Assembly: GCA_028554795.2 (NCBI GenBank)
Contig: CM068832.1
Coordinates: 84,008,049-84,072,048, forward strand
Direction: 5' to 3'
Source: Sinohyriopsis cumingii
Lineage: Eukaryota; Mollusca; Bivalvia; Unionida; Unionidae
DNA: 64,000 nucleotides
The notes below the pieces were generated by a model that was given only the letters and a program-made list of their open reading frames with translations, ran no database searches and was not told where the DNA came from. Each line of letters opens with the position of its first letter. Within the stretch, counting starts at the first letter, position 1. Positions 1 through 64,000 of this stretch are shown in pieces. Both the position numbers and the translations under genes were made by a program.

Positions 1-1858
1 CCAAAATTGTTATTTCCCTCATGAATAAGAATGCTTATAGTAACACATTCTAATTTAGTACATTGTCACTTGACTTTCCTGTATACTGGTATGTAATAAT
101 GTTTACACCAATGATCAAACCTCACCACCCCAACATTGCCTTAAACTTTATGATACATAGTCTACCTGATTAGTTATTTAACTTGTAAATGGCTAAATGT
201 GCTTCTAGAAACCTCATATACTTTTAGGATGAATTTAACACTTTAATACATGGCCATTGCTTCACATTTCTGAGTGTCACTCTGTCAAGTTTAATATTTT
301 CTCCCATGCTTGCAACCTTAATGTTAATTTGAAATCACCATATCTAACACATTTTAACTTCATTTACATAGATCTTACTGTTTTCTAGAATTAAGTGAAA
401 CATATTGTATCTTTTCAGGTCTAACCTGGTATCTGGAACAAAGTGTTAGAGTTGGATCAGCTTGGAAGCTCTCCTGAGTAGTCTGGTGGTAATAGCATGG
501 TTTCATAAGGGCATGTGCACTGTACTGCCATAAGTGACCAAGATTAGTTCATATCACCACACTGATATATGGCACCTCAAAGACATGGCTTAGGTTTTCA
601 TGAGAGAGATCAGCACCATTTTTCAGTAAAGTAGAACCTCCCTAGAAACTATTTTCCTATCCCATTGCCACCTTTTGTTGTTATCGACATTGAAATGGAA
701 TGCATTTTTGCTATAAAACATGGTAGTGGTCCCATTAGAACTTTAAATCTGAATGTGCTATTAGTTATGGAAACAACTGCCTAAGTACCTGACACAATAA
801 ATGTGGAACATAGCACCTGTCAGTGTTTCTTTAGTGTGTACACCTATATGCATCTGGACAGGCATATTGCGGTTTGCTGCCAAAATCACTATGAGCTATG
901 ATGCTTCACTAACCCTGGGGAAAATGTTATCAGTTATACAGACCCAAACTACCATTTGTTTTAAATATCATTCATTAGTCAACTTTTCTGTCTAAAATTT
1001 GTCAAACTGTGTTTTAAAACTTGTATGAAAATTTAAGTTTTCAATAAAATTTAGTTTTTAAAATTTAAATGTTTATTTAATTTGCCATTAAAACTGAATT
1101 TATCAACATTTGTAACTTTCAAACATATTTTCAGACAGGGCTTATCTTGTGTCACAATTAGGTTTTTACTCCATTGAAAAATTCCTATAATTAAGGAAGA
1201 TATAGCAAATTTAGTTTTGGTTTCTCAAGAGCACTTGGACCAGAACTTGCACCCTGTGGAACACCAGCACTACATACTTTCTGACAGGTGTCACATGTTT
1301 TCCTTGCAAGGAAATTCAAAAAGACTTCATGTATAAAGTTGAAATAGGTATAGCATGCAAATATAAAAGTTTGACTAAAATTGGCGTAAAACATGGAGCC
1401 TGTCAGGAATTACATCACAATTAATACTTCCAGTTCAGTACCCACGAATGTAGTTCTAGTCTATTTTTAGAACATTTTTTCCTCTCTCATTTTGATGGTG
1501 ATAGAAGAGTTTTATTTATGCATTTTTGGTAGGGATTTAAAGGTAACTGTTTATTCTTGATAATATGAGCTCAGGGTGTTGTTGTCTGTATGTATTTTGG
1601 CGACAGTGCACAGTGAGTAATAAGGCCTTGGTGATGATCCGGAAGTGAAATACGTGTTCTGGTTACATGCTGTTATGTTGACAGTCAATGATCTAAAAAA
1701 AGAGCAGGTCAACCTTTGACAAGAACTTCACCGTGAAGTCATCTTTGAAGGTATTTTAGATTAACATATGATTTGCATTGATTGTCACACAGTGGAAAGG
1801 TCAGTACTGAGAAACAAATGTAGAGAACATATAGTAAAATTAATTGTGTACTATGTCC
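1..1858. repeat. Direct repeat, copy 1 (3,236-bp period)
   Basis: This stretch recurs at 3237-5094 with the same orientation. Only a few substitutions are visible (near 1147, 1168, 1199 and 1639), so the copies are about 99.8% identical and recently made. Homology stops sharply after GTCC at 1855-1858. No gene is recognised: the short ORFs at 801-995 and 1191-1394 are low-complexity translations that exist in both copies only because the DNA is duplicated. The left limit may lie outside the window. Confidence 0.9.
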
Positions 1859-2584
1859 TGTCAGGGCAGTATTGGAGCAAAGTTTAAATTGGTATAAAAT
1901 CTTTATTATTAATGATAGACACATGAAATTTTAATATGTCATGTATATTGACTTTTAAAATATAAAAATGAAATTAAAAGTAAAAAATTAATTTCTATTT
2001 TAAAAATTTTAATAAAATTTAAAAAAAATTAAAAAAAATAATTAAAAAACCCCTAAAATGCACATATATAATATTTTTGGGAATCATATTAAATGTTATC
2101 AGCATGTATGTATTCCTACACCATATAAAAGCTCCAATGTTCGATTTTTGTCACATTTTGTCAGAGAAAATATCTTTGTAGTCAAAATGAGACCTTCATT
2201 AAAAATACATGAAGACAAAATTATAATTTGTATTGGCCATTCAGACTATTTATTAGGGGTCCAATCAGTTAATTTATGTGTTTACGATGGGGTCACTTCC
2301 TGAGTAACAAACATCTGCTTGTATAGCCTTCAGTAATTCTTTATAAACATAGTTATAAGGTATTTAGTGAGAGGACAGCGATGAAAACTTTATACTAGAA
2401 CCTACTCAAGTTCTGTACTAAATCATTTTAAGCTGTCTGAGAATGAAATACAGGTCAAATGGATAAAATATGCTTCCCCCAGGTATATTTACCCTTGGAT
2501 GTAAGAAAAAAGCAAAATGATGTAAGTTGAATACAAAATGCATTCCATTTCATTGTTCAGTTAGGTTAAGATATTATTGGTGTA
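1859..2584. other. AT-rich intergenic DNA, no gene seen
   Basis: Unique to the first copy of the duplication. It contains an extremely A/T-rich patch at about 1940-2050. A short ORF at 2058-2303 has no recognisable motif. Confidence 0.6.
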
Positions 2585-3303
2585 GTGCGGCATTGTGGCC
2601 TATATGATGTTATGGGAATTCTAATGATCCATCTTGCTTTATGCATTATTAATTACTAATACTATTTGTTAACTGACACTCTAAAGATTACATAAGAAGC
2701 ATTCAAACAAATTATTTGAATTTAACTTTGTACATGGTTACATATCCCACATGTACAAATATCCATCCATTTTAGAATGTTTGGGATCAAAAGTTCACAT
2801 TCAGTACATCATATAGGCTGACATTGTACCTATAGTGAACCTGTAAAGCACATTTATGGCTATGTGCACTGAAAATATCCCAAAGTGTTATTTTCATCAT
2901 GAATATGCCTATGTATGGTAACATATTTCAATTTAGTACTTTGACAGAGTGCGGTATTGAAACATCAGCTGATATCTGATTCCACTCAATCAATGAGCTT
3001 AATAATTGGTAACCAACACTCTTCAAAATACCATATAAATGTTCAAATAGATCATTTGAATTATGTTTGCACATTTGATCTTAACAAGTACATTGTATAT
3101 GTCCCACATATGCAAATTTCCATCCTTGTTTACAAGTTTTGGGGATGAGAATTTCACATTTAGCTGATGATATAGGATTTATTGGTGCTTATAGTTGATT
3201 TGTATGACCACATTTGGCTGTATTCACTTGCAATATCCAAAATTGTTATTTCCCTCATGAATAAGAATGCTTATAGTAACACATTCTAATTTAGTACATT
3301 GTC
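2585..3303 (+). repeat. Old diverged tandem repeat, unit about 360 bp
   Basis: The segment from 2585 (GTGCGGCATTG) to 2945 resembles that from 2947 (GTGCGGTATTG) to about 3303 over its whole length. Shared landmarks are the ATTTGAATT, CATATGCAAAT/CATGTACAAAT and TCATGAATA blocks. Identity looks like 65-75%, far older than the 3,236-bp duplication. The junction of the young duplication (3236/3237) lies inside the second unit. Confidence 0.7.
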
Positions 3304-5094
3304 ACTTGACTTTCCTGTATACTGGTATGTAATAATGTTTACACCAATGATCAAACCTCACCACCCCAACATTGCCTTAAACTTTATGATACATAGTCTA
3401 CCTGATTAGTTATTTAACTTGTAAATGGCTAAATGTGCTTCTAGAAACCTCATATACTTTTAGGATGAATTTAACACTTTAATACATGGCCATTGCTTCA
3501 CATTTCTGAGTGTCACTCTGTCAAGTTTAATATTTTCTCCCATGCTTGCAACCTTAATGTTAATTTGAAATCACCATATCTAACACATTTTAACTTCATT
3601 TACATAGATCTTACTGTTTTCTAGAATTAAGTGAAACATATTGTATCTTTTCAGGTCTAACCTGGTATCTGGAACAAAGTGTTAGAGTTGGATCAGCTTG
3701 GAAGCTCTCCTGAGTAGTCTGGTGGTAATAGCATGGTTTCATAAGGGCATGTGCACTGTACTGCCATAAGTGACCAAGATTAGTTCATATCACCACACTG
3801 ATATATGGCACCTCAAAGACATGGCTTAGGTTTTCATGAGAGAGATCAGCACCATTTTTCAGTAAAGTAGAACCTCCCTAGAAACTATTTTCCTATCCCA
3901 TTGCCACCTTTTGTTGTTATCGACATTGAAATGGAATGCATTTTTGCTATAAAACATGGTAGTGGTCCCATTAGAACTTTAAATCTGAATGTGCTATTAG
4001 TTATGGAAACAACTGCCTAAGTACCTGACACAATAAATGTGGAACATAGCACCTGTCAGTGTTTCTTTAGTGTGTACACCTATATGCATCTGGACAGGCA
4101 TATTGCGGTTTGCTGCCAAAATCACTATGAGCTATGATGCTTCACTAACCCTGGGGAAAATGTTATCAGTTATACAGACCCAAACTACCATTTGTTTTAA
4201 ATATCATTCATTAGTCAACTTTTCTGTCTAAAATTTGTCAAACTGTGTTTTAAAACTTGTATGAAAATTTAAGTTTTCAATAAAATTTAGTTTTTAAAAT
4301 TTAAATGTTTATTTAATTTGCCATTAAAACTGAATTTATCAACATTTGTAACTTTCAAACATATTTTCAGACAGGGCTTATCTTGTATCACAATTAGGTT
4401 TTTACTGCATTGAAAAATTCCTATAATTAAGGAAGAGATAGCAAATTTAGTTTTGGTTTCTCAAGAGCACTTGGACCAGAACTTGCACCCTGTGGAACAC
4501 CAGCACTACATACTTTCTGACAGGTGTCACATGTTTTCCTTGCAAGGAAATTCAAAAAGACTTCATGTATAAAGTTGAAATAGGTATAGCATGCAAATAT
4601 AAAAGTTTGACTAAAATTGGCGTAAAACATGGAGCCTGTCAGGAATTACATCACAATTAATACTTCCAGTTCAGTACCCACGAATGTAGTTCTAGTCTAT
4701 TTTTAGAACATTTTTTCCTCTCTCATTTTGATGGTGATAGAAGAGTTTTATTTATGCATTTTTGGTAGGGATTTAAAGGTAACTGTTTATTCTTGATAAT
4801 ATGAGCTCAGGGTGTTGTTGTCTGTATGTATTTTGGCGACAGTGCACAGTGAGTAATAAGGCCTTGGTGATGATCTGGAAGTGAAATACGTGTTCTGGTT
4901 ACATGCTGTTATGTTGACAGTCAATGATCTAAAAAAAGAGCAGGTCAACCTTTGACAAGAACTTCACCGTGAAGTCATCTTTGAAGGTATTTTAGATTAA
5001 CATATGATTTGCATTGATTGTCACACAGTGGAAAGGTCAGTACTGAGAAACAAATGTAGAGAACATATAGTAAAATTAATTGTGTACTATGTCC
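3237..5094. repeat. Direct repeat, copy 2 (3,236-bp period)
   Basis: Near-identical second copy of 1-1858, ending at GTCC 5091-5094. After this point the sequence is unrelated to what follows copy 1, so the second unit of the tandem duplication is partial or has been interrupted. Confidence 0.9.
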
Positions 5095-6519
5095 AGCCTT
5101 CTAATTATACAAGTTTCATTACATTGGTCGATAATTAGTCACATGTGATGACACTTGTAACTAATCAAACCACAACAACTGAGAGCAGACTAAGCACTGA
5201 TATTTATATGGTACAGTGGCAATATACAGTCTGTCTGCCGCAACACATGAAACAAACTGGACAAATCTGAAAGCCTTGAATTTGACTTTATTTATCTGTA
5301 TGGTAGAACAGAACCTGAGTTGAAAAGCTTTTAAAGAAAGACCTTGATATCAAACCTAATAATAACTGCAGGAGTTATATTATGGATAATTAACCATTCT
5401 CTCAGTTTCAAACTGGGCATTCTATCCCATGGGGTTCTAAATGTAAACCAAGTGTAACTGATATCCTAATGAACTGTAAAGACCATAGCAGCACAACAAC
5501 AGGGGACCAGATATGTCCAGATCCAGAAATCATAGACCAGTTTCAAACTGATGATGAACCACATAAAAATTACACATCTGCTAGAACTTATGTTATGAAG
5601 ATAACTTAAATTGCATTATTATTAATCCTCCTCCTCACATTCATCATAATTGAGATGCATCATATATGTTTTATTGTAAAATAGTTTATGCAACATAATT
5701 CAGTGAAGACCTTTGCTGCCAATTTACCAGTGAACCATTTGTTTCAATGAACATATTTTATGTTGTAACAAGGAGCATCATTTAAACATTATGATACATT
5801 TATCATACCTGTATATGAAATCTTAATACTAACACTTATACTTGCAATACTACTACTAATAAAAACACCTGCATTGATATTTTGATTATGTTCAATTGGA
5901 CTTGTATCTAAATGATCACCAGCTGTATGAAAAGACATATTTCAATATATAGATATTGGATGGAATACTAGTTACCACAATTGAATAGTCATATGATAAA
6001 TGATATATTATTTTAAACAATTTATATTTGCAGTGAAACATACTTTTACATTATTTTCCCTTAAATTTCATTTATAGAGCAGTATACTCTGCATTCATTA
6101 AATTACTGAAATGGTTAATAATACAACAACAAATACTGCAACTTCCAGAATCACAAAAATCAAAAGATATAAACAGAAACTTCCCTACATGTATAAACAG
6201 TTGTCACTTAATAGACAGAACTATGAAGATTTAAAATAGGATGTTAACAAATTAGGTATTCAAGTTAAAAAGAAAAAAATACCAAGTAAGCTTACTACCA
6301 AAAAATCAAACAATAACAGTGAATTTTAGTACATTCTCAGGAAACAGAATATATGATTTTTCTTAACTTGATCTGATACATCTTAAATCTATAGAAAATG
6401 ATTCATATTGTATGACTAAAATATTATGTAAACAAAAATTCCATCACTTTTTTCAGATGCAACATGCATACCCCAACCCATCCTTCTTGATCATAAAGTA
6501 TACCAGCATTCCACTATAA
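5095..6519. other. Intergenic DNA, no gene seen
   Basis: AT-rich, with stops in all frames and no ORF above 60 codons of protein-like composition. No repeat structure noticed. Confidence 0.6.
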
Positions 6520-6715
6520 GTTGGGGAGCTGTAGTGGCTCAGTGGTTAGCTTTCTGGACCTGTGAAATAAGGTAGGTTCAAATTCTACCATCAGACCAAC
6601 CTGGGTTAGCTACCATGGTGTGTCCTTGGGCAAGGCACTATACTTAAAGTGCCTTGGCACTAAATAACTTACTTGTGTTGGTTTACCATAAAAGGCCAAA
6701 CCAAACACAAAAAAA
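6520..6715 (+). mobile_element. tRNA-derived SINE
   Basis: A tRNA-like head has an A box (TGGCTCAGTGGTTAGC, from about 6534) and a B box (GGTTCAAATTC, from about 6574). It is followed by a body with the block CCTTGGGCAAGGCACT at about 6625-6640, common in animal SINE bodies, and an A-rich tail at 6706-6722. It is an old copy with no visible target-site duplication. Confidence 0.6.
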
Positions 6716-6722
6716 ACAACAA

Positions 6723-7524
6723 CTTTAAAATATGAGTTTTGTCAATACTAAGTAAAGGAAAATCATACTGAAGAAATGTTTTTGTTAATACAGTTTAATG
6801 GATCTAAAAAATCTCTTTCTTCTGCAGGAGTTTAAAATGTTAAATTAAAAAGGTCATGGTACACATTGCTTTGTTTGTACACATCAGGCTCCGTAACCCA
6901 TATCCAACTAAAAATTTTAGTAGAGTCTGAATAAAACATATTTTAATCTGGATGATAATATTCTTTCTCCATTCATATATTACACCACCAAGATTGATCC
7001 AAATAAGATTACATTTTACTATAACACTGAGGATGAGTATGCCTCTTAACAACTGACAAATGTGGAGAGAATGGAGTTAAACTGAACTTTGATTTCTTTT
7101 CAACCATAGCACAAGATGATCATTTATTATGAAAAAACCTGAATAAAGTTGGAGTTCATAACCATGACAGTCTTGATATAATATAAATTCAATATATTAT
7201 TGTTGTCTTGAGGTATAGTTCTGTATATTACAATTTCACACAAGATCAGGGTATATTTTAGTACCATACAGTTAATTCGGGATTGTATTAATACCTATTC
7301 TGGTGAATGAACATTAAATAAGATTTACTATTTTGGAACCAGTTGCAATAAAGTTTACTAAACAAGAGAAAATATGACTTTACTATAATATCTAAAATGT
7401 AAAATCTGCAAACAGAATACTTGCTTGACTTTACACTTCAATTATTTATTTGAAATAAATTTATACAAATGGCATTAAATTGGGTTTCAGGCTGGTAATG
7501 ACAATGGTAGTAGTGAATAGGGAC
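6723..7524. other. Intergenic DNA, no gene seen
   Basis: AT-rich. The minus-strand ORF at 6840-7052 has no motif and no promoter or splice context. Nothing else supported. Confidence 0.5.
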
Positions 7525-7745
7525 AGTCTAGGGACTAGGGAACTTCCATGTTAAAAAGGGTATATCCACTCTGGGGACTATGTAATTTAACATGGGAGAA
7601 AAAAAAATATCCATTCTAGGGACAAGGGGAATTTAACATGGGAGAAAGAAAAAAAACTATTCACTCTAGGGACAAGGGAAATTGAACATGGGGAATAAAT
7701 CGTGGGACTGTCTTGGGACTAGGGGAAATGGAACAGGGTTGGGAC
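7525..7745. repeat. Degenerate minisatellite, about 48-bp units, five copies
   Basis: The core CTNGGGACWAGGGGAA...AACATGGGGAA recurs at about 7528, 7570, 7616, 7666 and 7712, with purine-rich spacers. It lies just outside the virus-like gene block and may be the subterminal repeat of that element, which is inference. Confidence 0.6.
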
Positions 7746-7864
7746 CCTATTTTAATAAGGTCCCGACCTGATGGGTCTATGAAAATGGTACAGGCGAAAA
7801 TTGAAACAGGGAGGGGTCTCTATTTTTTTATTATTTTTTTAAACAAAAAAATAAAAAAAGGGGT

Positions 7865-7925
7865 AGGCAATTGAAAGTCAAGATCTTTTCGAGAGATAGG
7901 AATGGCCCTGAAAAGGGCCTTTGGT
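7865..7925 (+). repeat. Inverted repeat arm flanking the divergent gene pair (left)
   Basis: About 58 bp starting GGCAATTGAAAGTC and reaching GGCCCTGAAAAGGGCC. It matches the reverse complement of 8982-9042 at roughly 85%. The match covers the histone-type stem-loop, the spacer and purine element beyond it, and 14 bp more. The two 3' ends of the gene pair therefore share a duplicated 3'-processing cassette. Confidence 0.85.
7884..7925 (-). promoter_or_regulatory. Histone-mRNA-type 3' stem-loop and downstream element (minus strand)
   Basis: Read on the minus strand, ACCAAA is followed by GGCCCTTTTCAGGGCC (7919-7904): a 6-bp stem with a UUUC loop, identical to a standard metazoan histone-mRNA 3' stem-loop including the CCAAA flank bound by SLBP. 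Seven bases later comes TCTCTCGAAAAGA, a purine-rich block where the U7-binding histone downstream element normally lies. It starts about 12 nt after the TAA of the minus-strand ORF at 7932. Function is inferred from sequence alone. Confidence 0.8.
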
Positions 7926-7931
7926 TTTATG

Positions 7932-8177
7932 TTAATATACCCTTAACATAAAGGGCATCTGTGACATCTTCTTCTTGACCTTAGGCTGCGCCTGACTGCA
8001 GGACCATAGATTAAGACTCTTTTGAGGCATCCTTGATACTCCACATAAGATTCTTCGCATCCACAGGCTGGTGTCTGTCCTGTGGATAACTGTCCAGTTG
8101 GATCGGACATACATTGGTATGTCCGTCCGGAACATCATCGAAGACACAAGCGTTGAAGATTGTACGTGGATCCACAT
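7932..8177 (-). pseudogene. Left gene of the divergent pair, unknown product, probably decayed
   Basis: The 81-codon ORF begins with an ATG (8177-8175) about 45 bp downstream of a TATAAATA box on the same strand and ends 12 nt before the histone-type stem-loop. Its composition is not convincing. A second minus-strand frame over the same DNA, lacking an ATG and broken by two TAA codons each one C-to-T change from CAA, looks more protein-like: acidic, with an FNACVFDD-type stretch near the start and GQEEDVTDALY near the end. I therefore read the locus as a frameshifted or stop-damaged small gene of about 90 codons. No core-histone sequence is present in any frame. Product unknown. Confidence 0.45.
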
Positions 8178-8396
8178 GTTGGGGTGCTGAGTAACAGTGA
8201 AGGAATGCAGTGAACTGTACTTATTTATAGGGAGAGGAAGGACTGAAACGGATTGAGTTTGTTGACCAATCCAAACACGCGTTACAAAATTCAGTCAGCC
8301 CACGTCCAATCCGAAGAGAGCAGTCTGTGACGTCACATAGTCTATATAGATTCGCTAGCGCCTGTGCGCAGTCAATCTAAGCGACAGTTTTTCAAC
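8178..8396. promoter_or_regulatory. Bidirectional promoter of the divergent gene pair
   Basis: A minus-strand TATA box (CTATAAATAAG, 8231-8221) serves the left gene, and a plus-strand TATATAGA (about 8343-8350) serves the right gene. Between them are two CCAAT boxes (8266-8270, 8306-8310) and a perfect CRE, TGACGTCA (8328-8335). TATA plus CCAAT boxes in about 220 bp between divergent genes is the layout of animal replication-dependent histone gene pairs and also of compact DNA viruses. Confidence 0.7.
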
Positions 8397-8965
8397 ATGA
8401 AGGAAACTCAGAAAACGATCAGTTGGGGTGCACTGATGGTGGAGACTACCCAAGGGAACCCAGACTTACTTTCAGAAGAGGTGAATTGGGATTTTGTGGA
8501 TTTTTTTACCTTGCAAGAATTTGTTCCTGAACCTTCGTCACCTTCTCCTTCATTACCGCACATGGAAAATGTTAGACAGAGACAGAAAGAAGAATTGGAG
8601 AAATTTATACAACAGCAAAAGGAAGCGGAACAAGCTTTTCTCCTACAGCAACAGCAGCAAGAAGAAGAGGTAAGAAAAAACAACAACAAGAAGAAGCAGC
8701 AGCAAAGAAACAAGGGTGTCAAAATCAAATGGTCACGGTACTGTTAGACATTTTAGCGGAGTTAAGAAGTCTGAAACAAATGTATCAGACTTCTTTATTA
8801 CGGCTGAAGAGAATACGACCTTCCCGAGCTAAACACTCCAAGCCTGTGACTACGCCTACCGCACCACCCTTAGTGATTTCAACGAAATCATCATCAACAG
8901 TACGCAGTCCAGAATTAGGCCTTGGCCGTGGCAAAGGCTTAAGACAGTTAAAGTTAATTGCTTAA
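8397..8965 (+). pseudogene. Right gene of the divergent pair, Q/E-rich coiled-coil protein, one frameshift
   Basis: An ATG at 8364 lies only about 15 bp after the TATA box, so the next ATG at 8397 is the better start. The first frame gives an acidic N-terminus, a Pro/Ser stretch, then a strong Gln/Glu coiled coil (8580-8680). It runs out at a stop at 8745. A second frame is open through the same Q/E/K region and continues as a hydrophobic heptad segment (ILAELRSLKQMY) and a basic, Gly-rich tail ending LGLGRGKG...LIA at TAA 8963. The frame change falls in the CAA/GAA/CAG repeats (about 8660-8710), where slippage is expected. One protein of about 190 residues is likely. The stop lies 22 nt before the histone-type stem-loop. 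Family unknown; a small basic virion or DNA-binding protein is possible but unproven. Confidence 0.5.
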
Positions 8966-8980
8966 ACTCACCCCTTACAC

Positions 8981-9027
8981 CAAAAAAGGCCCTTTTCAGG
9001 GCCATCCACGTCTCTCGAAAAGAGATA
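8981..9027 (+). promoter_or_regulatory. Histone-mRNA-type 3' stem-loop and downstream element (plus strand)
   Basis: ACACCAAAAAA precedes GGCCCTTTTCAGGGCC (8988-9003): 6-bp stem, UUUC loop. After a 7-base spacer comes TCTCTCGAAAAGA, at the same spacing as on the other gene. It begins 22 nt after the TAA at 8963-8965, the usual distance for replication-dependent histone mRNAs. No AATAAA lies between the stop and the loop. Confidence 0.8.
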
Positions 9028-9042
9028 GACTTTCAATTGCCA
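8982..9042 (-). repeat. Inverted repeat arm flanking the divergent gene pair (right)
   Basis: Reverse complement of 7865-7925, ending GACTTTCAATTGCC at 9029-9042. The homology extends past the stem-loop and purine element, so the arms look like copies of one 3'-end module rather than two independently evolved signals. Confidence 0.85.
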
Positions 9043-9297
9043 ATAACTAAAAAGAATCATTTTACCCAATAGTACCTGTCTGTGTATGAGTGTGCGTGAG
9101 TGTAGGTTCTTATTTTAAAATCAAAACCCAAAGACACTTACCTTTTATAATTAATTTATTCTTTTATAAATATTTACAATTCACAATTCACAACAGAGCA
9201 CTTTAAAAAGTTCATAGACTTATTCTGTCTCATTGTTCACTCTCTGTTTTTTTAATTTCTTCACCGTCATAGTCTTTTCCTCCTCTTCCTCCTCACT

Positions 9298-9676
9298 TTA
9301 TTCCCTTCTTTTCTTCTTCTGTTTCTTTTTCTTCACCTGTCTGTTTTCTTCCTCTTCTTCTTCCTCTTCCTCTGAAGAATCCCTCTCTTCTTCTGACTCC
9401 TCTTGTTTCTTTTTTGGGCAGTCTGGTGACCAATGTCCTTTTTCTTGACAATAATAACAGGTATCTTGACTTTTGTCTCTTCTAACCCCTTTTTTTTCTT
9501 TTTTGACGGTCTGGACACTCTGAAGACCAATGCCCTTTCTTCTGACAGATATAGCAAGTATCTTGACTTTTATCTTGAAAGGAAGGAGAGTAGTCCCTCG
9601 GCTGGTCTGAAGAGAATTTTCTAATGACCCCTCGCAAAGCTCTGATGAAACGTTCGATCTTGGTAGTCTCTTCCAT
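9298..9676 (-). pseudogene. Tandem CCHC zinc-knuckle protein, one frameshift
   Basis: A minus-strand TATATAAAGG (about 9739-9730) makes the ATG at 9676 a better start than the upstream one at 9724, which lies almost at the TATA box. The product has a short N-terminal helix region and two CX2CX4HX4C knuckles. Knuckle 1 (CYICQKKGHWSSEC) is near 9576-9535, and knuckle 2 (CYYCQEKGHWSPDC) near 9461-9420; each is preceded by the same DKSQDT segment, so they arose by internal duplication. A long Glu-rich then Lys-rich tail ends at TAA 9298-9300. A one-base length change in the A/T homopolymers at 9488-9503 shifts the frame between the knuckles. CCHC knuckles of this type bind single-stranded nucleic acid. 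An AATAAA lies on the minus strand near 9157, so this gene probably uses ordinary polyadenylation. Confidence 0.65.
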
Positions 9677-9809
9677 CGTTGTGCTCAGTTTGAGAGTGAA
9701 ATGAATAGTGAAAGGACAAGACACATACCCTTTATATACGCTGGTCTGCTATGACTATAAATTAGTCCATGGTGTTTAAACTTTAGTCATTTGACTTTTT
9801 GCTATCGAG
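9677..9809. promoter_or_regulatory. Divergent promoter between zinc-knuckle and polymerase genes
   Basis: TATATAAAGG on the minus strand (about 9739-9730) and CTATAAATTA on the plus strand (about 9755-9764) each lie about 50 bp upstream of an ATG (9676 minus, 9810 plus). This repeats the architecture of the 8178-8396 promoter. Confidence 0.6.
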
Positions 9810-12800
9810 ATGAAATGATCCAATTCATTTGAGAAGAAAGAAGAAGAAAATAAGAGGCAGAAACGTGATCTATCGCCTCGTACCAGGGCTGAAGTCTTGG
9901 CACAAATTCATGCCAGTGATTTTGAAGAGGACATGAGTGAACCAGAATCCAAACCCTCTAAACAAAGTTTACCACCCTTAGTCAACTCTGAATAGTACTA
10001 TGACATTCGAGAGACGGAAAAGCGTCCCTCTAGAAAATTTAGAACTACGGCTTACAAATACACAGTGAAGTTTAAAGATTTCAAGTCTGAAGTACTGTTA
10101 GAGAAAGCAGAAGGGTTCATCACCAACATGTGGGATTCTTTGCTCACCACACTCAAGCGACAATGTCAACCCAAAGAAGATGATCGCTTGAGACTTTCCA
10201 TACAACATGACGGCTTGAAATCCCCTGTTTGGATCGAATTTCAACACGTGCAACAATCTAATGACCAGTTTGACATCACCGATGGAAAAGCCACACTGGA
10301 CATGACCCACGTCTCTCCTCCTCAAGGGACCGGACAATGCAGAAAGACCTTATTGGTCAACAACCTTCGCATTACCAAAACAAGTCTTGTCCAGATTAAC
10401 AATTTTCAAGACCACATGTGTTTAGCCCGAGCCATCGTGGTGGGATGAACCTATGCCGACAAGAACGACACGGTAGAATGGAAAAGAGCCTGGGAGAACA
10501 TTCGAAAATCGAACCGAGCCAAACAACGAAATGAAGCAGAACTTCTGTTACAACAAGCATGCCTGTCCAAAGACACATCCTGTGGCATTCCTGAGATGCA
10601 AAAATTGCAAGATGCCCTAGCTCCACGATACACCTTGAAAGTGCACCCTCAAGAAGTGCGCGGGTCTCTGTTGTTTCGAGGGAAAGACTTTAAGGATGGA
10701 AAATACATTCACCTCTATCATCACGATGACCATTTCGATACCATTACCACTATCACTGGATTCCTGGGATACAAATATTACTGTGAGAAATGTGACTTAT
10801 GATGGTTATAATAATCGAGAGCAACACAAACATTGTGGATCGAAATGCTCAGAATGTTTGGCCTCTCAACCCTGTCTGAGCGAAGGGCAAGAACCAGTGC
10901 ATTGTCCTGCTTGTCTGCGCACATTTGTCAGCCCTGCCTGTTACCAACAACATCTGAAGATGCAAGGTTCACAGAAGAAATGTGCTTGTCAACTCCTGAG
11001 ATTGTGCCCAATGTGTGGACAAGGTCTATGTATCAACAGTACCAAGGCACACGTATGTTCAAGAAAGAAAAAATGTCACATTTGTCACTGCATCGTGGAC
11101 TTGGAACACCAATGCTACATGCAAAAATACCAATCCCAACCAGAGAAAGAGGATGGTCACAAGAAGAAGAAAGGCAATTTCATCTTTTTCGATTTCGAAT
11201 GCATGCAAGAGACCGGTATTCACATTCCTAATTTCTGTGTGTCTCATCGAGCGTGCGAGAAGTGATTCAAGAACTTATCTTGAGTTATTGCCCTCACTGC
11301 AGTAAGATTCCTGGAGGGCGTGAAAAAATCTTTCAAGGACCGAACACACTAGCCGATTTCACACAATGGGTCTTAGACCCCATCGACAAGACGTGGAGCC
11401 AAGAGGACATCGAACATTATTATGGAGAATGTCATCACCATGCCACGGTGATGGCTGATAATTTCTCCGGATACGATGGACAGTTTCTTTTGAGATGCTA
11501 TACGGAACGTGGCACTGAGCGTCCTAAAGTCACTTTGAACGGAGCCAAAATCATTTTCTTGCAAGTGGGACAAGTGCAGTTTAAAGATTCGATGAGCTAC
11601 TTAGCCATGCCTTTGAGTCGAATGCCTAAAATGTTTGGAATGACAGAAATGGCTAAAGGGTACTTTCCACACTTTTTCAATACAGAAGCCAATCAACACG
11701 CCGGTCTACCCCATTTGCCTCAGGCTCACTATTACGACCCTGACAACATGCGTACCGAACGAGAAACTTTCTATGCTTGGTACCAGGCTCACGCCTCGGA
11801 CCGTTTCGACTTTCAGGAAGAAATGCTAAAGTATCGTCATTCCGACGTGGACATTTTACGGCGATGCTGTGGAAAATTTCGAGAACTGTTCATGGAACAC
11901 GGAGGGGTTGATCCTTTGAAAGAAGCTTGCACCATTGCCAAAGTGTGTTCCTTAGTCTACCGACAACGATTCATGCTTGAAAACACTGTGGCTGTCATCA
12001 GTCCTCAAATGACCAACTATGTCAAACGTCAATACTCGGTCAAAGCCCCATGCTGGTTGCATTACTTGTGCGACAAGGAAGACAAATGGATTCAGCATGC
12101 CTGCAACGGACAGGGCGAAAAGATCATCGGAATGCATTCGGTCGATGGCTGGGACTTAGAAAACCCCAAGATCATGTACGAGTTTAACGGTTGCTTATTT
12201 CACGGATGTCCCGTCTGTTACCCTGACCGCGGCACTAAAAATCAGTTCTTACAACGAACCATGGAAGACTTGTACCAGGCCATTTGTCAGCGACGCCTAA
12301 AGTTAGAACAGGAAGGATACCAAGTGATGGAAATGTGGGAACACAAATACGATCACCGTTTGAACACCGATCCCGAGTTTAAACGCCTCATGGAAAGTTA
12401 CCAGTTCATGGACCCCCTGAACCCGAGGGATAGTTTGTACGGAGGAAGGACCAATGCCACCTGTTTGCTGTACCAAGCTGATGAAGAGAAAGGAGAAGAA
12501 ATCAAATACTTGGACGTGTGTTCACTGTATCCCTACAAGTGCAAATATTATTGCTTTCCTGCAGGGCACCCACAATTGTTCACCGAACACATCGACCTAA
12601 AAAACATTCGACACTACGAAGGCTTGATCAAGTGCAAAGTTTTGCCTCCCACGAACCTATACCATCCCGTCTTACCTCGCCATTGCCAAGGCAAACTTAT
12701 CTTTCCTTTGTGCTGTACTTGTGCTGAAACGTGCAACCAAGATCAACCTTGTCATCACACCCAGGAAGAACGGGCCTTGATGGGGACATGGGTCAGCATA

Positions 12801-13808
12801 GAATTGTTCAAAGCTCTGAACATGGGATACCAACTGTTAGAAGTGTACGAAATTTGCCACTTTCCCAAGACACAATAATTCCACAAGGGTGACCCCACGC
12901 AGAAAGGCATTTTCGCAGACTACGTGGATGCCTTTTTGAAACTGAAGCAAGAAGCCAGTGGCTATCTGTCCTGGTGTCACACTCCCGAAGACCAAAAGAC
13001 ATTCAGAGAGAAATTCTGGGCACAAGAAGGCATTACTTTAGATCACATTGAGAAAAACGAAGGCAGGCGATCGTTTGCCAAAGTGATGTTAAATTGCTTG
13101 TGGGGTAAAATGGCACAATGACCGTGTTTACCCAAGACGGAGTATTTGACCGAACCTTCCCGCTACTTTCAGATGATTCACGACAAAGCCAAATTCATGA
13201 AACACGTGGACGTCGTTCGTGAGGATTTGATCTTGGTGAATTACGAAGAAGATCTGAACTTTGTAGAAGATGACCCCTTTGGAAATGTCATCATTGCAGC
13301 TTACATGACAGCTCATGCTCGCTTAAAATTGTACGAATCTTTAGAACTGTTAGGGGAACGTGTCTTGTACTTTGACATGGACAGTTGCATTTATATCGAT
13401 CACCCGAGTCAACAGCACCCTGACATCGAAGGAGACCGTTTAGGAGCCTGGACAGACGAGCACCCCGATGACAAGATTCTAAGTTTCGTCAGTGGTGGTC
13501 CCAAAAATTACGGCTATGAATACTGGGACAAACAAGAAGTGCACACGAAGTGTAAAGTGAAAGGACTTACTCTGAATTATCGTACCAGTCGAGTGGTCAA
13601 CTTTGATGTATTGAAAGAAGCCTTGCAGTCTAGAGAAAGTGACCACCTATCAACCCAACAAGATTGTACGTTTACCCACACACCACATCGTCAGTCGACC
13701 CTTGGAAAAAGTCTATCAAATCGTGTAGCAGAAGCGAGTGCGGCTTCCCACCCACTTTACTTTGCCGTATGGACATGTCGGTATAAAACATTGGTTGTAA
13801 GAGGATAG
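9810..13808 (+). pseudogene. Protein-primed family B DNA polymerase (Polinton/adintovirus type), broken
   Basis: This is a DNA_pol_B_2-type polymerase. Going along the gene there is a basic N-terminal region; a Cys/His-rich zone (10785-11130); Exo I FDFE (11191-11199); Exo II DNFSGYD (about 11456-11476), where His is expected but Asp is seen; Exo III YRHSDVD (11832-11852); a GGRTNA block; motif A DVCSLYP (12513-12533); motif B K..LNC.WGK (13081-13107); and motif C FDMDS (13371-13385) instead of the usual DTDS. Breaks: in-frame stops at 9816, 9993, 10446, 12876 and 13119, and frame changes near 10790-10802 and 11245-11265. The same frame resumes after each stop, so these are lesions rather than exon ends. 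Each stop is one C-to-T change from CGA, CAA or CAG. The family replicates linear DNA with a terminal protein primer. No integrase, packaging ATPase, protease or capsid gene is seen nearby. Confidence 0.9.
13782..13788 (+). promoter_or_regulatory. TATA box of the BIR gene
   Basis: TATAAAA lies inside the 3' end of the polymerase reading frame, 36 bp before the BIR ATG. It is preserved in the right arm (about 61500-61506, minus strand). It suggests the BIR gene is transcribed independently of the broken polymerase. Confidence 0.5.
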
Positions 13809-13823
13809 CCACCCACCAGAAGG

Positions 13824-14294
13824 ATGACTTCGCCACAGCAAGAATCGAGTGAGAAATCCAGTGAGAACTCCAAGTTCAAACCCTACCATTTTCCAGTCTT
13901 CTTACCTGACTATTGTGATTGTGCCCGTCGATTGGACCTGTTTCAAAAATGGCCTACGGATAGGGAAGGATTACCTTCTTCGTATGTTTTAGCTAGAACA
14001 GGATTTGTCTACTTCGGACCTGAGTCAGGATTGGGATACGAAGTACAGTGTTTCGCTTGCGGACTGAAGTTACGAATGGATCTATGTATCTACAAAGATT
14101 CAGCTATTCTGGAACATACTCGATGGTCTCCGCACTGCCCTTACCTTTCAATGGCCTTTCCACCCATTAAACTACGGTACAATTATGACGGTACCTTAGA
14201 GACGGTACCTTCCAAAACTAGACGTAAACACATTGCATCCTATTTCATTGTTGTTTCTTTTCCACATAATAGCTTATTTTTTATAAAATGTTAA
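13824..14294 (+). CDS. Single-BIR (IAP-like) protein
   Basis: Intact 156-codon ORF starting 15 bp after the polymerase stop. Residues about 25-110 form one BIR domain: an R-LD-F--WP start, GFVYFGP, then CFAC...H-TRWSPHC, giving the C-x2-C-x18-H-x6-C zinc site (usual H spacing is 16, so the loop is slightly longer). There is no RING, CARD or second BIR. The last 25 residues are hydrophobic and may be accidental coding past the original end. BIR proteins bind caspases or IAP antagonists and block apoptosis; insect and molluscan DNA viruses carry such genes. The right-arm copy differs at only two residues, both outside the zinc ligands, so this frame survives while the neighbouring polymerase does not. 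Host capture or domestication is possible but unproven. Confidence 0.8.
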   Translation: MTSPQQESSEKSSENSKFKPYHFPVFLPDYCDCARRLDLFQKWPTDREGLPSSYVLARTGFVYFGPESGLGYEVQCFACGLKLRMDLCIYKDSAILEHTRWSPHCPYLSMAFPPIKLRYNYDGTLETVPSKTRRKHIASYFIVVSFPHNSLFFIKC

Positions 14295-14817
14295 ACTTTA
14301 CTAATCTTTTTTCAAGATCACTTTAGTTTGCAAAAATATATCTTGTCATTTATTGGCATTCTACATTGAATTTTGTAAACTAGCTATAAACCTGACCTAA
14401 TTACTCAACTTAACTGCTGACAGAAACAGTCTACAGTAAATGTATTTCATTTCTATAGCTCGATGGATAAACATTACATCTTTTAAAGCTGTGCACAGAA
14501 TAGGCCGACATATCACAAGTCAGGAAAACATGGGGGTGGTATCCCCTGTGTCCAAAATTAATATCATTTTGAATAGAATATTCTAGTGACAATTGCCTCT
14601 TTTCAAATGGTAAGCATTGCTTTTTTTATTTTCGTCAATCTGTCAAATTCGGTATGCATTTTGCTTTAATATTTGAGATGGAAACCTTAGGTGCATAGAA
14701 ATGTCAGACAGCATTGTACATCATGGATGGTGTCCAACATACTTTTATGATCATAAAACAAAATCCCATTGTTTTAGTTATGGCCACTGATTTAAAAAAT
14801 ATTCATCCAAGCTAAAT
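14295..14817. other. 3' flank of the BIR gene, no gene seen
   Basis: No clear AATAAA is found close to the stop. The flank is part of the mobile block: a diverged copy of it lies in reverse at 41686-41890, and the right-arm copy is at 60471-60993. Confidence 0.6.
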
Positions 14818-16337
14818 ATAATAATAATAATAATGAGGACTTTGTATAGCACCTAATCTTTAGAAGCTCTAAGCGCTTTGCAACATTAGACAACATAAAA
14901 ACATACACAATGATATGATTACAAAAACAAACACCGTGAAATTAGAAAACATAAAAAACATGCTGAGAATATTTAAGGTAGTTAACATTATTAAGTCATT
15001 AAGTTTGTTTTTGCAGTCAGAATAAGTAGTTTTGAGAGCACCCTTGAATGGGATCACTGCGTCTTTGTGTCTAAGTTCAGTGGGCAATTCATTCCATGTT
15101 GCTGGGCCCTGGTATGCAAAAGAATGCTGTCCATGTGACTCTGTTTTCATAGTGAGAATAATGAGTATATGATTGTCGGAAGAGGAGTGTAAGTATCTTG
15201 CTTGTGTGTACACATAGGTGAGGTCGGATAGGTATGTTGGACTAGAGTCTGTCAGTGAAACGTAGCACAGAGAACTAATGTTGTGTTTGATTCTGGATCG
15301 AATGGATAGCCAATGTTGGGTACAGAGCAGCGGGGAGGTGTGCTCTGATTGTGGTACTCTAAGTATGATCCAAGCAGCTATGTTTTGAACTTTTTGAAGT
15401 TTCTGCAGTAGATATTAAGATGAACCAGACAGAATTGAGTTACCATAGTCCAGTCTTGAAAGTAGTAATGAACACACAAGTGTTTTAGTGGCATCAACTG
15501 AAAGATATCTGAGAATGGAACTGATGCGTCTCAGCTCAAGATATGCAGCCTTGCATATGTTCATGACATGTTGGTGCAATGTGAGAGTACTGTCCAGAGT
15601 AACACCTAGGTTTTGTACTGATTGTGTGATTTTAATGTTGGTGTTGCTGATATTTATTGTGTGAGGTAAAGGATGTGAATGAGAAAGTCTTTGTGTTGTA
15701 ATCAGAATGGCCTCAGTTTTATCATCATTCATCTGCAGCTTGTTACAAGTCATCCATGATTTCACATCAGAAATGCACATCTCTACACCTTGGATGGTAG
15801 CATCAACTTCAGTTGGGTGGCTAGATTTGTATATTTGGGTGTCATCAGTGTACAATTGGTGAGACACTGGATGATGATCTATGACACTTGAGAGCAGCTG
15901 AGTGTATAGAGTGTAGAGAAAAGGTCCAAGAACAGACCCCTGTGCAACACCACAACATAGATCAACTGGGCTGGAGTGTAATCTATTTGCAGACACAATT
16001 TGTGTCCTGTGGCAAGGGCGATATGCAGATTGTACATTGCTAAAAAGACTGTTTGAATTCAGACAAGATGCAAGCTGGGATTGAACAACCTTTTGTAAGA
16101 TTTTTTATATGAATTGGAGATTAGAAACCGGGCAGTAGTTCTTTAAATCCTTATGGTGTAGTGTTAGTTTCTTCAGCAGAGGTTTTACAATGGGAGTTTT
16201 GAAAAATGATGGAAATTACGCTGATGAGAGAGAGGTATTAATAACATCAGTTAGTGAAGGCAATACTGGATCTAAGCACTCAAGCAGCAGTAATGTTGGA
16301 ATTGGATCAAGTTCACATGACTTTGGTGCACTCTAGG
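14818..16337 (-). mobile_element. L2/CR1-clade LINE fragment (5'-truncated, broken)
   Basis: Read on the minus strand. Reverse-transcriptase pieces are at 15996-15415, including GVAQGSVLGPFLYTLY and LYTDDTQIYK (the YxDD active site), then the thumb and connection part. At 15213-14869 is the C-terminal GPATWNELPTELR...FK.ALKT block typical of this clade. The 3' UTR ends in an AGCGCTTAGAGCTTCTAAAGA-type segment and an (ATT)n tail at 14833-14818. Stops and frameshifts break the ORF, and the 5' end is truncated near 16337. Confidence 0.85.
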
Positions 16338-16739
16338 ATGATTACTTAAAAATGCATTTATTGGTGGTGAGAGACTAAATACATGACTTGATACTTGTGT
16401 TTAGCATTAATTGGAAAGCTGAAGATTAGTAATCTTTTGACATACATATCTTAATTGTACCATTTAATTTACAAAATTCAGTGTAATTTGCATTGGTAAA
16501 ATGTGTAGCACAAGAAAAGTCATTATGAATCAGAGATAAATCATATCTTTGTTTTGTCTGGAGCTTGACTAATTTATTGCACATTTCTGTACACTATTTT
16601 GTCTTTAATCCAGGATTATTCACTGCATTCGGATGCATTTCATGGTGAAAATTCACCAGCTGGATTTAAAAGTGGTGAATATTGCTAGCGATTGTTCTGC
16701 AAACCCTGTATGTCACAAGGAGTCAGTGTATTCAAGGAC
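16338..16739. other. Intergenic or intronic DNA, no feature seen
   Basis: It lies between the truncated LINE and the first plausible exon of the DUF4806-like gene. No motif recognised; earlier exons may be hidden here. Confidence 0.4.
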
Positions 16740-19700
16740 TCATACAGTATTTACAAGTTCTCATTGACATATCAGATGAAAATGAAGAACTGAAAAAAGA
16801 TGAAAGTCTCAAGTGGAAACCTTTCTGGTCAGCCATCTCATCCAAAACCTCCTGAAATGGAGAGTATTTTGCAGACTCCAAGATTTCCTCTTATCCTGCT
16901 GGTATGTTCTATTTAGTTTATCTGGTCTCTTTTTATTTTTTATCAATTGCTTTTATACCATGCCACAATTGGAAATTCTTTATCAAAAGTATGTATAAAT
17001 TTCATCATTTTTCTGTCTGTTTAATAAGATGTGTTTAAGAGTACTTACTTACTCATGATGCTTTATATATGAGATTAGATGTTTTGTTAAAAAAGAATGC
17101 ATTTTGTGATATATTGTATCACTGCTTTATATACAGTGGTCATTGCAACCAGTATGCATTTTGTTTACATGCCAAAAAATCCAGTCTGATTTCTTTGTTT
17201 CTTTTTTACTGCAATTAAGGAGTAGTGATAATCTTTATACTCTTAGCTGCATCCAGAAGGACAACACCATCACCATCCCCATCCACTCTGGAGTGGAGAA
17301 TATAAAGATTTCTCCCTGCCAGTTCCTCTGCAAGTAGTAAGTATTGAGGATGGAAAAAAAATGTACATTATATAATAATGAAACAAATACTACAGGTGTT
17401 GACTTTTATATAATCTCTTATTTCATTTACAGCTCTCTAAATACGAGTAGGTCAATTATACACTGTATTTATGAATTTAATTCTCATCTAAGGTAGTAGA
17501 ACTGTTTTATGTTTGACAAAATGTTGGGTAAGTTGTGGCCATACACTAAAAACACATTTTGTAGCATTTAAAAATGCTTATGTTCAATGCACGTAAAACT
17601 CATTGGTTTGTTGTCACTTCAGTTGATAATAGTCTTGTCATCTTGTAGACATTTTGAATGTTAGTGTTCAATGCTAAGGTCATATACATTGATTCAACAT
17701 CAAAATTTGTTTGCAAAATGGAAGATTATGACATGAAAGCACAAGCTCTTGTAGCTTAGATACTGTTATTTCAGAACATTGTGAGATGTTAATTAATTAA
17801 ATTATAGGTCATAAAACATACTGTTCAAGACTTATTTGTGCAAATAAACAATGAATTGTTTTTCATTGATGTGTCGACTGTTCATCATTCCATTGGTTTT
17901 TTTTATTTTTCTTTCTGATGTATACCATTGTCTTGTGTAAGTCAGACGCCTAAACCATCTACATTGAATGCAGACTTTACAGACACCAGCAGTGAAACAA
18001 CATATCCAGGGAATAAAAAAATAAAGGATTATGTGAAAAGTTTTCATATAAACTGTACAAAAACCATGTATTTCATTCCATAAATATATTTCATTGTTAA
18101 ACCCATGTTCACTGTACAGATCTTTTTAAGGAGTTTATAATAATGATCTTGATCTTTCAAAACTAATTTCATCACAAATCTATTACAGATTTCCAGTTCA
18201 ATGTACTTATGAAACTGGACACAAATATTGAGAATTTGTTGGAGCAGCTGGCCCTCCAAGTTCATACACAAGGCCCAGCCACAGAATATAGAGAAGAAAT
18301 TCTTGCAATGCCATGTGATTCAGTGGAGGAACTAGAGGGCCTTTGCCAGAGGTTGGAGGAGAATCCCAAACTCTCCAAGAAGATGGTAAATTGGGGCTTT
18401 ATTTTCTATTTAAAAAAACTGTTATAACCTTTATTTGCTGTTGTGAACCTCAATATGCATTATGCAAGTTCTGCAGTGCCTGTATAATTATTTTTGGGGG
18501 TGGGGTGAACATGTAGTGGTCGGCTGTTTTGTCTTACGGATGTAGGCCAAAACATGTTTAGAGATGAACATGTAACAGGTATTTTACTACATATACACTA
18601 TTACATATTATGTGGCTACTTTAATTCAATCCTTGAGTGAATGTCATTTATGAAGTTAATAGATTCACGGTGGTTAATTTGGTTTATAATTGCTATTAGT
18701 ACATTGTGTTGCATAGTTAATGTTATCAAATTTTTTTCAAGTTAGAGAAATTAAATTTGCTTGCAAAACCATGGCAAAAAGTAACTATATACAAGCATAT
18801 TTTGTCACATCGATCATGAAATACTACTACTAATAATAATATCAAAATCAAAAAATAGTAATATTATTATTATTATTATTTTCAGATATGCTACTTGAGC
18901 TCCCTTGGCAGGTTTACAATTGGGGATAGTGTCTGCGGATGATGAAAAAGCTTAAAACAAAAAGACTGGCCAGAGTATAGTCCAAAGGGACGTAAAGGGA
19001 AAAAAGCATTTCAAGAGCTTGTGATATGTCAGGTTTTGATAAGTAAGTATGGCTTGATTTAAATTGTGTTTTTCATGTGACTTGCCAGAGATTTTTAAAT
19101 GAATTGATAAAGTAACTTGAGACCACATTTCAAAGTACATGTTTTAAAAATATTCCATTGATTATTGCTGGCATTTAGAAAAATGCAATGCATCCTTTGT
19201 TGTGAAACTTTTTTAAAACATTGTATTACTCTTGCAGAAGCCTGCTTGAAAACTAATGGCAAAGCAAAGGCAAATGGAATGGAAGAGACCATATCAGAGA
19301 CCCTCAAATATGCACCCAACCAACGCAGAATGATAAAAAACAAGGTAATCCAAATGACTCTTATTTCATCAATATTGGATTCAGTTTCGTCTTTTAAAGC
19401 ATAGTATTTGCAAAGCGGATGCATTTCTAAACTGATAACAAAATCAGCTTATCCTATTGCCCAGGACTATCAAAGCTAGAGTCCAGCTAACTACAATATG
19501 CATATATCTTGTCTGATTGGACAAGTGCCTCCATTTGGAATTTTTATTCACATGAAATATTTGGATGAAATAAATTCATCTTTGTGCAAATTGATTGCAC
19601 CATCCACTTGCCAGAAATGATAAGTAAGTGCAAAGTTATCTTGTATCATGGCTTAACGATAGTAAGGGAAGCACAAGTGCAGTGAAGAAAATTTCATACA

Positions 19701-19890
19701 TTTTTATAATGCTGATTAACATGACTTCTGCATATGTAACTAGTGCTGAGATGATATGACTTTATTTAAGCATTACAATTTTGTTTTAATTTGCAGGTGC
19801 CTGAGCAGAAGAAGTAATAGATAAACTTTACAGTGGAGTTGGAGACTGATTCTGATTCATAATCTTAATTAAATCTAGAAAATAAACATT
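16740..19890 (+). pseudogene. DUF4806-domain protein gene, multi-exon, two in-frame TGA codons
   Basis: Exons with matching phases are: A about 16775-16901 (Pro-rich, donor GTATGT); B 17247-17336 (ends LPVPLQV, donor GTAAGT); C 18197-18385 (FNVLMKLDTNIENLLEQL...LAMPCDSVEELEGL, donor GTAAAT); D 18886-19042 (SSLGRFTIGDS...KGRKGKKAFQEL, donor GTAAGT); E 19238-19344; and F 19797-19817 ending TAA, with AATAAA at 19881-19886. Exons C and D show the DUF4806 pattern: a leading helix, a LP-----EEL--L segment, a G-----D-V step, then W----GKKAF. Exon D holds TGATGA (18940-18945) in frame, so this copy is likely dead unless those codons are read through. The domain occurs in many invertebrate proteins of unknown function. 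Most of the gene is deleted in the right arm. Confidence 0.6.
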
Positions 19891-20530
19891 AAAGTCATAT
19901 TAAAATATCTGTTGTATTGTTTCCTTCTTTCATTTTTCTCTTAAAAACAAATGTCTGAACCTTTAGTCTGTAAATTCAGTGGATTCCTTATCAGCCCATC
20001 TACTTTTACTTTACACCATGCTACTTTAAAAAAAAAATGAATTATCCCCATTGGGGTAGGTCCCCCCAACCCCCCACCCTACTTTGTCAACTTACCTGCC
20101 ACATTTAAATCTAATGGAAGGCCCTGCTGTAAAGCCTGTTAGTAAAACTATCCAACAAGAGGATTTCATACATTTGCAACTCCTAGGTGGATGGTAATGT
20201 TTTCATTTTTGTAATGTAGATTTGGACATTCTTGCCACCAGTATGGAATATGTGTTTCAGAAACACAAGCAGCTTTCATCAGATTTGCATATAGGTTTTA
20301 TATGTTGTGAGTATGTTGTAGGAAGTTTTTTTAAATAACATCATATGAGATGATGCCAGTGGAAATGGCAGAAAAGTGTCTGTATTGTTCACCAACTACA
20401 CCTTGTTCTTACGAAATGTGGCTGTTACACATTCCCATGATGATGTCACTGACAGCCGTCAGTGAGGAATGCCCCAACAAGCATAATACAAATTGCTTCC
20501 ATTGTAATTGTTACAATTCCATTCTGACCA
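19891..20530. other. Intergenic DNA, no gene seen
   Basis: Contains poly-A/poly-C runs near 20029-20085. The ORF at 20350-20544 runs into the SINE and exists in both arms only because of the duplication. Confidence 0.5.
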
Positions 20531-20850
20531 CTCCGGTGTCCTAGTGGTTAGAGCGTCCGCCTCAGAAGCGGGAGGTCATGGGTTCAAACCCCAGCCAAGT
20601 CATACCAAAGACTTACAAAAATGGTATTAACAGCTACCTCGCTAGACGCTCAGCATTAAGAGGTTAGTGTTAGGACTGATCGGCCTGGTGTCAGGATAAT
20701 GTGACTGGGTGCAACATCATACTACATGTTTGCAGCATGATGCCCCAGTGCTATACATCACTATAAACTGCCACACTGCAGACATCGTAGCAATATGACT
20801 GAAAAATTATTCAAGCTACGTTAAAAATCCAATCACACACACACAATTCC
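20531..20850 (+). mobile_element. tRNA-derived SINE
   Basis: The tRNA-like head has an A box TAGTGGTTAGAGC, an anticodon-like arm CCGCCTCAGAAGCGG (loop reading CAG, Leu-like) and a B box GGGTTCAAACCCC. A body of about 230 bp follows (TGATCGGCCTGGTGTCAGGA, CACTATAAACTGCCACACTG), and the end is TTAAAAATCCAATCACACACA. Related copies lie at 46300-46355, 49590-49830 and 57783-58104, which defines a local SINE family. Confidence 0.8.
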
Positions 20851-22189
20851 ATTCTACGATCCAGAACCAACACTAATTCCGTATTACAGTTCTTGCATTT
20901 CAATCCAATTTTGCTTTTGAAATGTAGTGCCACTCAATTCATAATGAACCCATTCATTTCAAACACTCGCAAATACATATTATTCCTGTCTACAACTGAA
21001 AAATATCTATATAAAAAAACGTGTAACTGTGTTTTATGCAAGGGCATGGAGATGCACAAAAACTTGCACCTGAAGCTTGAATAAATCCCCGACTGTGGAT
21101 AAGACTTTACCCATCGATTACCCCAGCGTGGCGATAAATTCCGACCGTGGCGATTTATTATATATCCTATGACTGCTCCAGCTTGAGGGCAAAATCCAAG
21201 CACATCCCTAAAAAGATAACAAGTATAGCGGCTCTTTACCTTCTGTAAATGCCACTTGAGCTTCCTGATGCTGTTGTATCTGCCATTTGACAGAATCACG
21301 AATGTGGATATATTTCTTAATTGCCTCTAGTTGTTGAGTTAGTTTAGCTGTATGAAATTCCTTTGTGCAGACTCACTCATTATTAATATTACAACAGTGA
21401 TTTAATTACACATTACCTGTCAGCACACCGATGATAAGTCAGTTATTTTATAACACACCAACAAGCTTGCCCCTTGCACCCACCCACCCCCCCTTTTTTT
21501 TTTATTTGGGCACCTGTGGACATGAATCTGCAAGGCTCAAATTGTCATTTTTAATATAAGATCTCAACATTTTTAAGGCCTTAATTTTAAAGACATCCTT
21601 AAAACCCCCAAAAGGTTATCAACTGGATCACCAGCCTTCGTTTAGAGTAACAGCAAGTATATATATATATATATATTTAGGTCTAAGGAAACACAATAAA
21701 AATGTTTGATTTAACAATGACACATTTGCCTCAGGTCTGTGATCCTGAAGTGAATATTAACTGTCCATTTATTTTCTTGGCTTTTCTTTACTAGGAAATT
21801 GATTATAGAGATTTCTGCGAAGGTGAAGGCAATGTAAAAATTGGTTACTATAACATACTTTTTACGCCATGTTTGAAAAAATAAATCCAATGGAAAGGTT
21901 ATAGTCTGAAAATCTTCATTAAATTAAGTTAATATAGGGGAAAAAACTTTAAGAGTTCATAAATATTTTTCAGTGCTGAATAAAGATATAACATAACACT
22001 TTCTGCTGTGATTTTAATAGTTTCTGAGAGCATGAAAAATTTCTAGAACTATAATGTATAAATGTTTTCAAAAGATTATATTAATATGAGGGAAAAATCT
22101 GTTATGAAATAAACCGACAAGATCTTGTATGAATTCATGTTATCTTTAAATATGATATTTGTGTGAAAATATCTGGAAGCAAAAACAAG
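20851..22189. other. Intergenic DNA, no gene seen
   Basis: Holds a C8/T-rich run at about 21488-21502 and a short (TA)n at 21658-21676. Short ORFs (20893-21084, 20934-21299) lack motifs. Confidence 0.5.
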
Positions 22190-22660
22190 ATGGTGCCACT
22201 CACACATACAATGTGGTTGCCACAGTAGCCATATTAAGAAACTTCTTATCGCTACTTCTGAATGGATAATTGTGTCAGCGTGTCAACATGTGTACAAAAT
22301 ACTTATGTTGATGTCTAGCAGGTCCTGAATGAGAATTATGGTGCTGTACAGACATCCTATAAGGCCACCAATGTGGCCATCCTGAAAATCTTGTTATAAC
22401 TACTTCTCCTGAATGAATCGTCATATCAGTGAAAGACTTCTTATGTCTAGTTGGACGTAAATGAAAATAGTGCCAATCTAACCTCCAATATGGCTGTTTT
22501 AATGGGCATCTGGAAAACCCCTTCCTTGCTACTTCTCCTAGATGGCTGGTCATTTTGACATTGTGCTTTCACTAGATGACCTATTTGATGTCTGGTTGGC
22601 CGTAAATGGAACTATGCATATGGTTTTGATGTCTAGTTGGTCCTAAATGTGGTTTTTGCT
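22190..22660 (-). repeat. Tandem repeat, about 120-150-bp units
   Basis: Three to four diverged units contain GATGTCTAGTTGGTCCTAAATG (about 22310, 22440, 22590, 22630), a GGCCACCAATATGGCCAT block and CTACTTCTCCTGAATGA. The 92-codon minus-strand ORF at 22275-22553 is a translation of these units, with its repeated H--P-RH-KSF pattern arising from the DNA repeat. Confidence 0.6.
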
Positions 22661-24740
22661 GCTCATAAACTTCTAATGGTATTATAGTTGGTTCCTTAAT
22701 GAAACTGCTGTACAAAATTAAAAGGCCTTATGATTTTCTATCAAGTTGGATACAATTATCTTTACCAGCTAGGATTTCTTGATCCTCTTTTTTATACATC
22801 AACCCTTCGCATATGTAGTTAGCTAAAACAGTATTTTGAACAATTAATTGCCCTCTTGCAAATAAAATCCCAATTGCATGCTTTTACCAGTGTGAGAGCT
22901 CCTTATATAAGTAGCTAAGTATTCAGTAACTGAATTTCCACATCCACATGCATCAACTCAGAATTAAAAGTTGCAAAACATATACAAATTTAAAAATCTT
23001 GAGACGTGTCACTTTGCATGGTGGGTGTTATGATTTAAATGCAACAAGGAAATTGAATTAGGGTTAATTTCTTTAAGCTGTATTCAATCATGGGGCCCTG
23101 GATTATAGAATGGTCTAGGCATATACATCACTAATCAACTCTCTCTAGTCCAACCAATGTGTGTATATGGGAAAGCTTGCCAGTAGCGTTATGTGTGTTG
23201 ATTTCTTCCAATAAATATGTTGGCTGCCATGTAAAGTCTATGATGTCCTGAAAAATGGTGTTAAGCTCCATACAAGCAAGCTAAACAATCAATGATATAA
23301 TGGAACAGTAAACACCATTTTAGCTAAATATGCCAAGAATTGATTTAGAGACTTGGTTAGTGATGATGACTTAAAATTGGCAAGGGATTAAAAAGATAAA
23401 AGAAATGACCTTTCATGGCACTGTAATATAACAAATGAGGAAAAACAAAAGTTTATTGCATTTGAACCTTTTGTTTTTTCACAGTTTCAATTTAAGTCAT
23501 AAGGCCCCTTATTTTGCCTTACCAAACATATAGCAAGTTATTACCTCAAACCCTAGCACTAATAATGCCTCACAAGTAAGCAGTCTTTTATGAAGTCTCA
23601 GGTCTGAGTATATGTCTAGCAATACTTATGTCCAGTTTGTTTATAAAATTCTTTCTCACATGGTACAGTTTTTAGAGAGACACGATAAATTCAACAAGTG
23701 TGGTAATGAAGGGACAGGCATTCTTTATTTATGCACACATCCCAAAGGGACATTGCTATGTTTGAATCAACACTGAACTGAAGAATGGAGCATCAGTTGC
23801 ATCAATTAAAATATTGTGGCCCACACAAAATACTGCAAGGACTATAATCAATTTATGAGTGCAATGGGCATGAATTACTGTAGCAGACTGGAGGAAGTAA
23901 TCCGAATTTATTAGTATCTTGAAGCTAAATATAGTAAAGTTTTCATCTATAATCTGTGGAATCGTTTTTGCACACAGTTTGCAGGATTTGTCTTTGGGTC
24001 ATCGTTTTTCTTTTTCTTCATCTTTCTAGATAATGGTATCTTGATAAGTCTTATGGTGCCGTGCAACTGCACTTGATGATTACCACAACCAGTGACATTG
24101 TATCAAATCTTCTGGGATCAGATGATTCAATGCAAATTCCACATAACCTATCACCATCCTCATGTTTGCCATCTGACTTACTAAGTTATTTTGCCTAAAT
24201 AATAATAAAAACAATCTGGTCTGATGTATTGATAGCGTTCTGAATGACCATAATATATTATCTGTATCTACCCTAGAAAATCCTGAGTGGATCGCTGTTT
24301 GGTTTTAATAAACCAAAGTAATCCAATGAAAGGCATTTTACAGACACAAGTGTCTGTTTCCTGTATGCAGTGATTAAATGATAGTATTATGTCTTTATTT
24401 TTTTAAAACTGATGATACATATGATCACCTTCAATGTGCAATATTAGTTATGTTAATTAACGAGTGTGCAATATTTGAATTTCAAAGATAAAAGTGTATG
24501 CCATGATCACTTTAGTAGGATGATTTGTCAAGTGAGGTTATCTTTTCTGTTTGAATAAATATTGTTAACTAAACTATTTTCGCAAGTTATGACATAAGAA
24601 TGATTCAAAGAAAGAAAATTCATTAAATTGAACATATAAAATGTAATACTGCAACAGAGTCTAGATGAACTATTTCTTCAGAGACACAATCCAGACTCTG
24701 TGGCAGCAAAATTATCAAATAGGACACAACTAAGAGACAA
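22661..24740. other. Intergenic DNA, no gene seen
   Basis: AT-rich with no ORF of protein-like composition. A short open stretch at about 23680-23775 (plus) is shared with the right arm but not recognised. Confidence 0.5.
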
Positions 24741-24965
24741 TCACATTTTCAGTCACAATGGTTTGACAATTATCAATGGCTTGAATTCATTGACTGTGAA
24801 GGCAAAGTGATTTGCAGTTACTGCAAAAAAAGTTCCCAAACTGTCACAGATTTTAAATTCTACCAGTGGACTTGTAAGTGTAACTGACAAATTCAGGATT
24901 TAATCAAGCAAGTCTCATGATAGTATTATACCTAATAAAGCAAAATGTAGCACAGTATATTCATG
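24741..24965 (+). pseudogene. BED/TTF-type zinc-finger remnant of a hAT-like transposase or ZMYM-like gene
   Basis: The plus frame from 24750 to about 24905 reads WFDNYQWLEFIDCEGKVICSYC, an aromatic-rich segment followed by CxxC as in the N-terminal TTF/BED fingers of hAT transposases and DUF4371 proteins. Further on, in another frame (about 24885-24950), SSKSHDS resembles the His pair of the same finger. Stops and a frame change show it is dead. No DDE or dimerisation domain was found downstream. Confidence 0.4.
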
Positions 24966-27287
24966 ACACTTAGGCCAGCATGTACAAAATATTCCTCAAG
25001 TTACAGTTGCTAGCACTCCACTAAGAAATGTCATTTTATAATAAATAAAAATGTAATGGAAAAAAAAATTGATAAATTGATTGCACTCTTTAACATAGCC
25101 TACTACCTAACTCAATAATGAAAATGATTTGGTTCATTATATCTTTGTGTTTTATGGAATAAATGCATACATCTGATTTAATTTTAGGCAAGAGACTGAA
25201 CTTTTGGGTTAAGTTAAAATGTATGTGGAACAAATGCATTTTCTAAAACTACTTGTATCAGTGTGCATTGTGACTTTTCTTTAAGATAACTCTAAATGGT
25301 ACTGGGTATATATCATTTTCTTCAACTGCACACTGTTGTCTTCCATTTGATTTGATGACTTACAGCTATACTGTCTACACAGTAGGCCTCAGTATCAGGA
25401 AAAATTCTGTATACTTCAGTTACAGCTGAAATAAGTTTTGCATTAGTACCTGAATCAGACAAAAAAGGTTGTGTTCTGGTGTGTGAATAGAAATGGCTAA
25501 AAGTAATATAGACAAAAGCCATAAGAGTACACAAGTTACATATGAAAACCACCAATTCACTTGCATGTGTGGCATACAAGTTCAAAGATTTGCTTCATGT
25601 TTATTTGTGTACACACATTGTTCAACTCCTAAGATATTTTAAGAGCTATTTCTCTATTGTATGCATAATTCATTTACAAATGTGATTAATGGGCCACACC
25701 GAAGGCCATACTATTAGTTCACTTGGCAATATGGTAACGTCAGCTGAAAAGCATAATCGTCCATTAAAAGAGCATTATGATATGAACATTAGGTATTTAG
25801 AACATATAGATTTTTCTTTTCCAAATGGAGTCCAAGTAATTATTGCCCAATCCAGGTATAATTTTGTACACAAGTAAAGAACAAAATAAGATAAATCTTC
25901 ATTTATTTGCAATTGACAATACACTTCTTAATGAATATACACTTTTACATTTATTTTGTATCACTTGAATAAACAATATTTCTTTCAGTTCATTTTAAAC
26001 TTTTATTTTATATCACTTGAGTAAACAATATCTCTTTCATTTCATTTAACACTTAGAAACAGGTTCTTCAAGTTACAATAATCAACTCTGGAAACAATAA
26101 ACAAACTGGAACTTTTGACCTAATTATATTACATTTACTAGGGTTAAAACAATAAATTCCTTAACATAATAAATTAACAGTTCCAGTTAATCAAACACAA
26201 AATCATCTTTTATACAGGGTGTGAACTGTTAATATTTACAGGATAAAGCTTATAGTTTCCAAATTGATTGAAGCTTACATGTTGCAGTTGCTGGCACATA
26301 TCTATTTCCAGCATGGTTTGCATACATTCCACCTTTAATAATTTTGTTACTTCCCTACCCCACCCCATTCAGTAACAAGTATCAAAAATCAGGCTCATTC
26401 TAAGGCAAAGTCTGTAACTTGTGTACCACAGTCATCAGAGTGACAAAGATGCAAAACTTTATGATGCCTGTCAAAGGAAGAAAACAGTTTGTTGTTTACC
26501 CAAGTTTTGAACCAGTTAACTTGAATTCTCAGACCATCAATTGCTACAGCCCCACTAATTACAATTGTTAGGGAATAATGAGAACTCACCTTCAGTTATC
26601 TGTGTATATATATAATTTTAATAACCAAGAATACCGGATGTCTGGGAACATTATAGCATTCAATGGTAACGTCAGAACTGAGATGAGAGAATTAAACAAG
26701 CATAGTACATGACATAATATATCCATAAACTATTGACTGGGAAAAATACTACAGAACACCATTTCTGCTGGCAGTAAGATGTTGAACCTATATGTCATAA
26801 ATATCAGGTTGGACATCTAGGACCAGTAATATTCATAATGGGCAGTACCCACCCCCCACCCCCCAAGTGAGAAGGACCTGATTTGTAATCTAAGCCACCC
26901 AACCTATCACAGCCTTTATAGTACTTGAAACAAATATTGAGTAATAGTAAAACAAACTCTGAAAGTTATTAAAACCAATTTGTTATATTTCCATAACTCT
27001 GCATAGTTAACTGTGCAAGCAGACTTAAACATATCAGTGTATGACAGTTAAATTGAGCTATAGCATCGATTAACAGAAGCTACGAATTCATCAACAAGCA
27101 GTGAACAATCATCTTCACAATAAATGTCAAACATTAGCATCCATAAGCTGTCAAGACAAGTTGTTACACTGGATATATAATCATCCATTTATTTCAAACA
27201 AGCTGTGAAAAACGAACCTCACGTCCGCTATATGTACGCTGGCCATTGCAAAGGATGCTTTAATAGATTAATGTTTATCGTCGTGTC
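24966..27287. other. Intergenic DNA, no gene recognised
   Basis: Short ORFs (25322-25585 minus, 25689-25877 plus, 26395-26589 minus) are preserved in the right arm only because of the recent duplication. None shows a domain. A near-duplicate 55-60-bp segment occurs at about 25955-26045. Confidence 0.4.
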
Positions 27288-27680
27288 TTGACAACCATTT
27301 TGCGCGCGCACACCGGAAAGTCATGCTATATATTTGTTACTTGTAAACGTATTCGTGGGCAGTACGCTATATATTGTTCCCGGTGCCGTATTCGCGGGCA
27401 GAATGCTATATGTTTGTTCTTCGTGAACGTATTTTTGGGCAGTGACTTTGTCATCTTCAACCTAAAGGTCAAAACTGCCCATGAAATTTATATATCTGCC
27501 CACGAACCGAAAACATGAATAGGACTATAACATAAGTGTATATACTTATTTTCAACATATACATAATTACTATGTAAGAAATACAACCTATGTATATGTA
27601 TTTTGATTTGAAATGTAAACTATATCATGTCCTTCCCGTAAACCCACTTTCGGGATGACTGCCCACAACGCACCTAAAAC

Positions 27681-27683
<3 letters not shown>
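27288..27683. repeat. Short GGGCAG-containing repeats next to the arm boundary
   Basis: Three units of about 40-46 bp with GCTATAT...TGTT...CGTATTCGTGGGCAG lie at 27322-27445. A further GGGCAGT copy in opposite orientation precedes the (TA)n tract. The 76-codon ORF here is a translation of these repeats. Confidence 0.5.

Positions 27684-27761
<78 letters not shown>
27684..27761. repeat. (TA)n tract at the inner end of the left arm
   Basis: About 39 TA units. Sequence to the left is mirrored in the right arm and sequence to the right is not, so the arm boundary falls in the tract. Confidence 0.95.
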
Positions 27762-27763
<2 letters not shown>

Positions 27764-29137
27764 CACAATTGTGTACATGCATAATGTACAGTCTGTGAAC
27801 AAGTACATCCTTATAAAAATAAATTATCGAACTGAATAATATACACTTTAATATATAAGATGTAATTTCGATTAATTCAATATGTTATCGGGGAAAAATG
27901 CAAAGAAACTAAAGATGAAGTTCAATTGTGACAGCTGTGTGAACTGCTTAAATCATTTAGTAATGCCAATGAACTTTGATCCACAGTGAAAGGTAATTGC
28001 TTTAGAGTCCGCTCCGAACAATAACAAAGCTTGTGAGAGAGAGAGAGAATATGTTGGGCATTAGATGTGATATCCAAAATGGAAAAACTGTATGCAACCC
28101 AAAAAGTTATTTTACCCTGCATTATTCACCCAAGGAAAACTTATTTTAATCAGTTGCTTGATTTGAATATAAATCATGCTTCATATTTTAACTCGTTGAT
28201 CATTTACGAATAAAAATCATAGTTTATTTTATAACACTTTGATCTGAAATTAGTATGAATGATCTGAAAGTATCATGCATGATCTATGAAATTAGAGTAA
28301 TAATGTAATAGTGCTAGGTAATGATTGTTTTTCTCTTCGTTTTACTTTGCTTGATTAGATTAGTCTTTACAATAAATGATATAGGGTAATTTCACATAAC
28401 TGCATGAAAGGATTCTCATGTTTGAATTGTAGAGAGTAAAAACGACTAAGTAAATAATGCTGTTCTACAAACTGGAAGGAATTGACGTTTACTGATAAAG
28501 TCAATTTCACGTCTGTACCCAGAGGTGAAACGTTACCTGGAGTATATGCAAATAAATTTGAATATCTCAATATAGGTACGCTTATGACGGCCATTAGTTC
28601 GGATTTCTATCCAGTTTCATAGCAGATTTTAGAAAGGGATGTAATTTTGGTATTCTCATCTTCTATGTATTAATTGCTATGTTCTTCTCCTGAAAGTGTA
28701 TATTGTCGTTGTGCGGTCAGCATTACTATTCTTTTTATTTATTTAAGATTTTTACATATTTGCCAAGGACATTTGATCCAATTTCAATTGAAAACGTTTT
28801 GACAATTAAATTTCTACCAGGTTTTAACAGATTCCATATATCCATACCATGCTTTCTTAAGATAAGTCTGAATATATATGGTAACTAATGTATAATCCAA
28901 GTATGCTCTGACCCTTCCATCTTGGATTTTCCATTAGGATTCGAATTTTAAATAATTAGAACGTGTATTACTATGACATTTGCGATTTAATTCGTGGATC
29001 ATTTGTAGATTATGTTTGGATTTGATTCTTGAAAACGTAAGTTCTCCATTTGTTTTCATTTGTACACAATTTTCCCATAAATTTAAATTCGTTTTCGCTC
29101 TTTCTGTGATACTGTTTATTCGAGCCAAAACACGTAC
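27762..29137. other. Loop DNA, no gene seen
   Basis: AT-rich, stops in all frames, no repeats or motifs noticed apart from a short (GA)n at about 28035-28048. Confidence 0.5.
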
Positions 29138-29850
29138 CATAGAAGTAAAGGATGGTAATTATCAGCATAATATCATCGTGGTAACACAACAACAAGAAAT
29201 CACGTCCTTGGATATAGTAAATGATGGTAATTATGTATACAATAGCACTCAGGAAACACAACACAACTCATTTATGCTCTTGGTTGTAGTAACGGATGGT
29301 AATTGTAAGTATAATAACACAAAGATAACACAACCAAACAAATTCTGCCCTAGGATGTAGTAATGTGTGGTAATTATCAATATGATGGCACAAATGTATC
29401 ACATCAAATCCATGTTGTGCCCTAATATGTACTGAAGGATGGTACTTATCAGCATAATGTCACCCACGTTACACAACAAAACGAAATTCATGCTCTAGGA
29501 AGTAATAAACGATAATATTTATCAGTATATTAGCAGCCAGGTAACACAACTAAACCAAATACATAGAGAATAATAAATACTGGTAATTATTTATATAATT
29601 GCCCGCAGGTAACACAAGAAACGAAATTATACCTTAGGATATAGTAAAGGATTTCAATGATAAGTATAATATCACCTAGGTGACACAAGAAAACTAATGT
29701 ATGCCCTAGTATGTAGTTAAGGATGGTAATTATCAGTAAAATGAGACCAAGATAACACAACATAACCAAATTGTGCCCTACTATGCAGTAAAGTATGTTA
29801 ATTTTCAGTATAATAGCTTCCAAGCAACACAGCACAAAGGCACAGTCTAA
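29138..29850 (+). repeat. Satellite-like tandem array, about 72-bp units, ten copies
   Basis: Units begin AGTAAAGGATGGTAATTATC and continue AGTATAATATCACC, GTAACACAAC and a TGCCCTAGGAT segment. Starts are near 29142, 29217, 29288, 29359, 29430, 29505, 29570, 29644, 29717 and 29788. They are strongly diverged, so the array is old. Short ORFs here are repeat translations. Confidence 0.85.
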
Positions 29851-30338
29851 TTCATACTTTTACTAGTAATCAGCAGACTAACGGACTAGGGAATAGTGTG
29901 TTTAAATCAGAGTATTATACACATCGTATGTGTCATCTAATTTAGTTTGCCAAGTATAAACCTTACGGAGTAGAACATGTAACATGGAATTTGAGTATCG
30001 CTCTGACTACATATACTATAAGAATGAAACAAAGCCAGCAAGGTTTGCAATACTTAGATCATTTAATAATAGTATAAATAAACAAATATAAAAGGGACTT
30101 AGCTTTTTATTGAAACCAAAATAATCCTAAAATATGTTATATTCAAGTCCTAAAGATTCAAATGTTTAGAAAGAATTTTAGATCCTCGAACAGACTGATC
30201 TGCAAACAGTCGTGATTTATCAAAGTAACATTGACCAGAAATCCTCTAAATAACGCACAGTAGTCTCGGGATAATGATTCAATCCAATGAACACTTTGTA
30301 ATTCTGTTATGATAAGGTTTGTGTAATAATCTTATTAT
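29851..30338. other. Loop DNA, no feature seen
   Basis: Non-coding AT-rich sequence. Confidence 0.5.
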
Positions 30339-30574
30339 CATCTCCTGCTATGAGAAGGGATTACTCATAAGTTAAGAAATGTATTTGCCCATGCTTAGAG
30401 AGAGAGAGAGAGGAGAAGAAGAAGAAGAAGATGAAGAAGGGTGTCACCAAAAGCCGTCTTCTCATATCTTGCTATGAGAAGGGATTACACATAAGTTAAA
30501 CAATGTCTTTGCCCATGGTTAGAGAGTGAGAGAACGAGAGAGAGAAGAAGAAGAAGGGTGTCACCAATAACGGT
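30339..30574 (+). repeat. Tandem duplication, about 115-123 bp, with GA/GAA tracts
   Basis: 30339-30461 and 30463-30574 both run TCNTATGAGAAGGGATTAC...ATAAGTTAA...TTTGCCCATG, then (GA)n, (GAA)n and GGGTGTCACCAA. The purine tracts differ in length. Confidence 0.8.
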
Positions 30575-31585
30575 GGAGATGAGACTACAGCTTTGGTAAT
30601 GAAATACGGAATCGCTGTAAGGAAAAGACAAAGCTGTTCTGATTCGAGGGACGGACTAACCCTTCGTAAGCCCGCTTCTCTATTAATACAATTTCGGCTT
30701 TCGTTCAGTCCAGTTAGAACAAGACCCTTGAGCTTTCCCATGGCAATCGTGTGAACTATCTGCGTAGATCATACATTATTGATATAATAATTGCATGTTC
30801 AGCAGCTTCCCCCCAAAATCTAAAATGCTGACATTTAGATACGACCTACATGTATTTTATGCTGAAAATTGTTGACATTTAGATACGAGCGAAATGCATT
30901 TTATCGATTTCTGTACCTGCTCGTAAAGCGCGATCTTTATAAAATAACATACATTTGTATTATACAAATAGATCAAATTTATCTCAATATATTTTAGTAG
31001 AAAATTACTTTCAATATAATGAAATGAAACAATAGTTTTAATAAATGTTACAGCCAAATAGAATACCTCACTTCATGAAATAGAAACACTATAAAGGTTG
31101 CTTTCTTATGTTATATTGCAAATTAACTATACTGTTGTATTTAATTTTATATACAAGTGACAGAAAGCAAATCATTTATGAAATATCAAATTTACAGTCA
31201 CATCTTACAGCCCACGTCATTTATGGGTTCGTACTAATGGTGTCCACGTCTTAACATCTGTTATTTAATACTGAGGAATAGTGCAATAATACAGCGAATA
31301 AAGGTATGCTACTACATGGATGTTAAGAAGTTTATTACACATTGGTTTAGGTTGGGTAAACTGCGGGGTGCACATGACAAATGGGTTATAGAACCAATAT
31401 AGAGTCAATGGTGAATGGTGTCAGAAGAGATTTGTATCCAAATACGTCACTTCTGTTTCATGCATGTTTTCTTCATAATATTTATATATTTGTATACTGA
31501 TCAAAAGAAAAAAGGAGAAAACACAAGTGTCCTACATCGTAGTCCGTGTTATAATATACCGACATAGAAAAGACAAATATATTCA
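30575..31585. other. Loop DNA, no gene seen
   Basis: AT-rich. Two ORFs of 66-81 codons lack motifs. Confidence 0.5.
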
Positions 31586-31975
31586 TCATGCATGTTGTTT
31601 TTCCTTTTTGCGTTGGTTTCGTTCTTCCTCAGATTCTCCTACAGCTATGAAGATGACGATGGCTAGGACGATATTGATGATTAAATTCAGGTAAGTAATA
31701 TATACATTGAGTCTTTTTGTGAGTAAGTGATACCATTTATATATCATCACATTACTTTTTACTTGAACGTTTTGAACGATTCCTATAATCGATTTATTTG
31801 TAAATACCCTGTAATACACATAATTTAGTTCAGTGGAAAAGTGTAGCATTTTAGCTTTATTCTTTATATCATCATCAGCAAAAGACGAACTCCTAAAAAA
31901 AACAGCTATTATATTAGAAATGGAATGAGATGTTATTATACCGAAATACATTGTTGTTGCCGTTTGTATAATCAT
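31586..31975 (-). CDS. Unrecognised ORF with a membrane segment, possible exon
   Basis: The 129-codon ORF is open for about 33 more codons upstream (to about 32076) without an ATG, so it may be an exon or fragment. Composition is protein-like, with a hydrophobic stretch at the N-terminal side, a middle of mixed polar residues (HFSTELNYVYYRVF), a strong membrane segment near residues 95-113, and a highly charged tail. I do not recognise a family. A divergent channel-type membrane protein exon is possible, and a chance ORF cannot be excluded. Confidence 0.25.
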   Translation of the reverse strand: MIIQTATTMYFGIITSHSISNIIAVFFRSSSFADDDIKNKAKMLHFSTELNYVYYRVFTNKSIIGIVQNVQVKSNVMIYKWYHLLTKRLNVYITYLNLIINIVLAIVIFIAVGESEEERNQRKKEKQHA

Positions 31976-33262
31976 AAAGGTAGCAGCAAGAATAACAACT
32001 AAAAATTCTGAGTTATGATGTAAAATATTAGCAAAAGCAATTGCTATTATTTTCTCAAACCAAGAGTCGAAACATTCTCACACAGCAAATCACTAAATCA
32101 TATGTGAGATAAATTAGATTTACATATTTTAAACGCTCTTTGCGTAAAAAGGCAAAACTATATTTAAAATTTGCTGATGTCTTCATACTATCCTACAGTT
32201 TTCAGTGATACCCAGCATTTCTAAAAATTGTTATTGCACCCAGATGCGAACGAAAATCGTGATGTTGGTCCGATTTCTATTTTTTAATGACACTGCCTGT
32301 TTATAAGTATTATTAGTCCAGTTATGGTTCGCATTTTAATTCCAGCTTTCTTAGGATACGGTCAATCAAACGCACAACCTTCAAATTTTCAGGATCACAA
32401 ACAGATCAATTATTTTATTAGATGTTGATACTGCCCTTAATGATGTTGATAGCGGAGGAAAGTGACTGATAATACTGACGACAATCGTGTTAAACTTGTT
32501 CTCAATTTTGGATTGTCTGAGAAAGCAGATATAAAACTTTCCATGGGAGCATCGATCTTATAATTAATTACATTTTCATATGAATGATCGTGTGGTATAT
32601 ATTAATAAACAATAAATACAATTCAAAATACATCTGCTTTGACTATACAATATCGTAACACATTTCTGAAAATTCTGACTTATTTGGAAGGCCTAATGAG
32701 TCTCTGCCAAAGATAAAATAATATATGGGAGACACATATTCTATTCCGTAAGAGCTTTTATTATCAGATTTATCTATGGGATCAGAAAATGTGTTAGCAA
32801 ACATCTTGCTCTGACGAGTTGAAAGTGCATGTTAATAATAATATATGTACACTGAATATATTCATGAGTACAAGCGCATGTGTGCATGTATAGATAGGCA
32901 TTTGCATATGTACAAATTAATATACAACAGAGAAGTGTATTGTTTCACATAATTGTTTTGCAAACATAGGCCTCTAACGCGAATTAACATTAGACAATAC
33001 GTTTATATTAGGATGAATGATGACCTCTAACGGGAAATCCTGTAGTTATAGTGTCCATATGTTTGACATGGGAAAGTCTGTATAGACTAATAAGGTACAA
33101 AGTTTCTAGCCTCGAAAGTCCAACTTTTAAAACATTATGCCGTATGTTTGAGGCCTTATTGACGGTACATGGAACCCTATAATTCCTAAAATTAATGATA
33201 CAAATTTTATAAAGCCAAAAAGGAACTGATAATGTCACCAAAAATTAAATAGAACACATGCA
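31976..33262. other. Loop DNA, no gene seen
   Basis: Apart from the upstream extension of the neighbouring minus-strand ORF (to about 32076), nothing is supported. Confidence 0.45.
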
Positions 33263-34375
33263 CTATCCAACTGGCTGACTGTAGTGAACAATACCTAGCC
33301 TACAACCAAACAGCCAACATTATATCATCAACATGCCATGTGTATTGACAAAAAACCCGTTCTCTACTAACCAGAACCCACAAAATGCCTTCAATACGCA
33401 TTTTGCAGTGACCCAACCGCGTCGCCTTCTATTCAACTCACCAAAGTACATCATCAATACGCCTTGTTTATTGCAACGAAACCCCGTCCCCTACAATCTT
33501 ACACCCACATTATATCACCAAGACGTCAACTGTGGTGACAAATATCCCGCTTTCCATTATCCAACACCATACCTAGTATCCTTAAACATGCTGTGTACAG
33601 TAAACAATATTCCGCTTTTTTATCCAATACTTTGCACTATAACATTTATACACCGTGTATACCGATCAATACTCGGTTCACTAATACCCAACACCCCACA
33701 CTATACCATCCCTACACTGTGTAAAGTGACCAATATCCCGTTCTCTGCTAATCAACACCCCACAATATGCAACCAACCCACCTTGTGCAGTGACTGAATC
33801 CCCGTCGTCAACTACTCAGCTCACTTTTCGCTACATTATAGTATCAACACTTTGGGTATAATGACAAATATCCTTTTCGCTTTTAATACGTTCCCTACAT
33901 TATATCATCAACAGATCAATTATAGCGACCACTATCCCTTTATCTTCTTTCAAATACTCTGCACCATACTATGTATGAGCGATGTGAATATGAAGAATAC
34001 ACAGATTATACTATCCAACACGCCACACATTAACACTCCTTGTGTGTTGTGATCAGTAGTTATCCCCTATCCAAAAATCCACACGATGCCATCAACAGGC
34101 CATGTGTTGTGACCAATATTAATTTATCTCCTATCCACCACCACCCATTATACATTAATATACACTTTGTTGTGACCTATACAATGGTATCTGAAAATTA
34201 TACGATTATGACAACAGTTTTGATGACAAACATCCCATTCTGTACTTTTGACTCTCAGCATCATCTCATCAACACGCCGTGTGCAGTGACCAATATCCGT
34301 TTGTTTTCCTTTAACCAGCGCATTACATTTTGTCACCAATGTGGTGAGTGTAGCTATAATGCGGAGATTAATTTT
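33263..34375 (+). repeat. Satellite-like tandem array, about 68-bp units
   Basis: The degenerate unit TCAACACGCCNTGTGCAGTGACCAATATCCCGTTC...CAACACCCCACATTATA recurs about sixteen times. The clearest units are at 33310-33370, 33690-33790 and 34255-34330. The ORFs 33333-33797, 33852-34052 and 34040-34378 are translations of the array, which explains their NTPC-VTNI-F repetition. Confidence 0.75.

Positions 34376-40976
<6,601 letters not shown>

Positions 40977-41054
<78 letters not shown>
40977..41054. repeat. (TA)n tract followed by GATA units
   Basis: About 39 TA units, then TAGATAGATAGATA to about 41070. Confidence 0.95.
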
Positions 41055-41056
<2 letters not shown>

Positions 41057-41070
41057 TAGATAGATAGATA

Positions 41071-41592
41071 TAAGATAATGTCAAATCATTGCTTTCATGT
41101 AAAACAATAAGAGATATACTCAGCTTTAGCTAATATTTCAAAACTTTTCAATACAAATAACAACTTTTTACTCGATTTTTATTTCCTGCCATTATTTATT
41201 GTGCATGAATAAGCTCAAAAATGAATTTATTGGGTCCATAATTTAGATACTTTTGATCATAATAGCCATAATACCAATGCGCTATCTACAATTGTATAAA
41301 GTAATGTTATTAAAAAAATGATATGTTGTATATCCTTTTTAAAATATGAATTCTATGTATAAACGTTTGTGTCTATTTTATTATTTTGCTGATTCGGGAT
41401 CATTAGAGACCCGTGTATCATTTCGATCCTGTATAATTGTTATGATTATGCAGATCATTCATGACGTTACGTAAATGAAGTAATTTTTATCTTACAATAG
41501 AAAGACGTCATCCGTGTATTTCAAAACATGAAGCATACAGTAATTGCGAACCTAGTTTAACAGAATTATCGGCGTTTGTAAAAAATAATTAT

Positions 41593-41595
<3 letters not shown>
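41071..41595. other. Loop DNA, no feature seen
   Basis: AT-rich non-coding sequence. Confidence 0.5.

Positions 41596-41679
<84 letters not shown>
41596..41679. repeat. (TA)n tract next to an old BIR-flank copy
   Basis: About 42 TA units followed by GATAGATA. Homology to the BIR downstream flank begins immediately after it. Confidence 0.95.
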
Positions 41680-41681
<2 letters not shown>

Positions 41682-41685
41682 TAGA

Positions 41686-42000
41686 TATAATGCTGTCGGG
41701 CATTTCTGCGCATCTATGGTTTCCATAGCCAACACTGAAGCATCAAAACACATACCGAATTTTACCGGTTGCCGGAAATAAGTAATGCAATGCTTCCTAT
41801 TTGAAAAAATGCATTGCCAATAAATGTCGTTATATATTATTCAAACTAAACAGATCTTGCAAAAAAATAGCAAAGTTCAACATTTTATTAAGAAATAACC
41901 TATTATCTTGAAGAGAGACAACAATCACTAGGATGTAATACGTTTACAGCGTCTCCGTTATGGGAAGAAAATACCGAAGAATTTAGAAACAGACAATACG
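41686..42000 (-). pseudogene. Third, strongly diverged copy of the BIR gene 3' end and flank
   Basis: In the same orientation as the right arm, AATGCTGTC-GGCATTTCT, CATACCGAATTT, GCAATGCTT--CATTTGAAAA and CCAATAAATG lead into a segment like AAAGTTCAACATTTTAT--AAATAA-CTATTAT. It then continues as diverged 3' coding sequence of the BIR ORF (about 41900-41990, against 60994-61090). A block of about 190 bp present in the arms (about 60710-60925) is missing. Most substitutions and indels are unique to this copy, so it predates the arms by a large margin. The zinc-binding part is not recognisable. Confidence 0.7.
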
Positions 42001-42495
42001 CCGGGCAATTTCCTGAGAATCCCGTTCTAGTGGCAAGTTGATGTTTTGGATAGCAGACGATTTTGTATGTGCAGGACAACTGCTTGCAAATTTGAAATTG
42101 TGGATTATAATGCAGTTTCGTTTTAAGGTATACATTTCTATTTTTTATATATTTATTTCTATGATTCGAAAAGATACATATTAAATATGATTTTCTGGGT
42201 TAAATGTTCAAAAAAGGTCATGGAGTGGGTCTTCATGTTGACATTTAGAAATTATATGCGTTTAGGGTAGACATTTGAGATATTTTTGTACACTTTATGA
42301 ATAAATATTTTTCCTTAATTAAATGATGATCGTTTTCTTGATACAAATTGGATTTTCGACCAGAACCAACACGTGATCCAATGTTTACGAATGTCTTATC
42401 TTTGCGAAGAATTACCCGACGCACAGAGTTGGCCGACATGGTATTATACATATTTATGCATGAATCATGATAGTGAAAGCCAAATAAACAAAAGT

Positions 42496-45400
42496 AATAA
42501 TAATAATATTAATAATATTAATTTTAATAATAATGAGGACTTTATATAGCGCCTAAGCTTTAGAAGCTCTAAGCGCTTTACAACATTAGACAACACCTAT
42601 ACGATAAAAAACATATAATGATATGATCGCAAAAACAAACACCATGAACTTTGAAAACATAAAAAAGATGCTGAAAATATTTAAGGTAGGAAACATTATT
42701 AGGTCTTCAAGTTTGTTTTTTACAGTCGAAATAAGTTAATTTTAAGATCACTTTTGAATGGGATCGCTGTGTATTTGTGTCTAAGTGCACTGGGCAATTA
42801 ATTCCATGTCGCCAGCCCTTGGTAAGCAATAGAACGTTGTCCATATTACTTAGTTTTCATAGTGGGAATAATGAATATACGACTGTCAGAAGAGGAGTGT
42901 AAGTATCTTGCTGGTATGTACACATGGGTGAGGTCGGATAGGTATGTTGGACTAGATCCCGCCAGTCAAATGTAGCACAGAGAACAAATTTTGTATTTGA
43001 TTTTGGATCAAATGGATAGACAGTATAGGGTACAGAGCAACGGAGATGTGTACTGTTATCATGGTACTCAAAGTATGACCCGAGCAGCTGATGTGACGTT
43101 TCTGTAGTAGATATTGAGATGAACCAGACAGAACTGAGTTACAATGTTCCAGTCTTGAAAGTACTAATGAACACACAAGTGTTTTAGTGGCATCCACTGA
43201 AAGATATTTGCAAATGATGCGTCTCAGCTCATGATATGCAGCCGTGCATATGTTCATGACATGTTGGTGCAATGTGAGAGAACTGTCTAGAATAACACAT
43301 ATATTTTGTACTGACTGCGTGAATGCAATGCCAGTGTTGCAGATATTGATTGCATTATAGGATGTGAATTAGAAAGTATTTGTGTTGTGATCAGAATGGC
43401 CTCAGTTTTTATCATCATTTATCTGCAACATGTTACATGCCACCTATGATTTCACATCAGAAATGCACCTCTCTATAACTTGGATGGTAGCATCAACTTC
43501 AGGCTGGAATTGTGTATTTGGGTGTCATCAGCGTACAGTTGGTGAGACATTGCATGATGATCTATGACACTTGAGAGCGGCTGAGTGTATAGAATGAAGG
43601 GAACAGTCCAATAACATACCCCTGTAGAACACCACAATATTGATTAACTGGGCCGGAGTGTATTCCATTTGCAGACACAATTTGTATTATGTTAACCAAG
43701 TAGGACTTGAACCTCTGTAGAGCTGTATCATGACTGCCAAACACATGCTGGAGACAATGAAGTAATATATCATGGTATATTGTTCCAAATCCTGCAGACA
43801 AATCAAGGAGGGTGCGAACTGTAATCTGTCCGCTATCACAAGCAGAGAGAACGTCATTATCTACTTTTAAAATATTAGTTTCAGTACTGTGGGAAGGGCG
43901 ATATGCAGATTGCACATTTCTAAAAAGACTGTTTGAATTCAGATGAGATACAAGCTGCAATAGAACAACTTTTTCTAAGATTATTTTTATAGGAATGGGA
44001 GATTAGAAAATCAGCGGTACTTTTTAAAATTGTTATGGTCTAGCGTTTTGGTTTCTTAAGCAGAGGCTTTACAATGACAGTTTAGAAAAATGATGGGAAT
44101 TTCCCGGATGATGCAGGTATTAATAGCATCAGTTAGCGAAGGCAATAACGGATTTATGCATTCAAGCAGCAGCGATGTTGGCATTGGATCCAGTTCACAT
44201 GACTTTGGTGCAATCTATTTCTACATTGTACGTACGAAATCCATAGACACAGATTCAAATGCTGCTAATGGTTGCCGATCAAATTATGTATCCCAACTGT
44301 ATGGTGACGACGAGTCAATTGAAATTGTGGTGTCAAGCTTATCCGTAATGGTTTGTACTTTGTCACGGAAGAAATTTGCAAACATGTCCGGATGGTCATC
44401 TGGACAGAAAGTAGTTGGAATTGGTGTAGATTTATTCACTAACGTTAGCTTGTTAGTAATCTCGAAGAGCTCTTTGCAGCTGGAACTTTCCATCATCTTC
44501 GTAGTGTAGTGGGCTGATTTTGCTGCATGGACTATATTTGTGACATTCTTTTTAGCGGCTTGATAGATTTGCTAATGAATAGTGAGTCTGATGGAAAGCC
44601 AAAGCCTCTCAGCTTTAAGATGGTATTTGTTAGCAGTGAACTGCTGGTTCCTAACACTGCTATACCATGGAGAACATCTTTGAATTGATACTGTGCACTT
44701 GGTAGCTGGGGCATGTTTGTCGAGCAATGAACGATGGCAGTTATCTAGTTCTTCTGCTATAGGAGGTAGTCAAGTTGTTAGGTTTGCTTGGCTGTCATGC
44801 ATTAATTTGGTTATATTTATAATACAGAGGATTTTCTTAGTAGCAGATAAATGTGGAGGGTTAGAGACTGATACGTCAAGATGGCATATAATGCAGAGGT
44901 GATCTGACTCAAGTTCGTATGATACCAGGGAGGACTGGGGAATGTTACCATCAGGTCTATGAAGACTAAAATGTGGCCATGTTTATGAATGTGTTGGTTA
45001 ACGGACTGTTTGAGGTTGAAAACATTAATACAATCTATAAGTTTTGATATGATTGGGTTTCCGGGATAGTCAAAGTGAAAGATGAAATCTCCAAGAATAA
45101 TCCGGTTGCCTAAAACCGAATTTCCATAGTCCATGATATTTGCAAACTGCTCCAAATAGAGATTCAGTCAGCTTGTTTTTTCTACTAGGAGGAGGGCGTA
45201 ATATGCATAAGTGGAATGGCCTTTACTCCAGTGTGGCTTGGACTAGTTCAACCGATGTATGCTCGAAATTGAATGGTTTGTGTCGTTAATACATGTTATA
45301 ATGGAATTCTTTGGGATGACATCAATTCCACCTCCGCAAGAGTGGCGGAGAAAAGACTTGATTGAGTAACCAGTGGGTGTTAGATCCACGCACTTGGGCT

Positions 45401-45760
45401 CATCGCATGATGTTTTTAGCCATGTTTCCTTCAGGAAAAAGACGTAGATATTCTGGTGTTTGATAAAATTAACTATTTATGTACGCTTTTCCTGTGGTCC
45501 TACTGATTGGGCATTGAATAATGCAATACGCAGAGGTATCTCTTGGATAGTTGACACAAAGGTTGACGAATTAATATTGATTTGAATTAGGGTATCCAAA
45601 TTATTGATCATACTTTTAAATTGTTGAGTCGGAAAGGACATGGGGAGATAACTGGGATTCTTGTCCCTGCCACCTTTAAACAGCGTTTCTTTTTCGCTTC
45701 TGGTAATGATGATTTTAGTCGCAGAGAGCCAAGGAGTGAACATTTAAAGCAGTTAATGAG
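42496..45760 (-). mobile_element. L2/CR1-clade LINE, longest copy, broken ORF2
   Basis: Reading on the minus strand: the endonuclease start (LRIALFNAQSVGPQEKRT, about 45530-45477), the endonuclease GDF-F-FD and HGHILVFID blocks (45155-44817), connecting sequence with FCPDDHPDMFANFFRDKV (about 44420-44370), the RT fingers QSAYRPSHSTET (about 43910), a decayed RT core (43960-43562), the C-terminal LHQHVMNIC...VCSLVLSRLEH segment (43272-42952), and a 3' UTR with AGCGCCTAAGCTTTAGAAGC plus (ATT)n tail (42533-42496). Many stops and frameshifts. The upstream ORF1 region is absent or unrecognisable. Confidence 0.85.
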
Positions 45761-46299
45761 GATACATCATAACATGAACGGGTTGACTGGTGAGTATCAC
45801 GTGATGGCGGTTTGTTCAACAACAAAGGAAGTTGTATCAGTAGAGCAAGACAGCTGAAAACAAGTCTAACTGTTCTCGTTTCCAAATTAGGGAGATGAAG
45901 AAACATATACCAACTGAAGAGCCAATACATGATGAACACAAGAATGTAGCCGCTTGAACCCGGTTAATCAATAACTACCATGAAGGGAAGAAATTCCAGG
46001 TTTATTATTAGATAAATTCTCATTTGCTTACTCAAAGTATTTTATCAATTGATATTTAATCTTATGTGAATTCGACGTATTATACCTTCATGAACATCAC
46101 CTGACATCTGTAGAAAAGAAAACAACGAGATCAAACTCAACAGGTATGCGTGGGAAATCACGACAACATGCAACGTTATAGTTATACAGGCAAGTGATAT
46201 TCTAAAAAAATGAAATAGCTAACGCCCACGCAGGTTTTTGTTCTTTCTTAAAATCAAATGTCAGGCAGTTTTTACACACACCAAGTAAGATCCATTGCA
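45761..46299. other. Loop DNA, no gene seen
   Basis: Possible 5' remainder of the LINE up to about 45940, then unassigned sequence. Confidence 0.4.
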
Positions 46300-46355
46300 T
46301 ACATCGTTAAATGGATTTTTAACGTAGCATTACAAAACAAATCAGTCATATCGCC
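46300..46355 (-). mobile_element. SINE 3'-tail fragment
   Basis: GGATTTTTAACGTAGC followed by ATCAGTCATATCGC matches the tail of the SINE at 57783-57850. The head is missing. Confidence 0.6.
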
Positions 46356-47034
46356 ATCGTTTACTAATTCGTCCGTTTGTATATCAATATATTGTATATA
46401 AATGGGAAGCAATTTTAATTCATACTCTACTATGATTCGAACTAGGGTCCACCATCAAAACGGCACCTATCAATTTACCTGTTAGCACCCACCATATACC
46501 ATCTGGCCCATGCACACATCTCCAAAAATGGTGTAACACAATCGGGGTATATGCTTTCAGGTAAGATGATGGATGCCGTTTACCCAGGGACCCGGGTTCG
46601 AATCTCCGTATGGTAAGATGTAAATAAAACTGTATGATCAAACATTCTGTATGATGCCCGTTACTTTTCCAAAAGTGTAATCAATTTCGGTTCCCCTGGC
46701 ACAGCAGATTAAAACAAAAATATCCAGTAGCAACATTTTTATCTTTAACCTTGATGTACCTGTAACGCGCTAGCTGCAGTTATAAACAACGTAATGTGAA
46801 AAGGCAATCAATGTCTTTGCATGAGACTGTCTCGGGTGTCCAGACATCAAATGTAGCAAATGTGAAAATGTTCAGTTCAGGCGCCTGGACATAAGTTATC
46901 GGATTTTGAATGTTTCATATAATATCTTTCACCGTGTATTTGTCAGGCACATTATAATATCGCCATTTTTCGCTTGATGCGCATAGCCAGAAAGTGCCCT
47001 ATGATTTAAACAAATTCGCAAATATATTTCAGTT
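46356..47034. other. Loop DNA, possible further SINE-like trace
   Basis: A B-box-like GGGTTCGAATCT at about 46592 suggests an old tRNA-derived fragment, but no A box or body could be assigned. Otherwise non-coding. Confidence 0.3.
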
Positions 47035-47695
47035 GATACTAAAACACTTGTGTGTTCATTAGCACTTTCAAGACTGGAACATTGTAACTCAGTTCTGTCT
47101 GGTTCATCTCAATATCTGCTCCAAAAACTTCACAAAGTTCAAAACACAGCTGCTCGGATCATGCTTAGAGTTCCACGATCAGAGCACACCTCCCCGCTGA
47201 TATGTACCCTACACTTCCTATCCATTCGATCCAGCATCAAACACAAAATTTGTTCTCTGTGCTACGTTTTACTGTCAGAATCTAGTCCAACACACCTATC
47301 CGACCTCGCCCATGTTTACACACCAGCAAGATACTTACGCCCCTCTTCTGACAATCATATACTCATTATTCCAAGTATGAAAACAAAGTCATATGGACAG
47401 CATTCTTAAGCATACCAGGGCCCAGCAAAGTGGAATGAATTACCCACTGAACTTAGACACAAAGACACAGTGATCACATTCAAGAGGGCTCTTAAAACTC
47501 TCTTATTTTGACTTCTAGAACAAACTTAAAGACCTAATAATGTTTCTTACCTTAAATATTCTCAGCATGTTTTTTATTTTTTCTAATTTCATGGTGTTTG
47601 TTTTTGTAATCAAAGTGTTATATGATTTTTTATCTTGTAGGTGTTCTCTAATGTTGTAAAGCGCATGATTAGGAGCTATACAAAGTCTTCTTTTG

Positions 47696-47729
<34 letters not shown>

Positions 47730-47730
47730 T
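47035..47730 (+). mobile_element. L2/CR1-clade LINE 3' fragment
   Basis: 5'-truncated at about 47035 inside the RT C-terminal part (KTLVCSLALSRLEHCNSVLSG in essence). It continues through SSIKHKICSLCYVLL and the YGQHS.AYQGPAKWNELPTE block to a 3' UTR and an (ATT)n tail at 47699-47730. A stop at 47407 and a frame change break it. Confidence 0.85.
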
Positions 47731-47925
47731 GAGGGCCCAAGACACCAAGCGATGAGCGGGGCCCCAAGCAAAACAATTGCATTGTGGAGTTGATTTCCTA
47801 CCAATACTGAAAGCACTGGGCCTAAGGCGGTTGCCTCGTTCGCCTTACCATAGGGCCGGGCTTGCACATGGCATGTTATACGTTTGTTAACGTTTCGTAC
47901 ACGATCAAAGTCCATGATACCCAAT
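47731..47925 (-). mobile_element. Retroelement-like fragment, tail to tail with the LINE
   Basis: On the minus strand, CAAGCCCGGCCCTATGGTAA, GGCAACCGCCTTAGGCCC and GGGGCCCCGCTCATCGCTTG lead into GGGCCCTCAAATAATAATAA. It is GC-rich, unlike its surroundings, and shares the (ATT)n with the preceding LINE tail. The family was not recognised; a processed non-LTR tail is the likeliest reading. Confidence 0.4.
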
Positions 47926-49227
47926 CTGACATGTTATCAACTAAGGTTAAAGAAAGCTTTATCTACGCTTTACATGGAGATTATTCACGACATTATGAAT
48001 GTCATAGGTACACGGAGGGTTAAACACGTGGCTATATATATCACAACAACGGTTATTACAGAAATATATTGAGTAGTGATTCGTATTTGTGTATTTCATA
48101 ATAATAAATTTAGGGCAGAAGTTTATAAGAAAGGTCTATTTCAATAGTTGTAAGGAATCTTTACAATATTCTCCTAACTTGATAATATAAACATTTCTGT
48201 ACGTTTCCTTCGTGGGTGGTTTATTTAAGCATACTGTATACGTTCATTACGTATAAGAAGTTTTTGCAGTAGTTCCTAACATTGTGATACCTAAACTTAG
48301 TATTGCATCATTATCATATCATGCATGTCATTTTGATTTTGGCACGGCATACTTCATGGCATGTAGAGCACATGAACGCATGTTTACAGAGAGAGACTTT
48401 GAATATAAATATACAATCCAAAGTGCATTCATAAAATTGCAAACTTGATTCAGGTAATATATTTTCATAATGTAATATATTTACTAACATATCCTTGTTA
48501 TCACACATACTGTCGCGTTAGTAAACATGGAATGGCTACAAAAATAGGTGAACTATATGAAAAGTGTTGCATAAGTAATTAAAGACCTTAGTGTATATAG
48601 TATTCCCTTAACAACATTAGATCCAAAACCCGTTTGTGTGTAATTTAGATAAGTCATGGCTACTAATTCCTTTTAGCTTAATTTAATTTTGCTCATGCAT
48701 CCTGTTACAAATACTAAAGATTAGCAACGTGTCTTAAAATGTCCCGCGACCAAATATGTAAAGTCATAAAAAATACACCTCCAAAGATATATAGGATATA
48801 ATGTCATCGCATATCCGCAAATTTTATATAAATAAAGCAGTGAATCACGATCCTAGAATCCAGATCTAAGAAAACAAGAAAATTAACCTGTAAGAATTTA
48901 TGTCTTGGCGTTGGGTTAATACTTTCAATGTATCATTTACAGATACATTCAGATTAAAAAAATAGTCCGGTGCCAGTGCCCAATACTTTTGAATCTAACA
49001 TTTCCTTTAATGCAATACAAAACACGATAGAGAAAGAGATATTCAAAACAATTAGACATAGATTTATCATTATGATTAGAGATACCTAAGAAAACTATAT
49101 ATAGACATTATTGCTACATATAGTGTAAATCTAGAAGCCTGTAAGTACGGTGTCGATATGAATAAAGGTGAAATAGCTTATTTTGTAAAGGCAAATTCTG
49201 AGCTGGGGTGGAATAGAGGTAGGTAGT
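47926..49227. other. Loop DNA, no gene seen
   Basis: AT-rich non-coding sequence. The ORF at 48314-48508 is unsupported. Confidence 0.5.
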
Positions 49228-49405
49228 TTTATAACAACCTATTAATTATCAGTTTTATAACATCCAGTTAATTGCCAGTTTTATAACACCCAAATAATTG
49301 TCAGTTTTATAACACCCAATTAATTATAATTTATTACACACAATTAATTGTCAATTTTATAACACCCAGTTAATTATCAGTTTTATAAAACCCAATTAAT
49401 TCAAC
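49228..49405 (+). repeat. Minisatellite, about 28-bp units, six to seven copies
   Basis: The unit GTTTTATAACACCCAATTAATTATCA is repeated with few changes and ends just before AACAAAAGC. Confidence 0.9.
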
Positions 49406-49589
49406 AAAAGCTACAGACCTTTTACGGGTTATCTGCAGATTGTCCTTTTACAAAATACGTTATGATAATGCAAAGAGGTCAAGATGCTATAACATGAGTA
49501 GCGGCATGAACTCTACCAATATTTAAACCTTTTTTGTTTACGCGTCGAGTTCGTGCATGTCTTAGTATCTATATGTGTGATTGGGATAT

Positions 49590-49830
49590 TTGAAGTAGCT
49601 TTAACACATATCCAATCATATCGCTACTATATCTGCAATGTAGTAGTTTATAGTGACGTTATCCTGAAAACATACCGAACAGTCCTAAACTCTTAATGCT
49701 GAGCGCCAAGCGAGGCAGCTGCTACCAATACTTTATGTCTTTGATATGTCTCAGCCTGGGTTCAATCCGCGACCGCCTGATTCTGATACGAATGCTCTAT
49801 CCCCTAACTCCACCGAAGCCATATTATCAT
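49590..49830 (-). mobile_element. tRNA-derived SINE, older copy
   Basis: On the minus strand: A-box region GGGGATAGAGC (about 49805), B box GGATTGAACCC (about 49760), then GCCTCGCTTGGCGCTCAGCA, TTTAGGACTGTTCGGT and CACTATAAACTACTACATTG. These are the body blocks of the 20531-20850 SINE at lower identity, and the tail ends near 49590. Confidence 0.75.
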
Positions 49831-50874
49831 TTGGTCTAACGGAATTATTTTTTAATTTGCGTTAGAAATATATATATTATTTTGTATTGATTATCAATAG
49901 GTAAATGTTGATGTATTGTGGTAAGACAAAAAATAGGATCACGTCTTGTAATATTAGTAATGGGAAGAAATATTTATAATGTTTCCGTAGTCGCAGGTTG
50001 TAATTTTCAGTTTAAGTAGGATGATAATGGGAAACGTGGATTTCGCTTACTGATCAGCGGCAGGGTTATCTATTCCATGCGACATACCCATCACATCACG
50101 AGCTAGCGTATTAATTACACGCATTGCTTTGATGAGCGCCATCCGAATATAACTCGTGATTTCCCCCACCTCCCTCCCCCCAGCGAATACACCTCGATAT
50201 GTCCCAGTCACATCGTTACACATTTGCCGCCACTGACCACTTATACGTATTTGAACATTGCATGCTCAATTTTTGCTAATTAATGCTTGTTCAAATTTTG
50301 TGGGCAAGTGTCTCATGGCATGACGAGAAAATGTGACAATATAGGAATGAAAACTTAAGAAAATGATTTCGCCAATAAATCTCTATATTTCACACTTAGG
50401 TATATAATGATACTTTGGTATCCTTATTTATTGTGGCTTTACTATATAAAATAGATTCTGCTGTGACTGTTTTCTTTGTGCGGGAATATTTCGTATTACG
50501 AAAATAACCTTCATTTAATAATGCAATCTTCACCGATAAGTCCGTGTAGTGCTCGGAAAGGATTTAAGAGCTAATTTAGGGTCCACATTGTTGGTGCAAT
50601 GGCGCGTGCTTAACGTCACATAAAATATTCAATCGTTCCGCTAAATTCGTCTTACAGATTTTTAAGAGGCACAACATAAGTATGAATTTGCTAGAAATAC
50701 AGGACTCGAGATATGGATTGTATTATAACAAGAACAATACATGTCCAGTTAATTATGTAACAAAAACAAATGAAAACAAAATACTTGTTGTGTGATATTG
50801 GACATGATAACTTCAAGTCGCTGAAGTTAACATCGTCGATGGTGCGAGCCGCTAAAGAACGTGAAGGCACGGAC

Positions 50875-50878
<4 letters not shown>
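49831..50878. other. Loop DNA, no gene seen
   Basis: AT-rich, with a C-rich patch at 50162-50182. ORFs near 50691-50876 run into the (TA)n tract and are not supported. Confidence 0.5.

Positions 50879-50956
<78 letters not shown>
50879..50956. repeat. (TA)n tract at the inner end of the right arm
   Basis: About 39 TA units, the same length as the left boundary tract. The mirrored sequence starts immediately after it (CACGTTTTAGGTGCG). Confidence 0.95.
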
Positions 50957-50959
<3 letters not shown>

Positions 50960-53675
50960 GTTTTAGGTGCGTTGTGGGCAGTCATCCCGAAAGTGGGTTT
51001 ACGGGAAGGACATGATATAGTTTACATTTCAAATCAAAATACATATACATAGGTTGTATTTCTTACATAGTAATTATGTATATGTTGAAAATAAGTATAT
51101 ACACTTATGTTATAGTCCTATTCATGTTTTCGGTTCGTGGGCAGATATATATATTTCATGGGCAGTTTTGACCTTTAGGTTGAAGATGACAAAGTAACTG
51201 CCCAAAAATACGTTCACGAAGAACAAACATATAGCATTCTGCCCGTGAATACGGCTACGGGAACAATATATAGCGTACTGCCCACGAATACGTTCACAAG
51301 TAACAAATATATAGCATGACTTTCCGGTGTGCGCGCGCAAAATGGTTGTCAAGACACGACGATAAACATTAATCTATTAAAGCATCCTTTGCAATGGCCA
51401 GCGTACATATAGCGGACGTGAGGTTCGTTTTTCACAGCTTGCTTGAAATAAATGGATGATTATATATCCAGTGTAACAACTTGTCTTGACAGCTTATGGA
51501 TGCTAATGTTTGACATTTATTGTGAAGATGAGTGTTCACTGCTTGTTGATGAATTCGTAGCTTCTGTTAATCGATGCTATAGCTCAATTTAACTGTCATA
51601 CACTGATATGTTTAAGTCTCCTTGCACAGTTAACTATGCAGAGTTATGGAAATATAACAAATTGGTTTTAATAACTTTCAGAGTTTGTTTTACTATTACT
51701 CAATATTTGTTTCAAGTACTATAAAGGCTGTGATAGGTTGGGTGGCTTAGATTACAAATCAGGCCCTTCTCACTTGGGGGGGGTGGGGGTGGGTACTGCC
51801 CATTATGAATATTACTGGTCCTAGATGTCCAACCTGATATTTATGACATATAGGTTCAACATCTTACTGCCAGCAGAAATGGTGTTCTGTAGTATTTTTC
51901 CCAGTCAATAGTTTATGGATATATTATGTCATGTACTATGCTTGTTTAATTCTCTCATCTCAGTTCTGACGTTACCATTGAATGCTATAATGTTCCCAGA
52001 CATCCGGTATTCTTGGTTATTAAAATTATATATATACACAGATAACTGAAGGTGAGTTCTCATTATTCCCTAACAATTGTAATTAGTGGGGCTGTAGCAA
52101 TTGATGGTCTGAGAATTCAAGTTAACTGGTTCAAAACTTGGGTAAACAACAAACTGTTTTCTTCCTTTGACAGGCATCATAAAGTTTTGCATCTTTGTCT
52201 CTCTGATGACTGTGGTACACAAGTTACAGACTTTGCCTTAGAATGAGCCTGATTTTTGATACTTGTTACTGAATGGGGTGGGGTAGGGAAGTAACAAAAT
52301 TATTAAAGGTGGAATGTATGCAAACCATGCTGGAAATAGATATGTGCCAGCAACTGCAACATGTAAGCTTCAATCAATTTGGAAACTATAAGCTTTATCC
52401 TGTAAATATTAACAGTTCACACCCTGTATAAAAGGTGATTTTGTGTTTGATTAACTGGAACTGTTAATTTATTATGTTAAGGAATTTATTGTTTTAACCC
52501 TAGTAAATGTAATATAATTAGGTCAAAAGTTCCAGTTTGTTTATTGTTTCCAGAGTTGATTATTGTAACTGGAAGAACCTGTTTCTAAGTGTTAAATGAA
52601 ACGAAAGAGATATTGTTTACTCAAGTGATATAAAATAAAAGTTTAAAATGAACTGAAAGAAATATTGTTTATTCAAGTGATACAAAATAAATGCAAAAGT
52701 GTATATTCATTAAGAAGTGTATTGTCAATTGCAAATAAATGAAGATTTATCTTATTTTGTTCTTTACTTGTGTACAAAATTATACCTGGATTGGGCAATA
52801 ATTACTTGGACTCCATTTGGAAAAGAAAAATCTATATGTCCTAAACACCTAATGTTCATATCATAATGCTCTTTTAATGGATGATTATGCTTTTCAGCTG
52901 ACGTTACCATATTGCCAAGTGAACTAATAGTATGGCCTTCGGTGTGGCCCACTAATCACATTTGTAAATGAATTATGCATACAATAGAGAAATAGCTCTT
53001 AAAATATCTTATGAGTTGAACAATCTGTGTACACAAATAAACATGAAGCAAATCTTTGAACTTGTATGCCACACATGCAAGTGAATTGGTGGTTTTCATA
53101 TGTAACTTGTGTACTCTTATGGCTTTTGTCTATATTACTTTTAGCCATTTCTATTCACACACCAGAACACAACCTTTTTTGTCTGATTCAGGTACTAATG
53201 CAAAACTTATTTCAGCTGTAACTGAAGTATACAGAATTTTTCCTGACGTTGAGGCCTACTGTGTAGACAGTATAGCTGTAAGTCATCAAATCAAATGGAA
53301 GACAACAGTGTGCAGTTGAAGAAAATGATATATACCCAGTACCATTTAGAGTTATCTTAAAGAAAAGTCACAATGCACACTGATACAAGTAGTTTTAGAA
53401 AATGCATTTGTTCCACATACATTTTAACTTAACCCAAAAGTTCAGTCTCTTGCCTAAAATTCAATCAGATGTATGCATTTATTCCATAAAACACAAAGAT
53501 ATAATGAACCAAATCATTTTTATTATTGAGTTAGGTAGTAGGCTATGTTAAAGAGTGCAATCACTTTATCGATTTTTTTTTCCATTACATTTTTATTTAT
53601 TATAAAATGACATTTCTTAGTGGAGTGCTAGCAACTGTAACTTGAGGAATATTTTGTACATGCTGGCCTAAGTGT

Positions 53676-53900
53676 CATGAATATACTGTGCTACATTTTG
53701 CTTTATTAGGTATAATACTATCATGAGACTTGCTTGATTAAATCCTGAATTTGTCAGTTACACTTACAAGTCCACTGGTAGAATTTAAAATCTGTGACAG
53801 TTTGGGAACTTTTTTTGCAGTAACTGCAAATCACTTTGCCTTCACAGTCAATGAATTCAAGCCATTGATAATTGTCAAACCATTGTGACTGAAAATGTGA
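53676..53900 (-). pseudogene. BED/TTF-type zinc-finger remnant, right-arm copy
   Basis: Mirror of 24741-24965, with the same WFDNYQWLEF...CSYC frame on the minus strand and the same lesions. Confidence 0.4.
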
Positions 53901-55989
53901 TTGTCTCTTAGTTGTGTCCTATTTGATAATTTTGCTGCCACAGAGTCTGGATTGTGTCTCTGAAGAAATAGTTCATCTAGACTCTGTTGCAGTATTACAT
54001 TTTATATGTTCAATTTAATGAATTTTCTTTCTTTGAATCATTCTTATGTCATAACTTGCGAAAATAGTTTAGTTAACAATATTTATTCAAACAGAAAAGA
54101 TAACCTCACTTGACAAATCATCCTACTAAAGTGATCATGGCATACACTTTTATCTTTGAAATTCAAATATTGCACACTCGTTAATTAACATAACTAATAT
54201 TGCACATTGAAGGTGATCATATGTATCATCAGTTTTAAAAAAATAAAGACATAATACTATCATTTAATCACTGCATACAGGAAACAGACACTTGTGTCTG
54301 TAAAATGCCTTTCATTGGATTACTTTGGTTTATTAAAACCAAACAGCAATCCACTCAGGATTTTCTAGGATAGATACAGAGAATATATTATGGTCATTCA
54401 GAACGCTATCAATACATCAGACCAGATTGTTTTTATTATTATTTAGGCAAAATAACTTAGTAAGTCAGATGGCAAACATGAGGATGGTGATAGGTTATGT
54501 GGAATTTGCATTGAATCATCTGATCCCAGAAGATTTGATACAATGTCACTGGCTGTGGTAATCATCAAGTGCAGTTGCACGGCACCATAAGACTTATCAA
54601 GATACCATAAGCTAGAAAGATGAAGAAAAAGAAAAACGATGACCCAAAGACAAATCCTGCAAACTGTGTGCAAAAATGATTCCACAGATTATAGATGAAA
54701 ACTTTACTATATTTAGCTTCAAGATATTAATAAATTCGGATTACTTCCTCCAGTCTGCTACAGTAATTCATGCCCATTGCACTCATAAATTGATTATAGT
54801 CCTTGCAGTATTTTGTGTGGGCCACAATATTTTAATTGATGCAGCTGATGCTCCATTCTTCAGTTCCGTGTTGATTCAAACATAGCAATGTCCCTTTGGG
54901 ATGTGTGCATAAATAAAGAATGCCTGTCCCTTCATTACCACACTTGTTGAATTTATCGTGTCTCTCTGAAAACTGTACCATGTGAGAAAGAATTTTATAA
55001 ACAAACTGGACATAAGTATTGCTAGACATATACTCAGACCTGAGACTTCATAAAAGACTGCTTACTTGTGAGGCATTATTAGTGCTAGGGCTTGAGGTAA
55101 TAACTTGCTATATGTTTGGTAAGGCAAAATAAGGGGCCTTATGACTTAAACTGAAACTGTGAAAAAACAAAAGGTTCAAATGCAATAAACTTTTGTTTTT
55201 CCTCATTTGTTATATTACAGTGCCATGAAAGGTCATTTCTTTTATCTTTTTAATCCCTTGCCAATTTTAAGTCATCATCACTAACCAAGTCTCTAAATCA
55301 ATTCTTGGCATATTTAGCTAAAATGGTGTCTACTGTTCCATTATATCATTGATTGTTTAGCTTGCTTGTATGGAGCTTAACACCATTTTTCAGGACATCA
55401 TAGACTTTACATGGCAGCCAACATATTTATTGGAAGAAATCAACACACATAACGCTACTGGCAAGCTTTCTCATATACACACATTGGTTGGACTAGAGAG
55501 AGTTGATTAGTGATGTGTATGCCTAGACCATTCTATAATCCAGGGCCCCATGATTGAATACAGCTTAAAGAAATTAACCCTAATTCAATTTCCTTGTTGC
55601 ATTTAAATCATAACACCCACCATGCAAAGTGACACATGTCTCAAGATTTTCAAATTTGTATATGTTTTGCAACTTTTAATTCTGAGTTGATGCATGTGGA
55701 TGTGGAAATTCAGTTACTGAATACTTAGCTACTTATATAAGGAGCTCTCACACTGGTAAAAGCATGCAATTGGGATTGTATTTGCAAGAGGGCAATTAAT
55801 TGTTCAAAATACTGTTTTAGCTAACTACATATGCGAAGGGTTGATGTATAAAAAAGAGGATCAAGAAATCCTAGCTGGTAAAGATAATTGTATCCAACTT
55901 GACAGAAAGTGAGAAGGCCTTTTAATTTTGTACAGCAGTTTCATTAAGGAACCAACTATAATACCATTAGAAGTTTATGAGCAGCAAAA

Positions 55990-56455
55990 ACCACATTTAG
56001 GACCAACTAGACATCAAAACCATATGCATAGTTCCATTTACGACCAACCAGACATCAAATAGGTCATCTAGTGAAAGCACAATGTCAAAATGACCAGCCA
56101 TCTAGGAGAAGTAGCAAGGAAGGGGTTTTCCAGATGCCCATTAAAACAGCCATATTGGAGGTTAGATTGGCACTATTTTCATTTACGTCCAACTAGACAT
56201 AAGAAGTCTTTCACTGATATGACGATTCATTCAGGAGAAGTAGTTATACCAAGATTTTCAGGATGGCCACATTGGTGGCCTTATAGGATGTCTGTACAGC
56301 ACCATAATTCTCATTCAGGACCTGCTAGACATCAACATAAGTATTTTGTACACATGTTGACACGCTGACACAATTATCCATTCAGAAGTAGCGATAAAAA
56401 GTTTCTTAATATGGCTACTGTGGCAACCACATTGTATGTGTGAGTGGCACCATCT
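55990..56455 (+). repeat. Tandem repeat of about 120-150-bp units, right-arm copy
   Basis: Mirror of 22190-22660. The 92-codon ORF 56090-56368 differs from the left one at a single residue (I-P against I-T near position 53). Confidence 0.6.
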
Positions 56456-57782
56456 TGTTTTTTCTTCCAGATATTTTCACACAAATATCATATTTAAAGA
56501 TAACATGAATTCATACAAGATCTTGTCAGTTTATTTCATAACAGATTTTTCCCTCATATTAATATAATCTTTTGAAAACATTTATACATTATAGTTCTAG
56601 AAATTTTTCATGCTCTCAGAAACTATTAAAATCACAGCAGAAAGTGTTATGTTATATCTTTATTCAGCACTGAAAAATATTTATGAACTCTTAAAGTTTT
56701 TTCCCCTATATTAACTTAATTTAATGAAGATTTTCAGACTATAACCTTTCCATTGGATTTATTTTTTCAAACATGGCGTAAGAAGTATGTTATAGTAACC
56801 AATTTTTACATTGCCTTCACCATTGCAGAAATCTCTATAATCAATTTCCTAGTAAAGAAAAGCCACGAAAATAAATGGACAGTTAATATTCACTTCAGGA
56901 TCACAGACCTGAGGCAAATATGTCATTGTTAAATCAAACATTTTTATTGTGTTTCCTTAGACCTAAATATATATATATACTTGCTGTTACTCTAAACGAA
57001 GGCTGGTGATCCAGTTGATAACCTTTTGGGGGTTATAAGGATGTCTTTAAGATTAAGGCCTTAAAAATGTTGAGATCTTATATTAAAAATGACAATTTGA
57101 GCCTTGCAGATTCATGTCCACAGTTGCCCAAATAAAATAAAAAGGGGGGGGGGGTGCAAGTGGCAAGCTTGTTGGTGTGTTATAAAATAACTGACTTATC
57201 ATCGGTGTGCTGACAGGTGATGTGTAATTAAATCACTGTTGTAATATTAATAATGAGTGAGTCTGCACAAAGGAATTTCATACAGCTAAACTAGCTCAAC
57301 AACTAGAGGCAATTAAGAAATATATCCACATTCGTGATTCTGTCAAATGGCAGATACAACAGCATCAGGAAGCTCAAGTGGCATTTACAGAAGGTAAAGA
57401 GCCGCTATACTTGTTATCTTTTTAGGGATGTGCTTGGATTTTGCCCTCAAGCTGGAGCAGTCATAGGATATATAATAAATCGCCACGGTCGGAATTTATC
57501 CCCAAGCTGGGGTAATTGATGGGTAAAGTCTTATCCACAGTCGGGGTTTTATTCAAGCTTCAGGTGCAAGTTTTTGTGCATCTCCATGCCCTTGCATAAA
57601 ACACAGTTACACGTTTTTTTATATAGATATTTTTCAGTTGTAGACAGGAATAATAAGTATTTGCGAGTGTTTGAAATGAATGGGTTCATTATGAATTGAG
57701 TGGCACTACATTTCAAAAGCAAAATTGGATTGAAATGCAAGAACTGTAGTACGGAATTAGTGTTGGTTCTGGATCGTAGAAT

Positions 57783-58104
57783 GGAATTGTGTGTGTGTGA
57801 TTGGATTTTTAACGTAGCTTGAATAATTTTTCAGTCATATTGCTACGATGTCTGCAGTGTGGCAGTTTATAGTGATGTATAGCACTGGGGCATCATGCTG
57901 CAAACATGTAGTATGATGTTGCACCCAGTCACATTATCCTGACACCAGGCCGATCAGTCCTAACACTAACCTCTTAATGCTGAGCGTCTAGCGAGGTAGC
58001 TGTTAATACCATTTTTGTAAGTCTTTGGTATGACTTGGCTGGGGTTTGAACCCATGACCTCCCGCTTCTGAGGCGGACGCTCTAACCACTAGGACACCGG
58101 AGTG
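57783..58104 (-). mobile_element. tRNA-derived SINE, right-arm copy
   Basis: Mirror of 20531-20850, with B box and A box intact on the minus strand and the tail ending in (TG)n at 57789-57800. Confidence 0.8.
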
Positions 58105-58742
58105 GTCAGAATGGAATTGTAACAATTACAATGGAAGCAATTTGTATTATGCTTGTTGGGGCATTCCTCACTGATGGCTGTCAGTGACATCATCATGGGA
58201 ATGTGTAACAGCCACATTTTGTAAGAACAAGGTGTAGTTGGTGAACAATACAGACACTTTTCTGCCATTTCCACTGGCATCATCTCATATGATGTTATTT
58301 AAAAAAACTTCCTACAACATACTCACAACATATAAAACCTATATGCAAATCTGATGAAAGCTGCTTGTGTTTCTGAAACACATATTCCATACTGGTGGCA
58401 AGAATGTCCAAATCTACATTACAAAAATGAAAACATTACCATCCATCTAGGAGTTGCAAATGTATGAAATCCTCTTGTTGGGTAGTTTTACTAACAGGCT
58501 TTACAGCAGGGCCTTCCATTAGATTTAAATGTGGCAGGTAAGTTGACAAAGTAGGGTGGGGGGTTGGGGGGACCTACCCCAATGGGGATAATTCATTTTT
58601 TTTTTAAAGTAGCATGGTGTAAAGTAAAAGTAGATGGGCTGATAAGGAATCCACTGAATTTACAGACTAAAGGTTCAGACATTTGTTTTTAAGAGAAAAA
58701 TGAAAGAAGGAAACAATACAACAGATATTTTAATATGACTTT

Positions 58743-59594
58743 AATGTTTATTTTCTAGATTTAATTAAGATTATGAATCAGAATCAGTCTCCAACTCCAC
58801 TGTAAAGTTTATCTATTACTTCTTCTGCTCAGGCACCTGCAAATTAAAACAAAATTGTAATGCTTAAATAAAGTCATATCATCTCAGCACTAGTTATATA
58901 TGCAGAAGTCATGTTAATCAGCATTATAAAAATGTATGAAATTTTCTTCACTGCACTTGTGCTTCCCTTACTATCGTTAAGCCATGATACAAGATAACTT
59001 TGCACTTACTTGTCATTTCTGGCAAGTGGATGGTGCAATCAATTTGCACAAAGATGAATTTATTTCATCCAAATATTTCATGTGAATAAAAATTCCAAAT
59101 GGAGGCACTTGTCCGATCAGACAAGATATATGCATATTGTAGTTAGCTGGACTCTAGCTCTGATAGTCCTGGGCAATAGGATAAGCTGATTTTGTTATCA
59201 GTTTAGAAATGCATCCGCTTTGCAAATACTATGCTTTAAAAGACGAAACTGAATCCAATATTGATGAAATAAGAGTCATTTGGATTACCTTGTTTTTTAT
59301 CATTCTGCGTTGGTTGGGTGCATATTTGAGGGTCTCTGATATGGTCTCTTCCATTCCATTTGCCTTTGCTTTGCCATTAGTTTTCAAGCAGGCTTCTGCA
59401 TGAGTAATACAACGTTTTAAAATAAGTTTCACAACAAAGGATGCATTGCATTTTTCTAAATGCCAGCAATAATCAATGGAATATTTTTAAAACATGTACT
59501 TTGAAATGTGTCTCAAGTTACTTTATCAATTCATTTAAAAATCTCTGGCAAGTCACATGAAAAACACAATTTAAATCAAGCCATACTTACTTAT
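58743..59594 (-). pseudogene. Residual 3' part of the DUF4806-like gene
   Basis: Only the last two exons remain: E at about 59395-59289 (ACLKTNGKAKANGMEETI) and F ending VPEQKK-stop near 58836-58816, followed by the poly(A) signal near 58752. Everything upstream, including the DUF4806 core, is lost by the 3,345-bp deletion, whose join at 59594/59595 touches the donor end of exon D. The exon E acceptor region differs slightly from the left copy. Confidence 0.6.
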
Positions 59595-60475
59595 CAAAGA
59601 CTTTCTCATTCACATCCTTTACCTCACACAATAAATATCAGCAACACCAACATTAAATTCACACAATCAGTACAAAACCTAGGTGTTACTCTGGACAGTA
59701 CTCTCACATTGCACCAACATGTCATGAACATATGCAAGGCTGCGTATCTTGAGCTGAGACGCATCAGCTCCATTCTCAGATATCTTTTAGTTGATGCCAC
59801 TAAAACACTTGTGTGTTCATTACTGCTTTCAAGACTGGACTATGGTAACTCAATTCTGTCTGGTTCATCTTAATATCTACTGCAGAGACTTCAAAAAGTT
59901 CAAAACATAGCTGCTTGGATCATACTTAGAGTACCACAATCAGAGCACACCTCCCCGCTGCTCTGTACCCAACACTGGCTATCCATTCGATCCAGAATCA
60001 AACACAACATTAGTTCTCTGTGCTACGTTTCACTGACAGACTCTAGTCCAACATACCTATCCGACCTCACCTATGTGTACAAACAAGCAAGATACTTACA
60101 CTCCTCTTCCGACAATCATATACTCATTATTCTCACTATGAAAACAAAGTCACATGGACAGCATTCTTTTGCATACCAGGGCCCAGCAACATGGAATGAA
60201 TTGCCCACTGAACTTAGACACAAAGACGCAGTGATCCCATTCAAGAGTGCTCTCAAAACTACTTATTCTGACTACAAAAACAAACTTAATGACTTAATAA
60301 TGTTAACTACCTTAAATATTCTCAGCATGTTTTTTATGTTTTCTAATTTCACGGTGTTTGTTTTTGTAATCATATCATTGTGTATGTTTTTATGTTGTCT
60401 AATGTTGCAAAGCGCTTAGAGCTTCTAAAGATTAGGCGCTATACAAAGTCCTCATTATTATTATTATTATATTTA
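59595..60475 (+). mobile_element. L2/CR1-clade LINE fragment, right-arm copy, further truncated by deletion
   Basis: Mirror of 15693-14813. The RT core present in the left arm is gone. The remaining part runs from QRLSHSHPLPH through the GPATWNELPTELR block (about 60180) to the (ATT)n tail at 60455-60470. An ORF at 59508-59873 is a fusion created by the deletion join. Confidence 0.85.
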
Positions 60476-60993
60476 GCTTGGATGAATATTTTTTAAATCA
60501 GTGGCCATAACTAAAAAATAGGATTTTGTTTTATGATCATAAAAGTATGTTGGACACCATCCATGATGTACAATGCTGTCTGACATTTCTATGCACCTAA
60601 GGTTTCCATCTCAAATATTAAAGCAAAATGCATACCGAATTTGACAGATTGATGAAAATAAAAAAAAGCAATGCTTACCATTTGAAAAGAGGCAATTGTC
60701 ACTAGAATATTCTATTCAAAATGATATTAATTTTGGACACAGGGGATACCACCCCCATGTTTTCCTGACTCGTGATATGTCGGCCTATTCTGTGCACAGC
60801 TTTAAAAGATGTAATGTTTATCCATCGAGCTATAGAAATGAAATACATTTACTGTAGACTGTTTCTGTCAGCAGTTAAGTTGAGTAATTAGGTCAGGTTT
60901 ATAGCTAGTTTACAAAATTCAATGTAGAATGCCAATAAATGACAAGATATATTTTTGCAAACTAAAGTGATCTTGAAAAAAGATTAGTAAAGT
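60471..60993. other. BIR 3' flank, right-arm copy
   Basis: Mirror of 14295-14817. No gene is seen; homologous to 41686-41890. Confidence 0.6.
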
Positions 60994-61464
60994 TTAACAT
61001 TTTATAAAAAATAAGCTATTATGTGGAAAAGAAACAACAATGAAATAGGATGCAATGTGTTTACGTCTAGTTTTGGAAGGTACCGTCTCTAAGGTACCGT
61101 CATAATTGTACCGTAGTTTAATGGGTGGAAAGGCCATTGAAAGGTAAGGGCAGTGCGGAGACCATCGAGTATGTTCCAGAATAGCTGAATCTTTGTAGAT
61201 ACATAGATCCATTCGTAACTTCAGTCCGCAAGCGAAACACTGTACTTCGTATCCCAATCCTGACTCAGGTCCGAAGTAGACAAATCCTGTTCTAGCTAAA
61301 ACATACGAAGAAGGTAATCCTTCCCCATCCGTAGGCCATTTTTGAAACGTGTCCAATCGACGGGCACAATCACAATAGTCAGGTAAGAAGACTGGAAAAT
61401 GGTAGGGTTTGAACTTGGAGTTCTCACTGGATTTCTCACTCGATTCTTGCTGCGGCGAAGTCAT
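60994..61464 (-). CDS. Single-BIR (IAP-like) protein, right-arm copy
   Basis: Full-length 156-codon ORF with the same BIR zinc ligands as the left copy (CFAC...H.....C). It has two residue changes, L to T in RRLD-F and R to G in PTD-EG, both N-terminal to the zinc site. The same short spacing to the polymerase remnant and the same TATAAAA box upstream are kept. It is the only ORF of the block intact in both arms. Confidence 0.8.
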   Translation of the reverse strand: MTSPQQESSEKSSENSKFKPYHFPVFLPDYCDCARRLDTFQKWPTDGEGLPSSYVLARTGFVYFGPESGLGYEVQCFACGLKLRMDLCIYKDSAILEHTRWSPHCPYLSMAFPPIKLRYNYDGTLETVPSKTRRKHIASYFIVVSFPHNSLFFIKC

Positions 61465-61479
61465 CCTTCTGGTGGGTGG

Positions 61480-64000
61480 CTATCCTCTTACAACCAATGT
61501 TTTATACCGACATGTCCATACGGCAAAGTAAAGTGGGTGGGAAGCCGCACTCGCTTCTGCTACACGATTTGATAGACTTTTTCCAAGGGTCGACTGACGA
61601 TGTGGTGTGTGGGTAAACGTACAATCTTGTTGGGTTGATAGGTGGTCACTTTCTCTAGACTGCAAGGCTTCTTTCAATATGCCAAAGTTGACCACTCGAC
61701 TGGTACGATAATTAAGAGTAAGTCCTTTCACTTTACACTTCGTGTGCACTTCTTGTTTGTCCCAGTATTCGTAGCCGTAATTTTTGGGACCACCACTAAC
61801 GAAACTTAGAATCTTGTCATCGGGGTGCTTGTCTGTCCAGGCTCCTAAACGGTCTCCTTCGATGTCAGGGTGCTGTTGACTCGGGTGATCGATATAAATG
61901 CAACTGTCCATGTCAAAGTACAAGACACGTTCCCCTAACAGTTCTAAAGCTTCGTACAATTTTAAGCGAGCATGAGCTGTCATGTAAGCTGCAATGATGA
62001 CATTTCCAAAGGGGTCATCTTCTACAAAGTTCAGATCTTCTTCGTAATTCACCAAGATCAAATCCTCACGAACGACGTCCACGTGTTTCATGAATTTGGC
62101 TTTGTCGTGAATCATCTGAAAGTAGCGGGAAGGTTCGGTCAAATACTCCGTCTTGGGTAAACACGGTCATTGTGCCATTTTACCCCACAAGCAATTTAAC
62201 ATCACTTTGGCAAACGATCGCCTGCCTTCGTTTTTCTCAATGTGATCTAAAGTAATGCCTTCTTGTGCCCAGAATTTCTCTCTGAATGTCTTTTGGTCTT
62301 CGGGAGTGTGACACCAGGACAGATAGCCACTGGCTTCTTGCTCAGTTTCAAAAAGGCATCCACGTAGTCTGCGAAAATGCCTTTCTGCGTGGGGTCACCC
62401 TTGTGGAATTATTGTGTCTTGGGAAAGTGGCAAATTTCGTACACTTCTAACAGTTGGTATCCCATGTTCAGAGCTTTGAACAATTCTACGCTGACCCATG
62501 TCCCCGTCAAGGCCCGTTCTTCCTGGGTGTGATGACAAGGTTGATCTTGGTTGCACGTTTCAGCACAAGTACGGCACAAAGGAAACATAAGTTTGCCTTG
62601 GCAATGGCGAGGTAAGACGGGATGGTATAGGTTCGTGGGAGGCAAAACTTTGCACTTGATCAAGCCTTCGTATTGTCGAATGTTTTTTAGGTCGATGTGT
62701 TCGGTGAACAATTGTGGGTGCCCTGCAGGAAAGCAACAACATTTGCACACGTAGGGATACAGTGAACACACGTCCAAGTATTTGATTTCTTCTCCTTTCT
62801 CTTCGTCAGCTTGGTACAGCAAACAGGTGGCATTGGTCCTTCCTCCGTACAAACTATTACTTGGGTTCAGGGGGTCCATGAACTGGTAACTTTCCATGAG
62901 GCGTTTAAACTCGGGATCGGTGTTCAAACGGTGATTGTATTTGTGTTCCCACATTTCCACCACTTGGTATCCTTCCTGTTCTAACTTTAGGCGTCGCTGA
63001 CAAATGGCCTGGTACAAGTCTTCCATGGTTCGTTGTAAGAACTGATTTTTAGTGCCGCGGTCAGGGTAACAGACGGGACATCCGTGAAATAAGCAACCGT
63101 TCAACTCGTACATGATCTTGGGGTTTTCTAAGTCCCAGCCATTGACCGAATGCATTCCGATGATCTTTCGCCCTGTCCGTTGCGGGCATGCTGAATCCAT
63201 TTGTCTTCCTTGTCGCACAAGTAATGCAACCAGCATGGGGCTTTGACCGAGTATTGACGTTTGACATAGTTGGTCGTTTGAGGACTGATGACAGCCACAG
63301 TGTTTTCAAGCATGAATCGTTGTCGGTAGACTAATGAACACGCTTTGGCAATGGTGCAAGCCTCTTTTAAATGATCAACCCCTCCGTGTTCCATGAACAG
63401 TTCTCGAAATTTTCCACAGCATCGCCGTAAAATGTCCATGTCGGAACGACGATACTTTAGCATTTCTTCCTGAAAGTCGAAAGGGTCGGAGGCGTGAGCC
63501 TGGTACAAGTGAGAAAGTTTCTCGTTCGGTACGCATGTTGTCAGGGTCGTAATAGTGAGCCTGAGGCAAATGGGGTAGAACGGCGTGTTGATTGGCTTGT
63601 ATTGAAAAAATGTGGAAAGTACCCTTTAGCCATTTCTGTCATTCCAAACATTTTAGGCATTCGACTCAAAGGCATGGCTAAGTAGCTCATCGAATCTTTA
63701 AACTGCACTTGTCCCACTTGCATGAAAATGATTTTGGCTCCGTTCAAAGTGATTTTAGGACGCTCGATGCCACGTTCCGTATAACATCTCAAAAGAAACT
63801 GTCCATCGTATCCGGAGAAATTGTGAGCCATCACCGTTGCATGGTGATGACAATCTCCATAATAATGTTCGATGTCCTCTTGGCTCCACGTCTTGTCGAT
63901 GGGGTCTAAGACCCATTGTGTGAAATCGGCTAGTGTGTTCGGTCCTTGAAAGATTTTTTCACGCCCTCCAGGAATCTTACTGCAGTGAGGGCAATAACTC
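61480..64000 (-). pseudogene. Protein-primed family B DNA polymerase, right-arm copy, partial
   Basis: Mirror of 13808-11288, truncated by the window edge before the Exo I region. Shared lesions are the TGA near 62167 and the TAA near 62410. Additional frame changes not in the left copy are at about 63173 (one A fewer in an A-run), 63512 (one base lost) and 63598. Exo II here reads AHNFSGYD (63830-63807), the expected His, whereas the left copy has Asp. Motif A (DVCSLYP, about 62775-62755) is followed by VCK instead of KCK. Motif C is again FDMDS. Lesions shared with the left arm predate the duplication; the extra ones follow it, or are assembly errors. Confidence 0.9.

Follow-up and report, generated by a model that had tools for sequence, protein, structure and literature searches.

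The Divergent Gene Pair and Its 3′ Ends

The window analysed here is a stretch of 64,000 nt from the genome of the bivalve Sinohyriopsis cumingii, the assembly of which comprises 2.9 Gb in 1138 contigs. It carries a divergent pair of genes, referred to below as the minus gene and the plus gene, with a shared promoter region between them, followed by a zinc-knuckle gene, a DNA polymerase B (PolB) gene region and an ORF with a BIR domain (Table 1).

Table 1. Features of the element copy in the window (positions in the 64,000-nt stretch)
Feature	Positions	Strand	Evidence
Left terminal inverted repeat (TIR) of the provirus, with its outer tip (AGTAGTGAATAGGGAC) at 7509 and its inner edge about 9 nt ahead of the stem-loop of the minus gene	7509..7928	.	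Edge defined on relatives
Histone-downstream-element-like block TCTCTCGAAAAGA after the minus-gene loop	7884..7896	-	AAAAG core aligned with that of host H2B, H3 and H4
Histone-type stem-loop of the minus gene	7904..7919	-	Rfam RF00032, 33.5 bits (cut-off 34); exact 16-mer
Minus gene; product of 76–78 aa in related copies, its C-terminus basic and with CxxC; frame shift in this copy	7932..8177	-	Protein-level conservation, five representative copies
Shared divergent promoter region, TATA-like and CCAAT-like sites	8178..8396	.	Conserved among seven aligned copies
Plus gene; product of about 193 aa in related copies, with a long helix predicted; frame shift in this copy	8397..8965	+	Relatives and fold prediction
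Histone-type stem-loop of the plus gene	8988..9003	+	Rfam RF00032, 35.2 bits, over cut-off
Histone-downstream-element-like block TCTCTCGAAAAGA after the plus-gene loop	9011..9023	+	Alignment with host ends
Broken zinc-knuckle gene belonging to the element, not followed by a stem-loop	9241..9676	-	Pfam and relatives; AATAAA at 9160
PolB gene region, broken	9810..13797	+	Pfam DNA_pol_B_2 7.5e-31 (ORF 11451–12878); tblastn with relatives
ORF with a BIR domain, the final gene of the element identified on this side	13824..14294	+	Pfam BIR 3.4e-12

Both genes of the pair are disrupted in the window copy, with frame breaks at 8049/8047 in the minus gene and at 8645/8663 in the plus gene. Because the minus gene is frame-shifted, the 81-aa minus-strand ORF of the window is not its native reading. 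Related copies were sampled without regard to the loops by taking about every seventh of 150 scored matches to the plus gene, which gave 20 copies (the loop-blind sample). The minus-gene product has 76–78 aa in 19 of these, the frame of the remaining copy, L086, being broken to 34 aa.

As claimed in the first-pass annotation of this DNA, each gene of the pair is followed by a stem-loop of the type found at the 3′ ends of histone mRNAs and by an identical downstream block: the same 16-nt sequence, GGCCCTTTTCAGGGCC, occurs exactly at 7904–7919 on the minus strand and at 8988–9003 on the plus strand, with TCTCTCGAAAAGA seven bases 3′ of each stem. The distances of 12 and 22 nt given there between stop codon and loop hold for the stop codons of the window copy, and in the loop-blind copies other than L086 the minus-gene stem, where it is exact (18 of 19), starts 22–26 bases past the stop. 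The covariance search with the Rfam Histone3 model, proposed in the same annotation, was passed by the plus-strand loop (E = 1.6e-6 over the whole window), while the minus-strand loop (E = 1.8e-7 over 1.5 kb) fell just short of the cut-off. No other site in all 64 kb fits the stem pattern even with up to two mismatches allowed, 0.10 sites being expected by shuffling, and the two 3′ ends form the arms of a 57-nt inverted repeat with 88% identity. The earlier observation of histone-type ends at 7884–9027 is confirmed.

Identity and Gene Order of the Element

The neighbouring genes named in the annotation, encoding a zinc-knuckle protein, a PolB that we take to be protein-primed and a BIR protein, were recovered as well, the latter two by Pfam (Table 1) and the first beside the pair. 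The window copy is best described, from its sequence, as the truncated left end of an endogenous provirus of the Polinton/adintovirus type; the capsid gene and three genes found at the right end of related copies (R1, R2 and R3) have no match in the window at E ≤ 0.001. The tip of the TIR was located in the window itself, and the TIR and its inner edge were delimited on relatives, by comparing the right end of locus L052 with left ends of other copies.

On contig C7, the adjoining stretches L054, L051 and L067 together span one copy from left to right. It begins with the TIR, minus gene, plus gene, zinc-knuckle gene, PolB gene (interrupted) and two BIR ORFs; then follow an A32-like ATPase, several basic proteins, a chromodomain-bearing integrase end, a capsid ORF, a protease-like ORF, R1, R2, R3 and the second TIR. 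PolB of L051 was recognised by Pfam DNA_pol_B_2 (2.1e-24), and the packaging ATPase of the relatives by Pox_A32 (PF04665; 33.4 bits versus a cut-off of 22.8). An ORF in L068 resembles the integrase end with an identity of up to 51% over 181 aa, and in L067 the Chromo domain (PF00385) of this end exceeds the cut-off; the Pfam matches include no family of integrase catalytic cores. The 439-aa ORF that we presume to be the capsid gene matches no capsid family in Pfam; it has 1058 homologues, and among the 120 listed those with a named organism are mostly mollusc proteins designated F54H12.2-like. The protease-like ORF is likewise assumed to encode a protease.

Because of its PolB, ATPase, TIRs, integrase end and capsid homologues, the element was placed among the Polintons/adintoviruses of a mollusc-like host. 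This assignment holds on the strength of PolB, the ATPase and the TIRs, the integrase and capsid tests being weaker. With Polinton/Maverick elements and Adintoviridae it shares PolB, the A32-like ATPase, TIRs and high copy number and, less certainly, the chromodomain integrase end, the presumed capsid ORF with its F54H12.2-like homologues and the protease-like ORF. Unlike them, it has histone-type 3′ ends on five accessory genes near its termini, and the TIRs supply two of these ends.

Right-End Genes and the Terminal Inverted Repeats

The trait is more extensive than first noted, since the three right-end genes and the TIR also bear the signal. In the C7 copy, the stem is exact behind four genes (minus, plus, R1 and R2), and the loop behind R3 has decayed to GGCACTTTTCACGGCC (read in L067); five genes of this copy end in a stem-loop and a GAAAAGA block in fixed register, one of the loops being decayed. 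L052 has exact stems after R2 and R3 and a decayed stem after R1. None of the middle genes checked has a loop within 250 nt, and the genes for core replication and virion functions likewise showed none. The stems of R1 and R2 are of the form AGCCC...GGGCT, in which the outer pair is A-U where other gene types have G-C; this compensatory exchange concerns one base pair that separates gene types. The loops of R1 and R2 score 31.0–31.1 bits, below the Rfam cut-off of 34.

The right end of L052 matches the left ends of L007, L013, L014 and L016 with 89–93% identity over 518–529 nt, the match starting 9 nt before the stem, and shorter pieces of 89–287 nt, from 8–9 nt before the stem, were found in L009, L012 and L018. 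The two ends of the C7 copy are 90.7% identical over 323 nt, from 10 nt before the stem. Since the TIR includes the stem at its inner edge, the outermost genes at the two ends, although unrelated to each other, finish in the same TIR-borne signal.

The location of the outermost loops inside the TIR, together with the inverted orientation of the 57-nt repeat, could also suggest that the stem-loop acts as a DNA signal in TIR replication, packaging or transposition and that its likeness to histone ends is incidental. We consider such a role very unlikely: the internal loops behind the plus gene, R1 and R2 lie on the coding strand, about 20–45 nt past the stop in the copies read, and the GAAAAGA block, which a DNA hairpin could dispense with, holds its register and matches that of the host histone genes.

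Encoded Proteins

The annotation had stated that no frame of the window encodes a core histone, and tblastn indeed returned no core histone match anywhere in the window at E ≤ 0.01; Pfam scans of the window and of the relatives' ORFs found no histone family. The plus gene has five database homologues, one of which, P0001, matches one host copy with 100% identity over 192 residues and is practically the host's own plus-gene protein. The protein P0005 fuses plus-gene and PolB-region sequence, which we read as a further sign of linkage between the two. For R3, four database homologues with 50–53% identity were found. Among the homologues of the plus gene and the right-end genes, P0002, P0003 and P0126–P0129 derive from sources other than this genome.

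In the AlphaFold model, the plus-gene protein forms a single long helix (residues 53–136) at low overall confidence (pLDDT 69), and an R3 homologue is modelled with five helices (pLDDT 84) and has no PDB match at E ≤ 0.001; neither predicted fold hints at a histone. The median dN/dS between copies is 0.12 for the minus gene (10 pairs, dS about 1.3), 0.56 for the plus gene (15 pairs, dS about 0.10), 0.25 for R2 (3 pairs) and 0.17 for R3 (1 pair). These values suggest conserved proteins for the minus gene and for the genes at the right end, although small numbers, saturated dS and decaying copies weaken the estimates.

These data bear on the possibility that the locus is a captured fragment of a host histone cluster, in which the loops would be relics and the genes decayed histones. 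The divergent arrangement, promoter layout and 3′ ends do resemble those of a histone pair, and the stem-loop of host H2B is identical over all 16 nt. However, core histones are absent by tblastn not only from the window but also from the surroundings of the best 20 of 75 scored Histone3 matches (0 of 20 within about 1.5 kb, with queries that find host H2B, H3 and H4), all of which are copies of the element, 11 with the plus gene and 9 with right-end genes. Related copies encode conserved non-histone proteins, and the models of the plus-gene protein and the R3 homologue point the same way, the former at low confidence. Histone capture, which the annotation had named as an alternative, is therefore extremely improbable.

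Copies of the Element and Conservation of the Signal

The genome was searched for GGCCCTTTTCAGGGCCACCCA followed by GAAAAGA 2–10 bases on, the reversed pattern serving as a control. A total of 12,871 matches (6322 and 6549 on the two strands) were found, compared to none for the control, and the loops are not confined to this locus, contrary to another possibility considered in the annotation. The small part of these matches with letters read are 36 bases long, which corresponds to a fixed spacing. At the DNA level, 40 scored copies of the pair including the window, out of 7035 first-look candidates, are 98–100% identical. A protein-level search with P0001 gave 32,069 candidates, and 147 of the 150 best-scoring ones have no internal stop; these 147 copies are 97–100% identical to the query.

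In the loop-blind sample, 37 of 40 ends exceed the Rfam cut-off (19 of 20 for the plus gene and 18 of 20 for the minus gene), and the exact 16-mer is present at 18/20 and 19/20 of the two ends. At all 37 ends of this sample with the exact pattern, GAAAAGA or AAAAAGA starts at the 14th base past the stem. Much of this retention could be explained by recency alone, as the copies are closely related.

Conservation was evaluated in more diverged copies, on ends that had not been used to choose the locus, with L010, which had been selected by its plus-gene loop, omitted from the plus-gene set. At the R2 ends (10 loci), the identity is 0.938 for the stem-loop and 0.939 for the block versus 0.734 for all columns; at the plus-gene ends (10 loci), the corresponding values are 0.939, 0.964 and 0.789. 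The stem-loop is not the most conserved segment, ranking 23rd of 347 windows at the R2 ends and 80th of 323 at the plus-gene ends, and the 60 columns upstream of the latter have an identity of 0.957.

The disrupted genes of the window copy, the interruption of PolB in L051 and L054, and the broken stems present in several copies could mean that real histone-type ends, once working, are now merely inherited in dead copies. That some copies spread recently, not necessarily all of them, is indicated by the 147 stop-free genes among the 150 best-scoring of 32,069 candidates, and we regard the purely inherited state as rather unlikely, while giving it more weight than any other alternative.

Comparison with Host Histone Genes

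The host has a tandem histone repeat with 114 H4 matches, some of them partial, which are outnumbered about 113-fold by the matches to the element pattern. Host H2B ends in the same GGCCCTTTTCAGGGCC and H3 and H4 in GGCCCTTTTTAGGGCC, all with CTAGAAAAGA downstream; their Rfam scores are 38.2 (H2B), 37.7 (H4) and 35.9 bits (H3), and the best element end in the scan reaches 44. Element and host ends align without gaps, and the block of the element occupies the same columns as that of host H2B, H3 and H4.

An alignment was built from 26 of 49 listed element ends, the two ends of the window and three host ends, with visibly broken stems excluded, so that full stem pairing in it is no evidence. Its 28 element ends, chosen as intact, have a mean identity to those of the host of 0.90–0.96 for the stem-loop, 0.90 for the block and 0.39–0.68 for the flank, spacer and tail. 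The element ends share with the replication-dependent histone genes of Metazoa (RF00032) the stem-loop, the A-rich 5′ flank, the in-register purine-rich block, the ACCCA-type 3′ flank (in many copies), the short distance from the stop codon and the divergent pair. They differ in that the element proteins are not histones and in the location of the signal, which is carried by a mobile, virus-like element, its TIR included. The stem-loop signal may well have come originally from a host histone gene.

A search for the host U7 gene with Rfam RF00066 gave no hits, and control genomes gave none either; a pattern combining an anti-block sequence with an Sm site gave 6 hits versus 8 for its control. 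The two of these six hits considered most U7-like, L077 and L078, were found to read as the reverse strand of R-type ends of the element.

Polyadenylation Signals

Regarding the alternative raised in the annotation that intact relatives lack the loops and use AATAAA, the loops proved to be kept, as described above, while 9 of the 20 loop-blind copies do have AATAAA or ATTAAA no more than about 150 nt from the plus-gene stop. Such signals are found at +115 (AATAAA) and +187 (ATTAAA) of the minus gene in the C7 copy, at +90 (AATAAA) of the plus gene in L053, and in the window at 7832 (AATAAA, about 70 nt beyond the minus-gene loop) and 7756 (ATTAAA). The terminal genes could thus use ordinary poly(A) signals, with the loop as a second, regulatory or stabilising element. 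However, in none of the 20 loop-blind copies does either signal lie within about 150 nt of the minus-gene stop, three of the nine plus-gene signals precede the loop, and no poly(A) signal lies within 250 nt for R1 and R2 in L067 and L052. On balance, ordinary polyadenylation of these genes seems unlikely. The zinc-knuckle gene has no loop in the window and is followed by AATAAA about 80 nt past the end of the match; its counterpart in L053 has ATTAAA at +33 and AATAAA at +85.

Relatives in Other Genomes

No relative of PolB, the plus gene or the capsid was found in a collection of viral contigs; four stretches in it with the exact stem were taken as chance occurrences, with no block in the adjoining 30 bases and no tblastn match to element genes. 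Six Polinton loci (L068–L073) in five bacterial bins have in common with the element parts of the block comprising the ATPase, integrase, capsid and protease. These bins, from tubeworm and mussel symbionts and others, apparently contain host contamination. The annotation had suggested looking for the pair and its loops in Polinton relatives: both are present in copies within the host genome, while the six distant loci, the completeness of whose ends is not established, have no loops at E ≤ 1 and none of the terminal genes. The histone-type ends may be a lineage-specific acquisition.

The annotation knew of no description of the trait for Polinton-like elements, and full-text searches of the literature, most subscription papers being outside their reach, found no account of histone-type 3′ ends on non-histone genes of Polintons or other viruses. 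A histone connection in animal DNA viruses is known from the 'Histoid' genes of adomaviruses and tailtomaviruses, and one of these viruses, from a clam dataset, has adintovirus-like virion proteins (PMC11071296). It is the protein that is histone-like in those viruses, whereas here it is the RNA 3′ end and the proteins are not.

Possible Use of the Histone mRNA Pathway

In Metazoa, the stem-loop is bound by SLBP, and the downstream block base-pairs with U7 snRNP. Cleavage by CPSF73 about five bases past the stem yields a histone mRNA without a tail, which is produced and retained in S phase. To our knowledge, the combination of stem-loop and U7-type element in animals is all but private to replication-dependent histone genes.

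Since these cis elements follow five genes of the element in the register of the host, we infer that the terminal genes run via the histone pathway, that is, the terminal non-histone genes of an endogenous Polinton/adintovirus probably use the host machinery for the 3′ ends of replication-dependent histone mRNAs. Their mRNAs are most likely processed by SLBP and U7 like those of histones. About 20–30 nt past the stop, each of these genes has an SLBP-type stem-loop and then, in fixed register, a GAAAAGA block resembling that of the host histone genes and presumably serving U7; a cut just past the stem would produce short mRNAs lacking poly(A) tails. At both ends of the linear genome the outermost gene has its 3′ signal from the TIR, and the plus gene and two other right-end genes have internal copies of the signal. 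A likely consequence is that expression of the terminal genes, with putative accessory or regulatory functions, would be largely restricted to S phase, the time at which SLBP is available. The broader proposition, that a lineage of animal Polintons runs all its terminal genes, at both ends, through the histone mRNA pathway with the TIR as a 3′-end signal, is one to which we would give an even chance.

If so, the accessory programme of the element would be gated to S phase, which would offer a direct handle on the timing of its expression and explain how RNA libraries based on poly(A) could miss these genes. The pathway could then be borrowed wholesale by a mobile virus-like element, for five unrelated genes and a TIR. 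Being so numerous, the copies of the element could draw SLBP and U7 away from the histone genes, and the 113-fold excess over H4 matches raises the question of the load on the histone pathway.

Other Element Sequences in the Window and the Assembly

The window contains further traces of mobile elements. A short protease-like fragment of a related element (50% identity over 40 aa) is located at 36745–36864 on the minus strand, and an ORF at 15415–15780, also on the minus strand, resembles by eye a piece of a LINE-type reverse transcriptase and has no match in Pfam. The sequence to the left of the element tip (6350–7508) is common to most of the 98% copies; therefore, the window copy either is part of a repeat unit larger than the element or was spread along with the flanking sequence.

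Rearranged copies occur in the assembly. In L054 (1–10000), two copies of the element lie head to head, and one left TIR seems to be cut short at the junction; in L053 (5203–7597), the divergent pair occurs twice in tandem, with the first plus gene truncated. Five near-identical copies about 93–106 kb apart, as in a large tandem duplication, are found at 82.16–82.55 Mb of contig C14 in G000. At the right edge of the window (61126–63999, minus strand), PolB and BIR sequence of this element family occurs in a second copy, on the opposite strand.

Follow-up and report, generated by a model that had tools for sequence, protein, structure and literature searches.

In the 64-kb window (the whole stretch of Sinohyriopsis cumingii DNA that was analysed, 64,000 nucleotides), two small divergent genes, here called A and B, lie beside genes of a virus-like element, and each of the two ends in a stem-loop and a purine element of the histone mRNA type. 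The features are:

7884-7896, minus strand: U7-type purine element of gene A, with AAAAGA starting 14 nt 3' of the stem (assigned from the sequence and from the spacing in relatives)
7904-7919, minus strand: histone-type stem-loop of gene A, 12 nt past the stop (RF00032, 33.5 bits over 7924-7879)
7932-8177, minus strand: gene A, the minus gene of the pair, an 81-aa ORF in the window copy
8178-8396, no strand: divergent promoter region, with two CCAAT boxes (8266, 8306), TGACGTCA (8328) and TATA on both strands (8222-8229 minus; 8343 plus)
8397-8965, plus strand: gene B, the plus gene of the pair, frame-broken in the window copy
8988-9003, plus strand: histone-type stem-loop of gene B, 22 nt past the stop (RF00032, 35.2 bits over 8983-9028)
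9011-9023, plus strand: U7-type purine element of gene B, with AAAAGA starting 14 nt 3' of the stem (assigned from the sequence and from the spacing in relatives)
9482-9724, minus strand: zinc-knuckle ORF of the element (Pfam zf-CCHC, 29.8 bits), with AATAAA at 9155-9160 minus
10065-13808, plus strand: PolB region, fragmented (Pfam match to DNA_pol_B_2 at 11253-12878, 110 bits)
13824-14294, plus strand: BIR-domain ORF of the element (Pfam BIR, 47.1 bits)
50879-64000, minus strand: second, inverted copy of the element, running off the window, with its own gene pair and both loops just beyond it (L117)

The first-pass annotation had described histone-type stem-loops with their flanks at both gene ends, each followed by the same purine block 7 nt after the stem and lying 12-22 nt from the stop codon, and all of this was borne out. 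The 16-mer of the two stem-loops, GGCCCTTTTCAGGGCC, has exactly two exact occurrences in the 64 kb, 7904-7919 (-) and 8988-9003 (+), and no other site with up to three mismatches exists in the window. In dinucleotide shuffles of the window it occurs 0.08 times on average, and none of 100 shuffles reaches two occurrences. The block TCTCTCGAAAAGA is identical in both genes, and the distance from stop to stem is 22 nt on the plus strand and 12 nt on the minus strand. The covariance search with the Rfam histone model RF00032 (Histone3) that had been proposed matched both loops, that of gene B standing above the gathering score of 34 and that of gene A half a bit below it. Furthermore, the 3' regions of genes A and B form 57-nt arms that are 88% complementary. 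Their seven mismatches are located between the stem and the purine block and just after the block, a clustering that is not significant (p 0.096).

The histone-like divergent promoter of that annotation was likewise confirmed, with CCAAT and TATA boxes and the TGACGTCA site between the genes. Matches to CCAAT, TGACG-type and TATA motifs, which are short and were counted without a shuffled control, are found in 18 of 18 A-B intergenic regions. As for the pair itself, its layout and 3' ends stand, but the plus gene is frame-broken in the window and the minus ORF has changed frame compared with its relatives. Of 30 young copies of gene A from the host genome, 27 have an open frame of 80-81 aa, and the stop lies 12 nt before the stem in every young copy with a recognised stem. 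Older relatives encode an Arg/Cys-rich protein of 76 aa; the young family, that of the window, shifts frame midway. Codon scoring of the minus gene singled out no frame (best 4.6; 90th percentile of control stretches 5.4). A frame of this gene containing HVDPRT was considered and dropped (RNY in 31 of 82 codons, no homologue, and a different frame order in relatives).

In 15 of the 30 sister copies, gene B has an open frame of 189 aa. It has five database relatives, three of which are of 193-199 aa and show 71, 58 and 58% identity; the C-terminal frame of the window gene is 79% identical to one database homologue over 102 residues. The protein combines an acidic N-terminus with a long predicted helix, and the structure predicted for P0121, which was used for gene B, has a mean pLDDT of 70, a single long helix (53-136) and a pTM of 0.29. 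Its C-terminus, GLGRGKGLRQLKLIA (window about 8918-8962), looks similar to the H4 N-terminal tail motif. In agreement with the claim that the pair encodes no core histone, Pfam gives no histone match on the ORFs of genes A and B.

The neighbouring genes had been read as a zinc-knuckle protein, a PolB and a BIR protein. All three are recognised by Pfam, but the PolB consists of several open pieces within its region. The N-terminal ORF at 10065-10448 is tentatively attributed to PolB; P0125 links the N-terminus of gene B with the family of this ORF. PolB has homologues in various animals including oysters, and several of its closest named relatives come from oysters. Open PolB frames of up to 1360 aa exist elsewhere in the host genome. 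The repeated unit spans from left of window position 5094 to a TA repeat near 27761, its right end. The stretches 11282-27761 and 50879-64000 are inverted copies of one element of more than 20 kb, 98-99% identical, 23 kb apart and with TA-repeat ends. Two LTR-like direct repeats of 455 bp (1404-1858 and 4640-5094) flank an insertion that is common to L101, L107 and L109 and missing at that place in L103 and L105. A LINE-like reverse-transcriptase ORF is located inside the element (15415-15996) and has an 84% identical relative at 42514-43685, between the element copies.

Capsid, protease, ATPase and TBP queries gave no tblastn hit at E 0.01 in the window and in L101-L147 (266,744 bases), a search of low sensitivity since the queries were single and distant and most loci cover only 3 kb. 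No rve integrase was found in the window, and an rve-like ORF adjoins gene A in L146 at 29.6 bits, below the cut-off of 32.6. As to the proposed virus-like block, the polymerase is of the viral type (DNA_pol_B_2, 110 bits). The copy in the window has decayed, and the search just described detected no capsid gene in the vicinity of the copies. For these two reasons, we do not file the window element as a bona fide, intact Polinton.

The element is present in many copies. In the 2.9-Gb host genome, at least 40 places match the 66-nt 3' end of gene B exactly (40 of 481 first-look candidates were scored). For 28 of these 40 exact loops, a PolB match lies on the same strand at a distance of no more than 5 kb, counting the 80 best PolB matches out of 35,617 first-look candidates. 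Thirty young loci, all picked by an exact match to the gene B 3' end and all carrying the pair region, show a mean pairwise difference of 0.8-2.0% in 12 of 14 intervals, of 0 in the interval selected on and of 3.6% in the last. A few of the 30 carry deletions, and the stem or loop of gene A is altered in seven. With a divergence of only about 1-2%, most of the sequence of these copies is common by descent. This, together with the altered gene A loops, fits a scenario in which an ancestral element acquired a histone 3' end accidentally and its loops have since been copied along as inert relics. At G000 C10:39.2-41.1 Mb of the host genome, PolB was also observed twelve times in one orientation, at a spacing of about 154-186 kb, which suggests a large tandem segmental duplication carrying the element.

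The search of the host genome with RF00032 yielded 75 scored matches, all above the cut-off, out of 589,472 first-look candidates; its control matched in one of 14 genomes, with a score below the cut-off. The 30 best of the 75 scored loci belong to the element and not to host histones. Their main loops score 43.5-45.6 bits, and since these loci (L118-L147) were selected on the Histone3 score, they are biased toward good loops. According to tblastn with the low-complexity filter off, the gene 5' of the main loop is A at 15 loci, B at 3, C1 at 7 and C2 at 5, C1 and C2 being two lysine/glutamate-rich coiled-coil genes. A second loop is found within the 3-kb stretch at 26 of the 30 loci. The 27 partner loops follow B (12), A (4) and C1 (1); for the other 10, located upstream of C1 or C2, tblastn gave no gene. 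In all eight of those that were inspected, the loop comes after an acidic gene, D, and most of the eight share a C-terminus of the RRCVCGARPGRC type. In 9 of 10 gene D loops, an A-U pair replaces the basal G-C pair, both sides having changed. Histone-type loops recur in this way after four small non-histone genes (A-D); the genes scanned with Pfam, A, B, C1 and C2, gave no histone match. Linkage to PolB was seen for the young family, the C and D stretches being too short to show whether PolB adjoins them. In the older loci L120, L127, L128 and L147, similarity to the window extends as far as 10421-10475, inside the ORF that precedes PolB. A G-rich repeated tract containing GGGACAAGGGG, at 7520-7740 of the window, recurs 3' of A and C loops in relatives.

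For comparison, the one host H4 gene whose 3' end was scored (L148) has a Histone3 match of 37.7 bits and AAAAGA 14 nt past the stem. Of 57 element loops, 53 carry AAAAGA in the 30 nt that follow the stem, in each case at 14 nt, versus 4.2% of random 30-mers from the same loci. By sampling, AAAAGA stands at 14 nt in 26 of the 27 partner loops and in 27 of the 30 loops selected on their score. The first-pass annotation had named relatives that lack the loops and use AATAAA as evidence against its reading. The loops are instead kept in relatives and AATAAA is not gained: it occurs within 150 nt 3' of the stem in 5 of the 57 loops versus a background of 13.3%, without enrichment.

The histone-like appearance of the loops and of the divergent promoter could also mean that the element captured a host histone cluster or a histone-derived gene, so that these would be the 3' ends of plain histone genes. 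Loops unique to this locus and coming from a captured histone cluster were the other finding that had been held to speak against the annotation, and they were not what the genome contained. The plus-gene 3' end has too many exact copies near PolB matches to be a captured histone fragment, and the best Histone3 loci are element genes that gave no histone match. Moreover, host H4 (114 matches) forms arrays with a spacing of about 8.27-8.29 kb, mostly on small contigs away from the element loci, and the main element loops score higher than the one host H4 loop scored. Capture of a histone gene is accordingly mostly refuted already, and we regard it as hardly tenable.

Twelve diverged gene B loops that entered the set as partners only, and were not picked as best-scoring, reveal which parts of the 3' end are constrained. 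Pairwise difference is 10.4% in the coding end and 2.1% in the 3' UTR leader, 3.1% in the stem-loop, 17.3% in the spacer, 2.1% in the purine element and 27.9% further downstream. The conserved stretch extends beyond the purine element, with 8.7% at 37-52 nt. For the proteins, substitutions were counted with a simple method in unbroken frames, using pairs with dS above 0.03. The dN/dS ratio is 0.12 for gene A (8 intact relatives; dN<dS in 28 of 28 pairs), 0.47 for gene B (10 ORFs; 45 of 45 pairs), 0.22 for C2 (3 ORFs; 3 of 3 pairs) and 0.31 for C1 (2 ORFs, one pair). Mean dS is oddly unequal between A (0.71) and B (0.09). At the level of sequence comparison, these ratios show genes A, B and C2 to be under purifying selection. 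Against inert relics stand the selective conservation of loop and purine element around a variable spacer across families, the near-constant place of AAAAGA in the partner loops and the two-sided change of the basal pair in gene D, as well as a separate element with such a 3' end. We therefore consider loops carried along without function to be very improbable.

This separate element, L069 (CALIZB010000033.1), is the one with a histone-type 3' end among four eukaryote-like contigs that the PolB profile matched in GTDB records. Pfam recognises DNA_pol_B_2 (69.7 bits), rve integrase (40.2 bits) and TBP (95.7 bits) in it, and Chromo at 22.6 bits, below its cut-off. A C2H2 zinc-finger ORF is followed by a Histone3 match of 35.8 bits, its stem 28 nt past the stop. 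The purine block lies 14 nt past the stem, the same spacing as in host H4, and AATAAA is found 70 nt past the stem. Two further ORFs are putative capsid and protease genes that gave no supporting Pfam match. The L069 contig belongs to a MAG labelled Bacteroidia, of which it is probably a eukaryotic contamination. The other three contigs gave no Histone3 match on 3.6-8.9 kb, and gene B was not found in GTDB contigs. In IMG/VR, searches with PolB, gene B and the capsid-like ORF of L069 returned no relatives, and no stretch carries the loop-plus-purine pattern. The bare 16-mer is present in 65 viral stretches there, with AAAAGA at 14 nt in none and an AA[AC] 5' flank in eight; a loop with its flank occurs in two stretches, AAAAGA being at the 14-nt place in neither.

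Taken together, these data lead us to a reading to which we give a probability of about 0.77: the small non-histone genes of multi-copy PolB elements carry histone-type 3' ends, and their mRNAs would be cut by the SLBP/U7 machinery of the host and not polyadenylated. The stem-loop would be bound by host SLBP, the GAAAAGA block would pair with the U7 snRNP, and cleavage by the endonuclease between these two sites would leave a stem-loop mRNA without poly(A). Synthesis and translation of such an mRNA would fall mainly into S phase, with degradation once replication stops, and the divergent promoter, with its CCAAT, TATA and TGACG-type sites, may add S-phase transcription. The small genes would thereby be expressed when host replication factors and nucleotides can serve the self-encoded DNA polymerase. 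An SLBP domain search of the host genome found nothing, with an exon-by-exon method that gave no match in control genomes either.

Loop and purine block might instead do another job, in the stability, export or termination of nuclear RNA or as a signal for DNA replication or packaging, and not serve U7-dependent cleavage. The conserved block does run beyond loop and purine element (GACTTTCAATTGCC after the block), and pairing of the downstream region with the 5' end of human U7 was no better than with shuffles (p 0.23, 0.14 and 0.25). However, the spacing equals that of the host H4 gene, and the layout lies on the coding strand, 12-28 nt past the stop in the unbroken genes inspected. Both features count against a DNA packaging signal, which would need neither. 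We judge such another job unlikely, and SLBP/U7-dependent processing remains the preferred reading.

The element genes resemble metazoan replication-dependent histone genes by the stem-loop, the purine element at the H4 spacing, the short 3' UTR and the divergent CCAAT/TATA promoter. They differ in that they encode no histone and lie in dispersed mobile elements, whereas H4 forms arrays. The histone 3'-end pathway is generally regarded as serving replication-dependent histone genes almost exclusively. With Polinton/Maverick elements and adintoviruses, the element shares the DNA_pol_B_2 polymerase, the BIR and zinc-knuckle neighbours and perhaps, in L146, the rve-like ORF by gene A, whose score is below the cut-off. 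Unlike them, the element gave no capsid, protease or ATPase hit near its copies in a tblastn search of low sensitivity, and in the literature searched no histone-type 3' end is reported for this group. More generally, nothing in that literature, mostly at the level of abstracts, describes a histone-type 3' end for a gene of a mobile element or a DNA virus.

Two published systems come near. Loop 27 of potato spindle tuber viroid is a loop of a parasite RNA that was modelled on the SLBP-bound histone loop, and its authors found no SLBP homologue (PMC6827988). Unlike the element loops, it belongs to a plant RNA, has no extended stem and, as described there, is not an mRNA 3' end (PMC6827988). Adomaviruses and adintoviruses carry genes, Histoid and Ziftr, whose theme is histone-like or that of a zinc finger (PMC11071296). 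The looped gene of L069, in an element with PolB and integrase, likewise encodes a C2H2 zinc finger. The likeness reported for Histoid and Ziftr concerns protein similarity only, and the words 'stem-loop' and 'polyadenylation' have no occurrence in that main text (PMC11071296).

With somewhat less assurance, we think it probable that a class of virus-like PolB elements has put a set of small genes on the histone mRNA pathway, with a divergent promoter, SLBP/U7 3' ends and no poly(A), and has kept them there through long divergence. The best-scoring histone-type loops of this genome would then be those of parasites, and the set would be the first non-histone regulon of this pathway run by a mobile element. 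If this is true, it could explain why transcripts of such elements would be overlooked in poly(A)-selected RNA-seq. There is now good reason to screen animal Polintons, adintoviruses and related genomes with RF00032, at little cost. Moreover, a multi-copy element with several non-histone genes would be a natural reporter set for the specificity of SLBP and U7. Judged from sequence, the histone-type 3' ends likely tie the expression of element genes to host DNA replication, which, if true, suggests a way for a nuclear DNA element to time itself to the S phase of its host.
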